Notes under the pieces: model-generated
Databases searched by the model: none
What the model was told of the DNA's origin: nothing
What the model saw: the letters and a program-made list of their open reading frames with translations, nothing else
Shown here: positions 1 to 64,000 of the stretch, one piece after another
Position numbering within the stretch: position 1 is the stretch's first letter
Layout of the letters: each line of letters opens with the position of its first letter
Made by a program: the position numbers and the translations under genes
Virus record (IMG/VR): IMGVR_UViG_3300006750_000004
Span: 1-64,000 of that record
Origin: a virus
DNA length: 64,000 bases
Reading direction: 5' to 3' (one strand)

Positions 1-400
1 CTCGTACCCAGGCATAAATAAGGTTATCGCCAAATTTTGGGTGTTTGACGCTATTCCACTTGTCTGGATTGTACATCGGGTGTGGTGCTAGAACAAGGTC
101 GTATCCAGATTGAGATATCTGGGGCGGGATTGTTAAAGTAAGGTGGAGTGCTGATTGTTTGGTGTCTGCCTTATAGGTGACTAGGTTGTTGATTAGCGGA
201 TTATTGGCGAAGGCTGAGACGTAATAAGTGGAGGTGTGGACATCCAGCACACAATCATCAAAGTGATTCTTGATGGGTCCGAACATCAAGGTACTATTGA
301 TGTTGTCGCCCCAGCTACCAGTTTGGATCAGGCAGATTTTCTTCCTGGTGTCCTTTTGGCTATACTTTGGCTGTTTGGTAGTAGGAGTAGCTTTAGCCAC
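1..400 (-). CDS. GT9-like glycosyltransferase, N-terminal part (runs off the window)
   Basis: The minus strand is open from a GTG at 400 to the window edge and encodes about 133 residues. After a short charged leader the protein has a beta-strand, then Gly-Ser-Trp-Gly-Asp, then a helix. This is the opening layout of the ADP-heptose:LPS heptosyltransferase (GT9) fold, which usually reads TGSLGD. I chose GTG at 400 because AGGGGG (410-415) lies nine bases upstream. An earlier GTG at 406 is possible, and the frame is open back to about 525 without an ATG. It follows the GT2 gene at 444-1157 in the same direction. The GT9 assignment rests only on the N-terminal motif. Confidence 0.6.
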   Translation of the reverse strand, partial: MAKATPTTKQPKYSQKDTRKKICLIQTGSWGDNINSTLMFGPIKNHFDDCVLDVHTSTYYVSAFANNPLINNLVTYKADTKQSALHLTLTIPPQISQSGYDLVLAPHPMYNPDKWNSVKHPKFGDNLIYAWVR

Positions 401-443
401 TTCCACTTTCCCCCTTGGTTCACGACGGACAATTGGTTCTTTT

Positions 444-1157
444 TTAACCTTTTGTCGCTTTAAGTTTGGATTTATCTTCTTCAAGGTCAAGATCTCGATA
501 TAGGGTACCGTTTTTATCGAACCGCATCTCTAGAGACTTGTTGTGGCGGAAATATAACACCAGATCTTCTTTAATCAATCCGAATTGTTCACCACCAGCT
601 TTCCATTTTTCCCATAGGCGTGCATCCCCTATCACACGATAATCGCCGAAATATCCATATTTTTCGTGTAATTCTCGACGCCATATAGGGCATGGTCCAG
701 CTGATGATTGAGGGTATGCTTTGAATGGCATTTTGCGTTTCCATTGCCATGTGGTGTGATCTGGTTGATTAGGTTTCTGTGTAACCAGCACACTAGAGGA
801 AACGCAAGCATACTCAGGATGTGAATCTAGCCAGCCACAACATCGTTGGACATAGCTGGGGTGTAACATATCATCCACATTGCTATTCAAGATAAATCGG
901 GAGGATGTGCCCAGTATGCCATCATTCCAAGTTGGATATAGATTAATGTGCTTGGAATACCTAATGTCGATAACATTGGGATTATCAACCAGGAATTCGT
1001 TGTAGATCAAGGCTTCCTTGTCGTGATTCTCACAATTGAGCAATACGACCCAACAATCCTCAAATCCTTCTAGAGCACGCAGATTCTCGAGCTTGGCTTC
1101 CAGGAATCGACCAGCTTTCCACAATGCAATGAGTATAGTTGCTAGCTTTTGTTGCAC
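444..1157 (-). CDS. GT2-family glycosyltransferase
   Basis: 237 residues. The N-terminal strand-helix start, the DD pair in 'NSNVDDML' at about residue 95 (DXD-like, for nucleotide-sugar and metal binding) and a later 'PIWRRELHEKYGYF' segment are typical of compact GT-A fold family 2 transferases. It is a paralogue of the protein at 2664-3389, sharing the (S/T)NxDD and PxWRRxLH motifs. It overlaps the upstream GT9-like gene by 16 bases, which suggests translational coupling. Donor and acceptor sugars cannot be read from the sequence. Probably part of the phage glycan-building block at 1-4.9 kb. Confidence 0.75.
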   Translation of the reverse strand: MQQKLATILIALWKAGRFLEAKLENLRALEGFEDCWVVLLNCENHDKEALIYNEFLVDNPNVIDIRYSKHINLYPTWNDGILGTSSRFILNSNVDDMLHPSYVQRCCGWLDSHPEYACVSSSVLVTQKPNQPDHTTWQWKRKMPFKAYPQSSAGPCPIWRRELHEKYGYFGDYRVIGDARLWEKWKAGGEQFGLIKEDLVLYFRHNKSLEMRFDKNGTLYRDLDLEEDKSKLKATKG

Positions 1158-1969
1158 TTAATAAACCCTAAAACGTCACTTAATTCTGCTGGGTTATGGA
1201 CCCATGTAATCTGGTTATTCCACTTCACTTCGGACAGTCTCTTTTCATATCTATATAAGTTGTCTGTCCAGAGACAGATGGTATTCTTGGGTTGGTGTTT
1301 TTTAGGGAGTGCGAGGGAAGCACAGAAGAAACCGGAACCAACTGAAAAGAAGTATTTGCATTTGGATAGTGCCATGATGCATTGGCGACGGGTATACCGC
1401 AGCATATTATCCACTGTGTGGTGTTTTGCTTTACCGACTGGACATCCCTCGTTACTGAGCCATAGGACACGGTGGGTGTCGCCGAAATGCTCTAGAATTT
1501 GAGTGAAATGGTTTGGCTTGGCCCAGCTTTGTGCTGATGTGTAGACACTCTCGATAGCAATTATTGGCCGTTCATCTTGTATCTCGTCTGCAACAGACAA
1601 TTCTTGTTCTGTCGGGATAAATATTGGCCGTTGATCGAAATTGTCGATTCCTAATTGATGACCAGTTAGTAATGGTGTGTCGATTAATGAATGGTTTGGG
1701 TCATGTTGTCGGAATTCGAAGAATTTTATGTTCTGAGTAATTTGGAAAACCGGTTTGCAATTGAGTCTCTTTAATTCATGAATTCCTTGGTTCATTTGCT
1801 TGATATCAATTATTTTGCTTATCCATGGCGTGTTGTATAATGCGTCTTTACAATGTGTCCTGGCTGCTACCCAAACCTCATCATTGTATTTTTTCTTCAA
1901 CTCACGAATCAAACTTAGGTTAAAACATAAGTCACCAAAACCGTGAGCTGATTCGATTCCAATGGGCAT
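1142..1969 (-). CDS. GT9-like (heptosyltransferase-type) glycosyltransferase
   Basis: 275 residues. It starts with a strand and then 'HGFGDLCFNLSLIRELKKKY', the glycine loop and first helix of the GT9/GT-B fold. The C-terminal half has 'GSGFFCASLALPK', matching the donor-binding segment (usually D/GSG-x-x-H-x-A) of ADP-heptose transferases, with the usual His replaced. It is shorter than bacterial WaaC/WaaF (about 320-350). Its start overlaps the divergent HNH gene by 8 bases. With GmhA at 25.7 kb and the split transketolase, a heptose donor is plausible but not shown. Confidence 0.65.
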   Translation of the reverse strand: MPIGIESAHGFGDLCFNLSLIRELKKKYNDEVWVAARTHCKDALYNTPWISKIIDIKQMNQGIHELKRLNCKPVFQITQNIKFFEFRQHDPNHSLIDTPLLTGHQLGIDNFDQRPIFIPTEQELSVADEIQDERPIIAIESVYTSAQSWAKPNHFTQILEHFGDTHRVLWLSNEGCPVGKAKHHTVDNMLRYTRRQCIMALSKCKYFFSVGSGFFCASLALPKKHQPKNTICLWTDNLYRYEKRLSEVKWNNQITWVHNPAELSDVLGFIKCNKS

Positions 1970-2669
1970 ACCTATTTCTCCAAAATCAAGGCATAAGCGG
2001 TTACCGATTGGTTTAAAAATCGGCAGATTGGTTATTACCTCTGAACCGTATAAGCGTAGTCTTAAGAGACATGATATTTTCTATGATTGTAAATGTGATT
2101 GTGGTGTTGTTAAGACAATAAGATCACAATATTTAAGCAATGGTGACGCAGTATCTTGTGGATGCCGGATGAGGGAAACTCAAATAGAGAACGGCTCCAA
2201 TAATATGTTGAAGCATGGTTTTAAACGCAGGAAATTAGTGCATCCACTTTACCAAACTTGGTATGGTATGAACAAAAGATGCTATAATAAAAATAACCAC
2301 TCTTACAAACGATACGGTGCAAGGGGTATTACTGTTTGCGAAGAATGGCGTAATAATCCTGACGTTTTTATCGAATGGGCAATTGCTAATGGTTGGGAGC
2401 ATGGTTTGGAAATCGATCGAGAGAACAACGACGGTTCGTACTCGCCAGAAAATTGTCGTTTTGTGACTAAAAAACAAAATTGTCGAAATCAACGATCGAA
2501 TCGTCTGATCACAATTAATAGCAGTACTAAAACAATGGTCGAATGGTGTGAAATTTATGATCGTTATTATCGAACTGTGAATGCTAGAATCAATTCGTAT
2601 GGCATGGACCCAGCTAAAGCTGTTTTATTACAGACCAAACGAGGATTTTGCGGTACATCGCATTCATAA
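1962..2669 (+). CDS. HNH homing endonuclease with AP2-like DNA-binding part
   Basis: 235 residues, very probably a free-standing mobile endonuclease. The N-terminal part has a zinc-ribbon-like 'CKCDCG...CGC' block (about 43-67). The core 'YNKNNHSYKRYGARGI' followed by 'EIDRENNDGSYSPENCRFVT' (about 105-165) is the signature of phage HNH proteins. The C-terminal part, with 'KTMVEWCEIY' and a helix-turn-helix-like stretch, probably reads DNA. It is the only plus-strand gene in a minus-strand glycosyltransferase operon and overlaps both neighbours by only 6-8 bases, as expected for an inserted element. Confidence 0.85.
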   Translation: MGIPISPKSRHKRLPIGLKIGRLVITSEPYKRSLKRHDIFYDCKCDCGVVKTIRSQYLSNGDAVSCGCRMRETQIENGSNNMLKHGFKRRKLVHPLYQTWYGMNKRCYNKNNHSYKRYGARGITVCEEWRNNPDVFIEWAIANGWEHGLEIDRENNDGSYSPENCRFVTKKQNCRNQRSNRLITINSSTKTMVEWCEIYDRYYRTVNARINSYGMDPAKAVLLQTKRGFCGTSHS

Positions 2670-3389
2670 TTTCCCTACCTTGTATCGACCTACTTTTCTG
2701 TGATATAGTCGCCATTCTTCTTTATTCACCTTTTGATACCATAAATTCTGGCCTTGTCGCCATAGGTATAGTGCTAAATTTTGGTTTACCCACAATAATC
2801 GTTTCTTAGAGACAAAATGAATTCTGGCCCACCAATCTGCGTCTGCCAATGCTTGGAATTCGGTATCAAATAGACCGATTTGATCATGGAGGTTTCTCCT
2901 CCAAAGTGGGAAGTGTCCTACTCCAGCAATATCGATGTTCCCATTATAGTTTCCAGGTTTTCCATCTGGTGATGCTGATGTCAGATTATCCCATGTCTGG
3001 TTTGGTTTGCTAGCTGTAAACCAACTACAATATGTTAGTCCAATACCTGGTCCTGATCGCTCCAGGTTGTTTATTAAAATTTGGTAACATTTTGGGGAGA
3101 CGAGATCATCAGTGTTAGCGTTGGTGATAAACTGACTATTAGAATTTTGAATTATATGATTCCATGCCTCGTAGACTGAAATTCTTTTGTCGAGTCGTTC
3201 ATATCGTATTTGTTTGTGTTTTTTGGCAAATGCTGTTGGGATGTTGTGATCTCGTTCATCTGGGCTGTCAGCGTTGACGCACCATATTTCTATATCCTTC
3301 AGAATATTACATTGTAGTAGATTTTGGAGCCTGTTTTTGATCCAATCCCCACTGTTATACATGGAGACCATGACAGTGAGTTTAGTCAT
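2664..3389 (-). CDS. GT2-family glycosyltransferase
   Basis: 241 residues with a GT-A start ('TVMVSMYNSGDWI'), an acidic nucleotide-sugar motif 'NANTDDLV' at about residue 90, and a C-terminal 'PLWRRNLHDQIGLFD...DADWWARI' that fits the acceptor-side acid of family 2 enzymes. It is a paralogue of the transferase at 444-1157. Its start overlaps the DUF6165 gene by 8 bases, and its end overlaps the HNH gene by 6. The sugar specificity is unknown. Confidence 0.8.
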   Translation of the reverse strand: MTKLTVMVSMYNSGDWIKNRLQNLLQCNILKDIEIWCVNADSPDERDHNIPTAFAKKHKQIRYERLDKRISVYEAWNHIIQNSNSQFITNANTDDLVSPKCYQILINNLERSGPGIGLTYCSWFTASKPNQTWDNLTSASPDGKPGNYNGNIDIAGVGHFPLWRRNLHDQIGLFDTEFQALADADWWARIHFVSKKRLLWVNQNLALYLWRQGQNLWYQKVNKEEWRLYHRKVGRYKVGKL

Positions 3390-3873
3390 TTTGTCCCCGG
3401 TTACGTTCGTTGTGCTCTTTTACTAATCTATTGCATTCTTCGACGTGATTAACATCTTTGGCCTCATAATCTGTGTAGGATTTTTCTTCCCGGATATCTG
3501 AGTCGAAGAATTCGTTGATTTCTTTCTTGATACGTGCTCGTTCATCGTTGGTCAGGTATACGGATCGTGCTAATTGGACGAATTTATCTCCGAAGTCTTG
3601 ACGCCGTTCGCAGTCTCGGATTTTGTCTTCGATGTCCCAAATTTTTTCGTTTATTTGGCGGAGTTTGGTTATGGCGGAGTTCAAAGCTTTTGAGTTGGCA
3701 ATTTTATTACCAGCAACCCATTCATGGAGTTTGCTAACTGATTTTTTGAGGATTGCTTGTTCGTTTTTGACGAATACGATTTTAGTATTGTCTTTGATCT
3801 TTTCGAGTTTGATTCCCAGGATTGTTAGTTTATCGAACAGCTCTCCTGGGGCTATTTCTACTTTGATTCGCAT
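3382..3873 (-). CDS. DUF6165-family protein
   Basis: 163 residues. The opening 'VEIAPGELFDKLTIL' and later 'KIWDIEDKIRDCE' and 'EEKSY' blocks match a small helical family (DUF6165) that I know from glycosyltransferase clusters of bacteria and phages. The protein is predicted mostly alpha-helical and charged, with no signal peptide. No enzymatic activity is known for the family; its constant company with glycosyltransferases suggests a scaffold or accessory role, which is inference. It lies between the GT2 gene and the epimerase gene in one operon. Confidence 0.65.
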   Translation of the reverse strand: MRIKVEIAPGELFDKLTILGIKLEKIKDNTKIVFVKNEQAILKKSVSKLHEWVAGNKIANSKALNSAITKLRQINEKIWDIEDKIRDCERRQDFGDKFVQLARSVYLTNDERARIKKEINEFFDSDIREEKSYTDYEAKDVNHVEECNRLVKEHNERNRGQND

Positions 3874-3876
3874 TGT

Positions 3877-5291
<1,415 letters not shown>

Positions 5292-5303
5292 AATTATACG
5301 AGT

Positions 5304-5336
5304 GAAGCCGATGTGGGGTAACCCCACATCGGCTTC
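5304..5336 (-). terminator. Perfect 15-bp inverted repeat downstream of csrA
   Basis: GAAGCCGATGTGGGG (5304-5318) and its exact complement (5322-5336) are separated by three bases. Placed 20 bases after the csrA stop codon, it would form a very stable hairpin in the csrA transcript. It lacks a U-run on either side, so it may stabilise or process RNA rather than act as a classical terminator. A TATAAT sequence (5291-5296 on the complement) lies just beyond it. Confidence 0.55.
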
Positions 5337-5355
5337 TAATCGGCCTCCACAGTTG

Positions 5356-5550
5356 TCAAACAGAATCAGGGGGTGAATTTTCCTTTGCGTTTTTCATGAT
5401 CGCCTCATAGACTTCCCGGCGGTGGACTGGGATTTCTTTTGGGGCTTCAACACCCAAACGGACTTTGTCCCCTCTGATTTCAACAATGACAATTGTGATG
5501 TCGTTGTTGATAACGATGGACTCATTTTTCTTTCGCGACAGTACTAACAT
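5356..5550 (-). CDS. csrA: CsrA/RsmA carbon storage regulator homologue
   Basis: 64 residues, the usual CsrA length. It begins 'MLVLSRKKNE' and continues through 'IVEIRGDKVRLGVEAPKEIPVHRREV', which matches the family along its whole length. The RNA-contacting residues Leu4, Arg6, Val42 and Arg44 are all present. CsrA is a dimeric RNA-binding protein that recognises GGA in hairpin loops near ribosome sites. The frame is open upstream, but the family start at 5550 is clear. In a phage it could redirect host mRNA translation or control its own late genes; that role is inferred. Confidence 0.93.
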   Translation of the reverse strand: MLVLSRKKNESIVINNDITIVIVEIRGDKVRLGVEAPKEIPVHRREVYEAIMKNAKENSPPDSV

Positions 5551-5581
5551 TTCGTACTTCCTTGCCGGGATGTTAGGACTG

Positions 5582-6397
5582 CTAGGACTGCTCGTAGCCG
5601 TTCTTTGTGAGATTGGTTCGCTCTTTGTCGAGGTCTTTGACCGCAAACCAGGGCCGTTCTCGTTTACCACCTGTGACGGCTGTGTCGGAGAGGAATTCGG
5701 CGGTATAGAGGGCTTGCGATTTTTTGCCGAGAGCACCATTGTAAGTGTTAAAACAATACTTACGCGGTGTGGCGTTGGTGAGGAGCAGGCAGTGTGCACG
5801 CACATCTACTTCGGGGTGGTCGAATTTGACGTTCTTTTTCGTCCATAATTCGCAGCCGTCGAGGGCTTTGAGGTCATCGAAGTTGACAAGGATTGGTTCC
5901 TTGGCCACTTTCTTGGCTTTGTCGGCCTTGGGCTTGTCTGCTTTCTTCGTGTCTTTGTCACCCTTGCCTGTAGCAGTGGTGGCTTCCTTTGTCGTTGTCA
6001 TCGGTTTGACTCCTAGCCAGTGTAAGTTGAACTCACCATCATTAGGACAAGTGATCCGTTCGCAATTTGGCTCAACATCGAATACGTTCCCACATTTTGG
6101 GCAAACTGCACGGTATTTATCACTCGATTCAATGACAGTGGCTTTGCCATCTGAGTTGAGTGGTAAGATCCTGCGGAAATGCACTTTGCAAGTACGTGTG
6201 CCATCTCGTTCGCGGAGGGGGACGTGACCTTTCCGGTCGGCTCTGACGAAGTCTGGTTTGTTGGTATTGGGATCTTCGTCGTCAACCGGTTCTGGCTCGA
6301 CAACGTAGATCTTGGGCTCGATGATCCCTGTCAACAACAATACCTGCACTTCTTGGCTTATGGGGAATTTCTCTCGTCCACCCGAATTCTGCGTCAT
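5582..6397 (-). CDS. Zinc-ribbon protein with Lys/Asp-rich linker, unknown function
   Basis: 271 residues. A four-cysteine zinc ribbon, CPKCG...CERITCPNDG, lies at about residues 95-117. It is followed by a low-complexity Lys/Thr/Asp/Ala stretch (about 130-165) and a C-terminal domain of about 100 residues with no recognised family. The architecture suggests two folded parts joined by a flexible linker. It may bind nucleic acid, but this is a guess from the zinc ribbon and basic linker. csrA follows 31 bases downstream. Confidence 0.6.
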   Translation of the reverse strand: MTQNSGGREKFPISQEVQVLLLTGIIEPKIYVVEPEPVDDEDPNTNKPDFVRADRKGHVPLRERDGTRTCKVHFRRILPLNSDGKATVIESSDKYRAVCPKCGNVFDVEPNCERITCPNDGEFNLHWLGVKPMTTTKEATTATGKGDKDTKKADKPKADKAKKVAKEPILVNFDDLKALDGCELWTKKNVKFDHPEVDVRAHCLLLTNATPRKYCFNTYNGALGKKSQALYTAEFLSDTAVTGGKRERPWFAVKDLDKERTNLTKNGYEQS

Positions 6398-6522
6398 AAT
6401 CTAGTCTCCAGAGTCGAATACGTTGCAACTCTCCAAGTGTTACTAACGGACCAGCCTCTGTTAATGAGGACTAAAATTGGTATCTTTTTAAATACAGGAA
6501 AATATTCGTGGAGAACACCTAA
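6398..6522. other. 125-base gap with no recognisable gene
   Basis: A gap between two minus-strand genes in an otherwise tightly packed stretch. I see no open frame with a plausible start. It probably holds the promoter and leader of the 5582-6397 gene; no clear -35/-10 pair stands out. Confidence 0.3.
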
Positions 6523-6795
6523 TTATGGAAGACGGAGTCCATCTCGGAGAACGGGATCAAACCGATCTGGAAGAACGACATCCGTACCTTCAATGTATGG
6601 GATTTGGTGTTGTAGACGCTCCACCAGAGCTTCTAACTGTTCTTGGACCATGGCGAAAGACGCAGAATCGAGCGGACCCATGCTGAGGAATTCTAGGACT
6701 ATTATGTTCCGCTTGTAACCGCCGGTCTCTTCGACTGTTTTGTAACTTGGTGGGAATCCTGGGTATGGTTTACGCGGCACGTCAAGATTCTCCAA
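6523..6795 (-). CDS. Small hypothetical protein
   Basis: 90 residues, Pro- and Tyr-rich at the N-terminus, with an amphipathic helix in the middle ('AMVQEQLEALVERLQHQ'). No family recognised. It overlaps the HNH gene upstream by 14 bases, which supports real co-translation. No signal peptide or membrane segment. Confidence 0.5.
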   Translation of the reverse strand: MENLDVPRKPYPGFPPSYKTVEETGGYKRNIIVLEFLSMGPLDSASFAMVQEQLEALVERLQHQIPYIEGTDVVLPDRFDPVLRDGLRLP

Positions 6796-7222
6796 TAATT
6801 CCTGTCACCTTGCGTACGTGTCCCTTAATAATATCTCCGCCCCTGCGATCGAACAACTGCTGGAGAAGTGCTAGATAACTCTCTTGTTCCAATTTACCAG
6901 ATGAAAACATCCAGACAAGATCATTATTCTTTTTAATATTCTTACAATCTTTGCAAGAGGGAAGAATATTAGCTGGGATGTTGGGTGCAACTATTTTCAA
7001 TGGGAATGGATGATCTAGAGTTTCCGCTGCACTACCACAATACGCACATTGATTTTTGTAACATTCGATGATTTCTTCAACATCTGAAATCTCCAAATCA
7101 CTGTAGATATCTTGTCGTTTTGCACGATATCTCGATTGTCGGATCCAGCTGCTTATTGTTGCTCGTTCCATGGACATATTTCCAATGCCTGGGAGGCTCT
7201 GATGTTTGGAAGAATTTTCCAT
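6782..7222 (-). CDS. HNH endonuclease
   Basis: 146 residues. The HNH core is visible: 'CAYCG' at about residue 58, 'LDHPFPL' with the catalytic-type His, then 'NILPSCKDCKNIKKNNDL' supplying the second zinc Cys pair and the final Asn motif. The frame is open further upstream to 7456, but that part lies opposite the sialidase-like gene, so the ATG at 7222 is preferred; an inner ATG at about 7177 is also possible. It may be a mobile endonuclease or a packaging-type HNH. It overlaps the divergent gene start by 21 bases. Confidence 0.75.
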   Translation of the reverse strand: MENSSKHQSLPGIGNMSMERATISSWIRQSRYRAKRQDIYSDLEISDVEEIIECYKNQCAYCGSAAETLDHPFPLKIVAPNIPANILPSCKDCKNIKKNNDLVWMFSSGKLEQESYLALLQQLFDRRGGDIIKGHVRKVTGIIGES

Positions 7223-8314
7223 AATATCTTCGCGACTAGCCGTCGACGCGAAATAGGTGTTGAGAATTTTAATCATTGTTCGTCGATCTGCCAACATGGT
7301 GATGGCACAATGCTGGCCTGGTACTCTGGGTCGGGCGAATGCCGCGATGATCAGAGCGTCTATATTAGCTTTTGTAATGCTAAAGGCGAGTATACGGACC
7401 CTGTTCGTGTCGGGGACAAAACCGGTAATCCAGTAATTTGGTCGCATAGGGGGCATATTTACCTTCTATGGTCTAAATTCGAGGATACTGGTGACATTCG
7501 TAGCATTGTCGATCGTTGGAAGTTTTGTAGTCTTTGGATACAGAGGGTGGAGCTCCAAGACGAAATCACACTTGTCGACGAACCGGTGATGATAGCGTCG
7601 CCAGAGAGCCATCTTCTTGGCAGATGCAACCCATTATTTCTTGGCCAAACTTCCTGGTCTACTGATGAAGGCCCCGGCACATTGCATGCTGATTCCGCAT
7701 GCGATTATCTACTGCCACTGTACGATGAAGTAACGCGAAACGGAGTTATTTACAAAGTTCGAATAGATGATGTGACTGAAAACCAACTAGATCCAGTGCA
7801 CAAACGAGTCATCCATACCACCAGAACCGGAAATATTGGTATTGACATGATTCAGCCAACTCTCTGGCTTGGTAAGGCAGTTTTACCAAGCTATCCGCAA
7901 CGGGTGCATTCACTTAGCAGGAACTTTGGTGCAAAGACCTTCAGACGAACGAGATGCAAATATTGCTACTCAGACGATTCAGGCGAGACATGGTCAGAAC
8001 CACAAGAAACAGACATCCCCAATAGAAACAGCTCATTACATGCTATTCATTATAATGGATACGACCTACTTTTGTGGAATGACACAAATGGTCTTAGTCG
8101 GATAAATCTACGATTAGGTAAACTGTCATTTATAGACGATATTCCGGAAGTGGAGATGATCGCAACGATTGGAGAAGCCGGAGGATATCCCTCAATGTGC
8201 GTAGATGCTGCAGATAATCTTCATATGACATTTTCCAATAGAAAAAGAAAGATTGAACATCATGTCTGGAACACCAAACAGTTCGATACCATTAGCCAGA
8301 GAAATATCTCTTGA
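7202..8314 (+). CDS. BNR/sialidase-like beta-propeller protein
   Basis: 370 residues. A canonical Asp-box SxDxGxTW occurs in 'SDDSGETWSEP' (about residue 260), and further bladed repeats such as 'GDGTMLAWYSGSGE', 'QSVYISF' and 'NPVIWSHRGHIYLLWS' are spread along the protein. This is the layout of exo-sialidase or related six-bladed glycosidase/lectin propellers. ATG at 7202 is chosen for GGGAGG just before it. There is no signal peptide. It could trim or bind glycans on the host surface or virion; the catalytic Arg triad and Tyr/Glu pair cannot be assigned by eye. Confidence 0.65.
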   Translation: MFGRIFHNIFATSRRREIGVENFNHCSSICQHGDGTMLAWYSGSGECRDDQSVYISFCNAKGEYTDPVRVGDKTGNPVIWSHRGHIYLLWSKFEDTGDIRSIVDRWKFCSLWIQRVELQDEITLVDEPVMIASPESHLLGRCNPLFLGQTSWSTDEGPGTLHADSACDYLLPLYDEVTRNGVIYKVRIDDVTENQLDPVHKRVIHTTRTGNIGIDMIQPTLWLGKAVLPSYPQRVHSLSRNFGAKTFRRTRCKYCYSDDSGETWSEPQETDIPNRNSSLHAIHYNGYDLLLWNDTNGLSRINLRLGKLSFIDDIPEVEMIATIGEAGGYPSMCVDAADNLHMTFSNRKRKIEHHVWNTKQFDTISQRNIS

Positions 8315-8483
8315 TGATCTGCCAGATGAGGAGGAAATTTCCCTTGATCTGCCAGATGAGGAAGAGATTATTATAGTTGATGAGATGCCAAAAGACAGGG
8401 TGCCACTCTATTTCGAATGCTCACCAGAATTTGGAGCATTCTCTGGCGACTATGTCGAGGATAAAGAATCTTCTAAATCCTGA
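8262..8483 (+). CDS. Small acidic protein with DLPDEEE repeat
   Basis: 73 residues, strongly acidic. The segment 'LDDLPDEEEISLDLPDEEE' is a near-perfect internal repeat, also visible in the DNA at about 8309-8363. It overlaps the 3' end of the sialidase-like gene by 53 bases in another frame and converges on the minus-strand gene at 8450. No family recognised. The ribosome site is weak, so the existence of the product is uncertain. Confidence 0.45.
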   Translation: MSGTPNSSIPLAREISLDDLPDEEEISLDLPDEEEIIIVDEMPKDRVPLYFECSPEFGAFSGDYVEDKESSKS

Positions 8484-8842
8484 ATCACGTTGGCAATTTG
8501 GAGCATCTCGTCGCGAGGTTTGACGCCCGCCTCTACAGCACTCTGATTAAGTCCTTGAGGGGGTGACGGGTCAAAAATTATTGTGGTGACGTCTGGTGCA
8601 ATCGACATTATTACCATTAACATATCTCTGGCATGCTCTTTTTTGCTACACACCTGAGTCGATAATTGGCGTTGATCGCCATGTTCCTTAATTACCTTCT
8701 GCATTCCATTACAGAATTGTGAAGCAATTACTGGATCACTAAATACAGGGAATAGAGGTATTCCTTCATTTTCATAGAGAAATAACTTCTTCTGGTCCGC
8801 ACCGAACGCCCCATAACTTATGACTATAAGTGGGAACTTCAT
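8450..8842 (-). CDS. Hypothetical protein, SseB-like N-terminus possible
   Basis: 130 residues. A segment 'GIPLFPVFSDPVIASQFC' (about 27-45) resembles the region of SseB-type domains where a value and a position are read against a beta-sheet. The C-terminal part is helical with 'VTTIIFDPSP'. The similarity is slight and the function is unknown. It converges with the small acidic gene, overlapping by 34 bases. Confidence 0.5.
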   Translation of the reverse strand: MKFPLIVISYGAFGADQKKLFLYENEGIPLFPVFSDPVIASQFCNGMQKVIKEHGDQRQLSTQVCSKKEHARDMLMVIMSIAPDVTTIIFDPSPPQGLNQSAVEAGVKPRDEMLQIANVIQDLEDSLSST

Positions 8843-8921
8843 TATTTCAATCTTTCTACTCTAGTCTATCAATGGCATAGAACCCCTGTTGGGTTTCTCA
8901 GAGATCAAGCAAAATTAAATT

Positions 8922-10727
8922 ATGAAATTGGCAAAGATTATAACCCTAGATGACCCGTACTACCTCCAATTGCGACGGTTGTTGGATGGAGCACGGCCAA
9001 TGGTTGTAGAACACACAATTCTCAAACTCAAAAACGGCACTGGCCGAGCTTATCAAGAGCCACAGCCAATACCCTATATATTCATCGAATCCGTGCTTGA
9101 TAGCAATGTGATGAGTGAGGGCGGTCTTGGGGAATTGTTTAAAACAGGGGTTGCTAAACTCAAAGCCGCCCTAACACCAGGGCCTAGTGGGGACCTAGAA
9201 ACATTACTGACGTTTATGGCTCCCAGCAGTGGTGGTCTCCAACAAATCAACCAATTAATCCAACAGGCCAGTAAAGCCGAAGGATCTCTCCTAGACCCCG
9301 CCAATAGCGCTTGGTGGGAAGAACTCTATGGTGCATTTGGGGTAAACGATCAAGAGACTAAGACCGCCGTCCAACAACAAGTCCAGCAAGATCTCTTAAA
9401 TCCTCAACCTGAAGAGCAACCTGAAGAGCAAGCAGATCCCACGGGTCAAGAAGGAACTAACACTGGTGCCGGAGGTGGTAAACAAGCCGCAGTCCAACAT
9501 CGATTACAAATGCTCATAAAGAGGATGCAAGAATTAAAGGCCAAAGCTCAACCCGAACCAGCTCAACCCGAACCAGCTCAACCCGAACCAGCTCAACCCG
9601 AACCAGCTCAACCCGTCGCAAAAGAACTGACCAAGAAGGAAATTCATGACCATATTGCTCGTCTTCGAAAACTGAACCGAGAGGGAAACCTAAGTCAAGA
9701 AGGACAGGAAACCCTCACTCAACTCATCAATCAGCGCAACGCGCCAGCCGACGACGAAGAGCACTTGAACAAGAAGCAAATAATTATGCCTGGAGATACT
9801 CAGCACAGTATGCCGGAAAACCGGATTGTTGCTGAATTGGCTCTCTCACTTTTAACTGAACGATGTGTCAGAAATAATATTGGTATTATTGCGAACTTGA
9901 TGCTCCGGAAAATTGGCTCACCCCAATCTGTGAGGATGCCACTTATCAGTGAAGCCGGTCTAGTCAGTAAACTGAAAGACGCCATCGGCGGTATTCCCAA
10001 TAAATTATCAAGAATGGCAAATACTGCCACAGATATGGTGTCGAATCCGCAATATGCCCAACAGCAACTTGCTGCTTCTGGTGCTAGTAGTAATAATGAA
10101 CGTGCTGCTAAACAAGCAGTGCGGATTTTGACGGATAACTTGAGAGGCCAATTCGAATCTAAGTTGTCTGCAAATGGTCTGACTCCCGACCAAATTCAGA
10201 CTACTTTAGCATCATGGCAGAAATTGAGGCCACAGGCTGAACGTGGCGAAGAAAAAGCTTTGCAACAATACAACATTGCTGCCGAAACCTTGAAGAAAGC
10301 ATTCAAACTCTTCAATGTGGCTGATGGGTCAGAACCCGATGACTACAGCAGCGTCACTGGTGGTTTCGAATCATTGGAACCAGTCGGTGCGCCAGGGAGT
10401 GGTACCCAAATCAGTGGTGTCCAACCAGCTAAATATGGATTCGAGGAACAGGGGATTCCTGCAACATATCTCACTGGAGGTATGACCATGGAACAAACAG
10501 CTCAATTACAAGCCATATTAGCCCACGATCGGTTGGATGTAAATCAATCTTTAATCGTTTGGCGATTAATTACTGGTCGATCACCTGACATGGATAAATT
10601 CCGAGCTGCAATACAAAAAACTGGTAATTCTATACCAAAACCAAAACTCATCAAAGCAGCCAAAAATACTGCAGACAAGATTAGAGCAGCCAACTACGAT
10701 CGTGATAATCCTGTGACCGGATTTTGA
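8922..10727 (+). CDS. Large protein with PEPAQ repeats, possibly structural
   Basis: 601 residues. The N-terminal 'MKLAKIITLDD' is followed by a mixed region, a Gln/Glu-rich segment (about 150-200), four tandem PEPAQ pentapeptides (about 210-230), a charged helix and a long helical C-terminal half rich in Ala and Gln. No catalytic motif is seen. The proline repeat looks like a flexible spacer between two domains. Genes of this kind are common in virion or scaffold modules of large phages, but no family was recognised. It opens a plus-strand run that continues through the membrane proteins and NucS. Confidence 0.6.
   Translation: MKLAKIITLDDPYYLQLRRLLDGARPMVVEHTILKLKNGTGRAYQEPQPIPYIFIESVLDSNVMSEGGLGELFKTGVAKLKAALTPGPSGDLETLLTFMAPSSGGLQQINQLIQQASKAEGSLLDPANSAWWEELYGAFGVNDQETKTAVQQQVQQDLLNPQPEEQPEEQADPTGQEGTNTGAGGGKQAAVQHRLQMLIKRMQELKAKAQPEPAQPEPAQPEPAQPEPAQPVAKELTKKEIHDHIARLRKLNREGNLSQEGQETLTQLINQRNAPADDEEHLNKKQIIMPGDTQHSMPENRIVAELALSLLTERCVRNNIGIIANLMLRKIGSPQSVRMPLISEAGLVSKLKDAIGGIPNKLSRMANTATDMVSNPQYAQQQLAASGASSNNERAAKQAVRILTDNLRGQFESKLSANGLTPDQIQTTLASWQKLRPQAERGEEKALQQYNIAAETLKKAFKLFNVADGSEPDDYSSVTGGFESLEPVGAPGSGTQISGVQPAKYGFEEQGIPATYLTGGMTMEQTAQLQAILAHDRLDVNQSLIVWRLITGRSPDMDKFRAAIQKTGNSIPKPKLIKAAKNTADKIRAANYDRDNPVTGF
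9546..9615 (+). repeat. 15-bp tandem repeat encoding PEPAQ
   Basis: The unit GCTCAACCCGAACCA occurs four times in a row followed by ten bases of a fifth copy. It is in frame and encodes the PEPAQ spacer. Exact identity between copies suggests recent expansion or ongoing slippage. Confidence 0.95.
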
Positions 10728-10813
10728 TGCTTGGTGATCATGTGTCATGAGTGGATCGAGAAGCAACGCCGATTCGCACTAGGGTGTATACGGACCGGTA
10801 TAGAGAGGAACCA

Positions 10814-11068
10814 ATGGCTGATTCAAACAAAGACGACACAAACAACCCAGGCTTCAAGACTACTGAGCTATGGCTCACTACTATAACTGGTCTCGTCAGT
10901 ACTATTCTTGGTACGACGGCACCCAGCGAGACGACTACTGTTCTGATTGTCTGTCTTACAATCGCGGCCGTGACATATCTTCTATGCCGTACCGTGTTTA
11001 AGGTAGCCAAACTTAAGTATCGTCCATCTGACGCTGTCTCATTCGCCACACAAAAGGCAGAAGAATAA
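10814..11068 (+). CDS. Small membrane protein, holin-like candidate
   Basis: 84 residues from the ATG at 10814, which follows a GAGAGG ribosome site. After an acidic 'KDDTNNPG' start come two hydrophobic segments (about residues 18-37 and 45-65, 'TTVLIVCLTIAAVTYLLC'), then a basic tail. This size and layout fit phage holins or holin-like proteins of the 'KTTE-x-W' type. No endolysin lies beside it, so the lysis role is uncertain. Confidence 0.5.
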   Translation: MADSNKDDTNNPGFKTTELWLTTITGLVSTILGTTAPSETTTVLIVCLTIAAVTYLLCRTVFKVAKLKYRPSDAVSFATQKAEE

Positions 11069-11087
11069 CTCGATTAGGTGGGCAGCT

Positions 11088-11546
11088 ATGGATAGTCGCC
11101 ATACACAGGTGGGCCGTATGGCAATCAAAGACCCTAGCCATCCTCTCTGGTCCATCACACGACTAGTCATCTATATGGGAGCGTTGACCTTCCTCCTTTG
11201 GCTCAACGCATCCAACTTCGACGTCACAGAACTGCGGACAATCGTCCTAATGTTCCTAGCTGGCGGAATTGCTGCGGGCATCGGACAAATTATCAATGTT
11301 GTCCGGAAGAAAGAGAAAGCCCCAACAGACCCAATCCACCCATTGTGGGGCATGATCCGCCTCGCCATCTTGGGCACCCTCTGTTTCATTCTCTGGTTGA
11401 ACGCCTCTCACTTCGACAAGACTGAAGATAAGACTATTATGTGGATGTTCGTAGTCGGTGCAGGATCTGAGGGTCTTGGACAGCTTCTCAGTAAGCTCCA
11501 AGTGACCGTTCTACCTAGCGGTCCGGAAGTGACAGATGACCCGTAG
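11088..11546 (+). CDS. Four-helix membrane protein made of two repeats
   Basis: 152 residues. Two homologous halves each contain 'HPLW', a membrane segment ending 'LWLNAS(N/H)FD', and a second hydrophobic helix ending in a Gly-Leu/Ile-Gly-Gln type turn. The protein thus looks like an internally duplicated two-helix unit. Two ATGs (11088 and 11118) each have an AGGTGG site at good distance, so two start forms are possible. Function unknown; it lies between the holin-like gene and NucS. Confidence 0.6.
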   Translation: MDSRHTQVGRMAIKDPSHPLWSITRLVIYMGALTFLLWLNASNFDVTELRTIVLMFLAGGIAAGIGQIINVVRKKEKAPTDPIHPLWGMIRLAILGTLCFILWLNASHFDKTEDKTIMWMFVVGAGSEGLGQLLSKLQVTVLPSGPEVTDDP

Positions 11547-11554
11547 ATACGGGC

Positions 11555-12187
11555 ATGCTTTCCTCGTTTTCTCTTTACTTCCGTGGGTCCGTCAGATATG
11601 AAGGTCGGGCCTTGGGCCTCCTTGGGCCTGGAGACTTTCTTCTGCTAAGGAAGAACGACGGAAGCGTATCCATCCATGGCGGTACCGGAATAGGTGCCAG
11701 GAATTACATGGGTGCCGGTACCAAGATGCAGGGTGCTATCACCCCTGGTGAAGGCATACTCTCGTTCTTACGTAAGGGTGAGACCATCGAAGTGAAGATG
11801 GATGAAATCCACTTCATGGAGCAAATGTTGGACTGGTCAGAGGATGAAGTAAAACTCAGGAAGACAGAGAAGGAATTAGTCCAGAAAATCTTCTGGAACT
11901 GGCCGGACTACGTGGATGTCCAGTGTGAGATAATAGAAATGGAGTACCACACCGATGTGGGTCCATTCGATCTGATTGGGTTCGCCACCCACGATATCCA
12001 CATCATAGAAGTAAAGAGACGTAAAGCCTCTATCCCTGATGTCACTCAGCTTAAGAGGTACGTGGACTACATGCGGAAGCGGTCCACAGTCTATGGGTAC
12101 CTCGCTTCTCCAGAGATAGGCACTAAAGCTCTGGAGTATCTCGAAGAGCACGGGTTCCACTGGCTGTATGTGGACTTTGATATCTAG
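11555..12187 (+). CDS. nucS: NucS/EndoMS-like mismatch endonuclease
   Basis: 210 residues with the two-domain plan of archaeal/actinobacterial NucS. The N-terminal beta-domain (about 1-85) contains 'GRALGLLGPGDFLLLRKNDGSVSIH'-type strands. The C-terminal PD-(D/E)xK nuclease domain has Asp139 in 'GPFDLIGF', then Glu152 and Lys154 in 'IIEVKRR', followed by 'VTQLKRYVDYMRK'. NucS cuts both strands at mismatches (EndoMS) or acts on flapped DNA. Slightly shorter than cellular NucS (about 220-250), lacking the C-terminal PCNA/clamp motif as far as I can see. A replication or repair role for the phage is inferred. Confidence 0.85.
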   Translation: MLSSFSLYFRGSVRYEGRALGLLGPGDFLLLRKNDGSVSIHGGTGIGARNYMGAGTKMQGAITPGEGILSFLRKGETIEVKMDEIHFMEQMLDWSEDEVKLRKTEKELVQKIFWNWPDYVDVQCEIIEMEYHTDVGPFDLIGFATHDIHIIEVKRRKASIPDVTQLKRYVDYMRKRSTVYGYLASPEIGTKALEYLEEHGFHWLYVDFDI

Positions 12188-12227
12188 TCAAATTGGGAAA
12201 GACTGCATGTCTATCCCTGTTTCGTTC

Positions 12228-12497
12228 CTAGGCACCCGCCACATCGTCAACCGGATCGGTAGTATACCATTCATTTGGACTGATTCCGGGTAATCTAATG
12301 AATGATTGCTGCCCAGCTTTGGACCCTCGAGAGCGGCCTGACCCGAGGGATAGGTGCTTTTGCTCTGATCCGGCGATCAACCCCAGTGCTTCGGTGGGTG
12401 TAACTCGTGTCTTATCTGTCTCTTTGTTCGGTGGGACTTGTACGAAGTCGTTGATTACTTGAAAATCGCGGTGGATTTTAATATCTTGGAATGACAT
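12228..12497 (-). CDS. Small hypothetical protein downstream of the giant gene
   Basis: 89 residues, mostly polar, with a Gly/Ser/Arg-rich middle ('SLGSGRSRGSKAGQQS') and no recognised family. It starts 10 bases after the stop of the 2330-residue protein and is probably in its operon. Perhaps a virion accessory protein, judged only by position. Confidence 0.5.
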   Translation of the reverse strand: MSFQDIKIHRDFQVINDFVQVPPNKETDKTRVTPTEALGLIAGSEQKHLSLGSGRSRGSKAGQQSFIRLPGISPNEWYTTDPVDDVAGA

Positions 12498-12507
12498 AAT
12501 GACCTCT

Positions 12508-15500
12508 CTACGTGAAGCTGGCTTCTGGCCAGGTGAATCGTGCTGGGAGAATTTCTCTGTGCTGGCTGATATGGTTCAGGACTCTGGATCGTCCCTTAAG
12601 AGAATCTAAATTGTTCTCGATAAGGACGAAACTTAATTTGGTCTCAATTGTTCTTGACCAAGTTGTCTCTTCCAGGGTGCCAGTGTTGAAATTCCTTTCG
12701 TACGGTGTATATTCGCCGACATTAATTCCCTTGACTAAAGCAAGATCTCGCAGAGTTAGTCGTTTACCATTGACCATTCTGTTTGGATCGAATAGATCTC
12801 GTTCGATCTGTAGTCGACGTGATACATTAGCCTCGCTGGTGATCGTCTCATTGTCACAACAATCTACTTCAAGGACTGGTTCATCACTATCACCCGGACG
12901 ACATAGTAATGGCCCAGATTGGCAAGAGAGATCGCTGAGATCATCACACCCAGGTACTGGGTATGGGTACGGCCCAGGATCAATTGGTGGTAAGATCAAT
13001 GGATTGCAGAGTAATGTTTCCTGGAAATCCGCCACCAACAATGGGATGTCTCCAAAGATCCTCTGGAACACAATGATATAGGACGTATTGATTGGGTCTG
13101 GAGGAAGCCCTAATGGGTACTCGTCGACTACCGAAATCTGACCCGGTGTGTTGAAGAATACTAATTGTAAGAGTTGGGCTTCGAGACCTTCCGCTGTGGT
13201 GTTCCACGGGATAGCAGTAGTAGTATCAGTCACACCATCAAGAGTCAGTGATAATTTGAATGATCCACCAGTAGCTCTGATGATTTGCAATCTTTGGCGT
13301 TCGTTGGAACCAGATCCATTGGTTACCTCAAGGATTTCGATTGGGGCTCCGGTTAGTTGTGACCCACTTGGGTCTGTCTGCATTTGTGGGATATCAGTTC
13401 TGGTGAAGGAACCAGTCCAGAACACATTCCATTGATATTCATCTACGGGGGAGCCAGACACTTTCGTGACCGCTATATCCGTTGTAGCCAGCCATGATGC
13501 GGCAGCTACAATTGCTGCTTCTACTTGTGTGGCGGACGCGTTGAATGGGATGGCTCCTGTATCAGCAAAAGCATTCCCGCCCTCGAGATTACTTGGGTCT
13601 GCAACTATTGTTTGCCAGTTCTTACTACCATCAGTTCCAGCAAATGTGATTGTGTATGTGACATTGGAGGGCAGTGTGCCAGATGAAGTGACAGTGACTT
13701 CTGATAAGTTCACCAGTGCGTTCAACGCATTTTGCACGCTGGTGGCTGAGGCGTTGAATGGAATATCGGCGGTTCTTTCACCTTCGACGATGAGTGCAAA
13801 TGTTCCAGCAACAGGGGAGCCAGTGAGTGTTACTGTCTGAACTTCATTAACGGCCCCTGTCAATTGCTGAGCAGCAACGGAGATATCTCCAACTGTAACT
13901 GCTGATGCTAGCTCTAAGTAAGTTTTGATAGCAGCCGAACTGTCGGTGCCCGTGACCAAATTGCTAGGTGCGACTGTATCCAGAATATCGACAAATACAG
14001 CATCACTTGGAGTAGTTAGTCCAAATGGGGTACCGAAACCAGTAACGGGGCCATTCCATTGGAAGCAATGGCGTTGGATTTCTGGATCCGTACCGCCTTG
14101 TCTAATATTTTGTAGTGTGTGGGTGAAGGTATCTGGCACACCGGGGAAGAAGGTGTTGTTGTCGATATTGGTGCTGCCAAGAGTACCACTAAATGTGATG
14201 TCATAACAATCTGTGTCGCTAATTCCACCTTCTGTGGTTGTATCAACTTCGATTCCGGGTGCTGTCCCGCCAACGTCGAATACCCGTAGGACAAACGTGC
14301 CCCCAGATGCTTGGACCGTGATGAGTTGATTCTCATCAATGCCACCAGCTGGTGGGGCTCCGCCCATCCAATCTTGCGTGACGGTGTATAATGATGACGG
14401 GCTTACCGTTGCCAGTTCGACATTTTGACCGCCGAATGATCCGATGAATTTAATTCTTAGTGGCCCAGTATATGCGTCATCTCTGCCAGTGGTGTCACCT
14501 GTGACTGAGATATTACCAGCACCAATGCTAGTAAGACCTTCAAGAGCTGATTGAGCTTCATTTAAGGTCCTATTGAATGCGAGAGGTGTGGTGGTCTGCC
14601 CACCGAATGAGATTAACAAATCAGCAAGGACTGTGTCATTGTTTCTAGAAATTGTTTGTTGTTCGTTGATTGTACCATTAGTGACAGTGGTAACAAACGC
14701 AGTTGCAGACCCAGTGAAGTTGTCTCCATTGCCGACTAAGATATTGTGGTCTCTAGCACCAAGGGTACCAACGAACGTGATTAAGAATGGGTTGGCAGTC
14801 GTGCCTGACCCAGTCACCCCCACGTTAGCTTTATCACCAATATTGGCCAAGCTTGCTAATCGATTTCGGACTTGCTCGGCACTAGCATTCCATGGAATAT
14901 TGGTGGTTGTCTCGACTGTACCAAAATCGAAGGTTAATGTCCATGTGCCGCCGGATGGGGATGGCAGAACGACCGATTGGACTTCGTTGACTGCTGATCC
15001 TGGTGACAGGTCGGTGATTAAAATTTCTGCTAAGCATGAATCAGTAAAGACACCTCTATTATTCTCAAATGCGAATTCTGGGAAAGTGAGGATACCTTCT
15101 CCAACCGCAGTGAAGAACAGGGCTGTGGTACACTGATCAAGACCACGCCCATCAACATCATCTAGAACAAATTCGAAACTCTCCCATCGTGCCGATGATC
15201 CTTTGAGGCCGTTATCTAGTGCTGAAACAGTGTCCCATGGTAGTCCAAGAGTAAAGTCATCACTCTGTTGCCAAACATCATTTTTATCGATTCGTTGTGT
15301 AAATTCACGTTGTAGACTCTTACTGTTCTTATAGCGGATTGAGATTGTGAGTTCTGAAGCAGGGTCAGGTTCACACGTAAATGGTCCTGGATTTTCTGGC
15401 GATGAATCAGCACCACTAGGGAGGACATGATTAGCTAGAAGAAAAACTTCAACATTTTCAATCAATCCAGCAGGTGGATCTTGGAACGCAATTGATAAGA

Positions 15501-18500
15501 CGTCTTGGACTCCTGATGACGTCGAAGCAGATGGGATATCCCAAATCCAGTTAGTTCTAGTTGCTACGCTTGCGAAATCACCTTTAGCAATTGAGTCGGC
15601 AAGAGATGGTGTTAGTCCAAATCCAAGGACACCTGATTGTGGTGTGCCACCTTGTCCTTGTTGTTTCCACATATCACATGAGGAAACTCCTAATACACCC
15701 TCGTCTGTAGCAATGTGTGTAGAAGTGGAAACGCTGAATGGGTCATCTGGGTCTCGGATAGTGTACCGAACGATAGCATTAAACAGGTTGGTTGGTTTAC
15801 GTGGAATCCCATCCCATTCGACCAGGACTTCTAGATCAGTAATGCTACCATCACATGGTGGTGCGTCTTGAGCACACACCAAAATATCATCTAAGTTGGC
15901 GTCGAAGATCGCCAAGTTCTTGATCAAAATCGTGACTTTATCATCTTGTACGATCGATGAAAACGTCTTGATTCCAGGTGTGCCATCAGTAGTGAATTGG
16001 TCAATAATATCGCCAGAATGAAACTCGATTTTGAATGTTCCGATACCGTCTGGGCTATTGAGAACATTGAAGCTGAGTTGGGCTGTAATACCTGGTTCTA
16101 GTGCTGTAAAAGTCTGGCTAAGAGTATCGTCTCCATTGGTTGCTTCTAATGTTACCAACTGGTCGACTGCGTCATGTGTCCCACCAGCCCAGGCACCTCT
16201 ATTTTCTGAAAAATCGTCAAATGACAATTTTTCGAATCCTGGGTCACAATCCCCAGATGTGTCACATAATAGGATATTACGAATTTTGGCAACGCCGCTG
16301 GTTATACCGCTTTTAAAGGAGACTGTCACTTCACCATCGGCCGGTGCGACGAAGTCTAACTGTAGTCTTTCTGGTGGGCTAGTATCGGCTGCGGTGACTG
16401 ATGATGTGGCGATCACCGCTCCGGTGCTGCTATAGATCGTATAGATCAATTCAATTGTGGTAATCACAGCTGGTTCAAGCGATGTTAACTCGAAGTTTAG
16501 GCTATAATTATTACCAGGCTTTAAATCTATGAGTGTGGTTCTTACTTCTGGTTCACCAGTAAGACTGACGATGATAGCATTTAGAAGGCTGTCCCATACA
16601 TCCTCATCATCGGTGGGTGTGATTGGTATATCGGCTGCATCATCCCAAAATTGAACTCCGGTTTCGAAATTCGGGTTCGAAATTAAGTTGCGTGTACCAG
16701 GACCGCAATCATCTTCTTTCAGAATGCACAATAGAACGTTGTCGACATAGAATGGTGAATCCTCGCCAGTTTCAGCATCGAAGAATACCTCTATTTCGCC
16801 ATCGAGCCCAATGGTGGTGAACAGGTCAAATCGTTGTGAATTGTCTTGGCCTGGCGGTTGTAGTTCAGCTTCTGTGACTGTGCCTGACGCTAGTGTGGAC
16901 CCAGATCCGTTGCGGAGTTTGTAGTTGAGGATGCTTTCGACTGGCGGGATGTCGTCGCCAATACATAACGAAGTTGCGAAAATTCCGGCTGTTGCCATTT
17001 CTTCTGGGTCAGCAATTAATCGGACGCATGCCGAAATTTGCTCGCTGATCGGCACGGTAGCAATTACTGAGAAAGTACCGCTTCCATTTATCGTTTCTGC
17101 CAGGATTAATGGGCCATCTAATAGTTGGATAGCTACTTGTCCTAGGGAAACGGTGTCTACATTAACTAATAGTTGGACGTCATCACCTGGGGTCAGATCT
17201 GTGAATGTCTTGTATGCCGACATTGAATTGGCGGACATCCTGGCAATACCGGTGAAGTTGGCGGTGAAATCGGGGAACAATTGATTTCTATTGTCACCAT
17301 CTAGTTCGTAGGTAAAGACAGTATTTTTCCCACTGTCTGCTAAGCAAATACGGCCAGCTGCTGTGTCTACTATCAGATCGTCACCGGTAGCAGTGGTTCC
17401 AATAACTGAGTAATTACTACCGTCCAAATCCATTTGGATTAATTCACCAGTTGTTGAGGCGTAAAGTTTTCCACTGTTGTAGTCGATGCCTATTCCACGA
17501 ACATTGGCTATTGTTGGTTGTGTGGATTCGTCTACAATGATTACGATGTTGGAGCCATCTAGATTGGATCGATATACTGTGCCATCAGTAGATGAGTTGG
17601 ATCCAGTCCAATAAACATGATCATTCTCTATATCTAACGTAATTCGCACAACCCTCTTTGGGCTGTTTGCTATGACTGTACTACCAGATCCATCGAAGTT
17701 GATTCTGAGAATTTGTGGTGTGATGGAGGTACCGTAGTAAATGTGTTGGTTCACTACGTCTAATCGGATGCCTAGTGATTCGTCAATATCTGCAATCTTG
17801 GCTTTGTTAGATCCATCAATGTTGACTCTGTAAATTGCGTCTTCAGTTCCCGCGAATTGGCTGATCTCCATCCAATAGATGTGTTTGTTAATAACATCAA
17901 CGTCGATGTCTCTGGCATTACCGGATCCTGTCACTACATCAGCTAAATTGGATCCATCAAGATCCGATGTCTTGATCTTATCACCTGCAGTCATAAACAA
18001 TTTGTCGGTGAAACTACCAGATCCCCCAGTTTCATTAGAGCTAATTAATTTCAAAGTACTTGTGGATATCTCAACCCCACTACCGGCCCATCCTTGTAGA
18101 GAAGTATTTCCTTCGCTCCAATCATCTGCGTCCACTAGAGACCATCCAGATGGGCAGGAAGGGGCTGCTTGTGGGGCGATAGCGGCTGCAGCGGCGGCGG
18201 CTGCTGGGGTTGTGTCTACATGGACACTAAATCCTAAAATGGCTAAGTCACCGGGTGTGAGACCAGAAATTGTCTGGCCTGCTGCACCATTTGTCTGCAA
18301 AGCCTGAAACCCGCTATTCCATGATGTGCTGCGGCCACTAACAGTGCTAAGATCCGTCCAATTGGCGATGCTCGTTTCGAATTTGCCGTTGAGAATTTTG
18401 TCTTCGCCGCCAGGACATTCTGGCGTTTGTGATGATTCACACACGCTTAGGATGAAACTAGTCATCAGTGCGAGGATATTATTCCCGGCTTGTGCGTGTA

Positions 18501-19500
18501 CCCAAAACCCATTAGTTCTTGTGGTTAGATCGTTGAACCATTCTATTTGTTTAGAGCCAAGAAGATGACTGGTCCATATGATGGCCAATCTGACGCCGCA
18601 TCGGTTCATTTCGTCAGCGGCGGTTCTTGCTGCTTCTATGTCGATTGGTGCTTCATCTGTGATAATAAATAGGATTCTAGCGTCGCTATCTTCGCGGTAT
18701 GTCCATTCATTGAACCAGTTGTATGCAATTGATGTGAGAGCTTGGTCCCATGGTTCGTAACCGCCATCAAGATCCATTTGGGCTGCGGCGGCTTGAAATG
18801 CTACTAGGTTTTGGCATGGCTGATTTGTTAAGTCGAGCCTAGTAATTACCCCTCCCCTATTTTCAGCTTGTCCGAATGTTTGCAGTGCGAATCGGTAACT
18901 TCCATTGGATACGGTAGTAATTAGGTTCGCCATTGCGGCGATGCCTGTTTGGACCTTGGTGATAGATTGCCCCATACTCCCACTATTATCGATGGAGAAG
19001 ACCGCGTCGATGTTACAATCGCTTTTGGGGCAATTGGCTGGGTTGATTATTGGTGCATTATTACCCGAGATCATGGCACAATTATCTGCTTGTGGACTAG
19101 CAAATCCGCTTAGTGGTACAACTTCTGGATCATTAATGATCATTTTGTTGAAGTCGACACTAGCTTTGGCCATTCCTAACCCGACCACTTTTTCTTGGTA
19201 TGCTTGGGCTCCTTCGCTTGTGATGGCATATTTGGCGGCGGCGATTTGGGCATCTAGGGTTTGTTGGGTTATTGCTTGGAATACTCCTGGTTTTCGCATT
19301 TCTGGGAGTTCGACGGGTGATTTACCATATGCAAGTATCCTCAGGGCCGTTCCAACGTCTGGGTTGGGGCCACTGGTAGCTCGGGTAATTACTTCTCGAG
19401 CCCAGATGAGTTCAGCGAATGTTGGTTGCCCGATTTCTACGAATTCACCACAAATGGGTCGTTTGATGTCTTCGTACGGGTCTTGTAACGTACCTGTCAT
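12508..19500 (-). CDS. Giant vWA / YWTD-propeller / beta-repeat adhesin-like protein
   Basis: 2330 residues. About residues 160-350 form a von Willebrand factor A domain with an intact MIDAS start 'DNSGSMGQS'. About 505-755 is a bladed region with repeated 'IYRVNIDGSN', 'IYYG', 'VYWTGSN' and 'LDGSN' units, like YWTD/LDL-receptor propellers. Several jelly-roll-like modules with 'LTPGD' and 'FYVDNVLLC' segments flank it. About 1500-2165 holds five or so 90-110-residue repeats with 'NExQxVxL', 'IPxNASAxxV' and 'ITFxGxxG'. No signal peptide or membrane anchor. Most likely a virion fibre or surface adhesin; the C-terminal part is Cys-rich (CCDN). Confidence 0.85.
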   Translation of the reverse strand: MTGTLQDPYEDIKRPICGEFVEIGQPTFAELIWAREVITRATSGPNPDVGTALRILAYGKSPVELPEMRKPGVFQAITQQTLDAQIAAAKYAITSEGAQAYQEKVVGLGMAKASVDFNKMIINDPEVVPLSGFASPQADNCAMISGNNAPIINPANCPKSDCNIDAVFSIDNSGSMGQSITKVQTGIAAMANLITTVSNGSYRFALQTFGQAENRGGVITRLDLTNQPCQNLVAFQAAAAQMDLDGGYEPWDQALTSIAYNWFNEWTYREDSDARILFIITDEAPIDIEAARTAADEMNRCGVRLAIIWTSHLLGSKQIEWFNDLTTRTNGFWVHAQAGNNILALMTSFILSVCESSQTPECPGGEDKILNGKFETSIANWTDLSTVSGRSTSWNSGFQALQTNGAAGQTISGLTPGDLAILGFSVHVDTTPAAAAAAAAIAPQAAPSCPSGWSLVDADDWSEGNTSLQGWAGSGVEISTSTLKLISSNETGGSGSFTDKLFMTAGDKIKTSDLDGSNLADVVTGSGNARDIDVDVINKHIYWMEISQFAGTEDAIYRVNIDGSNKAKIADIDESLGIRLDVVNQHIYYGTSITPQILRINFDGSGSTVIANSPKRVVRITLDIENDHVYWTGSNSSTDGTVYRSNLDGSNIVIIVDESTQPTIANVRGIGIDYNSGKLYASTTGELIQMDLDGSNYSVIGTTATGDDLIVDTAAGRICLADSGKNTVFTYELDGDNRNQLFPDFTANFTGIARMSANSMSAYKTFTDLTPGDDVQLLVNVDTVSLGQVAIQLLDGPLILAETINGSGTFSVIATVPISEQISACVRLIADPEEMATAGIFATSLCIGDDIPPVESILNYKLRNGSGSTLASGTVTEAELQPPGQDNSQRFDLFTTIGLDGEIEVFFDAETGEDSPFYVDNVLLCILKEDDCGPGTRNLISNPNFETGVQFWDDAADIPITPTDDEDVWDSLLNAIIVSLTGEPEVRTTLIDLKPGNNYSLNFELTSLEPAVITTIELIYTIYSSTGAVIATSSVTAADTSPPERLQLDFVAPADGEVTVSFKSGITSGVAKIRNILLCDTSGDCDPGFEKLSFDDFSENRGAWAGGTHDAVDQLVTLEATNGDDTLSQTFTALEPGITAQLSFNVLNSPDGIGTFKIEFHSGDIIDQFTTDGTPGIKTFSSIVQDDKVTILIKNLAIFDANLDDILVCAQDAPPCDGSITDLEVLVEWDGIPRKPTNLFNAIVRYTIRDPDDPFSVSTSTHIATDEGVLGVSSCDMWKQQGQGGTPQSGVLGFGLTPSLADSIAKGDFASVATRTNWIWDIPSASTSSGVQDVLSIAFQDPPAGLIENVEVFLLANHVLPSGADSSPENPGPFTCEPDPASELTISIRYKNSKSLQREFTQRIDKNDVWQQSDDFTLGLPWDTVSALDNGLKGSSARWESFEFVLDDVDGRGLDQCTTALFFTAVGEGILTFPEFAFENNRGVFTDSCLAEILITDLSPGSAVNEVQSVVLPSPSGGTWTLTFDFGTVETTTNIPWNASAEQVRNRLASLANIGDKANVGVTGSGTTANPFLITFVGTLGARDHNILVGNGDNFTGSATAFVTTVTNGTINEQQTISRNNDTVLADLLISFGGQTTTPLAFNRTLNEAQSALEGLTSIGAGNISVTGDTTGRDDAYTGPLRIKFIGSFGGQNVELATVSPSSLYTVTQDWMGGAPPAGGIDENQLITVQASGGTFVLRVFDVGGTAPGIEVDTTTEGGISDTDCYDITFSGTLGSTNIDNNTFFPGVPDTFTHTLQNIRQGGTDPEIQRHCFQWNGPVTGFGTPFGLTTPSDAVFVDILDTVAPSNLVTGTDSSAAIKTYLELASAVTVGDISVAAQQLTGAVNEVQTVTLTGSPVAGTFALIVEGERTADIPFNASATSVQNALNALVNLSEVTVTSSGTLPSNVTYTITFAGTDGSKNWQTIVADPSNLEGGNAFADTGAIPFNASATQVEAAIVAAASWLATTDIAVTKVSGSPVDEYQWNVFWTGSFTRTDIPQMQTDPSGSQLTGAPIEILEVTNGSGSNERQRLQIIRATGGSFKLSLTLDGVTDTTTAIPWNTTAEGLEAQLLQLVFFNTPGQISVVDEYPLGLPPDPINTSYIIVFQRIFGDIPLLVADFQETLLCNPLILPPIDPGPYPYPVPGCDDLSDLSCQSGPLLCRPGDSDEPVLEVDCCDNETITSEANVSRRLQIERDLFDPNRMVNGKRLTLRDLALVKGINVGEYTPYERNFNTGTLEETTWSRTIETKLSFVLIENNLDSLKGRSRVLNHISQHREILPARFTWPEASFT

Positions 19501-19547
19501 GGTCTCGTCTACTCCAGAATCTACAGTAGATTTGTGTAGATCTGAGG

Positions 19548-20018
19548 CTATAGATCCGAGACCTTTGTGACATCATCATTGTTGTCCAGCTCTTCCATAA
19601 TCGCTGTTTTTCGCGATTCTCTGACCTGGGTCACGACTTCACTGACTTCGATGGCACCAGATTTCATTTGTTTGGTGTACTCTTCGGTCAGTGCGATTTG
19701 GTCGTGTGACGCCACGAGAAGTGGATCAATATTCCTCATTCTAGATACGGCGACATTTAATTGTATTCTGAAATAATCATCCTCTTCCTCCCAACGTTCT
19801 TTGAGGAGAGGCATACCTGTTTCTTTCAAGCATTCGATGAATACTTTATATTTCACCGTCTCTTCGACCATTTGCTCCCATTCTTCACGTTCGACCTGGG
19901 TATGCAGGGTCAACATGGATCCCTCTTCATAAAAGAGGATAGTACCTTCTAATATGAATAATGTGGGATGATTCTCTTGCTTACGTTTGGGTTTCTTCTT
20001 GGATTTCTTTTTACCCAT
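19548..20018 (-). CDS. Hypothetical helical protein with basic N-terminus
   Basis: 156 residues. The first 14 residues are almost all Lys/Arg ('MGKKKSKKKPKRKQ'), followed by a short strand region and long acidic helices. No family recognised. A small basic tail plus helical body fits a DNA- or protein-binding virion component, but that is a guess. It lies 48 bases upstream of the giant gene in the same direction, so it may be co-transcribed. Confidence 0.55.
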   Translation of the reverse strand: MGKKKSKKKPKRKQENHPTLFILEGTILFYEEGSMLTLHTQVEREEWEQMVEETVKYKVFIECLKETGMPLLKERWEEEDDYFRIQLNVAVSRMRNIDPLLVASHDQIALTEEYTKQMKSGAIEVSEVVTQVRESRKTAIMEELDNNDDVTKVSDL

Positions 20019-20319
20019 GGATTTCTGGTAGCCTCCTAGCTTTGTCGTCGATCAAGTGATCGTAATATGGTTTGTCTAATCGGAGCTGGTAGTATTTACA
20101 ACCCCACTGTTTCAGTTGTCGTTCCGTCAGTGAACGCCAATTAATGCCTGTTTTGGCACCGCGTGACGTCCAATAAATAACCGTGTGGCCCTGGTCGAAG
20201 ATCTCGTTGATTTTGTCTATATTATCTTGGCATGGAACTGAATTTTTGTAATCTGGCATTCCATCCTTGGTTGGTGTAAAACAGATGGTCATATCGATGT
20301 CGACATAGTATTCTTGCAT
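20011..20319 (-). CDS. Short HAD-superfamily phosphatase (sugar-phosphate type)
   Basis: 102 residues from the ATG at 20319, which has GGAGG five bases upstream; the longer open frame opposite the oxygenase gene is not used. The motif 'VDIDMTICF' gives the DxD nucleophile pair (usually DIDGT, here Met for Gly). 'VIYWTSRGAKTGINW' provides the motif II Ser/Thr, and 'DKPYYDHLIDDKA' the Lys and the acidic motif IV. The same plan is seen in capsule-linked phosphatases and in the C-terminal half of the protein at 23140-24072. Possible substrates are Kdo-8-phosphate or heptose bisphosphate type sugars. Confidence 0.75.
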   Translation of the reverse strand: MQEYYVDIDMTICFTPTKDGMPDYKNSVPCQDNIDKINEIFDQGHTVIYWTSRGAKTGINWRSLTERQLKQWGCKYYQLRLDKPYYDHLIDDKARRLPEIHG

Positions 20320-20342
20320 CATCCCCTCCAGGACTAAGTACC

Positions 20343-21020
20343 ATGAATTGGCTATTACCAAAAGATGCGAGCCCAGCTGATGTAATTCAATTTGTCCAAG
20401 AACATGGTATTGCAGTCCTAGAAGGATATGTCTCAGATCAGGACTTATTGAATAAAGCAAAAGATGAAGCTTTGGCTGAATCACTTAAAGCTAAGAGTGG
20501 TTATAAATTTGGGAAGGCTATGCGATACGGGCCACACCACATTAATGGTCCTGTGGAAAAATTACTAGCAATTAGTAATATTCTGGCAGATCCTAATTGT
20601 TTAGAGATAGAGAAACTCTCTGGTAAGAAACGCCAGGAAGTATTCATTACTCATGAGTATATCCAGAGTCCCGAACCAGAACGTAATGGATTCTTACATT
20701 TTGATAGGAATAGTACATTCAAACTCATATTCTACTTGATGGATGTGAACGAACAGTGTGGCCCGTTTCGGGCTATAATGGGCACACACATTTTGGGACG
20801 GGAACTTCGTACTAAGGAATGGAAGAGGACGCGAATCAATTCGTCAATCAAGAATAGACTAGCTATTGATTATCCGGAATTAGGATATACTGAGAATGAC
20901 GGTAATCCTGTGATTGGCCCAGCAGGTACATTAATTGTGCTTGATACCGATACCCTGCATAAGGGAGGATTGGTGGAATCACAACATCAGCGACTAATTT
21001 TGAGGACTCACTGCAGATGA
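20343..21020 (+). CDS. PhyH-like Fe(II)/2-oxoglutarate oxygenase
   Basis: 225 residues, double-stranded beta-helix fold. The iron ligands HxD are in 'LHFDRNSTFKLIFYL' (about 120-134), and the distal His with the 2OG-binding Arg are in 'TLHKGGLVES...RLILRTH' near the C-terminus. Family members hydroxylate small molecules, sugars or peptides. Its stop overlaps the GT29-like gene by 4 bases, so it may hydroxylate a sugar intermediate or a glycan, which is inference from context. Confidence 0.75.
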   Translation: MNWLLPKDASPADVIQFVQEHGIAVLEGYVSDQDLLNKAKDEALAESLKAKSGYKFGKAMRYGPHHINGPVEKLLAISNILADPNCLEIEKLSGKKRQEVFITHEYIQSPEPERNGFLHFDRNSTFKLIFYLMDVNEQCGPFRAIMGTHILGRELRTKEWKRTRINSSIKNRLAIDYPELGYTENDGNPVIGPAGTLIVLDTDTLHKGGLVESQHQRLILRTHCR

Positions 21021-21655
21021 TTATTGAACATGTTTCTCCAAAACTTGAAATATCAAAAAACCTGGCTATTGTTGGTTCTTGTGCTAAATTGAAGTTGTCT
21101 AAGTACGGAGATGAAATAGACAGTTTTGACGATGTTCTCAGATTTAATAGGGCACCAACTGAAGGATACGAAGAGATCGCCGGTAGTAAGACTACGGTGC
21201 GTATTACTAATGGCCATGTCTTCATGAGTATGCCATTTACGCGATGGGAAGAGGACCAGAATTTCGTACGGAGGCTACGGGATACACGGCTCATCGTTGC
21301 TCGGGGTCCAGAATTAATACCTCGTCGCGATGAGGCTATTGATAAGAGTATCGAGTTGTTTCAAATTACTCAGTCATTCGATCAGATTCTCAAACCGGAA
21401 GCGCCACATGTTAAGATGCTGCGACCACGGCGGCTCAAGATAACAGTGCCCACTGTTGGTTTAATGGGAATCATGCTTATGGTGAATTCTGGTCTCCGCC
21501 CTGTCGTCTATGGGTGGAGCACGTCAGCCGATGAGCCGATGAGTCATTATTTCAATAATCGGTCTCCCACGACCAGTAATTATCATAAGTGGGAGACGGA
21601 AATGGCGTTAGTACAGCACCTAATCAAGACAGACAAGATAGAGGTCCGCAAATGA
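21017..21655 (+). CDS. GT29 sialyltransferase-like protein
   Basis: 212 residues. About residues 17-62 match sialyl motif L of eukaryotic-type sialyltransferases: 'IVGSCAKLKLSKYG', then 'IDSFDDVLRFNRAPTEGYE' and 'GSKTTVRI'. A 'VPTVGLMGIMLM' segment takes the place of motif S, and 'HKWETE' near residue 190 satisfies the motif VS pattern HxxxxE, with its catalytic-type His. GT29 enzymes use CMP-sialic acid or related CMP-ulosonic acids. The CMP-sugar synthetase gene at 30374 would supply such a donor. No membrane anchor is present. It is coupled to both neighbours by ATGA overlaps. Confidence 0.8.
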   Translation: MIIEHVSPKLEISKNLAIVGSCAKLKLSKYGDEIDSFDDVLRFNRAPTEGYEEIAGSKTTVRITNGHVFMSMPFTRWEEDQNFVRRLRDTRLIVARGPELIPRRDEAIDKSIELFQITQSFDQILKPEAPHVKMLRPRRLKITVPTVGLMGIMLMVNSGLRPVVYGWSTSADEPMSHYFNNRSPTTSNYHKWETEMALVQHLIKTDKIEVRK

Positions 21656-22317
21656 AGATTGTCATTCTTGGTGATAGTCACACTAGGGCGTTCGCCCATA
21701 GAAAGGATGTGTATCCATTCTTCTTGGGACCTGGTGGGTCTATTAATCTAAAGTGCGGGACGGAAATTATTAAGCAGAAATCACATGATGTTTTAGAGTC
21801 GCTCCAATTGACTGAAAACGATTGGGTTTTCTTCCATCTTGGCGAACCAGATTGTCGCGTACAACTTGGTAGGGGCTGGCATCCTCACAAACTACTGGAT
21901 GTAGCCGAGACGGTGGACAAGAGATTCCTCGAAGAGTGCATAGTCAATTATATGTCTATTATTACTGGAACGCACGCCCCCAATAAAGGTGTGATTGGGG
22001 CGGCTACGGCTTACCCACCAGCGTTTGGAGCTGTGAAGTATTTCAATAACTGCTTGCAGAAACGTTTCGCCAACTACTTTGATATTTTTAATCACGTGTT
22101 CGATGGCACACGTGTTAAGCCGGAATATTGTGATCCAGATCCCAAACGTGATCCACTTCACTTGAATTCCACGATTGCTGGATTTTTTATTAGGCAATTG
22201 GCTAAGGCTGGTATTACTGCGGTTAAGAATCATCCACCGACTAGAGATCCATTTAATGTAATGGATGTCAAAAAAGATTTTAATGTCAGCCGATTTGGGA
22301 GTTTAACAATCAAATGA
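21652..22317 (+). CDS. SGNH/GDSL-type hydrolase
   Basis: 221 residues from the ATG that overlaps the preceding stop (ATGA). 'ILGDSHTRAF' gives the block I Ser of the SGNH fold, 'FHLGEPDCR' resembles the block III region, and 'DPLHLN' near residue 165 supplies the catalytic Asp-x-x-His. Such enzymes de-acetylate or de-acylate sugars and lipids. Its place between a sialyltransferase-like gene and another transferase-like gene suggests a glycan O-acetyl substrate. Overlaps the next gene by 4 bases. Confidence 0.65.
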   Translation: MKIVILGDSHTRAFAHRKDVYPFFLGPGGSINLKCGTEIIKQKSHDVLESLQLTENDWVFFHLGEPDCRVQLGRGWHPHKLLDVAETVDKRFLEECIVNYMSIITGTHAPNKGVIGAATAYPPAFGAVKYFNNCLQKRFANYFDIFNHVFDGTRVKPEYCDPDPKRDPLHLNSTIAGFFIRQLAKAGITAVKNHPPTRDPFNVMDVKKDFNVSRFGSLTIK

Positions 22318-23126
22318 AAATTGCGCTTTGTCTATTCGGAAATGTGGGTCATCAACTATGCCAGGGTGAGCGGAAACAGAAAAAGGGGCATGACCCATTT
22401 GAGGAAGCGTTTAAACCAAAGGGGAAGGGTTGGACTAATCCCACTCTTGGTGCAAATGCTTTCAAGAAGCATGTTATGGGTGGACACGATGTAGATGTCT
22501 TCTTGCATTCTTGGTCTGTTGATTACAAACAAGAACTGCTAGACATCTATAAACCAGTTGATCATGAGATAGTCGTCCAGACACAGTTTGGGTCAGACCT
22601 GGCAAAATATGGTCTTGTCGGTACAGACATGAGCAAATGGGAAATGTCTGAATTTGCGAAAAAGTCGTATGACTTATTACTACCAAGCCGTGGTTCAGCT
22701 CAAGCCATTATCGATGAGCTGAGGGAGTTGAGTTTTCGGACAGAAAGCAGATGGTGGAGTAACAAACGGGTTTTGGAACTCGCTAAAGCCCATGAGGCCA
22801 AGCACGGGATCGAGTACGATTTCATTTTGGTCTCTCGGTTTGATAATGTCTTTACCACGCCGTTGCCGTTCTCTGATCTTGACCCAACCAAATTCTATGG
22901 CAGTAGACGGTTTGGCAGACCAGATGAGAATTATTCGTATTTCGACTACTGGTTTGTCTCAGGCTCGGAGAACATGGGCAAATTCGCTGGTCTGTATGAT
23001 AATCGTTTCAATTATTCTATCCGTCCCACATTCGCCTGCCGCGAACATGTGGTTCAGACTATGGGTGTGGACGCTGTTGCTTTCTTATTCAAAAACGCCA
23101 AAGATTATCTCCTTGGGACCAGATAA
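22314..23126 (+). CDS. Putative glycosyltransferase of unassigned family
   Basis: 270 residues. It opens with 'MKIALCLFGNVGHQ' and contains 'VDVFLHSWSVDY' and 'YDFILVSRFDNVF', where an Arg-x-Asp takes the position of a DXD-like motif. I associate this layout with nucleotide-sugar transferases found in phage, algal-virus and bacterial glycan clusters. Aromatic patches ('YSYFDYWFVSG') fit sugar binding. No membrane segment. ATGA overlap with the SGNH gene supports one operon. Confidence 0.5.
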   Translation: MKIALCLFGNVGHQLCQGERKQKKGHDPFEEAFKPKGKGWTNPTLGANAFKKHVMGGHDVDVFLHSWSVDYKQELLDIYKPVDHEIVVQTQFGSDLAKYGLVGTDMSKWEMSEFAKKSYDLLLPSRGSAQAIIDELRELSFRTESRWWSNKRVLELAKAHEAKHGIEYDFILVSRFDNVFTTPLPFSDLDPTKFYGSRRFGRPDENYSYFDYWFVSGSENMGKFAGLYDNRFNYSIRPTFACREHVVQTMGVDAVAFLFKNAKDYLLGTR

Positions 23127-23139
23127 CCGGAGTGCTTAA

Positions 23140-24072
23140 ATGTTAACTGTCAATTTCAATAACCTACGGACTATTCGAGTACAACAACCCAAAGTCTTCG
23201 TGGAGACTGGTCTCCAACATGGGGAAGGTGTAAAACAAGCGTTGAATGCTGGATTTGAAACAATTTACAGTATTGAACTTCGAAAAGTGAGTTGTGATGA
23301 GGGTGAGAAGAAATTTGCACAACAGAGGAAAGATGGTAAAGTACACATAATCCATGGCAGATCGGAAGAACAACTTGGGCCGGTAATCAGTAAGATTAAT
23401 GAACCAATTACGTTTTGGCTTGATGCACATTTGGCTCCAGGGCATCTTACGACAATTGGTACGGATGAATATGGTGTATGGTGTCCTTTATATTCAGAAT
23501 TGGAGCATATCGCCAGGCACCCAGTTAAGAACCACATTATTCTGATCGATGATATCGATCGTCTTGATGAAGAATATAATTGGACTGAAGAAGTAAAACT
23601 GGATATCATCAAGTCCAAGGTTCTCGAGATTAACCCACATTACACCATATCTCTTATTTGTGGTGGGTCTATTCTTTATGCCCGTCTAGAGGCTAAGACT
23701 ATAGCATTCGACATAGATGATGTTATCTGTTTTCGGGACGAAACATCATCAGCCGAATTCATAATCGGTCCTGAAAAATATGAAGGATGCTCTCCCAACC
23801 AAGATAAGATACGGTTGGTGAATGAATGCTACGATGCTGGGTATATAATTATTCTATACACTTCACGTGGTATGGGTCAATTCAATGGAGATTCTGAGAG
23901 GTGTGAACTAGAACTTACTGAGGTGACCACCAGACTCTTGAATGAATGGGGAGTGCGGTATCACCAAATTGTTTTCGGTAAGATTCATTTCGACTTGTTG
24001 GTCGATGATAAGACACGAGATTCTAACGATATACACACTCTTAACGATGTGAAAGTCGCCTTAGGTGATTAA
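23140..24072 (+). CDS. Methyltransferase-like / HAD phosphatase fusion protein
   Basis: 310 residues in two parts. Residues 1 to about 185 look like a class I methyltransferase-type Rossmann domain ('VFVETGLQHGEGVKQAL', 'IYSIEL', 'FWLDAH', 'IILIDDIDR'). Residues about 190-310 form an HAD phosphatase with 'AFDIDDVIC' (DxD), 'IILYTSRGMGQF', and 'GKIHFDLLVDDKT'. The second half is related to the 102-residue protein at 20011. A single polypeptide combining these functions is unusual. The HAD part would suit a Kdo- or heptose-phosphate phosphatase; the first part could also be non-catalytic. Confidence 0.7.
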   Translation: MLTVNFNNLRTIRVQQPKVFVETGLQHGEGVKQALNAGFETIYSIELRKVSCDEGEKKFAQQRKDGKVHIIHGRSEEQLGPVISKINEPITFWLDAHLAPGHLTTIGTDEYGVWCPLYSELEHIARHPVKNHIILIDDIDRLDEEYNWTEEVKLDIIKSKVLEINPHYTISLICGGSILYARLEAKTIAFDIDDVICFRDETSSAEFIIGPEKYEGCSPNQDKIRLVNECYDAGYIIILYTSRGMGQFNGDSERCELELTEVTTRLLNEWGVRYHQIVFGKIHFDLLVDDKTRDSNDIHTLNDVKVALGD

Positions 24073-24845
24073 TGAAGCTGATCCCAAACAAACTTCGGCA
24101 GACAGTCCTAACGATGGTGCATGGTAACGGATCCGGGCACATCGGCGGCAGTTTCTCCATAGCAGAGGCAGTAGCTTATCTCTACTCCAATTTCAACCTT
24201 ATAGAGGGCGATGGAGATAAACTCGTTTTGTCTAAAGGCCACTCAATCCCGATTGTCTATGCGGCCCTATATGAATTGGGCCTCATATCGGACGACGACT
24301 TGAAGAAATTTCGCCAGATCGATTCACCGTTACAGGGCCACCCACATAAGCTAGCATTACCATATATCCATGCTTCCACCGGATCCCTTGGTCAAGGGCT
24401 AAGTATTGCTATCGGGCATGCGATGGGGATGAGGATGAGGGGTCAGACCACCAAATCATTTTGTATTATAGGTGATGGCGAGTCGCAGGAAGGGCAGATC
24501 TGGGAAGCTTTGATGTTAGCACCGAGACATAAACTTGGAAACCTGGTTTGTTTTATTGATCGGAACGGTGGTCAAGGAGACGGGCCTGTAGATGATATCC
24601 TGAGTTTGGGAGATCTGCATGCTAAAGTGAAAGCGTTCGGTTGGAACACCCGGACTATTAATGGTCATGATGTTTGGGAGATTGACCAAGCGGTGAATTC
24701 TGTTAAAGCTGATACTCCGACTTGTATTATATGCAATACAATTAAAGGTCGTGGAGTATCGTTCATCGAGGGTGGCTGGCATGCGAGAGTCCCGAATGAT
24801 GATGAATACAAGATGGCAATGGAGGAATTAGATGAAGGCAACTAG
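24072..24845 (+). CDS. Transketolase, N-terminal (thiamine diphosphate) subunit
   Basis: 257 residues. 'LSKGHSIPIVYAAL', 'GSLGQGLSIAIGHA' and the thiamine-diphosphate/Mg motif 'GDGESQEGQIWEA...DRNG' are clear. This is the PP half of transketolase, encoded separately as in many archaea and bacteria. With the next gene it should transfer two-carbon ketol units, giving for example sedoheptulose-7-phosphate or erythrose-4-phosphate. It is coupled to the previous gene (TAATG) and followed by the partner subunit after a 14-base overlap. Confidence 0.9.
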   Translation: MKLIPNKLRQTVLTMVHGNGSGHIGGSFSIAEAVAYLYSNFNLIEGDGDKLVLSKGHSIPIVYAALYELGLISDDDLKKFRQIDSPLQGHPHKLALPYIHASTGSLGQGLSIAIGHAMGMRMRGQTTKSFCIIGDGESQEGQIWEALMLAPRHKLGNLVCFIDRNGGQGDGPVDDILSLGDLHAKVKAFGWNTRTINGHDVWEIDQAVNSVKADTPTCIICNTIKGRGVSFIEGGWHARVPNDDEYKMAMEELDEGN

Positions 24846-25773
24846 AGATGGCTTTGGTGATCAACTCGCTGCAATGGCTAATATCAAAACCCTGGTGGTC
24901 CTCAATGCGGACTTGGCGGACGCTACGCGTCTGAAGAAATTCGCAGCTGCCGCTCCTAATCGATATATGGAGATTGGCATTGCTGAGGCTAATATGATCG
25001 GTATTGCTGCTGGTTTATCCGAATATGGGTATAAGGTGGTCATTCCATCATTTGCTGCCTTCATTACTGGGCGGTACGATATTATCCGGTGTTCTCTAGC
25101 ATACCAGAACAAGCCGGTCTTGGTGGTTGGAACACATGCTGGGATGGCGATTGGTAAAGATGGTGTGACTCAGATGGGGTTGGAAGACATTAACCTCATG
25201 CGTGGTCTGCCTAATATGAATATCATCCAACCAGCCACTTATTATGAGGCAATGCGGGCTACCGAGTATGCAATCAATTCAGACAAGCTCATCTATTTGA
25301 GACTGGGTCGGCAACCGGTGAAAGAGATGTTCGATGAAGATTGCGAATTTAAATTTGGTAAAGGTCAGGTGTGTCTAGAGGGATCACATATTACGGTTAT
25401 CTCTAGTGGGTGTACTTTAGAAATGGCTCATAATGCGGCCACCAAGATGGGTGCATCATTAATCAACATGCCCACACTCAAACCCATCGACAAGGATATT
25501 ATCAAGATTTACGCCAGGACATCTAAACTCATTGTAACCGTGGAAGATCACACAATCGTGGGTGGTCTTGGCTCAGCCGTTGCTGAAGTCCTTGCTGAGG
25601 CTTACAACTGTTCATCGCAATTGTTGCGGATAGGGATTCAGGACGAGTTTGTTGAGTCAGGACCACCGGCCGATCTTTATGACAAGTATGGTCTTACTGC
25701 CGATAGTATTGTGAACCAAATAAATAGGTTAAGCTTCAGCCCCGAAAGCTCTAACCACTCGTCGCTTAAGTAA
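24832..25773 (+). CDS. Transketolase, C-terminal subunit
   Basis: 313 residues. It holds the Pyr domain with the cofactor-activating Glu ('RYMEIGIAEANMIGIAAGL'), 'SFAAFITGRYD' and 'THAGMAIGKDGVTQM', and a C-terminal regulatory-type domain ('TVEDHTIVGGLGSAVAEVL'). GGAGG sits six bases before the ATG. It partners the preceding gene. The last 45 bases overlap the convergent GmhA gene; a sugar-isomerase gene that uses the transketolase product, next to it, fits a heptose route. Confidence 0.9.
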   Translation: MKATRDGFGDQLAAMANIKTLVVLNADLADATRLKKFAAAAPNRYMEIGIAEANMIGIAAGLSEYGYKVVIPSFAAFITGRYDIIRCSLAYQNKPVLVVGTHAGMAIGKDGVTQMGLEDINLMRGLPNMNIIQPATYYEAMRATEYAINSDKLIYLRLGRQPVKEMFDEDCEFKFGKGQVCLEGSHITVISSGCTLEMAHNAATKMGASLINMPTLKPIDKDIIKIYARTSKLIVTVEDHTIVGGLGSAVAEVLAEAYNCSSQLLRIGIQDEFVESGPPADLYDKYGLTADSIVNQINRLSFSPESSNHSSLK

Positions 25774-26391
25774 ACCTGTCGCGATATGCGATAGTTTGCC
25801 GACGCAATCCTCGAAGTGGAAGTTGTTGTTATTCCCACCAGTCTGCCCTGGGAAATTTGAATTCCCAGCGATGACGATGCCGTGATCGGCTAACTCTATA
25901 GCTGGTGTATCGCTGAATTTAGCGATAGCAATTGTCTTCATGCCGATCTCTTTGGCAGTCTTGATCGCCTGGACAATGTTCTTGGATGTACCTGATCCTG
26001 TGATTCCGATCAACAAATCACCAGATCCGCCGCCAAATCGGAGCTGTTCTGAGAAGATATGCTCTGGACCGATATCGTTCATAATAGCTGTGATTGACGA
26101 CCCGGATTCACATAGGTTAATAGCGTGTAGTCGCTTGGGAACCACCATTGGGGTGCTCTTGTCCTCAGATACAAATGGATGCATATTGAGGTCGGTGATT
26201 AGATTCCCAACAAAGGCCGCATTCCCGCCATTTCCGCAGGCGTAAACTTTAGCACCGGCTTCATAAGCATCGATGATCATATGAACGAATTTAGTGATGG
26301 CATGATCATCAATCTCACTGAAGACCTTATTAGCTTCGCGTTTGTAAAGTTTTACCAGCTCTTCTGTTGATGGAGGTCCCATTAGCACCAT
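25729..26391 (-). CDS. gmhA: Phosphoheptose isomerase-like SIS protein (GmhA type)
   Basis: 220 residues with one SIS domain: 'VYACGNGGNAAFVGNLITDL' near residue 45-65, 'ITGSGTSKNIVQAIKTAKEIGMKTIAI' and a C-terminal 'HFEDCVGKLSHIATGLL'. In GmhA this fold converts sedoheptulose-7-phosphate to heptose-7-phosphate. The start at 26391 overlaps the previous stop (ATGA) and has AGGGG six bases before it; the frame opens at an earlier ATG (26409). The insertion 'QTGGNNNNFHFE' is unusual. Substrate is inferred from the family and the transketolase neighbour. Confidence 0.8.
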   Translation of the reverse strand: MVLMGPPSTEELVKLYKREANKVFSEIDDHAITKFVHMIIDAYEAGAKVYACGNGGNAAFVGNLITDLNMHPFVSEDKSTPMVVPKRLHAINLCESGSSITAIMNDIGPEHIFSEQLRFGGGSGDLLIGITGSGTSKNIVQAIKTAKEIGMKTIAIAKFSDTPAIELADHGIVIAGNSNFPGQTGGNNNNFHFEDCVGKLSHIATGLLKRRVVRAFGAEA

Positions 26392-27932
26392 CATCGTCCC
26401 CTTAAACATTGTGTTAGTCGTAACTTGCCAAACAAGAACAGGAACTCCCTGTACTTGGTATCATCGTACAAACTGGCAATAGTTATATATTGGAGAGCAC
26501 CAAGCATCTCAACATGTTTCCAATCGTAATCCTGTGATCTACAAAATTCTTCCAACTTATTCATCAACAGCAATAGATTGTATCTACTGTCAATATTGAC
26601 AAAAGCATTCCAGCCACGGATTTCGAGAGAATATTTGCCGTCTACGATGTTGGTTCCGTTGACGATCAAGGCGTGGTGCAACTTCCCTAGGTCGTAGTAA
26701 AGATCGCCAACCGTTGTGCTTCTACCAAAGGAGTCACGCCAGTCTAGGAGAGTAACACACTCCCGGTCTATGACGATATTTTCTGGTTGATAATCACCAT
26801 GGAAATGGAAGGGGATGGCCTTGTCGCAGATGCCCCACCAATCCACGATGTCTAATAACTCGGCAATAGGGCGTACCCCGATGCCATTGATTGTTACAAT
26901 ATTATCGACTTCTGTGCCGACGAAGGATTGTGCTCTTATTCTGGTCTTTTTCTCGTACATCTCCTGGCATGATTTGTTGAACTCATCGCCAGATTCTATC
27001 GGTAGTTCAACAAAAAAATCGCCACAAAACTGAATGAACTTGTCGAGCACTTTCTCATCGTAGGTGTGGGAGAGTAGATTCCCTATCACATATTCATAAC
27101 CGTATTGGTGGTCGCTCAATCGGGTAATTCGTGGTACTTTGCCAGCTAAAATTGTTGCTCTCTCACATCGGTGGCCGACTATCTCACTATCTGAGAAGAA
27201 TTTGACGACTTTGCCGTTGTCGATGTAGAGGACCTCTTCCTTTTTAGCTATGGTTACTGGTTGTGGGAAGTGTTTGAGAGTATTGTCGTATCGCTCATCT
27301 GTCCCGGTGTCCTGCCACCGAAATCTCTTGGCGGTCAATGGGACAGATGAGAATCCATTGATCACTTGGTGCTCATTGTTGATCGTGCTCTTGTCGGATA
27401 AACCGCCCCAGAACGCTTCATAATCGTGGATTCCGGCTATCCCGATGAAGACATCGTTGCCAAGTCCTTGGGCTGGGTCGTAGTAAAATCTCTTGACGTA
27501 CTCGTTGGGGCCTATATCCACTAGGCAGTATCCGGTTAGTTCGTCCCTTGGTCGTTGATCTACTCCCACCCAGTTATTAGTGGGTGCTTCTAATTTGGCG
27601 TTGAAAAGTGTGTCGATAGATGTGAACACGAATGGGCAACTGAGGTGTTCACGGCATGATAATAAGCTCAATCCAGGACCTGATCCTGGGCCGTCGTAGT
27701 TGTCTACTGTCACGAATGTGAAATTGTGATTTGGGTAGATGTACTCCAAGTAGGATTGGAGCTGATCGTGTAAGTGGCCCAATGCGATGACCACCTCAAC
27801 TGATGGATCCACACAATCTAGGATATATGAGATTGCGGGACGGTTGGCTAGTGGGAGGAGAGCTTTGTGGAGGTTGTGGAAGCGATCATTTCTAGTGCCG
27901 CGTCCTGCTGCCATTAGGCAGAGTTTAAACAT
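26391..27932 (-). CDS. Bifunctional sugar nucleotidyltransferase / APH-type kinase
   Basis: 513 residues. The N-terminal half starts 'LCLMAAGRGTRNDRFHNLHKALLPLANRP', a nucleotidyltransferase signature (GxGTR...K), with 'FTSIDTLF' as the metal Asp. The C-terminal half is a kinase-like fold with 'FHFHGDYQPENIVID' (catalytic loop HGD...N) and 'LLDWRDSFGRST...GDLYYDLGKL' (metal Asp). The two domains in one chain resemble fused cytidylyl-/kinase systems such as LicC-LicA or heptose kinase-guanylyltransferase pairs. Next to GmhA it may phosphorylate and activate a heptose. Confidence 0.8.
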   Translation of the reverse strand: MFKLCLMAAGRGTRNDRFHNLHKALLPLANRPAISYILDCVDPSVEVVIALGHLHDQLQSYLEYIYPNHNFTFVTVDNYDGPGSGPGLSLLSCREHLSCPFVFTSIDTLFNAKLEAPTNNWVGVDQRPRDELTGYCLVDIGPNEYVKRFYYDPAQGLGNDVFIGIAGIHDYEAFWGGLSDKSTINNEHQVINGFSSVPLTAKRFRWQDTGTDERYDNTLKHFPQPVTIAKKEEVLYIDNGKVVKFFSDSEIVGHRCERATILAGKVPRITRLSDHQYGYEYVIGNLLSHTYDEKVLDKFIQFCGDFFVELPIESGDEFNKSCQEMYEKKTRIRAQSFVGTEVDNIVTINGIGVRPIAELLDIVDWWGICDKAIPFHFHGDYQPENIVIDRECVTLLDWRDSFGRSTTVGDLYYDLGKLHHALIVNGTNIVDGKYSLEIRGWNAFVNIDSRYNLLLLMNKLEEFCRSQDYDWKHVEMLGALQYITIASLYDDTKYREFLFLFGKLRLTQCLRGR

Positions 27933-28570
27933 GGGTAATCTTTCCCGGTGTATAACTTAAACTGCTCTGCCGCCTGGATTGAGGCTAATCTTTGTCCCAT
28001 GGGCGTAGTGATCAGACAATCAATATAATGGTTGGATGGAACCGGTCGAACTTGTCTCTTCTCTAATGGAGTGCAATTGAATATAACAGATTGAGAAAGA
28101 TCCTGTATGCGGCCCCAATTGGTCCGTGTAATGAGTTCAAATTCCATCTCTAGGGTTTTACAGGCATATTGGACGGCTTGCGAATAACCACCATTACCTA
28201 GGATGTAGATTGTGTTTGACTGATGTCCTTTAAGAAACCATTCGGCTGCGATCCAGTCGGTATTGTAGGCGATTAGGTGTCCATCATTATTGATGATGGT
28301 GTTTGCGGCCCCGATATCCCTTACCGGGCCGGAGCATGCATCAACATGACTGATGACTTTCTTCTTGAAGGGCATCGAGATCCCGGCACCAGAAATCCCA
28401 AGTACACGCATTGCATCTAGTGCTTCTCTGATATTGTCGACACCGAATGATCTATAAATAGCATCGATCCCGAGATTTTGGAATCCTCTATTATGGAATC
28501 GGCAACCCCAGTTACCAGGTTCCTTGGAAAAGGACCCATAGATCTTAGTCTTCTTGTTGATGTTCGTCAT
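27914..28570 (-). CDS. Shikimate dehydrogenase-like protein (AroE family)
   Basis: 218 residues from the ATG at 28570, preceded by GGAAGG. 'GISMPFKKKVISHVD' and 'IGAANTIINNDGHLIAYNTDW' match the substrate-binding N-terminal half of AroE, with the catalytic Lys and Asp. 'IYILGNGGYSQAV' is the NADP-binding loop. It is shorter than AroE (about 270), and the last part is truncated. No other aromatic-pathway gene is nearby apart from transketolase and a DAHP/KDO8P-synthase-family enzyme, so the substrate may be a related sugar acid. Confidence 0.75.
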   Translation of the reverse strand: MTNINKKTKIYGSFSKEPGNWGCRFHNRGFQNLGIDAIYRSFGVDNIREALDAMRVLGISGAGISMPFKKKVISHVDACSGPVRDIGAANTIINNDGHLIAYNTDWIAAEWFLKGHQSNTIYILGNGGYSQAVQYACKTLEMEFELITRTNWGRIQDLSQSVIFNCTPLEKRQVRPVPSNHYIDCLITTPMGQRLASIQAAEQFKLYTGKDYPCLNSA

Positions 28571-29003
28571 CGATCCTTCCGCTCGGCCGGTTAGTATCAT
28601 CCTCGTACCGCACCACATCATCTAAATGCGGAGTGGATGCTTCGATAGCCGTGTATGAGGTTTTGGCTACAACGCGGTGCTTGCGTCCGGTCGGGACAGA
28701 CCATCCGTTCCCGACTTTGTAAACCCGTGATTGGAGTACACCGTCTGCATCTTCTAGTAGAACTTCGGCCTCTCCTTCGATCACGAAGTTGGTCTCGTAC
28801 TTGTCTTCGTGCGATTGTAAGCTGCTCTGGTTCCCAGCGTCCATCTGGATGAGCTTCAACACGTAAAATTCATTGATCTCCATCCAGATTTCATAACCCC
28901 AAGGTTTCTTTACCCGGTAGGAACTGACGGTTAACTCATCCGGCTTCTGGTCTGCAATAAGCTGTCCGTAATCGGCTATGGCTTTGGCGATGAGGGGATT
29001 CAC
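28545..29003 (-). CDS. Cupin, mannose-6-phosphate isomerase type II-like
   Basis: 152 residues. 'KPWGYEIWM', 'SLQSHEDKYETNFVIEGEAEV' and 'GWSVPTGRKHRVVA' provide the metal His/Glu set of the PMI type II cupin, and 'STPHLDDVVRYEDDTNR' is the family's C-terminal signature. Such stand-alone cupins isomerise hexose phosphates in sugar-nucleotide clusters. It overlaps the shikimate-dehydrogenase-like gene by 26 bases and the methyltransferase gene by 4. Confidence 0.8.
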   Translation of the reverse strand: MNPLIAKAIADYGQLIADQKPDELTVSSYRVKKPWGYEIWMEINEFYVLKLIQMDAGNQSSLQSHEDKYETNFVIEGEAEVLLEDADGVLQSRVYKVGNGWSVPTGRKHRVVAKTSYTAIEASTPHLDDVVRYEDDTNRPSGRIDDEHQQED

Positions 29004-29713
29004 TTAGTTATCTCCACGTAAAGGCTGAAAGGTTGGCGGTTCGGCTTCCAGGAGTCGAACATGCCGCTCTCGAGCATGGTTTTTGAGTTCGATCTTTGAT
29101 ATTGACTTTCGTGGATGTCGACAAACCCTGCCTTTGTTAAAAGGGTTGAGAATTTATCGAAATTCCACCAGTTAATGTGTTGTGTGGTCACTTTAGGATC
29201 GTCTTTAGGTACCAGTCCTTGTGCCCATTCGCAAAATGCTTTAATTCCAAATGTAGCTTTTAATTTGACTTCCTGTTCTGGGATGCCCATTGGAGGTCCA
29301 CGGTAAAATCCCTTTGGACCTTGGTAGTCATAGTTAGCTACCCAGTGGAGCAGAAGACTCGAAATAGTGTCTGGCACATCATATTTTGCCCATTCTGGGC
29401 GTGCACCCCTGATAGATCGAAACCATTTCTCATCATTTAGGCGATATTTCCGAATGAAAAATTCGAAATCTGGCACAACTATTCTAAATATACCACCTGG
29501 TTTCAGGACTCGGTAGGTTTCTTCAAACAGATGTAATGATGTTTTGTCGTCTACATGTTCAAAGAAATGGGACGAATATGCATTTTCGACTGAATTGTCG
29601 GCGAATGGTAGAATAGTCTCTGCATTGAGAAAGTCGCCACATATCTTATCGATCCCACGCCAACCGGTTAAATTCCAGCTATCTCCTGATCCTAGATTTA
29701 TTCCTTTAACCAT
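29000..29713 (-). CDS. Class I SAM-dependent methyltransferase
   Basis: 237 residues. 'GINLGSGDSWNLTGWRGID' is a SAM-binding glycine loop, 'LPFADNSVENAYSSHFFEHV' the second strand, and 'EETYRVLKPGGIFRIVVPDFEFF' the family hallmark of glycan-cluster methyltransferases. The ATG at 29713 is used; a GTG nine bases earlier is possible. Target unknown; the neighbours suggest a sugar or sugar-nucleotide intermediate. Confidence 0.8.
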   Translation of the reverse strand: MVKGINLGSGDSWNLTGWRGIDKICGDFLNAETILPFADNSVENAYSSHFFEHVDDKTSLHLFEETYRVLKPGGIFRIVVPDFEFFIRKYRLNDEKWFRSIRGARPEWAKYDVPDTISSLLLHWVANYDYQGPKGFYRGPPMGIPEQEVKLKATFGIKAFCEWAQGLVPKDDPKVTTQHINWWNFDKFSTLLTKAGFVDIHESQYQRSNSKTMLESGMFDSWKPNRQPFSLYVEITK

Positions 29714-29714
29714 A

Positions 29715-30347
29715 TTAATCACGGAGCGACAGAATTACGAATCCCAGTTTGATATCTGGTTGATTGTGTTGCTCTTCCTCGTAGTACTTGATTGTATATT
29801 TCTTAGTGAATGGGTCTAGAAAGTCTCTATTTGACAAAATTAGACCATTAGTATAATTGCTCCTGTAATTTGGTGATTCGATTGTTGTTGCACCAAGTTT
29901 GGTTTGGATTACCATGGTTGGCACAGCAATCGAATTCCAAATAGTCGCTATTTTCTTCCAATATTCATGGGTTGGGAAATGATGAATAACACTATAACAC
30001 ACTAGCAGGTCTGATTGTGTATCTGGTATTTGAGCATCTGGGTCTGAGAATTCGATTGTCTGAACAACCTTTTCACCGACGTAATCTGACGCTTCTTGGA
30101 GACTTTCTGAGGCAATGTCTAATAAAATAAGGTCTGAAAACTCTGAGATCATCTTCGCTAGCAATCCACCACCACACCCCCAATCAAGTGTCGTATTTAT
30201 AGCATCTGTGTCGATTTGGTCTAAAGCATGTTGCTGGAATCGGCCGATCAGCACTTGTTTCTTTTTAGGTCCTATCTTCTTTCTGAAGTGTTTATGTCCA
30301 TCACAGACTTGGCCCCTCCAGAATCGTTGTAAATCATTTGGTTCCAT
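29715..30347 (-). CDS. SAM-dependent methyltransferase-like protein
   Basis: 210 residues from the ATG at 30347, which has GAGG seven bases before it. 'TTLDWGCGGGLLAKMI' is the SAM loop, with 'LILLDIASESLQEA' and 'SDLLVCYSVIHHFP' following as in class I methyltransferases. The start lies within the first copy of an exact 40-bp tandem duplication (30322-30401), which also creates extra in-frame and out-of-frame ATGs. The gene ends two bases from the start of the next methyltransferase. Confidence 0.75.
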   Translation of the reverse strand: MEPNDLQRFWRGQVCDGHKHFRKKIGPKKKQVLIGRFQQHALDQIDTDAINTTLDWGCGGGLLAKMISEFSDLILLDIASESLQEASDYVGEKVVQTIEFSDPDAQIPDTQSDLLVCYSVIHHFPTHEYWKKIATIWNSIAVPTMVIQTKLGATTIESPNYRSNYTNGLILSNRDFLDPFTKKYTIKYYEEEQHNQPDIKLGFVILSLRD

Positions 30348-30401
30348 ACAATGCCTCGACCAATCGTTGTAAATCATTTGGTTCCATACAATGCCTCGAC
30401 C
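30322..30401. repeat. Exact 40-bp tandem duplication across a gene junction
   Basis: Bases 30322-30361 and 30362-30401 are identical. The unit carries the start codon of the methyltransferase gene and the last codons and stop of the CMP-sugar synthetase gene. In a single-copy ancestor the start ATG would lie inside the last codons of the synthetase gene (overlapping genes); now the two genes are separated. Confidence 0.97.
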
Positions 30402-31060
30402 AATTGGACATCTTCAATCGTGTCGATGTCCAGAGACCGTGTTTTAGGCATTGAATATGCCCTTACTCGGCCTTTATAGAAATTCGGGCTTTTCTTAAAT
30501 GAGTCGGTCCACCGCAGGTATACGGCACCGTTGGGGCGGTAAATACCACTATGGTCTTGGGATCGTGTATTTCCTGTTAACCATGGTAGGCTGTGGTCGG
30601 AACAGTGAAGTAAACCATCTGGGTCCAGACACAAGCCTAAAGTTGGTGGGAAATCATAATCAGTAATACTTATTACGCCATCTATATTCTTATCAAGCAT
30701 GGCGATAGCACATTCGATGTCTTCTGTGCTTCGTAGCGGGCAAGTGGGAAGGAACTGGCCTACATAATCATATTCAGCAGCCATCCCTCTGTCAATAATA
30801 GCGTGAGTAAGAGAATCTAGGACGGTTGACTTGTCTGTGACAGTGCTGGCTGGCAGCATAAAAATCTCTGGATTGCAAGAATGCTTCTCAGCTATTTTGG
30901 TAATTTTATCATCATCAGTAGCTATGACGATCTTGTCGAATATTGGTGCCAAGGTATCGAGTGTGTGATGAATAAGGGGTCTGCCAAGTAGTGTGATAAT
31001 ATTCTTGTTTCGCAGCCTTTTCGATCCACCACGTGCTGGGACAAATGCTACACCCTTCAT
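30374..31060 (-). CDS. neuA: CMP-sialic acid synthetase-like cytidylyltransferase
   Basis: 228 residues. 'FVPARGGSKRLRNKNI' at residues 6-21 is the CTP-binding signature of NeuA-type enzymes (KdsB has a different 'IPARYASTR' form). 'DKIVIATDDDKI', 'QFLPTCPLRSTEDIECAI' and the C-terminal 'RSLDIDTIEDVQLVEALY' complete the family pattern. It activates nonulosonic acids (sialic, legionaminic, pseudaminic) or Kdo-like acids as CMP-sugars. It overlaps the KdsA-like gene by 4 bases. The symbol is a family-level call; the sugar is not fixed. Confidence 0.85.
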   Translation of the reverse strand: MKGVAFVPARGGSKRLRNKNIITLLGRPLIHHTLDTLAPIFDKIVIATDDDKITKIAEKHSCNPEIFMLPASTVTDKSTVLDSLTHAIIDRGMAAEYDYVGQFLPTCPLRSTEDIECAIAMLDKNIDGVISITDYDFPPTLGLCLDPDGLLHCSDHSLPWLTGNTRSQDHSGIYRPNGAVYLRWTDSFKKSPNFYKGRVRAYSMPKTRSLDIDTIEDVQLVEALYGTK

Positions 31061-31830
31061 GAGATCGCTACCTCACTGATTTTATCGAAGCGATTGAGTA
31101 GTCTAGCCCAATCTTTTAGCGGAATCTGGCAATCCGCGTCTGAGTAGGCTTGTGACGGATTTGGATGGACTTCAGCGAAGATGCCGGTGTATCCGAAAAT
31201 AGGGGCGGCTAGCATATATTTCATAGCTAATTCTCGGTCACCGCCAGTGAAATCGCCCTTGCGTTGTTGGGTCGAGTGGGTACAATCTAGAAAGACACGG
31301 TCCCCATAATCAGCCATTTCTTCGACAGCACCAAAATCGACGAACAACTTCTCATACCCGTGATTAGAACCACGGTCCGTAATCCAGACTTGTGCGTTGG
31401 GGTTTTGGCTTCTGATTTTCCCGGCGAAGTGTTTGGTGTTTTCTGGACTGACCCATTGGCCCTTCTTGACATGGACGATATCAAAGTGCTTGCCGCATTC
31501 GATAAGCAGGTCTGTTTGACGGCATAAGAAGGCAGGCACCTGGATGACGTCGATTAGGTCTTTGAGTGGCTCTACTTGATGGACTTCGTGGATATCAGTG
31601 GTAAGTCGTAGGTCTGGGAATTTTTCTTTGGCGGCGGCTAGTAATTCGAGTCCCCTTTCCCAACCTGGGCCACGTCGCCCTTGTACGGCGGATCTGTTGG
31701 CTTTGTCGAATGATGCTTTGTAGTACCAGTTACGGCCTTGCATCAGGTTGTTGAGTTTTTCAGCTGTGTTTAGATAGAGACTTTTTGTCTCCATTCCGCA
31801 TGGTCCGACTATCCATACAATATCCAGCAT
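31057..31830 (-). CDS. kdsA: KdsA-like 3-deoxy-D-manno-octulosonate 8-phosphate synthase
   Basis: 257 residues, TIM barrel. 'YYKASFDKANRSAVQGRRGPGWERGL' carries the phosphoenolpyruvate-binding Lys/Asp/Lys set, 'IQVPAFLCRQTDLL' and 'VKKGQWVSPEN' are near-invariant in KdsA. The enzyme condenses PEP with arabinose-5-phosphate to Kdo-8-phosphate. 'DCTHSTQQ' matches the family DATHS-like segment with Cys replacing Ala. It is slightly shorter than bacterial KdsA (about 280). With the HAD phosphatases and CMP synthetase it gives a route to a CMP-activated acid sugar. Confidence 0.88.
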   Translation of the reverse strand: MLDIVWIVGPCGMETKSLYLNTAEKLNNLMQGRNWYYKASFDKANRSAVQGRRGPGWERGLELLAAAKEKFPDLRLTTDIHEVHQVEPLKDLIDVIQVPAFLCRQTDLLIECGKHFDIVHVKKGQWVSPENTKHFAGKIRSQNPNAQVWITDRGSNHGYEKLFVDFGAVEEMADYGDRVFLDCTHSTQQRKGDFTGGDRELAMKYMLAAPIFGYTGIFAEVHPNPSQAYSDADCQIPLKDWARLLNRFDKISEVAIS

Positions 31831-33590
31831 TAAAGACCTTCTTTATCCAGTCTGGATTCGATCAGCTGTAGAACTGCTTTGACTGCTTTGACGTGTTCTG
31901 GTTTCGCTTCACCAAATGATATCCTGTTGGTTGTTTTTAGTAGACCTTTTACGTTCAAGGCAATTTGGAGTGCGCGGTGCCATCCAATAGGTCCGAAGAC
32001 CGCGAATAGTGGGTCTTCGTACCGTTCTACTATTTTGTGGGCGGTGGTGGTGAGACCTTCTTTCATGGCGATGTAGAAGGCTTCTTCGATCTGTGGATAA
32101 ATATTGCCGATTCCACCGAGGAAATTTTGGGCTCCGGCGGGTTGAGTAAGCAAGTATCGACGACAACTACCTCCCGCCGGGAAGATGAGAAATTTGTGAT
32201 CAGCTTGGCGGCTTACTTTATAGGCCATTTCATAGGAGGTGCTCTCCTCCTTCATGCCGATAATATTATCGTGTTTCTTGAGTTTGGCGACAATCTCGGG
32301 TGTGAAGTTGTATGTGCCACCGGCTACCGCGTTCCGCATGAACATGCCGTGAACCATTACTGGCACTTTTAGTTTGTCGGCTGCCCTGAAGAAATAACCA
32401 CACACATCCTCGTCTGAGTAGTACCTGTCTGGGTACATGAGCATAACAGCGTCGGGTTCCCAACTATTGGCGTGGTCAATCCATCTACTTAATAATTTAT
32501 CTGGAACCGGGGGTAGCCCGAGAATCTTTGTACCTTGGAATTGGTTGCACGAGGCGTTGAGTGCCTCTATTTCATGGTTCGTCAACATGTTGAAGCGGGC
32601 TGTGCCAGCTGTCACCAAGATGATTTTAGCACCGTTCTTATGTAGGTGTTCCAGATAATTTTCGACGGCTACTTGGTCGAAGTCGCCTTGGCTGTCGAAT
32701 GCTGGTGGAATTGGGTAGATGACACCGCTGGTGAATTTTTCTGGGAACATTTCTCGTTTGATTCTGTCTGATATCGTCCAGGGGTATTGTTCGTGCTCGT
32801 AATAGTTGAATAATTCGTCGATTCCTGGTGGGATTTGTAGTTCGTCGGATTCTAGGACTGCGGGGATGTTGTTGGGTTTGCGGTCGTTGTCTGGTCGGAC
32901 GCATATTTTGGCGTCGATGAGTTTTTCGAGTGGTTTTTTATACGTACTAAAATACTTACTGTGCATGTCATACCCGTAGAATTGGGCTTTCATCGCCACT
33001 TTCTCGAGGTCCATTATTGAGTAGTGATGGCGGATTCCGATTTCTTTGGGTACGGGCCGGATGTCTTTTGGTGCACTACCGCGAATGATTTGTGGTCGGT
33101 GGATTAGGACCAGGCCCTGTTTTTTCTTGTGGATTCTGGCCGGTCTGTTCCAGAATTTCTTGGTGCCATCTTTAGCCACCACTACGTTGTAATATCTATA
33201 GTAATAATATTCGTGGTGTGAATAATTGAGTGTTTGAGTTTTGTCGATGTAAGCTCTTGTACCCTCGATACATTCTGGGGTATAGAATTCATCTGCATCG
33301 ATGTGCCAAACATAATCACCTGTGGCTTTGTTATAATAGGCAGCCACCATAGCATCCTTACCGACCCATGTATCTTTAGTGATAAGGATAATTTTATTAT
33401 CTGGATCTGGGAAGTCCCTGATTATCTGTAGGGTCTTATCCCTGGTCTTGGGGAACTTGTCACCTAGTTCTGTCGATCGCCCTTCGACTATAATTATTTC
33501 ATAGGCGTGGGGGTACAGATTAATAAGCTGTTGACGTATCAGATATGCCTCATTATAACAAATGAGACAAAATGAAATTCGCATTTTCAT
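31830..33590 (-). CDS. GT2 glycosyltransferase fused to a DapA/NanA-family aldolase
   Basis: 586 residues. Residues 1 to about 285 are a GT2 domain ('FCLICYNEAYLIRQQL', DXD in 'WHIDADEFYTPE'). Residues about 290-586 are a class I aldolase barrel: 'GVIYPIPPAF' start, 'VTAGTARFNMLTNHE' replacing the usual GTTGE segment, the Tyr region 'MYPDRYYS', and the Schiff-base Lys near residue 446 in 'IIGMKEES'. That family includes N-acetylneuraminate lyase and dihydrodipicolinate synthase. No stop or start separates the parts. It may make or cleave an ulosonic acid and transfer a sugar in one enzyme. Confidence 0.85.
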   Translation of the reverse strand: MKMRISFCLICYNEAYLIRQQLINLYPHAYEIIIVEGRSTELGDKFPKTRDKTLQIIRDFPDPDNKIILITKDTWVGKDAMVAAYYNKATGDYVWHIDADEFYTPECIEGTRAYIDKTQTLNYSHHEYYYYRYYNVVVAKDGTKKFWNRPARIHKKKQGLVLIHRPQIIRGSAPKDIRPVPKEIGIRHHYSIMDLEKVAMKAQFYGYDMHSKYFSTYKKPLEKLIDAKICVRPDNDRKPNNIPAVLESDELQIPPGIDELFNYYEHEQYPWTISDRIKREMFPEKFTSGVIYPIPPAFDSQGDFDQVAVENYLEHLHKNGAKIILVTAGTARFNMLTNHEIEALNASCNQFQGTKILGLPPVPDKLLSRWIDHANSWEPDAVMLMYPDRYYSDEDVCGYFFRAADKLKVPVMVHGMFMRNAVAGGTYNFTPEIVAKLKKHDNIIGMKEESTSYEMAYKVSRQADHKFLIFPAGGSCRRYLLTQPAGAQNFLGGIGNIYPQIEEAFYIAMKEGLTTTAHKIVERYEDPLFAVFGPIGWHRALQIALNVKGLLKTTNRISFGEAKPEHVKAVKAVLQLIESRLDKEGL

Positions 33591-33598
33591 GGCCTATC

Positions 33599-34042
33599 TT
33601 AAGTGGACTGACTAGTTGCCCATTTCCTAAGTAGCCTCATGATGCGGTTTCGTTCACGACGGGCCGCGATATCAGTACAAAAGAGACTAGATTCGGGCAT
33701 CCATTCATCGTCAGAGTTTGAATAGAAAAATTCCGCAGTGTCCCGGCTTCGTATAACCTCTACAATAGTAAATGGTTCGACTCGGAATTCTGAGGTCAAT
33801 AAAGACGTCATAGCCGCAAAGTCCATGTGTTGCAATTTGGGCAACTTAGCTTTGCTGTTCCAAAGTCTCTGGTATGGACCGCGTTCATAGAGGACTTTTG
33901 GATGATAACTTACCATCCATTTTTGTTCTTCATCTAAGTCCGGAATGGAGTCTTTGTTGCGAAAGACTACCCACCAGACTGTTTCACCTGTCTTATAGCG
34001 AGACAACTCTAGGACCGATGAAATCCGTTCTTTTCGAACCAT
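33599..34042 (-). CDS. Hypothetical protein
   Basis: 147 residues, no recognised family. It has a mixed alpha/beta composition, with 'ETVWWVVFR' and 'AEFFYSNSDDEWMPESSLF' suggesting a beta-rich core and a basic C-terminal helix ('RRERNRIMRLLRKW'). 'SDDEWMPES' resembles segments of small phage proteins I cannot name. It precedes the GT2-aldolase gene by 8 bases and probably shares its transcript. Confidence 0.5.
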   Translation of the reverse strand: MVRKERISSVLELSRYKTGETVWWVVFRNKDSIPDLDEEQKWMVSYHPKVLYERGPYQRLWNSKAKLPKLQHMDFAAMTSLLTSEFRVEPFTIVEVIRSRDTAEFFYSNSDDEWMPESSLFCTDIAARRERNRIMRLLRKWATSQST

Positions 34043-34070
34043 TTGGAATGGCCTTGTATGAGCAAGGTTA

Positions 34071-34286
34071 TTATCCGAGAATAACCCTGTTGGTCGCCTG
34101 GCTGATAATATCTTCTGCGATTTTCTTGCTGATTCCTGACGCGACCGCAGTCCAAACCCCGGCCTGGTTTATCTCGATCTGATAATTGCCAGAATTTACA
34201 TTCTGACCAGGCATTGGGATCGCTCGGACTGCAGCAGTACCAGCTGCTTTGATTTTTTGAATTGCTTCGTTAACATTTACAGCCAT
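34071..34286 (-). CDS. Small hypothetical protein
   Basis: 71 residues. An N-terminal helix is followed by short strands ('GNYQIEINQAGVWTAVASG') and a C-terminal helix. No recognised family. GGAG lies just before the ATG. Its position between two operon genes with short gaps supports a real product. Confidence 0.5.
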   Translation of the reverse strand: MAVNVNEAIQKIKAAGTAAVRAIPMPGQNVNSGNYQIEINQAGVWTAVASGISKKIAEDIISQATNRVILG

Positions 34287-34324
34287 GGGTTACTCCAGGG
34301 TCCTGTTCTAGATTAGTTTTGACA

Positions 34325-35259
34325 CTATTCTATAAGGGCATCGAACGCGTCCAAAGCCATCTGAAACGTCTCCTGTTTTGTGTGGGCGTCTCCATGGCGT
34401 CTTCCGAAGGACGGTTCCATTATATACCAGCCATTGTACCCGTTGCCGATGGCGTCTTTTACAGTATAGTCAATCTTGGAGTCCCCAAAACCTGCTGGTT
34501 TGAATCCTTTACCTATCTTCAAATCCCGAACATCGATCGCAGCAACACTGGATTTCAATAATGTCCAATATTTTACGAATGGGTTTTGATTCTTCCTTAG
34601 GATAAATTGGGCTGGGTCATAAAGCAATTTCCAACGTTTGTGTTTGCGGAATTGGTTGGCTAATGCACTAGGTGTATCAAAATATGAATCAAATGTGATT
34701 TCGCACACAGGAGTTATATTGGCAGATATAGCTTTGGCAGATATCTTGCTCATCCACTCATCAACGAGGGATGTACATTCTTGCTGACATTGTTTACCAA
34801 TACCAATTCTGACCATTGGGGCCTTAAAATAGGCTGCCAGATTGAAGATATGATCAATCCGTGATTCACTGATTCGACTCAGGTTATTTGCCGCCTCGTC
34901 GCCCAAATCGCTGGCGATCATAATTACTGTCATATCCTTGTCGGTTATGATCTTACGTAATTTCTGGCAGGCGGTATCGGCGAGTGTGCCGATATTCCCG
35001 GTCCAGATATGTTTTAGAGCTATGTAGTGAATTCCGAAACCTAGGAGGTTGTCGCAGGAGATGCTAGGGTCTTCTCCGGCTTCCTCAAGATAAGAGGCGA
35101 CTCGGAGAGTATCACGCACTCTTCCTGGTTTAGTCGGTATTGTTTGCTTATCCATTCTATCGGGAACACTCCTGGTGTCTCAATGTTTGTGAGGATGTTA
35201 CCTGCCCAACACCAACTATATACAGTGAGACTGCAGTCGCGTACGAGATTACCTGGCAT
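34325..35259 (-). pseudogene. Sugar-phosphate isomerase-like TIM barrel, apparently frameshifted
   Basis: The long open frame (34325-35155) encodes a 276-residue TIM-barrel protein of the AP-endonuclease-2/xylose-isomerase-like group ('PVCEITFDSYFD', 'KLLYDPAQFI', 'VAAIDVRDLK', 'YIMEPSFGRR') but lacks the first strand. That strand, with 'LTVYSWCWAGNI' and 'ISKQYRLNQEEC', is encoded in another frame starting at the ATG at 35259, one base after the PurZ-like stop. A one-base change near 35090-35120 would join them. I call it a broken or frameshifted gene; a sequencing error or recoding are alternatives. Confidence 0.6.
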
Positions 35260-35260
35260 C

Positions 35261-36430
35261 TTAATCCAGGAAGCAAACATGGTTGTTTTGTGGACCGGTT
35301 CCAACAATTGTGACTGGAATACCAGCAATATCTTCAACCATATGTATGAAATCCGTCACCTTTTTAGGTAGTGCACCATATTCGTTGGTGCCATAGCACG
35401 ACCAATCAATATAATTGGCGAAATTCAGAGCTATTTTGTTAGCTCCGTTGACGAGAGCAGCTTCTTTGAGCTGTTTCTTCGAGAACGTGAATACACGTCG
35501 TAATCTCTTGGTAACGGTGGTTAGTTCGCCTTTCATCACTTCTGGCGGGGCGTTTGCCTCTCGTGCTATGTTCTCCCACGATGTTTCTTCGTGGTCGTCG
35601 TAGTGGCCACCAGAGTGTCCAACCGTCTTACCGTCTTCGATGACATTGCCGACACGGATTGGTGCGGGTCTGATTACTAAATAGACGTCACCCATAGCAG
35701 TATGTGGTAAGCCCATGTCCGCCAAGTTCTGAATGGCGGTAGTACCCCGACTAGTGCATTGTGGGTAATGTGAGCCATGATTAATGTCGAGAGAGAACCC
35801 TTGGGCTCCTTCATGTAGGATAGTAACCCCGAAACGTTCCATAAGGACCATCAGCGTTTGTGGCAGGCTCATTCCTTGAACGTAATCAGAAATTTCTGGG
35901 TCGACATTATCAATCTTCTTGCCTATAGCCGATGGCATGTAACCAGATAGGGCATCATAATCTCGAGCAAGTTTAAGTTCCCTCTTACGCATGATTTTAT
36001 CTGCGAGAAAGGACCCACAACCCTGCATTGTGCTGGCTAGGTGTTTAGTACCAGTGGTTAGGTTGCCTTCGGCTTCCTTGTGGGCGTCTGTAATAACTCC
36101 AGCTCGTTCGTGGATTGTGAGTTGATAGCTGGATTCGGTTTCCTGGATCTCTTTATGCATCTGCTCAATGGTGAATGCTGCACTACACCCCACGACGATG
36201 TGTGGATCATATTCTTTGATCCACTTGCGAAGAATAGCTGCAGAGGGAAGAGCTTTTGCTACAAATTCGTCTTTGCCGTTTTCGTGAACGGCGGTATGGC
36301 CCGCATTAGCCATATTCGTAGTTGAGATGATTCCGGGGCGATAACGTGATGCTATGGCGGTACAAATAAGACCTTTGCCGCAACTACCCCAAGATCCGTC
36401 AGTTACTACATTAAATCGCCGGTCTTGCAT
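35261..36430 (-). CDS. PurZ-like adenylosuccinate synthetase homologue
   Basis: 389 residues. The protein is related to PurA along its length, but the P-loop region reads 'GSWGSCGKG' where PurA has GDEGKG, so the catalytic Asp is replaced by Ser16. It also has 'NMANAGHT' (His45). Both features are those of PurZ, which uses dGMP and aspartate to start 2-aminoadenine (Z base) synthesis in S-2L-type phages. GGAGA precedes the ATG by six bases. DatZ, MazZ and a Z-type polymerase are not in this window, so the Z-genome inference is open. Confidence 0.8.
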   Translation of the reverse strand: MQDRRFNVVTDGSWGSCGKGLICTAIASRYRPGIISTTNMANAGHTAVHENGKDEFVAKALPSAAILRKWIKEYDPHIVVGCSAAFTIEQMHKEIQETESSYQLTIHERAGVITDAHKEAEGNLTTGTKHLASTMQGCGSFLADKIMRKRELKLARDYDALSGYMPSAIGKKIDNVDPEISDYVQGMSLPQTLMVLMERFGVTILHEGAQGFSLDINHGSHYPQCTSRGTTAIQNLADMGLPHTAMGDVYLVIRPAPIRVGNVIEDGKTVGHSGGHYDDHEETSWENIAREANAPPEVMKGELTTVTKRLRRVFTFSKKQLKEAALVNGANKIALNFANYIDWSCYGTNEYGALPKKVTDFIHMVEDIAGIPVTIVGTGPQNNHVCFLD

Positions 36431-36458
36431 TTTCGTCTCCGTAGTTGTGTTGCGTTTT

Positions 36459-36484
36459 CATCACAGCATCTCAATACTGTGATG
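36459..36484 (-). terminator. Hairpin between the 36506-36892 gene and the PurZ-like gene
   Basis: CATCACAG (36459-36466) and CTGTGATG (36477-36484) form an eight-bp stem with a ten-base loop in the 75-base gap. No U-run follows on the minus strand, so it may be a weak terminator, a processing site or an operator. Confidence 0.4.
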
Positions 36485-36505
36485 ACTCGAAAACTTAACA
36501 TACAA

Positions 36506-36892
36506 CTATGTGGTGCGGAGAGCTCTAGATCCTGGAATATCATAGCCATCTTTATCCCAACCATAGACTTGGGCGGCAACATTTACTTCGTCTAGAGTAT
36601 CGACGGCTGGTTTTAGCAGTTGTTGTAGTGCATCGGGTAGATTCATTATCCGTATGACTATATCAACAACTTTTCCCTCACTGGAGCGAATAAGTTGCTG
36701 CACGGCTACCAAATTCTTCTGTTGCAACAATCTTTTTATACGTTGAGCCAGCAAGACTGCCCGAAGTTCGGTCGCCTTTTGTTCTAGATCACCTTGTAAG
36801 GCATTCCTTTGCGTCTCAAGCCAATCATCGTGTCGTGCGAGTAAGTCGGCATCCTCGCCCAACTCATTGATCTGAGTCAGCAAGTGATTCAT
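36506..36892 (-). CDS. Hypothetical helical protein
   Basis: 128 residues, predicted almost entirely alpha-helical ('DLEQKATELRAVLLAQRIKRLLQQ'), with a C-terminal 'YGWDKDGYDIPGSRAL' tail. No recognised family. Its start overlaps the zinc-ribbon gene upstream by 29 bases. Confidence 0.5.
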   Translation of the reverse strand: MNHLLTQINELGEDADLLARHDDWLETQRNALQGDLEQKATELRAVLLAQRIKRLLQQKNLVAVQQLIRSSEGKVVDIVIRIMNLPDALQQLLKPAVDTLDEVNVAAQVYGWDKDGYDIPGSRALRTT

Positions 36893-37232
36893 CGATTTTC
36901 CTTACCCAATCTTCTGGTACCCATAGCCTCTTCCCCAGAATTTCGAGATGATAATGTTTGTGTTTACGGCCACAAATGAGGGCAATTTCATTGTGCCAAG
37001 GATGTTCTTCATTTACCAGGAGAACAATTTCTCCTTCTTCCAATACTGGGAGAATGATTGAGAGATTAACTGATCCAGTCTCCTGGATCGTAACGGCGTT
37101 TTCTGAAGTCAGTACGAAGGGTTTGTTGCAATGGTAACAATGGTAGGGACCGGCAAGATCAGTCCTAATAAATTCCCAACCTATGTTTCCACCGCAATGT
37201 GGGCAGGCAATATATTTATTGTGTGGTATCAT
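36864..37232 (-). CDS. Zinc-ribbon hypothetical protein
   Basis: 122 residues. 'CPHCGG' and 'CYHCNK' near residues 10-36 form a clear four-cysteine zinc ribbon; the rest looks like a small beta-barrel domain ('EEGEIVLLVNEEHPWHNEIALI') with an acidic tail. Perhaps nucleic-acid or protein binding. It overlaps both the aldolase-like and the helical-protein genes. Confidence 0.55.
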   Translation of the reverse strand: MIPHNKYIACPHCGGNIGWEFIRTDLAGPYHCYHCNKPFVLTSENAVTIQETGSVNLSIILPVLEEGEIVLLVNEEHPWHNEIALICGRKHKHYHLEILGKRLWVPEDWVRKIDESLADSDQ

Positions 37233-37932
37233 TTTCGTTCCCCAGCAATCGCCTTAATTCTTCAGGCTGTTGTTGGAGTTCTTTCACCACATTTTTGGCC
37301 TGCAGAAGATTTACAGCGAAGCGGGCCGCGTCATTGCAAGACGTAATAGTCCTGACGTTATTTATATTGCCACTTAGTTTTATTGGCACCTTAACAATGC
37401 TACGGATTGTTTCCATAATTTTATTATGGATATCAGGATTGGCCTTACTAACCTGAAGTTTCAGTTGAATATCAGTCCTGACATAAGCTGGCGTCCTGAC
37501 ATCCAACAATGCTTCACACAACGCTTTAATATTATCATCATCACGGCCATTAACTCCTAGCACAAAACGGACTTCTAAGGATTCGGCGAGATGAGTCTTG
37601 ATGAATTCTGTGAGTGCTTTAGCTTCGTTGCGGGAATCTATTTTATTCTTTCCGCCAGTCAGTAAGATTTCGAAGCCATCTGCATCTAGGGCATCTGTGG
37701 ATAGCCCACGCAGTTTGTTCTGACCGAAAATTTCCCCTTTAGGCCAATCAATAGGTGTGATTAAAAAATATCGTCCACCCGCCCTACCGCGATAGATCTG
37801 GGCTTCGGATGCTAGATCTGGGTGCACCACTAGTGCTGGTATTTTGTGTTTTGCGGCAAGTTCTGACGCTTCTGCAAGTTCGTTGGCTTGCATGACGTCG
37901 ATTTCAAGTCGATTGAGGATTGCTCCGCCCAT
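37216..37932 (-). CDS. DeoC-like aldolase
   Basis: 238 residues from the ATG at 37932; the open frame continues upstream but over the deoxyribosyltransferase-like gene. The final third 'VPIKLSGNINNVRTI...DAARFAVNLLQAKNV' fits the last strands of deoxyribose-phosphate-aldolase-type barrels, where the Lys forms the Schiff base. 'VRFVLGV' and 'RTDIQLKLQ' fit inner strands. Its neighbours are a deoxyribosyltransferase-like gene and, further on, the PurZ-like gene, so deoxyribonucleotide turnover is a reasonable guess. Confidence 0.5.
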   Translation of the reverse strand: MGGAILNRLEIDVMQANELAEASELAAKHKIPALVVHPDLASEAQIYRGRAGGRYFLITPIDWPKGEIFGQNKLRGLSTDALDADGFEILLTGGKNKIDSRNEAKALTEFIKTHLAESLEVRFVLGVNGRDDDNIKALCEALLDVRTPAYVRTDIQLKLQVSKANPDIHNKIMETIRSIVKVPIKLSGNINNVRTITSCNDAARFAVNLLQAKNVVKELQQQPEELRRLLGNENDTTQ

Positions 37933-38338
37933 ATTTAGTATCCAAGTAATCAAGAGTAAATTGAACGGCTTTATCCTCGTCCCTAAATCGGGAAACAATT
38001 GGCCGATTCTGGACTTCTGGTAAGAAATAGAATGTTTTCTTCTCCCCCATGGTGTCTTGTTCTGTAAGCAAGACGATCTTGACACCAAAAGCTCTGGCTA
38101 AACCCAGTTCACAATGTGAACCTTTACGAGCCGGGAACACCATAAAGAATACATCGGCGTTCTTAACACCAGTTTCTTCTGCGAGTCCATACTCTGCCAA
38201 TTCTTCATCGCTATATACTTGTCCGTGTGTGGTCCAATCATAAGTTATCTCACATCCAGCTTTTTTGAACCTGGCTTGGAGTTCGTTTGCTCTTTTAGCA
38301 TTTTGTAGGCTTGTGCCTATATAGATTCTACCACGCAT
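37904..38338 (-). CDS. Nucleoside 2-deoxyribosyltransferase-like protein
   Basis: 144 residues. 'IYIGTSLQNAKRANELQARFKKAGCEITYDWT' is the family start, 'NADVFFMVFPARKGSHCELGLARAFG' carries the nucleophile-type Glu and the conserved Gly-x-x-x-Glu-x-Gly segment. Family members exchange or hydrolyse the base of deoxynucleosides or deoxynucleotides. It could support the altered purine supply suggested by the PurZ-like protein; that link is inference. Confidence 0.7.
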   Translation of the reverse strand: MRGRIYIGTSLQNAKRANELQARFKKAGCEITYDWTTHGQVYSDEELAEYGLAEETGVKNADVFFMVFPARKGSHCELGLARAFGVKIVLLTEQDTMGEKKTFYFLPEVQNRPIVSRFRDEDKAVQFTLDYLDTKYGRSNPQST

Positions 38339-38400
38339 TTTGCTTTAATACAACGATTGAGAACGGAACGGCTAATATATTTTAGTTATCGCTATTATGA

Positions 38401-39033
38401 TTAAGCCTTCAAGTATTCATAGCCTGGCCAATCACGCACATCTTGTAATAAGATCTTTATTTTATTGTGCTCAATAGTCTCTCTAGTATATCCAACATTC
38501 CAATCAGGACCGATTTCGGGATCTGGATAAAGATTTAGGCCATCAATATCGACTTCAAGCATAGAACAATTCCCGCACATACAAGGATGGTGTGGACTAC
38601 CCACAGCACTAGGCATATGAGGATCTATAAAGTGACCGAGAAGATTATTAACAGCTTGTTTATCTAAAAACAAATAAATGCGGCCTTTTTCATTGGGTCT
38701 CAGACCTTTGGTTTTGATAGATGATAAATTTTCGGTTGGTGTGATATGGAATGCAAAACCGGTTGTTTGGAATGATTTAGTATCAGTAATCACAATTCGT
38801 AATGAATAATACTTCTTGGGTCCGCCAGAATGATATGGATTTGTTAACTCTTCCGATCCGATTAAATCCCAACCAATTTTGGTTAATTCTTGGCCCAATG
38901 CCTTCGTAGGGGGCGACTCAGAATTAACCCATATGTGGTCATCAAATGAACCCTTGATAAGAACTTTACCAAGATGTCTCTTGATAATTTCTAAAGCATC
39001 ATTCTTAGATTCACAAATACTTCGTAGTTTCAT
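38401..39033 (-). CDS. Possible ADP-ribosyltransferase-fold protein with 'MKLRSICES' leader
   Basis: 210 residues. The middle 'AFHITPTENLSSIKTKGLRPNEKGRIYLFLDKQAV' resembles the NAD-binding start of the Tpt1/DarT-like ADP-ribosyltransferase group (His, short loop, IYLF strand). A 'CMCGNC' cluster follows at about 150. The N-terminus 'MKLRSICES' matches the leader of the 53-58 kb protein family. Such a phage enzyme could modify host proteins after injection, but the enzyme assignment is tentative. Confidence 0.4.
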   Translation of the reverse strand: MKLRSICESKNDALEIIKRHLGKVLIKGSFDDHIWVNSESPPTKALGQELTKIGWDLIGSEELTNPYHSGGPKKYYSLRIVITDTKSFQTTGFAFHITPTENLSSIKTKGLRPNEKGRIYLFLDKQAVNNLLGHFIDPHMPSAVGSPHHPCMCGNCSMLEVDIDGLNLYPDPEIGPDWNVGYTRETIEHNKIKILLQDVRDWPGYEYLKA

Positions 39034-39036
39034 ATT

Positions 39037-39996
39037 TTACAGCTTCGCTGCATGTTCCAAGATTGCGTCAACGTTTTTATGGCTCATTTTACCAAACTCG
39101 TTGACAAATCCCCAAGGATTATACTCTGTACAGAAAGTAAATTTTGCACGTTCATCTGGGGATAAGATCTTGGCGGCTGTGTCGTAGTGTTCTGCTTCTT
39201 TCTGGAACCTGTCCGCTCGGTTCTTTGGTTCTACATCGGGATTATCACCGTAGAAGTGTAGTTTCCCGTCTAGACCGTCTGGGTTCATATCACATCCGAA
39301 AATATAGATGTGTTCATATCCCATCCAGAGAGCAATTTGCATCGAAGCATAGACTGAGGACCGTCCGATATGCAATCCTTTGGACATATCGCGACTGAAG
39401 CCGTTGCCGCCCAAATTCTTGAACTGCATGGACTTCTCTTTTTGCTTTTTAATGGCTGTGCTATTAAAAACAAAGCCATTAAAATTTGTCCATAGGTCCT
39501 CATGTCTCCGCATTTGAGACCCGTCAAAGAATGACCAATGTGATGTTGGCCAAAGTCTTGCGTCTGGTTTGTTGATCGACAGAGTGTCGACGTTGGGAAT
39601 ATTGCGGAGTTTCTCGAGTGGTGTTTCGTTTAGAGATGGCCCATTGCCGACGATGATTAGGATTTTTCCTTTACCAATATTCCTGATCGAGTTGACTTTG
39701 GCAATAGATTGGGGGGATACACCTCTAGAGACGTATCGAACTTTGGTCGCTCGCCTGATACCACGGCGGTTTTTGTGGACTACCGCTCCTGATGGTGGTA
39801 TTTGTTGTTGTGGTGGCTGTGCTTGTTGTTTAGCACTTTGCGACCGGATGCGGACTTGCTTCAGTTGCTTTGGTTCAGCAACTTTGGGCTTGCCAACACT
39901 TTTGACTACTACTTTGACGGTCGGGGGGACCCGAACGATGGCCCTTTTACGGACTAGTTGTGGTTTTAGTCGAGATGTTACAACTTGTTTTACCAC
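39037..39996 (-). CDS. DUF115/MptE-like (Maf-type) glycosyltransferase-like protein
   Basis: 319 residues. The first 95 residues are basic, Gln/Pro-rich and probably disordered. Then 'ILIIVGNGPSLNETPLEKLRN', 'DTLSINKPDARLWPTSHWSFFDGS' and 'SSVYASMQIALWMGYEHIYIFGCDMN' match the DUF115 core of motility-accessory-factor transferases, which attach nonulosonic acids such as legionaminic or pseudaminic acid to flagellin. That suits the CMP-sugar genes at 30-33 kb. A second DUF115-like core is the C-terminal part of the protein at 60000. Confidence 0.7.
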   Translation of the reverse strand: MVKQVVTSRLKPQLVRKRAIVRVPPTVKVVVKSVGKPKVAEPKQLKQVRIRSQSAKQQAQPPQQQIPPSGAVVHKNRRGIRRATKVRYVSRGVSPQSIAKVNSIRNIGKGKILIIVGNGPSLNETPLEKLRNIPNVDTLSINKPDARLWPTSHWSFFDGSQMRRHEDLWTNFNGFVFNSTAIKKQKEKSMQFKNLGGNGFSRDMSKGLHIGRSSVYASMQIALWMGYEHIYIFGCDMNPDGLDGKLHFYGDNPDVEPKNRADRFQKEAEHYDTAAKILSPDERAKFTFCTEYNPWGFVNEFGKMSHKNVDAILEHAAKL

Positions 39997-40213
39997 GGCT
40001 TGTCTGCAATAATTGTTGCAGAAGCGTTGGGAGGTAAGCCGCCAGTCGGCTTGGCTCTCCTAACTTCATGAAACATGTTATTGTAGATTCGCCTTCAGTG
40101 GCTGTGTCTGGGTCTAAGAGCAAGACGAGTGCCTCTTGATGCTCTCCCAGAAGTGCTCGAACTGATTCTGATGGCTGGTTAGCCTGTCCCTCCGTGGGTT
40201 TTTGATCTTTCAT
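39947..40213 (-). CDS. Small hypothetical protein
   Basis: 88 residues, no recognised family. It has a helical middle ('VRALLGEHQEALVLLLD') and a Ser/Thr-rich tail. The last 50 bases overlap the DUF115 gene in another frame. GGAGG near the ATG supports translation. Confidence 0.45.
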   Translation of the reverse strand: MKDQKPTEGQANQPSESVRALLGEHQEALVLLLDPDTATEGESTITCFMKLGEPSRLAAYLPTLLQQLLQTSRGKTSCNISTKTTTSP

Positions 40214-40219
40214 TGGAGG

Positions 40220-40309
40220 AACCCTCTAGTGTTATCATTGATCTCTTCTCCTACATCTATAATACGTTTGCTAGTATTCCCACCAACATGTCATATTAGA
40301 GGGTTGGTG
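40220..40309. promoter_or_regulatory. Inverted repeats in the 156-bp gap before the 39947-40213 gene
   Basis: AACCCTCTA (40220-40228) is the exact complement of TAGAGGGTT (40297-40305), and CACCAAC (40281-40287) pairs with GTTGGTG (40303-40309). The arms are mutually exclusive, which is the pattern of alternative RNA folds or paired operators. On the minus strand a TATTATAG box lies between the arms and could be a -10 element. Confidence 0.4.
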
Positions 40310-40369
40310 TCCGTGAGAGGTTCTGATGTCATAGACAAAGCATACTCTATAGATCTTGACAGAAAGATT

Positions 40370-41152
40370 TCAACGTGTTCTAATTGGGCGTCGTGTCGGC
40401 GTACGTAGAGACCTTTGCGAATCGGGGAGAGTGCCCGCTTGGGCAGCTTCAAGCAATCTTGCTTGCCCCTGTTTTCTATTAGACCGCCGATTCATAATTG
40501 AATACATACAGCGGTGAATTGTCGTGGTGAGAAGGTTAAAAACGGGTGCTTTGCCCGGAATATACACAAGCTTTCCTTTAACAAGCTTGTTGGTAACTTG
40601 CAAAAGGGCCTCGTTGGCAAGATCCAACCGCTCTTCATCTGTAGGTTGCTTAAACTTCATTGCGATCCCTTGGCACATTTTATCGATGTCTCTCAACATC
40701 GCATGCCAGGACACCTCTTCTGGAACCTCTCGCACGTACCCGTTCACTTCGATATGTGGGAGTGTCACATGTTGATTCAACGGGTTCTCCAAATTATGCA
40801 CCCACGAATCCGAAAGGAGATGCAACTCACTGACCAGGGATTCTATTTCGATCGGTTTATGATGACCATCAATGAACACAGTCCCCGAAGATTGCGGAAC
40901 ACCACTATAACTGCTCAAGTATACTGGATGCCCCAAAGCAATGCAATGGGCTCTTGTCGGATACGACGGGTCCAAAAGCGGTATCCCACGACGACAAATC
41001 TCTGTGTCGTCATCCCGTCTAACGGTGCCAATCACCTTTGTCCACAGCACCCCCGCCTTCCGGAAAGCCTCCAGTGTTGGTACGGACGAAGACAGCAACC
41101 AGTTAAACCAGTTCTGTTCCAAAATCTTGGTGTCGCAATATTGACTCATCAT
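40370..41152 (-). CDS. T4 gp55-like late sigma factor candidate
   Basis: 260 residues. The C-terminal half ('IDKMCQGIAMKFKQPTDEERLDLANEALLQVTNKLVKGK', then 'APVFNLLTTTIHRCMYSIMNRR') matches region 2 of the small sigma proteins used for phage late transcription, in spacing and hydrophobic pattern. The tail is Arg-rich. The N-terminal half is not recognised. ATGATG with AAAAGGG upstream marks the start. If correct it directs host RNA polymerase to late promoters. The neighbouring divergent gene also has sigma-like features. Confidence 0.55.
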   Translation of the reverse strand: MMSQYCDTKILEQNWFNWLLSSSVPTLEAFRKAGVLWTKVIGTVRRDDDTEICRRGIPLLDPSYPTRAHCIALGHPVYLSSYSGVPQSSGTVFIDGHHKPIEIESLVSELHLLSDSWVHNLENPLNQHVTLPHIEVNGYVREVPEEVSWHAMLRDIDKMCQGIAMKFKQPTDEERLDLANEALLQVTNKLVKGKLVYIPGKAPVFNLLTTTIHRCMYSIMNRRSNRKQGQARLLEAAQAGTLPDSQRSLRTPTRRPIRTR

Positions 41153-41277
41153 ATCCCTTTTGTAACAAGATTACCGGATGGTTCTCCCCACAATACGGAT
41201 CTATCAGTGGGGCGTTCCAATAACTATCATGACAAGTGCAACGTTTCAAGGACGTTTTATCCCAATCGGAGGAATTC

Positions 41278-42591
41278 ATGGCACTCGTACGCCAAATGCC
41301 GGAACTTTATCTTAGAGGTTCACTCGCAAATGTGACCATGGTCAACCTGACACCTGACGAAAAGCAACACGTCGAGTTTATTGTTGATTACGTCGCCAAG
41401 CACCCAGGAATGTCACGGCACCGAGCCGGGATTATGGAAGAGCTTGGAAACACGATTGGAGGCGACTACGCCAGCGACAAACGCTGCGGAGAAGCCGAAT
41501 TCCAAATCGCCATCTGGAAGGCCACGGTGGAACTCTACCACCACCGACAATATACCTTCTGCTGCAAAGCCTGTGGTTCCAACTCCTGGATCACTCAACA
41601 AGGCATCTCCCGCCAAATCAATCGCCAAAAATTAGATTGCCCCAACTGTAAACAAGTCCGCGTCACCGACCCAGGTGACACCAACCTCGTGAAGAACACA
41701 TACGTTCCCTTCACAGTCTTCCAGAACAGTTACAAATATTTCACCCCTGTCCAAACAGCTCCTAAATGTGAATCACCAATCTATTATATTCCAGGAGTTA
41801 AGAAATACTTAGACCCCGACAAAATCATCAATTGCGACACGCAGCTAGTCAAATTCTTCGGAGAATTTGTCTGGAATTACTTCCGGCAACAACTCGCAGA
41901 AAACGGCCGCAAAGAACACCGTAAAGAGCCCCAAAAAATCTGTGGACGGGCCGACGAAATTATCACGGAAGAGCTGTTATCGCTCTGTCAACGGCTCAAA
42001 ATTGATTATAATCACAGCACAAGAGACCAACCGTCTAATGGTTATTACTCCATCGCCGTTGTTGGTTTACTCACACCACCTGAATTCACAGCAGAGTTCG
42101 CTGTATTACGACAAAAAGCAAAAAATCACTCAGTTGAGATTAATTGCACGCCGTCCGAGATTCGGGTCATCGAAAATTCCGACGCTGGAGAATTAGAAGC
42201 ATACGTCTCAAAGCCGGAACACGTCCTGATTCTCGATAACCACACCAAGAGCGGAGATGATGAGGGAAGCGATTTCACAATCAGCCAACTCTCGTTTCGC
42301 ACTATCGGAGCACAAAAGATGGATCAAGACGACCACGTCGCAACAATCGACGCAACAGACGTAATGATTGCAGTACGAGAATCACTCCCAGAAGGCGATT
42401 GCCAAAGTATCTTCGATATCCAGTGCGGACTCGGAGACATCTACAACGAATTCTCCAACGAATATGGCGATGACCGGCCACGAAAAAACCATATTTCCAA
42501 ATTCCTCGGAATTACGGTACGATCGGTCACCATCTATATGGAGAATATTAGGACCGTCTGCCTAGCCCACGGATTAGTACCACAGAATTAG
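41278..42591 (+). CDS. Zinc-finger and helix-turn-helix protein, possible transcription factor
   Basis: 437 residues from the ATG at 41278, four bases after GGAGGAATT. 'CCKACGSN...CPNCKQ' (about 95-130) is a four-cysteine zinc ribbon. 'AEFQIAIWKATVELYHHRQY' is a helix like sigma region 2, and 'ISKFLGITVRSVTIYMENIRTVC' near the C-terminus is a helix-turn-helix. This suggests a transcription or replication-initiation factor; I cannot name the family. It is divergent from the sigma-like gene and convergent with the next. Confidence 0.55.
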   Translation: MALVRQMPELYLRGSLANVTMVNLTPDEKQHVEFIVDYVAKHPGMSRHRAGIMEELGNTIGGDYASDKRCGEAEFQIAIWKATVELYHHRQYTFCCKACGSNSWITQQGISRQINRQKLDCPNCKQVRVTDPGDTNLVKNTYVPFTVFQNSYKYFTPVQTAPKCESPIYYIPGVKKYLDPDKIINCDTQLVKFFGEFVWNYFRQQLAENGRKEHRKEPQKICGRADEIITEELLSLCQRLKIDYNHSTRDQPSNGYYSIAVVGLLTPPEFTAEFAVLRQKAKNHSVEINCTPSEIRVIENSDAGELEAYVSKPEHVLILDNHTKSGDDEGSDFTISQLSFRTIGAQKMDQDDHVATIDATDVMIAVRESLPEGDCQSIFDIQCGLGDIYNEFSNEYGDDRPRKNHISKFLGITVRSVTIYMENIRTVCLAHGLVPQN

Positions 42592-43154
42592 GTACCATAT
42601 CCCGAGCGGTTGAATTGTTGCGGCATTCCACGGCCACCATAAGCCTGACCTGGCTCACCAATCGGGCGAGTCCCAGGAGCAAGATCGATATATCCAGCCT
42701 TATGATCACCCAACACTCGCGTAATAAACGCCACAATCCTGCGAGGAGTAGTCTGACGGCGAGCAGTGGACCCTAAAGTCTCTTCTGGCATAATAATACC
42801 AGTCTTGACCTGCCTTGCCAAATCCTGCAGATTATTGTGGTACGTTTCTCCCAGGTACATCCGTTGATTCCCTAGGATAAACATATTCCACCCAAGGACA
42901 GCCTTCCCAATCGACGTGTCGATCTCCTCAGCGTGGGGGACTACCTCAATCTTATTCGACAAAGCCGGGATGACCATCGGCAAATCCTGAATCAACCCAG
43001 GATACATCTGACGATCGAAACTCTCTACGAATCCCTTATCGACAAAATACTTAATCATCAAACGCCGAATAACCTCGGTGTTTGAGACCTTTTTCAACTT
43101 ATCAACTGTGCAGGAGTCCATAGGATATATTTGCTTTACCTGAACCAATTCCAA
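42588..43154 (-). CDS. Hypothetical protein beside gp46
   Basis: 188 residues. A helical N-terminal half with 'TVDKLKKVSNTEVIRRLMIKYFVDKG' is followed by a beta-rich middle and a Gly/Arg-rich C-terminal tail. No recognised family. It is convergent with the zinc-finger gene (4-base overlap) and is followed upstream by gp46 with a 38-base gap, so it may belong to the recombination unit. Confidence 0.5.
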   Translation of the reverse strand: MELVQVKQIYPMDSCTVDKLKKVSNTEVIRRLMIKYFVDKGFVESFDRQMYPGLIQDLPMVIPALSNKIEVVPHAEEIDTSIGKAVLGWNMFILGNQRMYLGETYHNNLQDLARQVKTGIIMPEETLGSTARRQTTPRRIVAFITRVLGDHKAGYIDLAPGTRPIGEPGQAYGGRGMPQQFNRSGYGT

Positions 43155-43192
43155 AGGCTAATATCCGTGATTGGTCAAGGCCCACCAAAAAT

Positions 43193-45019
43193 CTACACCA
43201 CTTCGGTAATCTGAGAAAACCGATTGGTCCGAGTGACCCGAAGTTCCTTAGGGAATGTATCATACATCAAGTTCCGGTGAGAGATAATTAGAATTGTCTT
43301 CACCTTGGGAGCCAGATCATTCTTGATGATGTTGATGAGCGAGTCAATGCCGTCATCATCAAGACGGCCATCCACCTCGTCCAGCACTAACATATTGCAC
43401 TGACGACCATACATTTGTTCATGAAAATCGAACATTGCCAACATAAACGCGACATCCGTTCTTTTTCTCTCACCGCCTGATTCGAATTCATATCCCCACA
43501 AATTACTGGTAATACCCAACGCGGGCGTCAATTCAATCTGGACATCAAGCCCGAACACGTCCAGATAATGACGTAGTCGACTATTGATAAATGGAACATG
43601 TTCCTGGAATACAAAACTCTTGATCTTAGTTCGATCATTGTATGCTTTATAAATATAAGCATAATGCCGATTCAAGAAGGTCTCTTGTTCAATGTCCTTC
43701 TCTAGTTTAGTGATATCCTCACCATGCTCCTCTACGGATTTCTTGGTTTCGGCAATAGTAACAGTATGTGGGTTCTTTTCTTTCTGGATTTTAGCGGCGT
43801 CGGCCTTAAATCGGGCCATGGCTTTATCGTGGCGTTCCCACGATGAATGGGTGTCCTTGGCGGCCCGTATGGTTGTCTTGGGCTTTTTATCAGCCAATTG
43901 ACCTTCAGCCAATTTAATGGTTTGGTGGGTTTTAGTGAGATCTTCCTGGTGCTTTGCGAGTTTGGTCTTCTCTTCCACCAATAATTTCTTAATCGGATCA
44001 ATCTTAGAGGCTGTGTGGGCTGTTGGTACTTCCTGTTCGCAGGCATTACATATCTTCCCTGCTTTAGCCCCCCAGGTTTTGATCTTCTTACTTAGTGATT
44101 CAACAGTTCCTTCAATAGTAGCAATTAGACGGGTTGTGACATTGAGTTTGGTCCGAAGTGAGCCGACGTATTCTTCGACTTTTTTAACCACGTCCCATTT
44201 GGCTTGTAATTTTTCCAGGTTTGGTCGCTCGATGGCGTCTCGTCTCTTTTTCTCGTCTATAGCGGTCTGGAGTGATTCAGTGACTCGACGGTCACGGTCT
44301 TTACCATAATTCTCGGATGCGGCGGTTAGACGTTCTATCTCTTGGTTGAGCCGCACGATATTTTGGTTGAGCGTATTAATCTGACCACGTTTAGTGTCGA
44401 TACTACTATCAAGTTGACCACACTTACCTTTAGCATTCTTGGCGTAATAGGCGAACCGGTCTACATGAAGCACTCTTTCAATCGCTTTTTTACGTGTTGA
44501 ATCAGCCATCTCCATCCACGGTTTACCGTATTGGTTGAAGAATATGGATCCACAGAATACTTCCCAATCCAGATTGAATTCTCGATTGAGCTGTTTTTGT
44601 TGATTCTTCTGAGTGGATAAAGTCTCACTCGTCAAAGTGATCTCATTGCCGTCTTTAACGAAGTGTAACTCATTGTGGCCGCCAGATTTTCTAGTCCTGG
44701 TTATAAAGTCGCCGTTGGTGAATTCTAGACGTGCTACACAGTCTTTACCGGTGAAATAATTGACTATTTTATCACCAGGACTGCTAGAGTGCATGGTCCG
44801 ACCAAAAAGGACCCATTGAATAGCATTAACTACCGTAGACTTTCCGGCACCATTGGATTTGGTGATTTGTAGATTGGCACTATTATCGTATAGTGACTTA
44901 TCACCATCCACCACCTCTCCGGTAATGAGGCATTGGCCTAGTTCGTCCAGGTTTAGTACCGTCTCGTAATCGCCATACGACATGAAATTCTGCCAGGCGA
45001 CTGTCTTCAGCTCAAGCAT
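43193..45019 (-). CDS. 46: T4 gp46/SbcC-like recombination nuclease ATPase subunit
   Basis: 608 residues, SMC/Rad50 type. Walker A 'SNGAGKST' is at about residues 53-60, then two long coiled-coil arms flank a zinc hook 'CNAC' near 325. The ABC signature 'FESGGERKRTDVAFML' and Walker B 'MLVLDEVDG' follow near 515-550, with 'IISHR' after it. Together with the gp47-type nuclease (48919-50016) it resects double-strand ends for recombination-dependent replication. The length fits phage gp46 (about 560-610). Confidence 0.95.
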   Translation of the reverse strand: MLELKTVAWQNFMSYGDYETVLNLDELGQCLITGEVVDGDKSLYDNSANLQITKSNGAGKSTVVNAIQWVLFGRTMHSSSPGDKIVNYFTGKDCVARLEFTNGDFITRTRKSGGHNELHFVKDGNEITLTSETLSTQKNQQKQLNREFNLDWEVFCGSIFFNQYGKPWMEMADSTRKKAIERVLHVDRFAYYAKNAKGKCGQLDSSIDTKRGQINTLNQNIVRLNQEIERLTAASENYGKDRDRRVTESLQTAIDEKKRRDAIERPNLEKLQAKWDVVKKVEEYVGSLRTKLNVTTRLIATIEGTVESLSKKIKTWGAKAGKICNACEQEVPTAHTASKIDPIKKLLVEEKTKLAKHQEDLTKTHQTIKLAEGQLADKKPKTTIRAAKDTHSSWERHDKAMARFKADAAKIQKEKNPHTVTIAETKKSVEEHGEDITKLEKDIEQETFLNRHYAYIYKAYNDRTKIKSFVFQEHVPFINSRLRHYLDVFGLDVQIELTPALGITSNLWGYEFESGGERKRTDVAFMLAMFDFHEQMYGRQCNMLVLDEVDGRLDDDGIDSLINIIKNDLAPKVKTILIISHRNLMYDTFPKELRVTRTNRFSQITEVV

Positions 45020-45061
45020 AATCGCGTTCCCCAGGTATAGAAATATACCTTAAATACGCGA

Positions 45062-45535
45062 TTACTCGTCTGGATGAGCAATACTACCATACAACTCTTG
45101 CATAGTATCAGCAACCACCATGCTGTCGAATTGTTTCTGTTGTTCTATAGCCCATTCTGGAAAGATTGCTTGGCGATTATTTCCATGAATAGCGTAGATC
45201 CAACAGTCGTTATGTTTGGCAAGCCTAGAAAGAATGCCGATTATGGATTCTTTGGACCATTGATCGGGTTCAGATTGGTGGCAGATAATCGCCAGACCTA
45301 ACGGAGTGTTGTGGATATCAATGATACAACCAAGCTTGTCTGGTCGAAGCTCTTTTGGCACAGACTCATCAGATCTCCATTGACATTGGTAAGTCCGACA
45401 TTCTTTGGGTTTGCTTATGTGGATATCACATCCACCTTCGCACTGATGCTTACATCGTTGGTGAGGGTGTTTGACTAGTTCTTGAACACCGATTAGCATA
45501 CAACAGAGTTGGCAATCACCACATTCTCTAGCCAT
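45062..45535 (-). CDS. YkgJ-like zinc/iron-chelating CxxCxxCC protein
   Basis: 157 residues. 'CGDCQLCCMLIGV' followed by 'CKHQCEGGCDIHISKPKECRTYQCQW' is the Cys cluster of the UPF0153/YkgJ family, thought to bind zinc or an iron-sulfur centre. The rest is beta-rich. Function in phages is unknown. It lies between the gp46 and helicase genes. Confidence 0.7.
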   Translation of the reverse strand: MARECGDCQLCCMLIGVQELVKHPHQRCKHQCEGGCDIHISKPKECRTYQCQWRSDESVPKELRPDKLGCIIDIHNTPLGLAIICHQSEPDQWSKESIIGILSRLAKHNDCWIYAIHGNNRQAIFPEWAIEQQKQFDSMVVADTMQELYGSIAHPDE

Positions 45536-45547
45536 TGAGTATACTCT

Positions 45548-45712
45548 CTATCCTTGCGAATAATTTCGGATAACCCGAAGAAGAGCTTCTACTGGTTCAA
45601 CTTCCTTAGTTAGAGTCCACCAAAACACACGCTCCTTGAAAATGACTCCAGACGCATGTCCGTTTTGTACTGAATTTGTTGGAAAAAGTGCAACCGACGA
45701 ACCAGGTATCAA
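45548..45712 (-). CDS. Possible small TTG-start ORF in the gap before the helicase
   Basis: A 54-codon frame begins with TTG at 45712 and ends with TAG at 45548-45550. The translation has a protein-like pattern ('GVIFKERVFWWTLTKEVEPVEALLRVI') similar in style to the start of the 33599 protein. No strong ribosome site. It fills the 195-base gap between the helicase stop and the YkgJ-like gene. Confidence 0.35.
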   Translation of the reverse strand: MIPGSSVALFPTNSVQNGHASGVIFKERVFWWTLTKEVEPVEALLRVIRNYSQG

Positions 45713-45730
45713 CCCATATATAAAATTGAG

Positions 45731-47551
45731 TCATTTGTTCTGGATAGCTTCCAAGAACCAATCTGGTAACATATTCTTCGCAACCTTGAGGAAACGATCG
45801 ATTGCTTCATCAAGAATAAAAGTGTCCGCGTAATCGTCGACACTACGGACACTACGGCCATAGGATTGAACCAATTTGAGAGCAGTTAGCCACTCATAAT
45901 ACTTTCGGTCGATCTCTACTCGCCGGGCCAATTGCTCATTATCAAAACAATTTGGATAAGGCACCTTACAGATAATCTGAAACCGGCTCAAATCACCAAC
46001 TAAATCAATCCCCTCATGCATCGCCGGAGCAATCAACACATTGCCCGGAGTTCTAGCATGATAGATCAACATGTCAGCCTTATCCCTGAAACTACGCTGA
46101 TGACAAAGTCGAGCTCTGGTAGTTGCATGACATTTGGTCAGAATATTGTCCATAATAGCGAAATTGTGAGTGTGAATAATACCCTTATCATTTGGATATT
46201 CAGCCACGATCTCATCTACACGACGCACCACCTTAGGCATCCACCCACCCATTTTCGCCTTGCCGCCAGTCATTTTGGCGACACGATCCAAATAAATTGG
46301 GCGATTCTTAGCTGGGAACCGGTTTTTCATTCGGAACGCAGCCACATCTTTCCGATCGATACCAAGCGATCGACACATCACACCAACATCCAACACCGTA
46401 GCACTCAACATCAGAATCTTATCTGCATATTGAAATAAGAGATCCTCTGGAAAATTCATCGCATACACCGGGCGTAATGTCACAGTCCGATGTGCCACAC
46501 CGCCCTTACCATCTGCCTTCTCCTCATATTCACAAACCCATTCAGCACCAGTTTTAGTGACATGGTTCATAAACATCTCATATTTCTTCAAAGTCCTAGA
46601 CAGTTCATCCACGACCTTGTTCTTTTCATCCACTTGAGCCTGTTTGATGATCTGGATTAGAGTCTGTTCAATCTTGGCGTCGCTGAAGAATAGAGCATAC
46701 GCATCAGCAGTCTCCAACTCCGGAATAAAAATCCCGTGATCCTGTAATTGCATATCGTTGATTGTCAACGAAACAAAATCCAACAAAATAGGCTCGACAT
46801 TATGACACTCGTCGATCACCATCAAATTACGCGGCGTGTTGAATCGTGGCGTGAGACTGGTCTGGAACAAGAAACTCGAAAAATTCATCACACATTTGCG
46901 GCCGTAGATCGCCTTAAAAACCTGCTCGTAATACGGACACGTGCTATAATCGTATCCTGGCGGCAGATGATCTAATTCACCAGGTGGAACAATAACTCGA
47001 GGAGGTGGTGCTGCCGAATCTTTATGTGCTTCAAAGCATTTATTGCATTTGTGTTTACGGATTTTCTTCTTACCTGGCTCCTGATTCCATTTGGTGCGAC
47101 AGAACCCATCTGCACAAGTACCATGATCCTTTTTGAAATTAGTAAGGTCTGATTGACTCCAAAGTTTTTTGTTGATATAATTCTGACCATACCTGTCCCA
47201 GAAAGTGCACGAATAAGCATTCCGGCCTTTCAACTCTACAATAGGATCATGATAGCCGGAATCCTCGCCAAAATCGCCTGTTAGCTGATCCTGCAGGATT
47301 TTAGTAATAGTGAGATAGTATGAATCCTTCACCATATCTGCGAGAGTCATGGCAACAGGCGACTTACCGCTGCCTGTGGGTGCCTCGATGATGACGATCT
47401 TTTTGCCGCTATTAAATGCGTTGGCGGCATATTCAATAGCGGATTTCTGTCCTTCCCGATATTCTTCCATCGGGAAATGATCGTCTATAGCATCCACATC
47501 GAAATGGACAGAGGGACGGAGCATTGGCTCCGTAGCGGTATCAATTGCCAT
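45731..47551 (-). CDS. DinG/XPD-family ATP-dependent DNA helicase
   Basis: 606 residues, superfamily 2. Walker A 'APTGSGKS' is near residue 55, a Cys-rich insertion (about 115-215, e.g. 'HKCNKCF' and 'STCPYYE') fits the iron-sulfur domain of the DinG/XPD group, and motif II is 'VIDECHN' (DECH). 'LIAPAMHEGIDLVGD' and 'LVQSYGRSVRSVDDYADTFILD' are motifs V and VI. Such helicases unwind 5'-3' with an Fe-S cluster. It is next to the gp46/gp47 block, consistent with a recombination or replication role. Confidence 0.88.
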   Translation of the reverse strand: MAIDTATEPMLRPSVHFDVDAIDDHFPMEEYREGQKSAIEYAANAFNSGKKIVIIEAPTGSGKSPVAMTLADMVKDSYYLTITKILQDQLTGDFGEDSGYHDPIVELKGRNAYSCTFWDRYGQNYINKKLWSQSDLTNFKKDHGTCADGFCRTKWNQEPGKKKIRKHKCNKCFEAHKDSAAPPPRVIVPPGELDHLPPGYDYSTCPYYEQVFKAIYGRKCVMNFSSFLFQTSLTPRFNTPRNLMVIDECHNVEPILLDFVSLTINDMQLQDHGIFIPELETADAYALFFSDAKIEQTLIQIIKQAQVDEKNKVVDELSRTLKKYEMFMNHVTKTGAEWVCEYEEKADGKGGVAHRTVTLRPVYAMNFPEDLLFQYADKILMLSATVLDVGVMCRSLGIDRKDVAAFRMKNRFPAKNRPIYLDRVAKMTGGKAKMGGWMPKVVRRVDEIVAEYPNDKGIIHTHNFAIMDNILTKCHATTRARLCHQRSFRDKADMLIYHARTPGNVLIAPAMHEGIDLVGDLSRFQIICKVPYPNCFDNEQLARRVEIDRKYYEWLTALKLVQSYGRSVRSVDDYADTFILDEAIDRFLKVAKNMLPDWFLEAIQNK

Positions 47552-47552
47552 A

Positions 47553-48131
47553 TCACTTTTTCTCGGCCAGGACTAAGCCGACGCTAATCGGCTTTGTGAG
47601 TGTTTGTAGTATTCGCCACCCCGTATGCTTTTCGAGATATGGGCGTAGCTTTACACATTTTTCTGCGACTACAATACGCTCGCCATCATTGTGTTCTATT
47701 CTGTCCCAGTCATGACAGGCAAACCATGACCCAGATGCCATTCTAGTTTCTAAGAGTTTGAAATCCGAAAGTGATAAGTCCGCATCATTTGGGCCATCAA
47801 AGAAAGCAAAGTCTGGATTCAAGGTTGGAATAACCTCTGTCGATGGTTTCAAGAGGCATGTAACATGTGGTCGCCAATGATCCGTATTGAATATTTTTTT
47901 GGCTTCTGTATAGAGTATTGGGTCTACTTCGCATGTGGTGAGATGGCCTCCCACATTCGCATCACGGATAGCATTAGCTATTTGCCAAGTTGAACCACCG
48001 CCCTTCCAAGTTCCAACTTCTAACACAACTTTGGGTTGGGATTTCTTGACCCATTCATACAGACTTTGCCGCTCTCGCGGCTTTAGTTGTCCTTGCATAT
48101 TTGGCCTATTTAGATCTTGTGACTTTACCAT
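47553..48131 (-). CDS. Class I methyltransferase (Methyltransf_24 type)
   Basis: 192 residues. 'VVLEVGTWKGGGSTWQIANAI' is the SAM loop, 'LTTCEVDPI' strand 2, 'FAFFDGPN' strand 4 and 'WFACHDWDRIE' follows, the layout of Methyltransf_24 O-methyltransferases and related cephalosporin-hydroxylase-like proteins. Target unknown. One base separates it from the helicase start, and it overlaps the next gene by 26. Confidence 0.75.
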   Translation of the reverse strand: MVKSQDLNRPNMQGQLKPRERQSLYEWVKKSQPKVVLEVGTWKGGGSTWQIANAIRDANVGGHLTTCEVDPILYTEAKKIFNTDHWRPHVTCLLKPSTEVIPTLNPDFAFFDGPNDADLSLSDFKLLETRMASGSWFACHDWDRIEHNDGERIVVAEKCVKLRPYLEKHTGWRILQTLTKPISVGLVLAEKK

Positions 48132-48636
48132 GAATTGTTTCCGGTGCCACAGAAGCCTGAGCTATCTGTTTTGGTGTTGTGGAGTCCACTCCGGGCTGCA
48201 CCGCTGAGGTGATACCCTTTCTTCTTGGATCAGGTATTATTAAACTAGTTACGTTGGTGTCATGGGTAATAAATGTGCCCTGTGGACAAGACCATGCCAT
48301 TTGCCCAGCAATCCCGTTCCTTCTAGTAAAGAATTCTGGGATACCCAACCGCTCCCAACTCTCATAAGAAATCAAAGATGCCGGTCCATAAATAATGTCT
48401 CCATCCAACACCAACGAATCGGTGTGAAAGAATCCATTATTCCGTGTCCTGGTGAGATGGATCACCTTAATCTTCCAGTGGTGGACCACGACACATTTGT
48501 TATCTGCGAAGAAACACCCAGTCCAATTCTCGAAGATGAGTGGGACATTATGCTTTGCAAGATCATCCGCCTCACAGATTTGGACATGCTCATAAGATTG
48601 TCCATCACCAAGAGAAATAAGTTCAGCATTAAACAT
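48106..48636 (-). CDS. Hypothetical protein
   Basis: 176 residues, beta-rich with 'SYEHVQICEADDLAKHNVPLIFENW' and several aromatic strands ('CVVVHHWKIKVIHL'). No recognised family. The last 40 residues are Pro/Thr-rich. It leads the minus-strand helicase operon, and its start faces the gp47-like gene across 282 bases. Confidence 0.5.
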   Translation of the reverse strand: MFNAELISLGDGQSYEHVQICEADDLAKHNVPLIFENWTGCFFADNKCVVVHHWKIKVIHLTRTRNNGFFHTDSLVLDGDIIYGPASLISYESWERLGIPEFFTRRNGIAGQMAWSCPQGTFITHDTNVTSLIIPDPRRKGITSAVQPGVDSTTPKQIAQASVAPETIHGKVTRSK

Positions 48637-48918
48637 GATAAATCCTCCGCAGTATTTTTAATGAGCAATAGCGTAACTAATGTCAAATCCCTCATTAATC
48701 CGATCCGGGAGGCTTACATTCTGTGTCCTTAAATAGGGCATCTTGAGTCTGGATAGAGCCAGGGGGCATGAAACCAGACGCAGGTTTCCTTTAGCAATAC
48801 CACGTTTGAGTTGGATGATGTTCCAGGTGCACCAAGTAATGGGAGCCTAGAGCTGTTCATGTATTGTCCGTAAATAAATGTTACAAATTCCAGAACCACT
48901 GTTAATAAAGACAAACAC
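48637..48918. promoter_or_regulatory. 282-bp divergent intergenic region
   Basis: It lies between the start of the 48106-48636 minus-strand gene and the gp47-like gene on the plus strand, so it should hold two promoters. Near the plus gene there is an AT-rich stretch around 48870-48910 with 'GTAAATAAATG' and 'GTTAATAAAG'. A 63-codon minus frame (48729-48920) exists but lacks protein-like features. Confidence 0.5.
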
Positions 48919-50016
48919 ATGTCAAAAGTTGCAATTACCGCCGATGTTCATTTTGGCGTCACAGACAAGTTAATGGATACCCTATGGGCATGCAGAGTAA
49001 TGCGAGAATATTGTCAAGCAGCCAATATTGACACCGTACTCGTTCTCGGAGATCTCTACCACGATCGTACGTCAATCGGAATTGACGTACTCTCACATGT
49101 TGCAAAATTCTTCGAAGATACAAAAGAGAAATACAACCAAACCTGGATTGCCTTCCCAGGTAACCACGACATGTTCTTAAGACATTCGTGGGGTGTCAAT
49201 AGTCTGGACATCATGCGGCGGCACATGACTGTTATTGATGATGTTAAATTATTAACACTGGATGACCGCCGATTCTGGGTTCTACCCTTCATTACTTATG
49301 AGAAATCATTTATGAAGGTGCTTTATGAAATTGAAAAACAAGTGGAAGACGGGGATTGTCTTCTAACCCATATCGGGGTTAAAGGAGCATTGTATAATAC
49401 ATGTTTTCTACTCCAGGATTGGTCCGTCGTTAATTTCGAACGTACCCCATTCAAACGGATTTATACCGGGCACTTCCACAGCAAACAACAAATTGGAGAG
49501 AATTGTTGGTATCCAGGATCACCAATTCCCTTTAAATTCGACGAGGGAGATGTTGCTCATGGATTTTATGTATATGATCTAGAGGCGGATTCCCATAAAT
49601 TCATCAACATTTGGAAAGCTGGTGCTAAATTCTTCCCAGATGAGGTAGCACCACCTCAATTTCACACATTCTTAGATGAACTTCTGGAAGAAAAAACTGC
49701 GGCCGATGTGTCCAATAATATGATTCGCGTTGGTCTCCAGCGAGAATACACTATAGACGAGAAGCATAGTATACGTAAGTCGTTAATGGATAAGGGGGCC
49801 AGAGTCGTCCGCTGGTGGGATCTAATCACGAAAAAGGAAGAGAAATCCCAAATTACTAAGGGTATCGATTCATCTCAACACAACAGTCTATTTAATGCAT
49901 TCTTATCAGCAGACACCAAAGGAACGAAAGAGTTGAATCATGAGATACTTCTCAAAAGGCACTCAGAAGTGATCAACGAGGGTGATCACGAGTATACTAT
50001 AGAGGAATCAGAATAA
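48919..50016 (+). CDS. 47: T4 gp47/SbcD-like Mre11-type nuclease
   Basis: 365 residues, calcineurin-like phosphoesterase. The metal motifs are intact: 'ITADVHFG' at 6-13, 'VLGDLYHDR' near 43-51, 'GNHDMF' near 77-82, 'LLTHIGV' and 'YTGHFHSKQQ'. It partners gp46 as the double-strand-end nuclease. The gene is on the other strand from gp46, 3.9 kb away, unlike T4, where 46 and 47 are adjacent. Confidence 0.95.
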   Translation: MSKVAITADVHFGVTDKLMDTLWACRVMREYCQAANIDTVLVLGDLYHDRTSIGIDVLSHVAKFFEDTKEKYNQTWIAFPGNHDMFLRHSWGVNSLDIMRRHMTVIDDVKLLTLDDRRFWVLPFITYEKSFMKVLYEIEKQVEDGDCLLTHIGVKGALYNTCFLLQDWSVVNFERTPFKRIYTGHFHSKQQIGENCWYPGSPIPFKFDEGDVAHGFYVYDLEADSHKFINIWKAGAKFFPDEVAPPQFHTFLDELLEEKTAADVSNNMIRVGLQREYTIDEKHSIRKSLMDKGARVVRWWDLITKKEEKSQITKGIDSSQHNSLFNAFLSADTKGTKELNHEILLKRHSEVINEGDHEYTIEESE

Positions 50017-50098
50017 GATTCAGAAGTATCAAATAACTCAAAAATACGATAGACATCCAAAAAGCAAGGAGGCTATAGATCAGACAAGGGGTCAAAAC

Positions 50099-50329
50099 AT
50101 GATCCAAAATATCATCAAACAGTTCGGGCGAGGTGAAATCACTCTCACAGAAATGTGGAAACAAATCGACAATATATTAGACATTCATAATTATCATAAG
50201 ACCTTTACAATTTCTTCTGAATTAGATGGTTCATTCACCAGAAGAAATCGCACACTAATTAGTGACACCCATATGGCATTGGCTCCTGATGACATGCCTG
50301 ACATGCCTGACATTTCTGCACAGACGTGA
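50099..50329 (+). CDS. Small hypothetical protein
   Basis: 76 residues with a helical N-terminus ('IIKQFGRGEITLTEMWKQIDNIL') and an Asp/Pro/Met-rich tail ('APDDMPDMPDIS'). No recognised family. A GGGG element is near the ATG. It sits between the gp47-like gene and the next ORF. Confidence 0.4.
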   Translation: MIQNIIKQFGRGEITLTEMWKQIDNILDIHNYHKTFTISSELDGSFTRRNRTLISDTHMALAPDDMPDMPDISAQT

Positions 50330-50348
50330 TCAGAGCCGAGACTTAAAC

Positions 50349-51632
50349 ATGAATTACTTTGAACTTGAATTATCCCGTGTGCTTGGGGAAGCATTACAAG
50401 ATAGTGGTCTGGTTGCACAAAAACTTGGCATAGATCTAGAAGTATTGCAACAGATCTTGGATAAAACGGACCCAACTGCGCACGGCAAGTATGCACAATT
50501 TATTGCTAAGTTGATGCTGCGAAAGCTTGTAAATCTTCCAAAAGATCGTGAACGAGTGTACCAAGCTCTAAGTGCGTTCGATAAGTTTAAAAAACACATT
50601 AAGCTCAAGGATATCAATCAATACAAATCTCTAGAAGATCTTGAAAAAACAGTTGACCCTTTCTTAGCAAAGATCTCTAACCGAAAAGGTGGTTCTGGAG
50701 ATATCTTTGGGCTTTCTGGAGTGACCCAAATCGATCGAGAAGGTGATTTCAGTCTGACAAAAGTTAGTAACCGCCGGTCACTAGAAGAAATTTCGAAAAA
50801 CACTAAATGGTGCACAAAAGCAAAGCTTGGCAAAGCTTTGACGTATCTCAAGACGTATAATCGCCTCTATCATGTTTTTTATAAAAACAAACCTGTCTTG
50901 ATGCTTACTCCGGACCTCTCCCAAATCATGGATCATGATAATGAGCCATATAATTTCGAAGATAAGAGAGTAAATCGGCTTATTTCATTTCTCAAGCCTT
51001 CCTGGTTACCAGAGGGGGTAGGTGAATATGCGACGTATTCTGTCTTTGCTGATGTAAGTCCTGAATTCATTCAGCAATATATTGTACTAGAGATACAGGA
51101 CGAGGTCGCGAATAGCATCAAGCGGTTCAATCAGGCACAGGAAAGGATGACCCCCGGCCCAGCGAGCCGTGAATCGCATGTGGGGCTACCTGTTGGGCCG
51201 AGGTGGAAAAGGACAATGCAATGGTCTGACTCGCATGATCGCATAGTGGAATCTTGTACTCCGAAAGCCAAGCATATAATATATAAAAAATTCAAATTTT
51301 TTGCGTACATGAGTACGGATGGCCAGCCAGCCCACGTCAATGGCTGGAGAAGCCCATCACGCCCGGTGGATGTGGCGGTTGGACTCAATCGATTCTACAT
51401 TCTCAATTATGCTTCTATGCCTCTTTATAAAGCACTCGTAGAAGCTGGTGTCCCTAATGATGAATTGCCGCGTTTTCGGAATAGGGCTCGGTCGGCTTGG
51501 AAACCTTATAAAGCACTCGTAGAAGCTGGTGTCCCTAATGATGAATTGCCGCGTTTAGAAGAGTCTAACTTTAGTCTTTCCGGAGAGCGCTGGTCGCTCG
51601 TGAATGCGCGCCCGCGCGCGCGCGGCTACTGA
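50349..51632 (+). CDS. Hypothetical protein with 'TKWCT' motif and duplicated C-terminal segment
   Basis: 427 residues. A long helical N-terminal part is followed by 'NTKWCTKAKLGKALTYLKTY...VFYKNKPVLML', a pattern I have seen in several phage proteins of unknown function. The C-terminal part contains 'YKALVEAGVPNDELPR' twice, encoded by two identical 51-bp blocks 81 bases apart. It ends in an Arg/Ala run from a nearly pure CG tract. I cannot assign a function. Confidence 0.55.
   Translation: MNYFELELSRVLGEALQDSGLVAQKLGIDLEVLQQILDKTDPTAHGKYAQFIAKLMLRKLVNLPKDRERVYQALSAFDKFKKHIKLKDINQYKSLEDLEKTVDPFLAKISNRKGGSGDIFGLSGVTQIDREGDFSLTKVSNRRSLEEISKNTKWCTKAKLGKALTYLKTYNRLYHVFYKNKPVLMLTPDLSQIMDHDNEPYNFEDKRVNRLISFLKPSWLPEGVGEYATYSVFADVSPEFIQQYIVLEIQDEVANSIKRFNQAQERMTPGPASRESHVGLPVGPRWKRTMQWSDSHDRIVESCTPKAKHIIYKKFKFFAYMSTDGQPAHVNGWRSPSRPVDVAVGLNRFYILNYASMPLYKALVEAGVPNDELPRFRNRARSAWKPYKALVEAGVPNDELPRLEESNFSLSGERWSLVNARPRARGY
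51425..51556 (+). repeat. Two identical 51-bp repeats, 81 bases apart
   Basis: 51425-51475 and 51506-51556 are identical and in frame within the 50349-51632 gene, so the protein carries the same 17 residues twice. The identity at DNA level implies a recent duplication. Confidence 0.95.
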
Positions 51633-51672
51633 TGAAATCCTATCGCGCTCCTCAATGGGCACGCCCCTAGCG

Positions 51673-51691
51673 ACGTCCTAAATACGGACGT
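51673..51691 (+). terminator. Possible weak terminator
   Basis: ACGTCC (51673-51678) and GGACGT (51686-51691) form a six-bp stem with a seven-base loop, followed by a T-rich 'GCTTCTTCTT'. It is 41 bases after the stop of the 50349-51632 gene. Confidence 0.4.
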
Positions 51692-51840
51692 GCTTCTTCT
51701 TGAATTCGGGCGTTGCCGATAGTGGTGTCAGTCTTGATTAGATCAATGGCTATCAAGACCATGGTTGGACATTGCTTGAATTTAACCAGTACGAATCCGC
51801 TGCAACAATGTAGAAACTTAACTTTCGTACAGGAGATCCT

Positions 51841-52629
51841 ATGGGCTTTTTCAGAATGCCGGATATTTTCTATACCAAACCGGCACCGCCAACTCTCTTC
51901 AAGGAACGCTACGGCAAGAAGCCGATGCAGACCATCAACGTCCGAATCCCGGACGGCGACGGCCCCTTCCCCACGATCTTTCTTATCCACGGAGGCCAAT
52001 GGAAGAAAGCCTACACTCACAAGCAGATGGAATACCTGGCCGAAGAACTAAAAGCCCAAGGAATCACTACCTGCAACCTCGAATTCAAAAGACTCGGACA
52101 CATTGACGGCGGATATCCAGGCACCTTCCGCGACCTCCTAGATGGCATAGCATACTGCCTCCAACACGCCAACGAATGGAAGCTAGACACTAATAAGCTC
52201 TCAATTCTTGGTCACTCATCAGGAGCCCACCTAGCATTCTGCCTATGCGGAGCTAAAGACTTCGACGGGCATGCCCTCAGCCCCGACAGTGCCTTAGGCT
52301 TCACCCCTTACTCTGCGATCGGCATCGCTGGTGTCTACGATCTGCGAAACGCCAGAGAGGGCTTACAGACCCCGATCAACGATTTCTTCGGCGATCACCC
52401 CAAGCTCTCACCAATTGAAATGCTGCCGACCGGAATCCGGCAACGGCTCATTGTCGGCGACCAAGATAAGCTGACCGAGCAAGCCCTCAGCTACGTCGAA
52501 GCAGCCCAAGAAGCTGGAGAAGACATCACCTTCACTCTGGTCAAAGGTTGCTCACATTTTCGGGTCATTGATCCAACATTCGAAGGATGGGCGACCATCC
52601 TAAACGCCATCACCGAAATAACCAAGTGA
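51841..52629 (+). CDS. Alpha/beta hydrolase, arylformamidase/BD-FAE-like
   Basis: 262 residues. The oxyanion motif 'HGGQW' is near residue 50, the nucleophile elbow 'GHSSGAH' near 123-129 (Ser about 126), the acid likely in 'GDQDKL' and the His in 'GCSHFRV'. 'RLGHIDGGYPGTFRDLLD' is close to kynurenine-formamidase-like esterases. GGAG sits just before the ATG. Codon use is richer in G and C than that of its neighbours, which suggests recent acquisition. Substrate unknown. Confidence 0.75.
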   Translation: MGFFRMPDIFYTKPAPPTLFKERYGKKPMQTINVRIPDGDGPFPTIFLIHGGQWKKAYTHKQMEYLAEELKAQGITTCNLEFKRLGHIDGGYPGTFRDLLDGIAYCLQHANEWKLDTNKLSILGHSSGAHLAFCLCGAKDFDGHALSPDSALGFTPYSAIGIAGVYDLRNAREGLQTPINDFFGDHPKLSPIEMLPTGIRQRLIVGDQDKLTEQALSYVEAAQEAGEDITFTLVKGCSHFRVIDPTFEGWATILNAITEITK

Positions 52630-52859
52630 GAACTTACATCTACGAAATAGCCGGAATCCACGCTGTCGTCGTCGCACCCAACTCGGTGGCAGCGTGGAAG
52701 AAGGTCCGTACCAAATACCAAGCATCGCCGAGATTGTTATGGAGCACCGACTTACCCACCGACGAGGCGGAGGTAATCTGCCAGATTACTACGACGCCAC
52801 ATGGCACTATATCGTGCGAGAGTGGAAGCATGATGGCCCCAACGAGTACCTCGCAATAG
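52626..52859 (+). CDS. Small protein, GTG start, overlapping frames
   Basis: About 77 residues from the GTG that overlaps the hydrolase stop (GTGA). The first half 'YIYEIAGIHAVVVAPNSVAAWKKV' has a regular beta-alpha pattern of small phage proteins. The reading frame overlaps the next ORF (52739-52975) for 121 bases; one of the two, or both, may be translated. Confidence 0.4.
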   Translation: MRTYIYEIAGIHAVVVAPNSVAAWKKVRTKYQASPRLLWSTDLPTDEAEVICQITTTPHGTISCESGSMMAPTSTSQ

Positions 52860-52975
52860 CCACAGATGGCTGCACCGACAACATTAACACAGCATACCAG
52901 ATCTGTAACAGTTCCAATAGGCCAAGGCACATTTTTGACACCCGGCAAGACAAAATCATCTACAGGAGCTACTGA
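52739..52975 (+). CDS. Small protein overlapping the previous frame
   Basis: 78 residues. 'WHYIVREWKHDGPNEYLAIATDGCTDNINTAYQ' reads as a natural protein segment, and the stop is coupled to the next gene (TGATG). Its first 40 codons overlap the previous ORF in another frame. An inserted or deleted base could also have split one longer gene. Confidence 0.4.
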   Translation: MEHRLTHRRGGGNLPDYYDATWHYIVREWKHDGPNEYLAIATDGCTDNINTAYQICNSSNRPRHIFDTRQDKIIYRSY

Positions 52976-53190
52976 TGAAAACTTCTGACGACGAACTGGC
53001 TGTCCGTAAAGTGAGTGAAGAGTTGCTCGACGCAGCCGTCCTCACTGAGAGCGCACTAGTCCACTTCGAAGACATCATCGTATCAGAACCAAGCGACAGT
53101 TTCGCCGCCGCTGTGATCCTCGCCCTCAAATCCGCTCATAACGTAATGAGCAAAGCATCCGACGATCTGACGAAAGTAGTGGGAGAATGA
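52975..53190 (+). CDS. Small acidic helical protein
   Basis: 71 residues, acidic and alpha-helical ('VRKVSEELLDAAVLTESALVHFED'). No recognised family. It ends one base before the stop of the minus-strand gene at 53191, so the plus cassette ends exactly at the repeated-family block. Confidence 0.55.
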   Translation: MKTSDDELAVRKVSEELLDAAVLTESALVHFEDIIVSEPSDSFAAAVILALKSAHNVMSKASDDLTKVVGE

Positions 53191-53616
53191 TCAATATGCG
53201 ATTTCCTGGAATCCCTGCCATTGTTGCCAGCTAATAACATTCCAATTATCGCCATAATTGATTAGCCAAGATACACCATATGTGTCAGTTACCCAAATCA
53301 CAAATAGATCGTTAGTGAAATTTGGATCGCGTCCTGGAGTTATAACACGTCCAACTGGGAGGGTGGCGAAGTAACTGGGTACGACTGGAACGTCCTGATC
53401 CAACTCACCAAATCGACGACCATCAGGAAGTCCTTCTAGGATCCCATGTTTGTCGACAATATTGATCACGCCATTATTCTCTATTGCTTTGATACCCTCT
53501 TGATGGAAATAAGCAGCTATTTGTTCGGCTTCTTGTCGATTAGAACCATCATCGAATTGGTCGTTGTCTTCGAGACCGTCGTAGTCGGATGATTCGGTGA
53601 TATATTTAAGTTTCAT
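53191..53616 (-). CDS. YxGLEDxDxF-family protein
   Basis: 141 residues. It starts 'MKLKYITESSDYDGLEDNDQF', a leader plus the family motif, then a beta-rich domain ('FVIWVTDTYGVSWLINYGDNWN') without cysteines. The leader ends in an ITE/S site of the (I/L)xE type. Function unknown; see the family repeat entry. Confidence 0.6.
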   Translation of the reverse strand: MKLKYITESSDYDGLEDNDQFDDGSNRQEAEQIAAYFHQEGIKAIENNGVINIVDKHGILEGLPDGRRFGELDQDVPVVPSYFATLPVGRVITPGRDPNFTNDLFVIWVTDTYGVSWLINYGDNWNVISWQQWQGFQEIAY

Positions 53617-54422
53617 TAGTACTCGGCTGCACTGAAGATGTCTAATATTGCTTGGATGTCTTCTTCTTTGAGTTCTGGGCCGTTCCAGTCGTACCCAGTT
53701 ACTTCGTCACCCTGAATGGCCAGCCAGCCCACGTCAAGGCGGTCGTAGTAGAGAGTTAATCTACCTATGAATGGTTTGAAAGTTGGGTCAGGACTTCCTG
53801 CTTCTTGAGTAGCCAATAATTCAGCTTTTCTGGCTGGGTCTATATCCACGGGCTCGGGGTCTGCCGCATCACCGCCAGCTAGGGCATCGCCAGCTACGCG
53901 CGCGCGAATATTATCCACCATTGTGGTGCCGGGTTGTCCGGCTACTTGTATTTCAATAATCCAGGATCGTGATCCTTCTTCATTCTGGTCTTCTGGAACT
54001 GATGTTACATCTATTTGAACCCACCTGTCCATCATGTCGACAAGATGGAGACCCTCTTCACCGTGTGGGTCGTAGAATCTGTCGTTGTCTTCGAGACCGT
54101 CGTAGTCGGATGATTCGGTGAGCTTCGGACGCTTACGGAGATCCGAAGGGAACGCTGATTTTATACATTTTTTACATTGTCCAGATGACCCGAAACTCGG
54201 CAGTTCGCCACAAAATCCACAAAACAGATAATCACATTCAGTACAAGAAGCAAGGGATCGTTCATAACCACTCACATCACAATAATCACAATTTTCCATT
54301 GTATCTTGATCATCGTCATCTGGTTCCTCGATGAATTCGTCGGCGTCTTCGAGGCCGTCATAATCAGATTCGTCCGGATCTTCCGAAATCATTCTGGCTA
54401 TTTTTTTAGGGTCAATTTTCAT
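53616..54422 (-). CDS. YxGLEDxDxF-family protein with zinc finger
   Basis: 268 residues from the ATG at 54422. It starts 'MKIDPKKIARMISEDP' and the motif 'YDGLEDADEF', followed by an eight-cysteine zinc-binding block (about 45-85), a second 'TESSDYDGLEDNDRF' motif (no Met before it) and a C-terminal mixed domain. It looks like two family modules fused. The 47 bases encoding the leader are identical in two other genes. Confidence 0.7.
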   Translation of the reverse strand: MKIDPKKIARMISEDPDESDYDGLEDADEFIEEPDDDDQDTMENCDYCDVSGYERSLASCTECDYLFCGFCGELPSFGSSGQCKKCIKSAFPSDLRKRPKLTESSDYDGLEDNDRFYDPHGEEGLHLVDMMDRWVQIDVTSVPEDQNEEGSRSWIIEIQVAGQPGTTMVDNIRARVAGDALAGGDAADPEPVDIDPARKAELLATQEAGSPDPTFKPFIGRLTLYYDRLDVGWLAIQGDEVTGYDWNGPELKEEDIQAILDIFSAAEY

Positions 54423-54459
54423 ATCCGTCTCGTCAGTAAGCTTCAATGTTCTTGGCGTA

Positions 54460-55953
54460 CTATCGCCCGTCATCTCGTCGTCGCCAATCGAGTCGCTCTG
54501 CCTCCTCACAATTCGGACATCGCTCGCAGAAGGGACCGTGGATACAAGAACAAGAGAGAGGTAAGGCCGTAGTGCACCATTGACAATTCCAAAAATCACT
54601 TTGTTCTTGTTTTTCTACACATACATCGCACCACATTGTGTTGCAGGAGGCGCAATAAACACCGTGATTAATTATTGCAAGGGGGGAATCCCCCGTAGAT
54701 TCATCTTCTACTGGTGTGCCACACGTCGTGCATGGTGCACTATACCCTTCCGCATCGCTAAACTCATCGGCATCTTCAAGCCCCGCATATTCGCCAGACT
54801 CTCTAATATTGCTCTCGCGGGCGAAGTCTTCATCAGCTATGCAGTCTTGGCAGATATCAAGCGGGGATATTCCCCGCCATCCTGCATGTGAAGTACAATC
54901 GTCACACATTGATTGATTGCATTTGTAGCAATGTGTGACACGATCCCCTTCTTGCCAGGCAGTTCCACACCAACAAAAAGAATTATCTTGAAATTCATCG
55001 GCATCTTCAAGCCCGGCATATTCATTGGCATCTTCATTCACATTTTCAGGTCCAAGAGAACCATGTCCTTGGCAGTAGTCAGTCCGCTCCCCACAATCCG
55101 GACACGTCTCGCAGTATTCCGCATCGGGATCGCAAAATTCGTCGGCGTCCTCGAGTCCCTCGTATGATTCGTTTACGTTGCGTTTATTGGCGGAAGAGAT
55201 CCATTGTTGACGATTTGAGCGTCTAAAGAATCCTAATGGCCCTTCCCGTCCGTTGAATTCTTCCACATCCTGGTCGTTGGCGACCAGAAGTGCGCCGAGG
55301 TTCTGAATGAATTCTTCACTGTCCAAGTACTCTTTACATGATCGACAATATTGATCGTCCTGCTCTAGATCGTTAGTTCCACACACGCCGCAAACATTTG
55401 GTTCGCCGAATTCGTCGGCGTCCTCGAGTCCGGCATAGTCGGATTCGGTAATATGCTTGAGTTTCATTGGAGACCGACGCGCCTCGGACAACTCGCCGTC
55501 GTTCCAGAGATCCATATCTGGCGGCACAGTTTCCTTATAGTGAGCGAAAGCAATATCTTGGATGGCATCTCTTAGGATAGAGGGCTTTGATCCCAATTGG
55601 GGATTTTGGTTTTGGAACCATTGTTCATATTTGGGGTATTCGGCGAGAATAGCGTCTTTAATGCTATCTAGTTCTGAACACCAGCGACATTTGTCAAGGT
55701 CGTAGTCATTTCCGACAGCCCAAATTGGTGGGCCTGTACGAACTGGCTTTTCGAATGCTTCCGATCTGACGAAGATTATTACACTGTCAATATCCCTACT
55801 TTCTTGTTCGTACATGGTGTGAGCAGTGAAGAGATATGGTCCTACTTTCACTGGGCCATAATTATCTTGTTGCCATTCAGCTACGTCGTCAGTGAATTCG
55901 TCGGCGTCTTCGAGGCCGTCGTAGTCGGATTCGGTGATGTGGCGAAGTTTCAT
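54460..55953 (-). CDS. Multi-module YxGLEDxDxF protein with several zinc fingers
   Basis: 497 residues containing five copies of the motif. The first module starts 'MKLRHITESDYDGLEDADEF'; near residue 164 a second full leader follows internally ('PMKLKHITESDYAGLEDADEF'), as if a stop was lost between two genes. Later modules have zinc-finger type cysteines (e.g. CGVCG, CPDCG, CWCG, CYKCNQ, CDDC, CASCN, CDVC, CERCPNCEE). The variable domains between motifs differ from each other. Function unknown. Confidence 0.75.
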   Translation of the reverse strand: MKLRHITESDYDGLEDADEFTDDVAEWQQDNYGPVKVGPYLFTAHTMYEQESRDIDSVIIFVRSEAFEKPVRTGPPIWAVGNDYDLDKCRWCSELDSIKDAILAEYPKYEQWFQNQNPQLGSKPSILRDAIQDIAFAHYKETVPPDMDLWNDGELSEARRSPMKLKHITESDYAGLEDADEFGEPNVCGVCGTNDLEQDDQYCRSCKEYLDSEEFIQNLGALLVANDQDVEEFNGREGPLGFFRRSNRQQWISSANKRNVNESYEGLEDADEFCDPDAEYCETCPDCGERTDYCQGHGSLGPENVNEDANEYAGLEDADEFQDNSFCWCGTAWQEGDRVTHCYKCNQSMCDDCTSHAGWRGISPLDICQDCIADEDFARESNIRESGEYAGLEDADEFSDAEGYSAPCTTCGTPVEDESTGDSPLAIINHGVYCASCNTMWCDVCVEKQEQSDFWNCQWCTTALPLSCSCIHGPFCERCPNCEEAERLDWRRRDDGR

Positions 55954-56009
55954 TGATGCTCCAGAATTTCATTGTATCTTCGCCCAGATGGTGCCGGTAT
56001 TTAACGAGT

Positions 56010-56280
56010 GACGGTAGCCCAACTGCCGTCGACATAGTGGTGACGTTTACCACGAATGATTTCTGCTAATCTTGATCGGTTGGAGCATCGGTTCTTATGG
56101 TGTTCTTGTGGCTTCCTTCGGGGAGTCCGGGTCTCGACAAAGTCGGGTCACCTGCTTCCAACCACCTTACAGGACGTAAGGCTTAAAAGAAACACTGGGC
56201 CTATCTGATAATGATTATCGGCTGCCCGAGATTAAGATGACCGCAGGCTTGGTGAGAACATTGTTGGGGTTACCCAGTGT
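56010..56280 (+). ncRNA. Candidate structured RNA
   Basis: Six helices can be drawn: GACGGTA/TGCCGTC (56010-56030, one G-T), GGTTGGAGCA with TGCTTCCAACC (56078-56087, 56153-56163), CTTCC-TTCG-GGGAG with a C(UUCG)G tetraloop (56112-56125), CGAC-AAA-GTCG (56135-56145), CCTTAC-AGGAC-GTAAGG (56065 block: 56165-56181) and ACACTGGG with CCCAGTGT (56192-56199, 56273-56280). The UUCG loop and closed outer stems favour a folded RNA. It is not a canonical tRNA. Strand chosen because the UUCG loop reads on plus. Confidence 0.45.
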
Positions 56281-56291
56281 ACCAGCAGACA

Positions 56292-56324
56292 GATTTGAGC
56301 GTCTAAAGAATCCTAATGGCCCTT
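56292..56324. repeat. 33-bp direct repeat copy
   Basis: Identical to 55212-55244, which lies inside the five-module gene. The copies are 1080 bases apart in the same orientation and bracket the end of that gene and the structured gap, so this copy may mark an old duplication or recombination junction. Confidence 0.9.
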
Positions 56325-56644
56325 GTGCAATTATTCAAGATAGTCCGAAGCTCAAGCGTAAAGTCTGTAAGCATTGGCAGTTGTAATATTTCATCAAGTA
56401 ACTCGACGTCCTTGAGAATGCCGAACCTGATAGAGCATTCGGACTCCCTGGCGGGAGTTGATGACGGCAAGGATATGGACCAGGGGTCGACCAGCACAAT
56501 TCTCCCCAAATCGATTTTAGTGTTGGAGCTTTCCTGAAATCTGAGAGCGGCAAGTCCGCTAACCCGCTTAATTTGTCAGAGACTAAATGAAAGTTTTTGG
56601 CGGTTAGGACGGGGGGAAACGATGTCTATCTATAATACTTTCAA

Positions 56645-56791
56645 ATGACTAAAATCCAGAAATTGGAAGCCCCTGACTTTCTAATAGCTCTAAAGCTCAC
56701 ACTATTAATATCAGACCACGCTGGGGCAATCGCTGACACGTTGTTTTTATTGGACAAAGCTGGGCAATGTGCAGTCTATCGAAGGGACTAG
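56645..56791 (+). CDS. Possible 48-residue ORF
   Basis: An ATG at 56645 opens 48 codons with a protein-like pattern ('FLIALKLTLLISDHAGAIADTLFLLDKAGQ') and ends on TAG overlapping the convergent gene by 4 bases. A preceding 8-codon frame (from the ATG at about 56622, after GGGGGG) ends in ATGA on this start, which could couple translation. No family. Confidence 0.35.
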   Translation: MTKIQKLEAPDFLIALKLTLLISDHAGAIADTLFLLDKAGQCAVYRRD

Positions 56792-57081
56792 CCATTATGA
56801 TTCTGCTCGATCCTCGCCAAATCATCCTTGAAGTACTGCTGGCAGGAATGGCAGACAATCAGTTGGCCAGATGGATCTTTTAGATTGAAATTGCTGATAC
56901 AATCGCTGCAGAAGTATGCATTTCGGCATCCATCACAACGGAACAACATATGTATTCCGAGTCCGCATGCGTCACATGTTTCCTTATCAACGAACTTGTC
57001 ATCGTCTTCGAGGCCGTCATAATCAGATTCGTCCGGATCTTCCGAAATCATTCTGGCTATTTTTTTAGGGTCAATTTTCAT
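56788..57081 (-). CDS. Single-module YxGLEDxDxF zinc-finger protein
   Basis: 97 residues: the leader 'MKIDPKKIARMISEDP', then 'ESDYDGLEDDDKF', then 'CDACGLGIHMLFRCDGCRNAYFCSDCI...CHSCQQ', an eight-cysteine paired zinc-binding pattern. It is the simplest example of the leader-motif-zinc plan. Overlaps the next family gene by 11 bases. Confidence 0.75.
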   Translation of the reverse strand: MKIDPKKIARMISEDPDESDYDGLEDDDKFVDKETCDACGLGIHMLFRCDGCRNAYFCSDCISNFNLKDPSGQLIVCHSCQQYFKDDLARIEQNHNG

Positions 57082-57550
57082 GAATTATACGCCTATTTAT
57101 CGGAGGTTCGCCGGGGAGCCAACCATGATCGTCGGCATACCAAGCACGACCACCTGCCCCGTTTTTGGTCACAATGGCCCATTCATTTTCATTATCGATT
57201 TCTATTTCATAAGTATTATCGATCCCCCAATGTTCGTTTTTAGGATTATCTATTGTTGTTATATAACTATCTGGTTCTGACACCTCGTCTTCGTCATCTC
57301 CAGAAGGGAAATCAGCATCTATATATAATACTCCAAGCTTACCATGGCCCGCTGATACATATCCAGCTTCAACATTATAATGATTGAGAAAGTCTGCAAA
57401 GTTACCATTTTCATCCCCAAACTCATCGGCATCTTCAAGCCCCGCATATTCGTCATCTTGTTTGTTAGATATGTATTCATCGGAGCGATCACTAGGAATA
57501 TTCGGATCTTCCGAAATCATTCTGGCTATTTTTTTAGGGTCAATTTTCAT
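57071..57550 (-). CDS. YxGLEDxDxF-family protein
   Basis: 159 residues from the ATG at 57550. Leader 'MKIDPKKIARMISEDP' and motif 'DEYAGLEDADEFGDEN' are followed by an acidic beta-rich domain ('GVLYIDADFPSGDDEDEVS', 'YEIEIDNENEWAIVTKNG') without cysteines. Function unknown. Confidence 0.65.
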   Translation of the reverse strand: MKIDPKKIARMISEDPNIPSDRSDEYISNKQDDEYAGLEDADEFGDENGNFADFLNHYNVEAGYVSAGHGKLGVLYIDADFPSGDDEDEVSEPDSYITTIDNPKNEHWGIDNTYEIEIDNENEWAIVTKNGAGGRAWYADDHGWLPGEPPINRRIIHEN

Positions 57551-57639
57551 TTGCAAGCCTTATAATATAGAACTTTTTGATCACCAAGGGCCTGCTTCTC
57601 TAGACCATCTTTCCCAGGTACCCTCTTCTATTTCGTATT

Positions 57640-58143
57640 TCACACACGGTTTGTGCTGGCGGCAAGTTGTGCTGCGACGATTCGTGCTGCAATAATATTG
57701 GCAGCTACTGTGGGTTTGGTTCTGAGTGATGCTTGTGCTTGGGAGGTGAAATTAGCGACTATATTATCACCAATTTGTTGGAATTTATCGATTCCGGCTA
57801 GTCCATTATCAGCTCCGGCTGGAGAGCCATCCCGAAGTCGATTCCCGCCGATTCCATATGCTTGGCATGATTTAGCTAATTCATGTTCGATTAATTTTTC
57901 TAGTTTGATTGTCATTTCTTCTGGTGATTTGTTGATTATCCATTCGCGTAGTGGTCGGTCTTCGATACAATCGGTGCATACTTCTTCTGGTTCATGTTGC
58001 CGATGGGAGTATCGCCATCGTATTATATCTGCTGCATTAGATCCTATTCCGCAATCGACACATCCATCCGAGAATTGGTCATCGTCCTCGAGACCATAGT
58101 AGTCGGATTCTTGGTCGTTTTCGATTATGTGTCGTAGTTTCAT
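57640..58143 (-). CDS. YxGLEDxDxF-family protein with Ala-rich C-terminus
   Basis: 167 residues. 'MKLRHIIENDQESDYYGLEDDDQF' is the leader and motif, 'CVDCGIG...EVCTDCIED' a four-cysteine zinc pair, then a helical part and an Ala/Val-rich tail ('AANIIAARIVAAQLAAS') that could insert in a membrane or pack as a helix. It is the upstream-most member of the block. Confidence 0.65.
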   Translation of the reverse strand: MKLRHIIENDQESDYYGLEDDDQFSDGCVDCGIGSNAADIIRWRYSHRQHEPEEVCTDCIEDRPLREWIINKSPEEMTIKLEKLIEHELAKSCQAYGIGGNRLRDGSPAGADNGLAGIDKFQQIGDNIVANFTSQAQASLRTKPTVAANIIAARIVAAQLAASTNRV

Positions 58144-58183
58144 ATTCTAATTTTGGCGGGATGTAGATAAAAGATATGATGAA

Positions 58184-58227
58184 ATTTTGTGTGAGAAATG
58201 AGTATATTTTGTGTGAGAAATGAGTAT
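58184..58227 (+). repeat. Exact 22-bp tandem duplication at a gene start
   Basis: 58184-58205 and 58206-58227 are identical. Each carries GTGTGAGAAATGAGTAT, so the ribosome-site/ATG region of the collagen-like gene is doubled; the first copy's ATG leads only to a 12-codon frame. Confidence 0.95.
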
Positions 58228-59971
58228 GGCAGATAGTTGTGAAACCAAACCATTCCTGCCACGAAAGGGATCTGAAGGGGATGAGGTTTGTGACAAGTAC
58301 GGGAATCGTTGGAAGTATGATCTAGAGAGTAATGGTTGGATTTCTTCTGGCACGATTACTGATACTCCATTAGTCACAGAGAAGATAGATGGATTGATTA
58401 CATCTGATGCTTTTTCCAATCTTCGGAAATTGCAGACGTACGTTGATCTGGATCCGGACCTCAACACCTTTAAGATGCTCCCTGGTAGGGATGCATATTG
58501 GTACTATTTCCGATCCAGCGATAAGCTCTTCCGGTTTAGGCAGGAAGGAGAAGATTGCCTCCGTGTCGAGGTGGATAAGGGGCGGTTTTTTCAAATTTTG
58601 ATGAAGGAGGTGTGCCCCGGTACTAAGGGGCCAAAGGGAGAGAAGGGCGATAAAGGATTGCCGGGTAATGTTGGGACGGCGGAGGTTTGCTTTACTCCGT
58701 CAGCGATTAATGGCGATCAGATGGATTTCGCCATTTTTACCCCGACTCCGTTGGTTGAGAATGGTCCGATATCCCTGCCCGGTGGTGTTGTGCCTAATGT
58801 CTCTGTTCGGTTGTTTGAAGCAACTATCCCGATTGGTGCGACAGCTACGCAACAAGACCAGATGCAAGATCTGGCTATCTTCTTCAACAATCATGATCCA
58901 CGAGACGAGATACTTCCCAAATTCCAGGCTACTAGGGATTTGTTGCGGAAACGCAGTATGGGAATTATTGCTCAGGATAGTTTGTGCCAGATTCCTTTGA
59001 GTCAGGTTGCTGTTTTACCGTCTGGCACTACGTTAGCTGCTGCACCAAGTGTTACGGTTGAGGTGAATCCGGCAAATCCGTCTCAAGTCACTATTAGTGG
59101 TACTATTCCGGTTGATAATGTCCGTACTGCTAATTCGATTCAGTTTGATCCAGAAACGAATATTGCATGCGGTTCTATTATTTTGGAGCCAGGTAATCAA
59201 TGGTCTGACTTGGAAGCTGATGATTGGTGTATCAAGTCTCGTCAGAAAGGGCCGAATGGTCTGAAGGGGGATGCTGGAGAGTGTCGTATCAAGATCGTTG
59301 AGTGTTTGATCGATGATACGAATATTCGTGCTACGTGTCCTATTGTTAATGCGAGACTCGATTGTGATCGTGAGATAATTTATACCTTATGTTCTGATTT
59401 ATTGACAGAAATCTGTGTCGATAAAGTTAGTTTGCTCCCTGAGTCGACGACACTGGCGAATACCAATGCTTTTAAGAGTGTTTTTGCTGCGGCAGAGATG
59501 ACTCTTGAGGAATGTAAGAGAATCAACCGCTACAAAGTGGGATTAGAGGCGGATGAGCTGCCTGAACTTGATTTGTTGCATTGGGACCCACAACCAGGTT
59601 GTTCTACAAGGAGGCATTATGACAGACACAAGTTTAATTGGATTCCGGACACTGACCTTCCAGCATGTGATTCAACCGCTGCTTGGTTTGGGCCTGATAC
59701 GGTTCGATCTGGGAAGTATCCGCATGAGATTGTCATACCTCCAGAACCGCCAGTTGACGAGTGTTGTCAGGATGAATTCTTCTATTGTCCCAATGTTCAG
59801 GAAGCACCATGCACTGATGACCCGCCATCACCGCCATCACCGCCATCGCCACCGTCATCGCCGTTAGCGGCAGCAGCGGGTCGTGCGGAGGTAGGCGATA
59901 TACCGCTTGGTGGGAGACCCTCTTCTCCTCAACTTCAAATGGGTACGCGTAAGTGGCAGGTAAGGACTTAG
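58226..59971 (+). CDS. Collagen-like virion or tail-fibre protein
   Basis: 581 residues from the ATG at 58226 (58220 is also possible). Two short collagen-type Gly-x-y runs, 'GTKGPKGEKGDKGLPG' near residue 133 and 'KGPNGLKGDAGE' near 350, separate beta-rich segments, and a 'PPSPPSPPSPPSS' stretch near the C-terminus resembles a stalk. Phage fibres often use such spacers. Several Cys are scattered through it. It is followed by a glycosyltransferase-like gene, which could act on it; not proven. Confidence 0.75.
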   Translation: MADSCETKPFLPRKGSEGDEVCDKYGNRWKYDLESNGWISSGTITDTPLVTEKIDGLITSDAFSNLRKLQTYVDLDPDLNTFKMLPGRDAYWYYFRSSDKLFRFRQEGEDCLRVEVDKGRFFQILMKEVCPGTKGPKGEKGDKGLPGNVGTAEVCFTPSAINGDQMDFAIFTPTPLVENGPISLPGGVVPNVSVRLFEATIPIGATATQQDQMQDLAIFFNNHDPRDEILPKFQATRDLLRKRSMGIIAQDSLCQIPLSQVAVLPSGTTLAAAPSVTVEVNPANPSQVTISGTIPVDNVRTANSIQFDPETNIACGSIILEPGNQWSDLEADDWCIKSRQKGPNGLKGDAGECRIKIVECLIDDTNIRATCPIVNARLDCDREIIYTLCSDLLTEICVDKVSLLPESTTLANTNAFKSVFAAAEMTLEECKRINRYKVGLEADELPELDLLHWDPQPGCSTRRHYDRHKFNWIPDTDLPACDSTAAWFGPDTVRSGKYPHEIVIPPEPPVDECCQDEFFYCPNVQEAPCTDDPPSPPSPPSPPSSPLAAAAGRAEVGDIPLGGRPSSPQLQMGTRKWQVRT

Positions 59972-59999
59972 CGTACGTAGTTGGAAACATGAGGATTCA

Positions 60000-61418
60000 A
60001 TGGCATCACTTATTGTCTATCTTGCGGATACCAAGTATATTGGTCGTACGTTGGCTGAAATAGCTGACAAAACACCACCGTACTTGCTTGAAGACTTAAT
60101 CATCTGCAATGACACCGGACAAGAATACGAAAATGATCGTGCTCTAGTGATCAATTCAGATAGGATTGGTCGATCTAAATGCTGGAACGAGGCTGCCAAA
60201 CAAGCTACGTCTGACGAATTGGTGTTCCTACGTGATACTACCAAACTGAGTAAGGACTGGTTGCAACCACTTATTTCGAGGGTGAAAGGATCTAACTCCT
60301 TGGTGAGTCCTAGAATTCACACTTTAAATACTGATTTCTGGAGTACCGAGAATGAGTCGTGGCGGCGATTTGGGTGGAGATGGGATCTGTCTTTATATAG
60401 TCGCCAAATGCTTCGGAATTCTGAATCTCCGGCGGTATCTTCTAATTGTATTGCTGTGACAGCTGATTGGTTTGAGCATCTTGGTGGGTTTGATGAGGGG
60501 ATGGTTGCTGGGGTTGGTGAGGATATTGAGCTGTCGATTCGGTCTTGGTTATTCGATGGGAAGGTCGAGGTTGAGGATGATAGTTTGATTGCGGTTCGGT
60601 CTGAGATAGACAATAGTCGGCATACGATTAACAATTTGGCGAGGATTGTTGAGATTTGGATGCCAAAATATTCCAGCCGGTTTTATTCTGCCAGGGATGT
60701 GAAGCCGAGTGAATTGGATACAGGTAAGTTGTCTAATCTGATGATGCTTCAAGATAGACAAATCCACAAGATTTCATGGTTTCTTGAGCGTTGTCAGCCA
60801 GAGCTTGGTGATGTATATGACTTGAGGGGGACGGCGTCTGGCAAGTCTGTGGCGGTTATTGGTCCTGGTGCTTCGGTGGATTTGATTGATCCGTCATTGA
60901 TTTATCGTCATGATTTAATTATCTCTGTAGATTATATGGGGATGGCGTTTGAGTCTGATTATGTGGTTACGGATTTGTCGCATGTGGCGGTTGAGTTGAG
61001 GTCGCGGTATCGGGACAGGCAGTTTGTGTTGCCATTGGCTTTGGCGGATCGGACTTCGGCGGAGTTTATTGCTGCTGGTGAGGTGGTGGTTGATTGCTAT
61101 CAGTTTGAGTTGTCTGGTTTGCGTGGTAGAGTGATTTCTGATTCTCCTCCATTTTGCAATTTTGAGCAGTCGTTGCATTCGGCCGTGAATTTTGCTTTGT
61201 TTTTGAACCCTAGGACAATTTCATTATTCGGGTGTGATAATAAAATTGTGGGGGATAGGAGTCATTCGGCGAAGATAGAATATTATGATGATGGTAGGTT
61301 GTGGCCGGATTCTGATGCTACTCGGCGGAAGTTTGCGTATTCCGAGTTTGGTATCGGCCAGCTTGGGAACCTTGCTTATTCTTTGGGTATTCCACTAATC
61401 CGGATGAATCATACATAA
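60000..61418 (+). CDS. GalNAc-transferase-like GT2 domain fused to a DUF115-like domain
   Basis: 472 residues. The N-terminal part (about 1-240) has 'VFLRDTTKLSKDWLQPLISRV' and 'GGFDEGMVAGVGEDIELSIRSWLFDGKVE', like the catalytic and Gal/GalNAc motif of polypeptide GalNAc transferases. The C-terminal part (about 280-470) has 'KSVAVIGPGASVDLIDPSL', 'DLIISVDYMGMAFESDYVVTDLS' and 'HSAVNFALFLNPRTISLFGCDNK', a DUF115-like core related to the protein at 39037. It follows the collagen-like gene, so virion-protein glycosylation is a reasonable guess. Confidence 0.7.
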   Translation: MASLIVYLADTKYIGRTLAEIADKTPPYLLEDLIICNDTGQEYENDRALVINSDRIGRSKCWNEAAKQATSDELVFLRDTTKLSKDWLQPLISRVKGSNSLVSPRIHTLNTDFWSTENESWRRFGWRWDLSLYSRQMLRNSESPAVSSNCIAVTADWFEHLGGFDEGMVAGVGEDIELSIRSWLFDGKVEVEDDSLIAVRSEIDNSRHTINNLARIVEIWMPKYSSRFYSARDVKPSELDTGKLSNLMMLQDRQIHKISWFLERCQPELGDVYDLRGTASGKSVAVIGPGASVDLIDPSLIYRHDLIISVDYMGMAFESDYVVTDLSHVAVELRSRYRDRQFVLPLALADRTSAEFIAAGEVVVDCYQFELSGLRGRVISDSPPFCNFEQSLHSAVNFALFLNPRTISLFGCDNKIVGDRSHSAKIEYYDDGRLWPDSDATRRKFAYSEFGIGQLGNLAYSLGIPLIRMNHT

Positions 61419-61420
61419 CC

Positions 61421-61744
61421 ATGGTAGATATTGTAGTTTCAATCTTTTTGATGGGGACCTTGGTGTGTGAGATCGCTGTTGTGGTTTTGGCTTACCGGGT
61501 CGTGTCTAAGATTGGAAGTATTCCCGCCAGTACTTTGAGAGACATAGCAAATGCCTGGAGCGAACGACGAGTTGCTCCGGTCGATGAAGCATCAACTGGA
61601 TATAACGAGAGCGAAAGCAGACAGCGAGCAGCCACAAAAGTCGAAGAAATCCCGCCAGAAATCTTCGCACCAAGTCTCAAAAAACCGCCAAGGCCCGAAG
61701 GTGGTTTCGGCTCTCGTGTCAGTAAAGATGATGGCGATCCATAA
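61421..61744 (+). CDS. Small single-pass membrane protein
   Basis: 107 residues. A hydrophobic N-terminal segment (residues 3-26, 'VVSIFLMGTLVCEIAVVVLAY') is followed by a polar Pro/Lys/Glu-rich tail. Two bases separate it from the previous gene. No family. The 61551 frame on the same strand overlaps its second half. Confidence 0.6.
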   Translation: MVDIVVSIFLMGTLVCEIAVVVLAYRVVSKIGSIPASTLRDIANAWSERRVAPVDEASTGYNESESRQRAATKVEEIPPEIFAPSLKKPPRPEGGFGSRVSKDDGDP

Positions 61745-61792
61745 TTTTTCCAAAAAGATAAGAGTCCAAACCCAAGAAGTAAAGGTAGTACA

Positions 61793-62044
61793 ATGCGAGA
61801 CGAAACCGTTAGCCGAGATGCCGCAGCTAAAAGCGAGTGCTGTGGTGGAGCCGAGAGTCAAGAAACTCCCCGAGAGGAAGAAGGCTGTTGCGGCAGAAAA
61901 GCTTCCAACCAAGAAGCCGATTCTGGGTGTTGTGGAGATGACCCCACTCCTACCAAGCTCCAATCCAAAACTTCCACAGACACCACTCCCACCAAGCTCC
62001 AATCCAAAACTTCCACAGACACCAAGTCCAAGCCCGGTGGCTGA
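61793..62044 (+). CDS. Possible Cys-Cys-Gly repeat protein (alternative frame)
   Basis: 83 residues with three 'CCG' groups about 17 apart and two 'PTKLQSKTSTDT' repeats. AGGTAG precedes the ATG. It overlaps the Pro/Lys-rich frame in a different frame, so at most one of them may be real. Confidence 0.3.
   Translation: MRDETVSRDAAAKSECCGGAESQETPREEEGCCGRKASNQEADSGCCGDDPTPTKLQSKTSTDTTPTKLQSKTSTDTKSKPGG
61952..62024 (+). repeat. 39-bp tandem repeat
   Basis: A 39-base unit starting ACCAAGCTCC at 61952 is repeated from 61991 for 34 bases without change. It is translated as a 13-residue repeat in either open frame. Confidence 0.93.
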
Positions 62045-62132
62045 CGCCCTTTCAAGCGATAGCCGAGTTTCGGCTAATCCGAACTATCAAGTATACAGGC
62101 TCGGTGATGTCTTCACCGGTAGGAGAATATTG

Positions 62133-63257
62133 ATGAAACAATTAGGGATTGATATCGGGACCAAAACTGTTGTCGTTGCCTATCGAGGTGATGACGGGGA
62201 AATTGGATATATCTCCGAAATCAATGGATGGTGGCCATTCGAGCGAGCCACAAAGTTCATTGAGAAACTTCTGGCCGATCCGACTAAAGTCCGATCTGAT
62301 GGTACGCAACGACCAGCTCGTTGGATTAAGATGCCAGAAACCAATCAAATCGTCGTATTAGGTAAAGACGCGGAAGAATTTGCGTATGCTAAGAACGACA
62401 CCCTACGCCGCCCTATGGCCGAGGGCGGTATCTCTGCAGACGAAGAGGCGATGATTATTCTTGCTAGTATCGTCCAAGGTCTTATGGAAATGGCGGAGAC
62501 TGAGTTAGGTGAATTTGGTGATTCAGTAAAGATTACTTATTGCACCACTGCCCCAGCCATCAATAAGAGATCCTCTAATGTAGAGTATCACGAGAGAGTC
62601 GTGAACTTGATCATCGAAGGATATGAAACCAAGGCCAAAGTTGAGCTGGTTGGTCCATACGACGATCATCAAGGTGCTATAAAAGAATCGCACGCTATCG
62701 TCCTGGATATGGACGATCAACACGGCAATGAAGGTACTGGCATTGGCATCTCGTGGGGGGCTGGTACCGTCACAGTCAGTTACGTGAAATGGGGAGAGGA
62801 AATCTATTCGTTCTGTTGGGTTGGTGCTGGTGACTGGATTGATAATGAAGTGGCTAAACGGCATGGGTACGAGCCTGATGTTATGAGTATAATGAAAAAG
62901 GCTAAGGAAACACCTACTACCGTTGCCAAGCGGAAAGAGACAGTTGACCTAACCCCAGGAATAGAACCAGAAGATCGCGTTGGCCTAGATATTGTGCTAC
63001 ATTATGACGTGCTCATCGCCAAAGTCATTGAAGGTGTGGTAGCCGGATTTGTAGAGAATGAAGACAGAGCCCGTATTGATGGTGCTGTCAATATTTATAT
63101 GGCTGGTGGTACTAGCTCCCCACAAGGATTCGTGGAACGTGTGGCTGCCAAGTTTGACGAGAAAGATCTACCGTTCGAAATCGGTCAGATTTTCAAATCT
63201 GATAAGCCTCTCTATTGTGTGGCTACTGGTTGTCTCAAGGCAGCTGAAATGTTCTAA
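62133..63257 (+). CDS. Actin-like ATPase (ParM/StbA type)
   Basis: 374 residues in the core. Phosphate-1 loop 'GIDIGTKTVVVAY' is at residues 5-17, phosphate-2 region 'GTGIGISWGAGTVTVSYV' follows near 205-220, and the adenosine motif 'NIYMAGGTSSPQGF' near 330. This is the Hsp70/actin fold used by plasmid and phage filament proteins such as ParM. It could segregate or position phage DNA or act in another filament role. GGAG lies eight bases before the ATG. Confidence 0.8.
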   Translation: MKQLGIDIGTKTVVVAYRGDDGEIGYISEINGWWPFERATKFIEKLLADPTKVRSDGTQRPARWIKMPETNQIVVLGKDAEEFAYAKNDTLRRPMAEGGISADEEAMIILASIVQGLMEMAETELGEFGDSVKITYCTTAPAINKRSSNVEYHERVVNLIIEGYETKAKVELVGPYDDHQGAIKESHAIVLDMDDQHGNEGTGIGISWGAGTVTVSYVKWGEEIYSFCWVGAGDWIDNEVAKRHGYEPDVMSIMKKAKETPTTVAKRKETVDLTPGIEPEDRVGLDIVLHYDVLIAKVIEGVVAGFVENEDRARIDGAVNIYMAGGTSSPQGFVERVAAKFDEKDLPFEIGQIFKSDKPLYCVATGCLKAAEMF

Positions 63258-63281
63258 ATCGATAGGATTCTGTAGGACTTA

Positions 63282-64000
63282 ATGTTTACAGATGAAGGCG
63301 AACCTCTCTGTACCGCCCCTTTCACCAGCTTCCTTGTAGACGTCAACAAAGGTGTGAGGCCATGCTGTGTCTGGGAAGGACCATATCTAGGAAATCTCAA
63401 AGACTCCGGTATTCGTGATATAATTAACGGAGCCGAATGGGTCAAACTCCGGCGACAAATGATGATGGGTCTCTGGCCCGACAGTTGCTTAGAATGTCGT
63501 CATCGTGAAGAAAAGACCGGATGGAGCGTCAGGAAAGAATTCCTAAAAGGAGGAATTTTCCATAGCGACAATTGGAAAGAGATAACCTATATAGAATTCA
63601 GTGATTCTAATGTCTGCAATCTCGCTTGTATGCATTGTTCCGCCGGATTCAGCAATAGCTGGATACAACAAGAGAAAATTTTCCAAGACATATTACCCGA
63701 TCGACAAAGCCCAGAAGACAACACTAGATATAGAACCCATGAAGTCCATGCACCAGATGAATCAGTAATAAACGATATTGTGTCCAAAGTAGAGCTTGGT
63801 TATCTTGAACAAATCATGATCAAGGGCGGTGAGCCGATGCTCAACAGTGATGTGGCATTACTTCTAGAGCAATTGGACGCGGCCGGTATCCTAGCACTGA
63901 TTAAGGTCAACATGGTTACCAATGGGACACGCCCACATTCAACTCTCACCGACAGAATTTATAACTTGTTAACTAAAGCTCGCGAAGTGCACTTCGACGT
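63282..64000 (+). CDS. Radical SAM protein (twitch-domain type), C-terminal part beyond window
   Basis: About 239 residues are visible, cut by the window edge. The radical SAM motif CxxxCxxC is in 'CNLACMHCSAGFSNSW', followed by 'IMIKGGEPML' (the GGE SAM-binding motif) and 'VTNGT'. An N-terminal Cys pair 'RPCCVWEG' and 'SCLECRHRE' indicate an extra cluster or twitch-type domain. Family members install peptide crosslinks or modify small molecules. AGGA is just before the ATG. Confidence 0.8.
   Translation, partial: MFTDEGEPLCTAPFTSFLVDVNKGVRPCCVWEGPYLGNLKDSGIRDIINGAEWVKLRRQMMMGLWPDSCLECRHREEKTGWSVRKEFLKGGIFHSDNWKEITYIEFSDSNVCNLACMHCSAGFSNSWIQQEKIFQDILPDRQSPEDNTRYRTHEVHAPDESVINDIVSKVELGYLEQIMIKGGEPMLNSDVALLLEQLDAAGILALIKVNMVTNGTRPHSTLTDRIYNLLTKAREVHFD

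Follow-up and report, generated by a model that had tools for sequence, protein, structure and literature searches.

The nucS gene and the phage lineage that carries it

The window, a 64,000-nucleotide stretch that forms part of a 95,725-base IMG/VR record (IMGVR_UViG_3300006750_000004), contains an open reading frame for a 210-residue protein just where a preliminary description of this DNA had placed a NucS/EndoMS mismatch endonuclease (Table 1); it is the only NucS copy in the record. Pfam recognizes both domains of the family in this single protein, NucS_N (E = 6.4e-07) followed by NucS_C (E = 7.7e-16), each above its curated cut-off, and the NCBIfam endonuclease NucS model matches with E = 2.4e-35, a score under that model's own cut-off. 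The sole sequence relatives of solved structure are EndoMS (5gke, E = 1.9e-18) and NucS (2vld, E = 7.3e-17), matched over residues 6-203. A profile of the viral copies aligns with one of cellular NucS over 204 columns (E = 2.1e-61, with HGTV-1, the halovirus discussed below, included in the cellular profile and thus present in both), and chance is ruled out as the source of the match.

An AlphaFold2 model built from 40 aligned sequences (mean pLDDT 94.3, pTM 0.66) finds DNA-bound EndoMS (5gke) as its top solved structure, with a Z score of 18.8 over 208 residues at an rmsd of 4.4, and Foldseek gives E = 1.1e-17 between the model and EndoMS; among the matches listed for BFVD, none is a full-length NucS. 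In the structure comparison, non-NucS nucleases match the C-terminal domain only, with Z scores of 12.3 and below. The candidate identity of a restriction-type or generic PD-(D/E)XK nuclease is rejected because restriction nucleases match that domain alone, while the window protein has the N-terminal domain and matches the EndoMS fold along its whole length. As the family models, the solved relatives and the predicted fold all point the same way, the reading frame is confirmed, at the level of sequence and modelled structure, as a complete two-domain NucS/EndoMS.

Table 1. Features of the window discussed in the text.
Feature	Position	Strand	Remarks
601-aa protein, NucS flank, function unassigned	8922..10727	+	kept in close relatives
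nucS, 210-aa NucS/EndoMS endonuclease	11555..12187	+	ATG start; Pfam, NCBIfam, PDB sequence, predicted fold
NucS_N (mismatch-binding, dimerisation) domain, residues 11-88	11585..11818	+	Pfam; pocket Y15, R18, N50, Y51
NucS_C (PD-(D/E)XK nuclease) domain, residues 110-206	11882..12172	+	Pfam; D139, E152, K154, Q165, Y169
89-aa protein, other NucS flank	12228..12497	-	
2330-aa large repeat protein, other NucS flank	12508..19500	-	same sublineage
PurZ-type synthetase, predicted first step to 2-aminoadenine	35261..36430	-	GSCGKG replaces GDEGKG; PHROG 1211
Nucleoside 2-deoxyribosyltransferase (NDT)-like protein, 144 aa, PurZ block	37904..38338	-	Pfam 3.7e-4, under cut-off
SbcC-like (T4 gp46-type) recombination nuclease subunit	43193..45019	-	adjoins NucS in other members
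DNA helicase	45731..47551	-	PHROG 2488; 'UvsW-like' by analogy
Calcineurin-like phosphoesterase, probable SbcD (gp47) partner	48919..50016	+	

The gene had been described as a phage's own, and its genomic setting bears this out. Two IMG/VR relatives, whose NucS proteins are 62% and 50% identical to the window's, are syntenic with the window over most of its length, and the larger of them, at 408 kb, carries major head, portal, terminase, contractile sheath, baseplate and ribonucleotide reductase genes together with more than 20 tRNA genes. From these structural genes and tRNAs the lineage is recognized as one of giant tailed phages with a contractile tail, and relatives of its terminase and capsid are scattered across phages of many hosts. 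The window's record encodes SbcC, a helicase, UvsX, DnaB and a DnaE-type polymerase, as well as a 5'-3' exonuclease, a uracil-DNA glycosylase and a divergent PolA-family protein; MutS was found in none of the 24 lineage records searched.

Several of these genes have peculiarities of their own. The DnaE-type polymerase gene, which lies outside the window (own record 68062-76417; L003:5063-13418), is split into several ORFs, and a 512-residue HNH/homing endonuclease ORF sits in another frame inside the portion that in G001 is a single 978-residue ORF; Rfam matches neither the surroundings of the split gene nor any part of the window. A free-standing HNH endonuclease gene occupies window positions 1962-2669 on the plus strand (PHROG 374, 5.4e-60), and the uracil-DNA glycosylase superfamily protein (1.2e-28) is encoded outside the window (own record 79876-80652; L004:377-1153). 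In G002, two adjacent tRNA genes with TCA anticodons, called as tRNA-SeC, lie at L115:7439-7650 with two tRNA-Trp genes beyond them, and recoding of TGA in that phage is possible.

The surroundings of nucS differ between members. In the window's sublineage (the window, G001-G003, G005, G006 and G017) the gene lies between the large repeat protein and the 601-residue protein or one of 130 residues, in most cases also beside the 89-residue protein, and it is encoded in opposite directions in different members; these flank proteins perhaps serve a virion function and are not repair genes. Directly upstream of nucS, window positions 10751-11546 (plus strand) encode two small proteins with apparent membrane spans, judged by eye, the second of which has no match in G001 or G002. 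In two other sublineages nucS adjoins SbcC: it follows SbcC at about 1 kb, between it and the NDT-like/PurZ block (G009, G010, G015 and G016), or directly follows SbcD-SbcC on the same strand (G050). In G012 and G014 it lies among other genes. The gene has thus relocated between genomic homes yet stayed intact. One relative, G004, keeps both the NucS flanks and the PurZ-SbcC block and has no NucS, so at least this phage can do without the enzyme, unless the gene lies in a part missing from the G004 genome.

Viral NucS: spread, phylogeny and conserved residues

NucS is present in 17 viral records, HGTV-1 not counted. A search of 50 records, the window's and 49 others that have a PurZ relative, gave 13 of these, the window's included, and a NucS scan added four (L187, L189, L193 and L196). 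The scans rely on short peptide patterns, so all viral NucS counts are lower bounds. Ten of the other viral copies were compared with Pfam; every one matches both domains and nine do so above both cut-offs, the L174 protein falling 0.7 bits under the cut-off for NucS_N. One copy, in G005 (L186:10001-10531), is truncated by a stop beyond which homology continues to residue 208, making it a candidate for a decaying gene or a sequencing error.

Other searches returned little. Archaeal and actinobacterial NucS alignments retrieved as viral matches only HGTV-1 and two lineage members, the single window protein retrieved nothing, and the matches of NucS queries in phage records were limited to HGTV-1, a virus lacking PurZ, and three short faecal contigs. 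The latter, deposited as 'Bacteriophage sp.' (MT836018.1, MT838864.1 and MT839036.1), score 61-74% to actinobacterial NucS. Of these, MT836018.1 was examined: glgE and glgB genes are present on it, and its origin is very likely bacterial; the other two are taken for bacterial too.

In a tree of phage and cellular copies, a comparison that the preliminary description had proposed, 14 non-redundant phage rows (three near-copies being left out) form one clade within NucS (support 100/100) that sits on a long stem, outside the sampled archaeal, actinobacterial and Deinococcus-group proteins; the tree contains NucS rows only, so by itself it is no test against restriction nucleases. HGTV-1 joins this clade with support of 95/79, which is not firm. 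The 80 cellular proteins were kept from 99 loci confirmed in a single scan limited by its search pattern, and they lack, for example, the copies of Thermus and Thermotoga, in whose genomes the control list detected the family; within these 80, the highest identity to any phage NucS is 36%, and identity between viral copies goes down to 31%. The enzyme family is known, but the phage proteins make up a genuine and new viral branch of it, in a setting that was not expected.

How does this branch relate to viral proteins already on record? The halovirus protein HGTV-1 gp43 is a full-length NucS homologue, 29% identical and likewise without a tail; it differs in keeping the pocket Trp and in coming from a virus with an archaeal host, a family-B polymerase and no PurZ. 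Since GenBank labels it a 'RecB-like nuclease', a viral NucS copy has already been deposited, but not named as NucS. A NucS-like catalytic domain also occurs in the Marnaviridae, according to the account in PMC11796362, there as a C-terminal domain without its N-terminal partner, fused to the RNA polymerase of an RNA virus. Passages in PMC5290159 and PMC8228993 state that NucS is absent from viruses, a statement that an intact, tail-less clade in giant phages contradicts. In the open-licence literature, no paper on a full NucS in phages or viruses was found, nor anything on these points for HGTV-1 or for PurZ together with DnaE.

The phage proteins share with cellular NucS/EndoMS of T. kodakarensis, P. 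abyssi and mycobacteria the domain order, the fold, the D-E-K triad with its Gln and Tyr, and the Tyr/Arg/Asn of the pocket. D139, E152, K154, Q165, Y169, Y15 and N50 are invariant in the alignment of 17 viral and 80 cellular proteins, and R18 is found in all 17 viral and 79 of the 80 cellular ones. Asp139, Glu152 and Lys154, which had been singled out from the window sequence as kept, stand at those positions and align with D165, E179 and K181 of T. kodakarensis EndoMS; the roles of these family residues are described in PMC7343888 and PMC11551767. According to a simulation paper (PMC6829318), the flipped base in EndoMS is stacked upon by Tyr41 and Trp77, the counterparts of Y15 and Y51, while its O6 (in G) or O4 (in T) is held by Asn76, the counterpart of N50, and by the Trp77 main chain. 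The position of the pocket Trp77 is taken by Tyr in 16 viral copies and by Cys in the remaining one. A phage-specific shift in base reading was considered and rejected, as 15 of the 80 cellular proteins, all archaeal rows, share the Tyr. A Trp at position 94 does set the viral proteins apart (17/17, against 0/80 cellular).

The clearest departure is at the C-terminus. The window protein stops at the end of its domain and has no C-terminal clamp-binding motif, a functional feature of the studied NucS proteins that is not used here to define the family. Past the column of residue 207, 16 of the 17 viral proteins have at most 10 residues, against at least 15 in 78 of the 80 cellular ones (shorter in two), which settles in the affirmative the earlier impression that the tail was missing. 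The sole viral exception is the G050 protein (L187:9983-10813), with a C-terminal extension of 71 residues. In M. smegmatis NucS the last five residues are predicted to bind the beta clamp, and their deletion fails to complement (PMC11551767); cellular NucS is reported to require the clamp tail in vivo (PMC11551767, PMC8228993). The beta-clamp C-terminal domain was found in none of the 24 lineage records, and neither PCNA nor the beta-clamp middle domain was found in the window's own record. Given neither tail nor recognizable beta clamp or PCNA, the phage NucS might work differently from its cellular relatives.

A PurZ-type synthetase and its association with NucS

The window also encodes a synthetase whose top model is NCBIfam PurZ. 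It scores 200 bits against a cut-off of 300, and is therefore named PurZ-type rather than PurZ. In this protein Ser replaces the catalytic Asp of the GDEGKG loop, and Ser at this position marks PurZ (PMC12884076). GSCGKG or GSTGKG occurs in 18 of 18 lineage rows and GDEGKG in 8 of 8 PurA rows (seen again on 14 lineage and eight PurA rows), a contrast that is partly by construction, as the scan for PurZ records was baited with WGSCGKG or FNVVTDG. In the PurZ tree, 15 lineage rows form their own clade (100/99), split from PurA (100/99) and apart from PurZ0 (100/98), that sides with the phiVC8-like PurZ group without falling inside it. PurZ-type genes lie also at G001 75579-76826 and G002 141838-143001. 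G002 encodes another adenylosuccinate-synthetase-like protein besides (L012; G002 258590-259711, minus strand), which is very divergent and has GDGGKG.

Further genes bear on the predicted modification. The NDT-like protein of the PurZ block is present in G004 and G022 as well; in PurZ0 phages an NDT-like gene likewise lies nearby, and DmtZ, of the NDT family, makes dZMP there (PMC12884076). A 446-residue protein with a partial PolA-family match (PF00476, 7.6e-12) is encoded outside the window (own record 89169-90509; L004:9670-11010) and kept in G001 and G002. It is a candidate for a Z-selecting polymerase; as it has no match in 50,697 phage records, the name DpoZ is not applicable. DatZ was found in none of 21 records. 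Going by these genes, it is a good inference that phages of the lineage contain Z (2-aminoadenine).

With the Z-genome phages described in PMC12884076 (phiVC8, SH-Ab 15497, Ghobes and Wayne) the lineage shares the PurZ-type synthetase and its Asp-to-Ser change. It differs from known Z phages in its separate PurZ clade, in its DnaE-type and divergent PolA-family polymerases, in that DatZ was not found, and in the presence of NucS. It differs also in size: PurZ phages among the matches listed have genomes of about 39-83 kb (one 735-kb metagenomic record excepted, whose PurZ is 24% identical), whereas this lineage reaches up to 408 kb or more. Its synthetases make a further PurZ-type clade, in giant phages with a DnaE-type polymerase, and Z-genomes of 100-400 kb or more are possible there.

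A PurZ-type gene is on the same contig in 14 of the 17 viral NucS records, and the other three are fragments of 140.5, 47.9 and 6.7 kb. Viewed from the other side, NucS is found in 13 of the 21 records (20 from the PurZ scan plus the window's) in which PurZ shares 47% identity or more with that of the window, and in none of the remaining 29, so that a role of NucS as a general companion of PurZ is rejected. The eight NucS-less records among the 21 all measure 36-177 kb, and four of them were read: in G004 both flanks are present and NucS is not, G008 has the neighbouring clusters without NucS, G011, read over 100,000 of its 100,283 bases, yielded PurZ alone, and the G022 record breaks off within PurZ. 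Because all 14 records with both genes belong to one lineage, they represent one evolutionary association, long kept: it reaches PurZ proteins only 47% identical to the window's and NucS pairs only 31% identical. PurZ matches 202 phage records, the weakest of which may be PurA-like. Neither gene requires the other, given PurZ phages without NucS and HGTV-1 with NucS and no PurZ.

Possible roles of the phage enzyme

On the best reading, the phage NucS is probably a working, clamp-independent mismatch nuclease that guards the phage's own large genome. It would probably cut mispaired bases in virus DNA for repair, and the genomic context, with SbcC or SbcD-SbcC beside nucS in some members and a Holliday junction resolvase gene beside it in HGTV-1, favours such a role. 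Counting against it are the missing tail and clamp, the Tyr or Cys in place of the base-stacking Trp, the non-repair flanks and changing orientation of nucS in the window's sublineage, and G004, which has the flanks and no NucS. The N-terminal domains of a NucS dimer would flip out both bases of a mispair (G-T, G-G or T-T), and the C-terminal domains would then cut both strands at it, without a clamp tether, during replication of the phage genome. The cut ends could be trimmed by the phage 5'-3' exonuclease or by SbcCD, and the gap refilled by the PolA or DnaE polymerases, or recombined with UvsX, from the many genome copies in the cell. In M. smegmatis a 5'-3' exonuclease acts on the cut made by NucS, and repair there does not depend on homologous recombination (PMC11551767), so the neighbourhood of SbcC is no proof of a recombination route. 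Copying a large genome demands few errors, and this may be why giant members carry NucS and 40-kb PurZ phages do not. Whether NucS mismatch repair can proceed without a sliding clamp becomes a testable question, as does the manner in which 2-aminoadenine phages handle their characteristic mispair; the protein could also serve as a small, mesophilic, clamp-independent mismatch cutter for removing errors from synthetic DNA.

Could the predicted genome modification be the real reason for keeping NucS? Deamination of 2-aminoadenine at C6 gives guanine. Opposite T this would leave a G-T mismatch, which damaged-base glycosylases would not see but which NucS prefers as its target. A polymerase choosing its substrate by the 2-amino group would also have less means to reject dGTP opposite T. 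The near-constant company of a PurZ-type gene in the NucS records, the place of that gene on the PurZ side of the tree, apart from PurA, the NDT-like gene in its block, resembling DmtZ of PurZ0 phages (PMC12884076), and the reported preference of NucS for G-T (PMC8228993, PMC11551767) are consistent with this idea. However, the association is confined to a single lineage, where the two genes may simply have been inherited together; small PurZ phages manage without NucS, HGTV-1 has NucS without PurZ, G004 has PurZ without NucS, and the search of 21 records found no DatZ. A guard of the Z-genome is thus a tentative proposal, and equally speculative is its extension, in which the clamp-free NucS would belong to the Z system as base-modification-specific repair, handling Z-to-G changes beside a uracil-DNA glycosylase that handles C-to-U. 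The preliminary description had also raised discrimination of modified DNA: a link to modification stands insofar as a PurZ-type gene accompanies NucS, but sparing or attacking a modified genome is unsupported, as the pocket residues that read G and T are kept.

NucS might instead act on flaps, forks or other branched structures, either ahead of packaging or while replication proceeds by recombination, and leave mismatches alone. The SbcC, SbcD and helicase genes near it in some members would suit such work, as would the Holliday junction resolvase gene that adjoins the NucS homologue of HGTV-1, with RadA and PolB genes near, and P. abyssi NucS was first reported with activity on branched DNA (PMC8228993). 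A branch cutter would have no need of the mismatch-pocket residues, however, and these are kept, which makes this role unlikely.

The mismatch-repair reading also fares well against a destructive role, in which the nuclease would degrade the chromosome of its host, an option raised in the preliminary description, or attack rival DNA in the form of heteroduplexes from co-infecting relatives. The PD-(D/E)XK fold has its active site intact, loss of the tail would free the enzyme from replication forks, and the lone NucS-like nuclease domain of marnaviruses has been proposed to target host DNA (PMC11796362). Yet NucS is reported not to bind properly paired DNA (PMC8228993), so bulk host DNA would be a poor substrate, and the mismatch domain is kept in all 17 copies; such a role is accordingly quite improbable. 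Least credible of all, and rejected by the tree, is a recently captured host gene with no role in the phage: its GC content (0.496, against 0.453 for the window) and its several genomic homes could point that way, but the viral clade is old (100/100, long stem), no cellular copy in the set of 80 exceeds 36% identity, and the active site is conserved although identity between viral copies falls to 31%.

Follow-up and report, generated by a model that had tools for sequence, protein, structure and literature searches.

A viral protein joining a GT2 glycosyltransferase to a divergent DHDPS/NAL-superfamily enzyme in a putative ulosonic-acid glycan cassette

Overview

In this study, a 586-residue viral protein composed of a GT2 glycosyltransferase and an enzyme of the DHDPS/NAL superfamily (referred to as ALD) was analysed together with its gene neighbourhood and its relatives. 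Its gene is located within the window, i.e. the whole 64,000-nucleotide stretch of DNA under analysis, which makes up positions 1-64000 of a virus record that is 95,725 bases long. We propose, with a probability of roughly 45%, that this protein is a viral bifunctional enzyme of an ulosonic-acid (Kdo/nonulosonic-type) glycan cassette, in which ALD modifies the product of KdsA or NeuB at C3-C4. The pathway of the cassette is well supported; the chemistry of ALD is inferred. Sequence comparisons indicate that the ALD domain belongs to a viral family that is conserved, linked to KdsA and otherwise encoded by genes of its own, and of which the fusion is one derived member; both points were missed by the original prediction, made from the letters of this DNA alone, as was the fact that the sequence is viral.

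The virus record

The record carries phage-type replication genes (DnaE-like polymerase pieces, a UvsX/RecA-like recombinase, a DnaB-like helicase and SbcC) and therefore the fused gene belongs to an uncultivated, phage-like virus. Three other features of this virus were recorded. A PurA/PurZ-like protein (35261-36430, minus strand) reached 200 bits with the NCBIfam PurZ model (cut-off 300), scoring above purA, and a role in making amino-deoxyadenylate for a genome modified with 2-aminoadenine is therefore possible. A protein of 568 aa (61551-63257, plus strand) contains a Volactin domain (E 6.8e-35), which was unexpected in a phage-like record, as Volactin is an actin-like family known from archaea. 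Finally, the DnaE-like polymerase matches fall into three pieces (L002 4062-12414), the second of which is separated from the third by a homing-endonuclease-like ORF (9623-11158), and this gene is likely split by an intein or an intron.

Architecture of the fused protein

The fused gene (31830..33590, minus strand) is a single ORF without an internal stop, and its 586-aa product gave Pfam matches above the cut-off for both domains, namely Glycos_transf_2 at residues 6-128 (E 1.2e-10, 42 bits against a cut-off of 23.3) and DHDPS at residues 288-575 (E 1e-13). The original prediction that a GT-A/GT2 transferase and a Schiff-base aldolase-superfamily domain share one 586-residue chain was thus borne out. 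The protein was modelled with AF2 as two separate domains, and this structure prediction, which had been suggested as a check, matched the ALD domain with DHDPS/NAL enzymes and the GT2 core with GT-A transferases.

The GT2 domain (residues 1-280; 32751..33590, minus strand) carries the motifs D98-x-D100-E101 and HHYS and aligns along its full length with viral GT2s encoded by genes of their own (ten sequences, 278-302 aa), D98-x-D100 being invariant in all 11 sequences. The core of its model resembles GT-A transferases (Z 14.7), and the C-terminal third is of low confidence. The GT-A fold, DxDE and the HYS motif are common to this domain, to the GT2 glycosyltransferases of polysaccharide clusters and to GtrB-like phage proteins, but the protein from the window differs from these in carrying ALD at its C terminus.

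The ALD domain (residues 281-586; 31833..32750, minus strand) shares 57% identity with the stand-alone ALD of L034/L015. Its model (pLDDT 91, pTM 0.89) matched DHDPS/NAL structures with Z values of about 30, at which many families were tied (e.g. 6t3t with Z 30.8, rmsd 2.4 and 288 aligned residues). The TIM barrel with C-terminal helices and the Schiff-base lysine expected of this superfamily were both found.

The ALD family

Single-protein scans match exact 8-residue stretches only, and it was an alignment with bacterial DapA that opened the ALD family. Used as single queries in such scans of viral and genome collections, the whole fused protein and its separate domains retrieved no ALD relative, and KdsA as a single-protein bait gave no match in viral contigs. 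With alignments as queries, a relative of the ALD domain was found in 36 viral loci of uncultivated-virus contigs. Together with the window, these form 23 clusters at 90% identity, i.e. 22 lineages besides the window, whose ALDs diverge by up to about 70% in sequence. Every relative is a stand-alone protein of 284-340 aa, except for one cut by the contig end. In pairs of related loci the dN/dS of ALD was 0.05-0.26, which indicates purifying selection.

No ALD was detected by degenerate pattern scans (as opposed to a profile search) of 84,980 bacterial and archaeal genomes, none was found in the isolate-phage collection with the ALD of L015 as the query, and a viral scan aimed at the subclade of the window and L034 yielded no third member. 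Some short records labelled "Salmonella/Listeria phage" also matched DHDPS or GT2 but were set aside: their proteins are ordinary, distant members of these families, and the short contigs are unverified. When a maximum-likelihood tree was built with five reference members of the superfamily, the viral ALDs grouped together (support 100/99), set off by a long branch, and the ALDs of the window and L034 were sisters. These comparisons show that ALD is a divergent, virus-borne clade of the DHDPS/NAL superfamily, found only in uncultivated-virus contigs. Some of its members score near or below the Pfam cut-off of 22.1 (24.0 bits for L065 and 21.2 bits for L045), which may be the reason why ALD went unnoticed.

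Origin and reality of the fusion

Among the 36 viral loci no second fused GT2-ALD ORF was observed, although records very near the window may lie outside the reach of this search. The original prediction knew of no described protein of this architecture, and none was encountered in the viral-contig, phage, plasmid and genome collections or in the open-access papers searched; a description of ALD itself was likewise not found in the open-access literature. Relatives of the two parts are encoded separately: in L045, GT2 and ALD are unfused genes of one strand, in this order and separated by 15 nt, and in L034 (the nearest relative) a GT2 that is 28% identical to that of the window is encoded on the opposite strand. 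Met281 (codon 32748..32750, minus strand), a possible internal start, is aligned with the start Met in 22/22 stand-alone ALDs. Given this position of Met281, the full-length GT2 and the gene order of L045, the fusion is therefore best explained as a head-to-tail join of two neighbouring cassette genes.

A different explanation is that the open frame does not reflect a true fusion: a consensus error could have removed a stop codon, or ALD could be translated on its own from Met281, and GT2 and ALD would then be two proteins. The stand-alone state of ALD in every other lineage, the alignment of Met281 with their start codons and the 15-nt spacing in L045 are in line with it, as is the fact that a single substitution just before Met281 would suffice to separate the two genes. 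Against it, the frame runs open through the junction and leaves both domains whole, a consensus error falling on this very point of the single record is unlikely, and the ribosome site before Met281 is only weak, although separate translation of ALD from this codon is possible. Taken as a whole, the two-protein explanation is unlikely. The original prediction had named a frameshift or sequencing error joining two genes, visible by comparison with relatives, as what would overturn it; the genes are indeed separate in the relatives, yet both domains are complete at the join, and a frameshift artefact is disfavoured as the cause. A genuine GT2-ALD fusion supports a functional link between the ALD step and GT2.

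The gene cassette

The fused gene heads a tightly packed minus-strand run, in which it is followed by (i) KdsA, the Kdo-8-phosphate synthase family protein (31057..31830), (ii) a PseF/NeuA-like CMP-ulosonate synthetase (30374..31060), (iii, iv) the SAM methyltransferases MTa (29715..30377; Pfam and comparison with related loci), which is recurrent in the cassette, and MTb (29000..29722; Pfam), (v) a cupin/mannose-6-phosphate isomerase C-terminal domain protein (28545..29003; Pfam), (vi, vii) a shikimate-dehydrogenase-like protein (27914..28621) and a nucleotidyltransferase with an APH-kinase-like part (26391..27932), both with relatives in the cassette of L062, and (viii) a GmhA-like SIS sugar-phosphate isomerase (25729..26409; profile matches). 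The facing plus-strand run comprises a PhyH-type 2OG/Fe(II) oxygenase (20343..21020; profile match and related loci), a GT29 sialyltransferase-family protein (21017..21655; Pfam 1e-21, 34% identity to the GT29 of the L015 cassette), which is a candidate user of the CMP-ulosonate, and a transketolase split into N and C halves encoded by two overlapping genes (24072..25773; profile matches). A small HAD phosphatase, weakly EcbF/BcbF-like (20011..20484, minus strand; weak profile match and related loci), is recurrent in the cassette, as is PhyH. Two further observations concern this region: the split transketolase beside the GmhA-like isomerase could supply heptose or pentose phosphate for the glycan, and the N half of the protein encoded at 23140-24072 (plus strand) is methyltransferase-like, the remainder being a small HAD phosphatase that weakly matches EcbF/BcbF.

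The predicted KdsA is a convincing assignment, with 259 bits for NCBIfam PRK05198 (cut-off 242), a match to PDB 1fwn (Aquifex KdsA; E 2.9e-55) and the segment SFDKANR, which contains the KANR motif; with TIGR01362 it scored 239 bits, below the cut-off of 314. The CMP synthetase of the cassette is closer to PseF/NeuA than to KdsB, and PseF/NeuA-like synthetases were also found in the ALD cassettes tested. The same virus has a second, KdsB-like CMP-sugar synthetase (214 bits against 193) outside the window, at 79209-79928 of the record (L002 15209-15928), and this gene blurs the contrast between the KdsB and NeuA types.

Linkage of ALD to KdsA or NeuB was observed in all 21 lineages that are not cut. 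KdsA is present in 20 of the 22 lineages, in 19 of them directly downstream of ALD and overlapping or abutting it; in L065 NeuB takes its place, and L048 is cut off just after ALD. The other recurrent genes of the 22 lineages encode a CMP-synthetase (20), GT29 or a GT29-like protein (19), PhyH (16), a small HAD (15) and a GT2 relative (11); these counts are lower bounds from flanks of unequal length, and the lineages are related, so that they are not independent trials. The order ALD-KdsA-CMP synthetase-MT of the window is collinear with L015, with identities of 57, 59, 49 and 38%, respectively.

Further features were noted in other viral loci. Proteins of about 220-240 aa occupy the GT29 position directly beside ALD in L016 (4282-4992) and L017 (5944-6672); that of L016/L025 has no Pfam match and is possibly a new transferase family. 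A 632-aa protein in which NeuB is fused to a xylose-isomerase-like TIM barrel is encoded in L017 (7581-9479), with the same gene in L065, in an ALD cassette whose flanks, as far as they extend, contain no KdsA. The huge phage L013 (LR756508; 9213-14034) has a row of genes comprising at least four of the GT29 family and one that is NeuB-like.

The active site of ALD

Residues of ALD were mapped onto the numbering of E. coli DapA and NanA for 23 family members. Like the members of the superfamily (DapA, NanA, YagE/KdgA, HOGA, KdgD and KdaD), ALD has a TIM barrel of about 300 aa with the Schiff-base lysine, the carboxylate-binding Thr45 and Tyr107 (DapA numbering), all conserved in 23/23 sequences, and the position of Arg138 is Arg or Lys. 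The lysine (Lys447; 32250..32252, minus strand), which had been placed at about residue 446, was confirmed as the counterpart of DapA K161 and NanA K165, with its number corrected.

Several other positions set ALD apart from these enzymes. Thr44 of the relay is replaced by Gly in 23/23 ALDs (Gly329-Thr330 of the window, 32601..32606, minus strand, correspond to DapA T44-T45, with T in 23/23), the catalytic Tyr (DapA Y133, NanA Y137) by His in 22/23 and Asp in 1/23 (His414; 32349..32351, minus strand), Gly46 by Ser in 21/23, and Glu47 by Gln (19/23) or Arg. The carboxylate-binding motif GxxGE, in which both G46 and E47 are replaced, gives way to AGT(S/A/T)(Q/R/H/A) throughout the clade; it is a defining motif of most superfamily members and its absence therefore marks ALD as a divergent clade. 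New conserved motifs, GGS-x-R-R and GWH, were also observed. The original prediction that ALD lacks the GTTGE segment was correct for the last two letters: G43-T44-T45-G46-E47 of DapA reads A-G-T-A-R here, and ALD retains, like the dehydratase KdgD, the Gly-Thr pair whose backbone amides hold the pyruvate carboxylate.

The label of a sialic-acid-lyase-type aldolase in that prediction was not supported: by sequence, ALD lies at a similar distance from DapA, KdgD, archaeal KDG aldolase and NanA, and it does not resemble NanA in its sugar-binding positions. The residue set S47, Y137, D191, E192 and S208 of NanA is absent, the window having G329, H414, C476/M, R477 and G493, and the identity of a NanA-type lyase was not adopted. 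Position E192 of NanA is Arg in 20/23 ALDs and Lys in 2, the next residue (R478) is Arg in 23/23, and F252 is His in 23/23. DapA was rejected as an identity with TIGR00674 (49.5 bits against an equivalog cut-off of 206), and KdgD with TIGR03249 (34.4 bits against 374), PRK03620 (46 bits against 278) and the His at the catalytic Tyr position.

These scores bear on the explanation that ALD is an ordinary host-derived metabolic gene (DapA of lysine synthesis, KDG/KDPG aldolase, or KdgD of sugar-acid catabolism) with KdsA beside it incidentally. The best matches, weak as they are, were to models of dapA, PRK03620/KdgD and archaeal KDG aldolase, as this explanation would have it, but all lie far under the curated cut-offs, the relay residues are replaced, the linkage to KdsA or NeuB holds in every uncut lineage and the pattern scan returned no cellular relative; we consider it very unlikely.

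The clade thus keeps the Schiff-base lysine, with its acid/base and substrate groups changed, and the added Arg and His residues suggest an anionic substrate. A changed substrate, raised as a possibility in the original prediction, is likely. The active site of ALD differs from that of every studied relative. KdgD binds the C1 carboxylate through the amides of G53-T54, and KdaD has Glu where other members have Tyr (PMC13398020). ALD resembles KdgD in the Gly-Thr pair at the carboxylate loop and KdaD in that the superfamily Tyr is swapped for another acid/base, but it differs from both in its gene neighbours and in that the replacing residue is His, not Glu. Through its Gly-Thr pair, ALD may work in a KdgD-like manner.

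Proposed function of ALD

Enzymes of the DHDPS superfamily act on 2-keto-3-deoxy acids and other pyruvate-type substrates via a Schiff base at C2, and 2-keto-3-deoxy acids are the products of both KdsA and NeuB. ALD accompanies either of these enzymes, and therefore the simplest reading is that it would act on their product. Cleavage would, on balance, reverse what the pathway builds, ALD lacks the aldol relay, and its Gly-Thr pair is that of KdgD; for these reasons, dehydration or epimerisation at C3-C4 is favoured. The 2-keto-3-deoxy acid from KdsA, either free or as its phosphate, would be bound by Lys447 as a Schiff base at its C2 carbonyl, and ALD would alter the sugar at C3-C4 (by dehydration or C4 epimerisation) with no cleavage. 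By analogy with their families and from gene linkage, the CMP synthetase would activate the ALD product to a CMP sugar, GT29 would transfer it and the fused GT2 would add another residue of the same glycan, which is probably displayed on the surface of the virion or of the host.

The main rival reading, and a possible one, is that ALD is a true aldolase or lyase with His in place of Tyr, which either joins pyruvate to an aldose (phosphate), as a second route to an ulosonic acid, or cleaves an ulosonic acid of the host or virus like N-acetylneuraminate lyase or KDPG/KDG aldolase. The superfamily fold and the conserved Lys, Thr45 and Tyr107 agree with it, a phosphorylated aldose would suit the basic residues at the sugar-binding positions of NanA, and the majority of the characterised members of the superfamily are C-C lyases (PMC13398020). 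However, the Thr44/Ser77 and Tyr133/Tyr168 pair forms the proton relay of DHDPS and human HOGA and is needed for full activity (PMC3188589), and the relay pair Thr44/Tyr133 is gone in all or nearly all ALDs; cleavage would also undo the work of KdsA or NeuB. Some points weigh against modification at C3-C4 as the role of the fused protein: gene adjacency does not fix the reaction of ALD, whose activity is a prediction for every member, an ordinary aldol relay could work with His instead of Tyr, the virus also has the KdsB-like gene, and the fusion is known from a single record. A bolder extension of this role, in which ALD is a virus-only DHDPS branch that converts the product of KdsA or NeuB into an ulosonic acid absent from cells, the viruses place this sugar on virions or host surfaces, and the virus of the window has tied the ALD step physically to a glycan-building GT2, is doubtful.

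Relation to known viral systems and significance

Virus-borne KdsA occurs in the Kdo cluster of Cafeteria roenbergensis virus (CroV) and Fadolivirus, and in CroV a NeuA-like CMP synthetase and methyltransferase domains are also encoded, as in the ALD cassette (PMC9614988). These are giant protist viruses with an API/phosphatase fusion, and the part of that account available describes no DHDPS-type enzyme there (PMC9614988). A marine EVG (virus genome) with NeuA and KdsA resembles the ALD viruses in having ulosonic-acid synthesis genes among glycosyltransferases, and ALD is not mentioned for it in the accessible part of the report (PMC5332604). The same arrangement is seen in cyanophage S-SCSM2R and the huge phage LR756500, both with classical KdsA and KdsB, and a search of these two for ALD found none; the PseF/NeuA-like synthetases of the tested ALD cassettes contrast with this, which agrees with the proposed role of ALD. 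Virus-borne KdsA is already known, and its DHDPS-type partner ALD is undescribed in the available portions of the CroV, Fadolivirus and EVG accounts.

To our knowledge, the viral synthesis of acidic surface sugars is known mainly from single calls of KdsA, NeuA or NeuB and, in CroV, from a Kdo cluster that is unproved. The presence of ALD beside KdsA or NeuB in more than 20 viral lineages, without the standard aldol proton relay, points to a step that has been missing from viral ulosonic-acid synthesis and can be tested. ALD may lead to a new sugar, and the surface sugar of these viruses may be an unusual one.

Follow-up and report, generated by a model that had tools for sequence, protein, structure and literature searches.

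What do the six adjacent minus-strand genes at 53191-58143 encode, which share leaders and a short acidic motif and then continue into different domains? We examined them in a window of 64,000 nucleotides (the whole stretch of viral DNA presented here), in the record to which it belongs and in other contigs, all of which are metagenomic fragments with inferred gene starts. The first-pass annotation had described six genes, 11 copies of the motif YxGLEDxDxF and shared leaders, and our ORF and motif counts bear this out, the copies being split 1+2+5+1+1+1 along the cluster. The whole record holds 14 copies, three of them in a gene at 82746-83738, outside the window, against 0.0 expected from residue shuffles of the record's ORFs, and the reversed pattern has no matches. 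The same residues are encoded by differing synonymous codons across the motif copies, which is supportive only, as the search pattern fixes some positions. The six proteins are uniformly acidic, with net charges from -9 to -69, and CxxC pairs occur in four. A degenerate motif-pattern scan of IMG/VR returned about a dozen contigs; two relatives are ~146 kb long, G001, which is collinear with the record, and G002, which is more distant. Pattern hits in L019, L022, and L037 look like chance.

Four of the genes have a single module. The one at 57640-58143 begins with the leader MKLRHIIE|N (the bar marks the cleavage-like site), contains Cys pairs and a motif at 58072-58101, and has an ortholog in G001 (57428-57856). 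The gene at 57071-57550 has the leader MKIDPKKIARMISE|D, a motif at 57419-57448, and no Cys; by eye, its product resembles a G017 protein (L142 2867-3298) with the leader MNVDPKQIAKMITE|D and the variant motif YEDLEDADEF. The leader MKIDPKKIARMISE|D also heads the gene at 56788-57081, which combines a motif (56992-57021) with an eight-Cys MYND/FYVE-like zinc finger (PF01753, E 7.5e-5), while the gene at 53191-53616 carries the leader MKLKYITE|S and a motif at 53554-53583. The five-module gene at 54460-55953 starts with MKLRHITE|S and has motifs at 55894, 55408, 55135, 54991, and 54760, internal sites HITE|S, NVNE|S, NVNE|D, and NIRE|S, each ahead of a motif, and four zinc-finger modules. The two-module gene at 53616-54422 has the leader MKIDPKKIARMISE|D, the internal site KLTE|S, and motifs at 54333 and 54075; its frame is open to 54599, with an internal ATG at 54422, where the shared leader begins and the gene probably starts. 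Two adjacent motif genes also share a 36-nt imperfect inverted repeat (53360-53395 and 53678-53713; 34/36), as from a template switch.

Leaders Ending in a Prohead Protease-Like Site

Two leader types occur in the cluster, MKL[RK]xI[TI]E and MKIDPKKIARMISEDP, the second encoded by 48 nt of identical DNA in three genes. More generally, we distinguish class A, MKLRxIxE|[SN], and class B, M..xIA[KR][LM]I[ST]E|DP. Leaders such as MKLRHITE|S and MKIDPKKIARMISE|D end in [IL]xE, the site of the T4 gp21 prohead protease, followed by S, N, or D, and they resemble the T4 capsid-targeting sequence, 10 residues that suffice to send cargo into the head. In T4, gp21 cleaves after L/I-x-E, and the internal proteins are packed by means of a removable 10-residue leader (PMC9026906). 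Of the starts that fit M[KR][LIMV]..[IVL].x, 24 have Glu as residue 8, and no other residue occurs there more than three times, across unrelated cargo. Conservation of the class-B leaders is partly forced by the search pattern, and only the class-A statistics count as evidence.

We consider it likely that the cluster genes encode internal head proteins of the T4 type, which would be packaged, cut, and probably injected. A short propeptide of either class would direct the protein into the prohead core, where the gp21-like prohead protease of the phage would then remove it after Glu. At the N-terminus of each mature module so released would stand the acidic tag YxGLEDxDxF; behind it would come the domain particular to that module, be it a zinc finger, protease-like, or of another kind. 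The module would remain in the head, probably to be injected with the DNA and to act on the host or its defenses. We infer packaging, cleavage, injection, and target from the sequences. Among the roles suggested in the first-pass annotation, that of packaged host-takeover proteins gains support from the capsid-targeting-like propeptide with its gp21-type site, the packaging itself being predicted, and that of a scaffold linking partners by way of the acidic motif found none.

Leader and motif had also been regarded as one constant head. They are indeed shared, yet not as a fixed unit: a class A leader heads motif proteins as well as unrelated motif-less ones at 38401-39033 (minus strand, a 210-aa protein with the leader MKLRSICE|S), 69546-70007, and 82470-82712, and an HD hydrolase and others in G002. 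The motif is not needed for the leader, because leader-only proteins exist, and it is not part of the leader either, since it comes after the cleavage-like site. The tag was probably added later, within one lineage, since a 395-kb phage (G012) has both leader classes and no motif.

The leader could also be a conserved expression cassette only (promoter, start region, and first codons), spread by recombination and with no targeting role. This would account for the 48-nt identical copies and for a AAATATAG[AT][AG]T-like element that directly abuts the ATG in 10 of 37 leader genes vs. 22 of 3948 other ATGs (for example 5' of the leader ATG at G002 30737, G001 129403, G003 29730, and L009 6007). 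Between phages, however, the leaders are kept as protein with varied codons and I-x-E is retained, and they are found again as sites in protein interiors, where a start would serve no purpose, so that we regard a mere expression cassette as very improbable. The AAATATAG-like element may be a promoter from which near-leaderless late transcripts start, or else a special signal for initiation; the T4 late promoter TATAAATA is no general feature upstream of leader genes. Leaders are densely packed in L085 (IMGVR_UViG_3300027917_000033), where a stretch of 6 kb contains seven of class B; one protein there has leaders in tandem, and a leader also precedes a receiver-like domain (LRILILDDDP).

Capsid and Protease Genes in Related Phages

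The record's own 95.7-kb contig, itself a fragment, contains no head genes, and in G001, its nearest long relative, we found capsid fragments only and no protease. The motif-bearing G002, G010, and G011 have a head cassette that encodes gp23 (E 7e-81 or better) together with a gp21/S77 protease (E 9e-20 or better), and the leader-bearing G012, G013, G017, G019, and G021 (class B) also encode both a gp21-like protease and a gp23-like capsid protein. We examined eight full-length gp23 capsid proteins; the cleavage predicted at the border of propeptide and mature domain falls at [IL][LF]E|D in every one of them, in agreement with ITE|D and ITE|S of the leaders. In G010 and G011, a class-B leader protein (93 aa, leader IATLITE|DPD) directly precedes the protease; in G011 (and G010), a motif gene directly precedes a terminase-like gene; and in G001, a motif gene comes after the final piece of the capsid gene. 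The G001 gp23 gene (G001:C1) appears to lie in three pieces (114256-114405, 128532-128633, and 129135-129224) spread over 15 kb, owing to introns, another kind of split, or misassembly.

The cluster proteins might instead be ordinary early takeover or anti-defense proteins that stay outside the head, with leader and motif as a handle for one host factor and the multi-module proteins as multivalent adaptors. Extreme turnover and modularity agree with such a role; the motif would fit the role of a short linear motif for binding, and its repeats would give multivalency. It nevertheless seems unlikely to us, as leaders that retain Glu at the T4-like position also head motif-less proteins, the sites match the lineage's own capsid cleavage site, and some members lie among head and terminase genes.

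Multi-Module Genes as Candidate Polyproteins

Because new [ILVM]xE sites precede the internal motif copies, the products of the multi-module genes have the appearance of polyproteins that are divided into tagged modules. A site [ILVM]xE[SDNAG] lies at most 13 residues upstream in 19 of 24 internal copies, vs. 2.7 in shuffles (p 2e-4; neither the shuffles nor the E-values given here are corrected for relatedness), and the density of strict sites per 100 aa is 7.18 before motifs, 0.54 elsewhere in the same proteins (a 13x difference), and 0.50 in other genes. At the fresh [ILV]xE|[SD] site ahead of each internal tag, the same protease would cut, and because the motif directly follows the cut, each released module would bear one N-terminal copy. 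In several cases a whole leader, Met included, is embedded internally (SPMKLKHITE|S in 54460-55953, EMAVDPNKIAKMITE|D in G017, for example); on the simplest reading, these would be once-separate leader genes that were fused with the cleavage site kept. About one fifth of the internal motifs have no strict upstream site (for example CGSDEEEDEYEGLED, WIEDEYVGLED, and PRLESYEGLED), so some modules may stay joined. Several sites have V at P3, where the T4 consensus is L/I, and the constant 'ES' ahead of the motif could be the start of a more extended motif and not a piece of a protease site.

Multiple [ILV]xE sites, together with the acidic composition, would also be expected of sacrificial prohead core (scaffold) proteins like T4 gp22, gp67, and gp68, which are acidic, cut by gp21, and for the most part lost ahead of DNA packaging. 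In T4, cleavage of the core proteins yields multiple fragments (PMC9026906), and the LITE|DPD-leader protein beside the protease in the head cassette would fit such a function. On the other hand, the sites cluster at module borders and not within domains, the domains are diverse and folded-looking (8-Cys zinc fingers, a full Zn_protease), fast-replaced, and partly unique to one phage, and a gp22-like scaffold candidate gene is already present in the cassette; we thus doubt that the cluster encodes core proteins. We are evenly divided on a fuller version of the preferred reading of injected internal head proteins, an effector polyprotein system in which small effector modules are translated as one chain and loaded by one leader, the capsid-maturation protease frees the effectors, each with the tag at its N-terminus, and this shared tag marks them for head retention or for a common post-injection partner.

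Cargo Domains and Module Exchange

Several distinct effector domains can be present in one polypeptide. In relatives, a PF05618 Zn_protease (1e-33) and an HD phosphohydrolase (phrog 1e-7) are among the cargo domains, together with a weak match to GNAT; the Zn_protease module of one relative is retropepsin-like. Among the window genes, no Pfam domains of the enzymatic, polyvalent type and no embedded releasing peptidase were found. In an AF2 model, leader and motif (residues 1-24) are disordered and are followed by a folded domain, and with the 53191 model as query, Foldseek returned nothing below E 0.6. An ADP-ribosyltransferase fold that we suspected from sequence for 38401-39033 and 69546-70007 was not confirmed by Pfam, PHROGs, PDB sequences, or AF2 (pLDDT 50).

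Between the record (G000) and G001, 73 of 120 ORFs have matches, with 67 orthologs at a median of 71% amino acid identity. The three alignable motif proteins, at 39, 41, and 45%, are among the five lowest of these orthologs, and the remaining motif genes have no full-length ortholog in G001; homologs in other contigs are conserved as protein (39-45% amino acid identity) and not as DNA. The contig G003, ~100% identical in amino acids over record positions 77-95 kb, extends the same phage species and adds four motif genes (15095, 17639, 24723, and 26299); two of its adjacent genes share an identical 133-nt stretch and then have different bodies. The 53191 module recurs as the C-terminal module of G001 59190-60534, with LNE|S in place of the leader. 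This G001 gene, which begins with the Zn_protease domain, sits at the matching place beside the RNA element described below and is otherwise unrelated to the five-module protein of the window. The earlier proposal that domains are shuffled behind a constant head is supported by the same module being standalone or fused and by the extreme divergence. Motif genes number several per phage and vary from phage to phage, so the refuting case named in the first-pass annotation, one fixed gene in relatives, does not apply. Fast turnover and recombination behind a constant leader would fit an arms race.

A direct protein search of IMG/VR with the five-module protein found nothing, and LR756511, a phage of 595 kb whose capsid is the closest in the database, lacks any exact match to the motif. 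Against cultured phages, tblastn gave Gordonia/Nocardia hits only, and these rest on a CxxCGExxDYCQGHG zinc knuckle and not on the motif. The phages of the present group and LR756511 seem to have in common a W-C ('SWC/KWC') protein family, recognized by eye at 50262-51632 in the window, G002 56052-58040, and L072 12688-15918; the member in G002 starts with a leader of class B (MIVVSDIAQMITE|DPD), so it may be a packaged protein as well. The window further contains, at 20-33.6 kb, an apparent sugar-nucleotide/glycan cassette (transketolase-like halves, nucleotidyltransferase-like) with almost no counterpart in the collinear G001.

A Structured RNA Element Inside the Cluster

No gene lies between 55953 and 56788, yet the interval 55960-56616 is no gap: it is occupied by a conserved structured RNA element of ~660 nt on the plus strand, opposite to the cluster genes. 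It is a fixed neighbor and, as far as known, outside the protein system. The RNA is 75% identical to that of G001 over ~670 nt, and the two-sequence consensus fold reaches -193 kcal/mol, compared with -114 +/- 8 after shuffling of the alignment columns and -120 for the opposite strand. A one-domain RNA model gave weak but syntenic matches in G019, where the RNA lies between SbcD-like and collagen-like tail genes as in the window, with no motif gene, and in G017, where it lies between leader genes. The four-sequence fold (-77 vs. -27 +/- 4.6) has double changes in 48 of 96 pairs, and with a fifth member, found by pattern, compensatory changes occur in 48 of 95 pairs. Members elsewhere are located at L063 18560-19211 (minus strand), L138 ~1385-2030, L139 ~1399-2098, and L140 ~1155-1985. 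In four of the five phages, the RNA is in a matching island (SbcD-like gene, leader genes, collagen-like tail gene), and in the fifth it is between two structural-looking genes. With no Rfam match, the element possibly represents a new family of large phage RNAs and offers a lead on such RNAs in its own right. A perfect 33-nt copy shared by the five-module gene (55212-55244) and the RNA element (56292-56324) is a trace of recombination.

Comparison With Known Systems

The statement in the first-pass annotation that no described phage system has this plan was too strong: T4 IPI-III and Alt have a constant, removable leader before diverse cargo. As in these proteins, we find a short Met-Lys leader ending in I-x-E (L/I-x-E), whose removal by a prohead protease is predicted here, a diverse and poorly conserved accessory cargo behind it, and, in relatives, a T4-type capsid and protease. 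The T4 internal proteins are basic. This charge, a trait of IPI-III that does not define the class, is absent from the cluster proteins, and family searches found no sequence similarity to T4 cargo. Acidic cargo, in many cases with zinc fingers, is one difference from the T4 internal proteins and Alt; others are a conserved additional tag behind the predicted cut, the occurrence of two leader types, and modules joined in tandem as candidate polyproteins with internal sites.

If our reading is true, the T4 internal-protein principle would extend to uncultured jumbo phages, and these would be the first effector polyproteins processed by a capsid protease, as far as the literature searched shows. 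The leader with its [IL]xE site would be a signature for finding head-packaged, probably injected proteins directly in metagenomes, and the leaders could serve as new capsid-targeting tags.

The ejection proteins of phiKZ/SPN3US, which gp175/gp245 cut at S/A-x-E, are packaged in the head and matured after Glu by a prohead protease, as would be the case here. In those phages, all identified cleavages except self-cleavage remove N-terminal propeptides (PMC10052503), and no repeated tagged modules are described. The polyvalent proteins of phages and conjugative elements, which their authors liken to polyproteins (Iyer 2017; PMC5512222), are also multi-domain effectors thought to enter the host with the DNA. 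They are, however, large fused enzymes released by embedded peptidases, whereas the modules here are small, mostly without an embedded peptidase, and bordered by sites of the capsid-protease type. Finally, in P1 DarB an N-terminal signal packages an anti-restriction protein (PMC9024508); an N-terminal signal, predicted in our case, is common to both systems, and the shared family of leaders, predicted to be cleavable, and the motif array set the present proteins apart.
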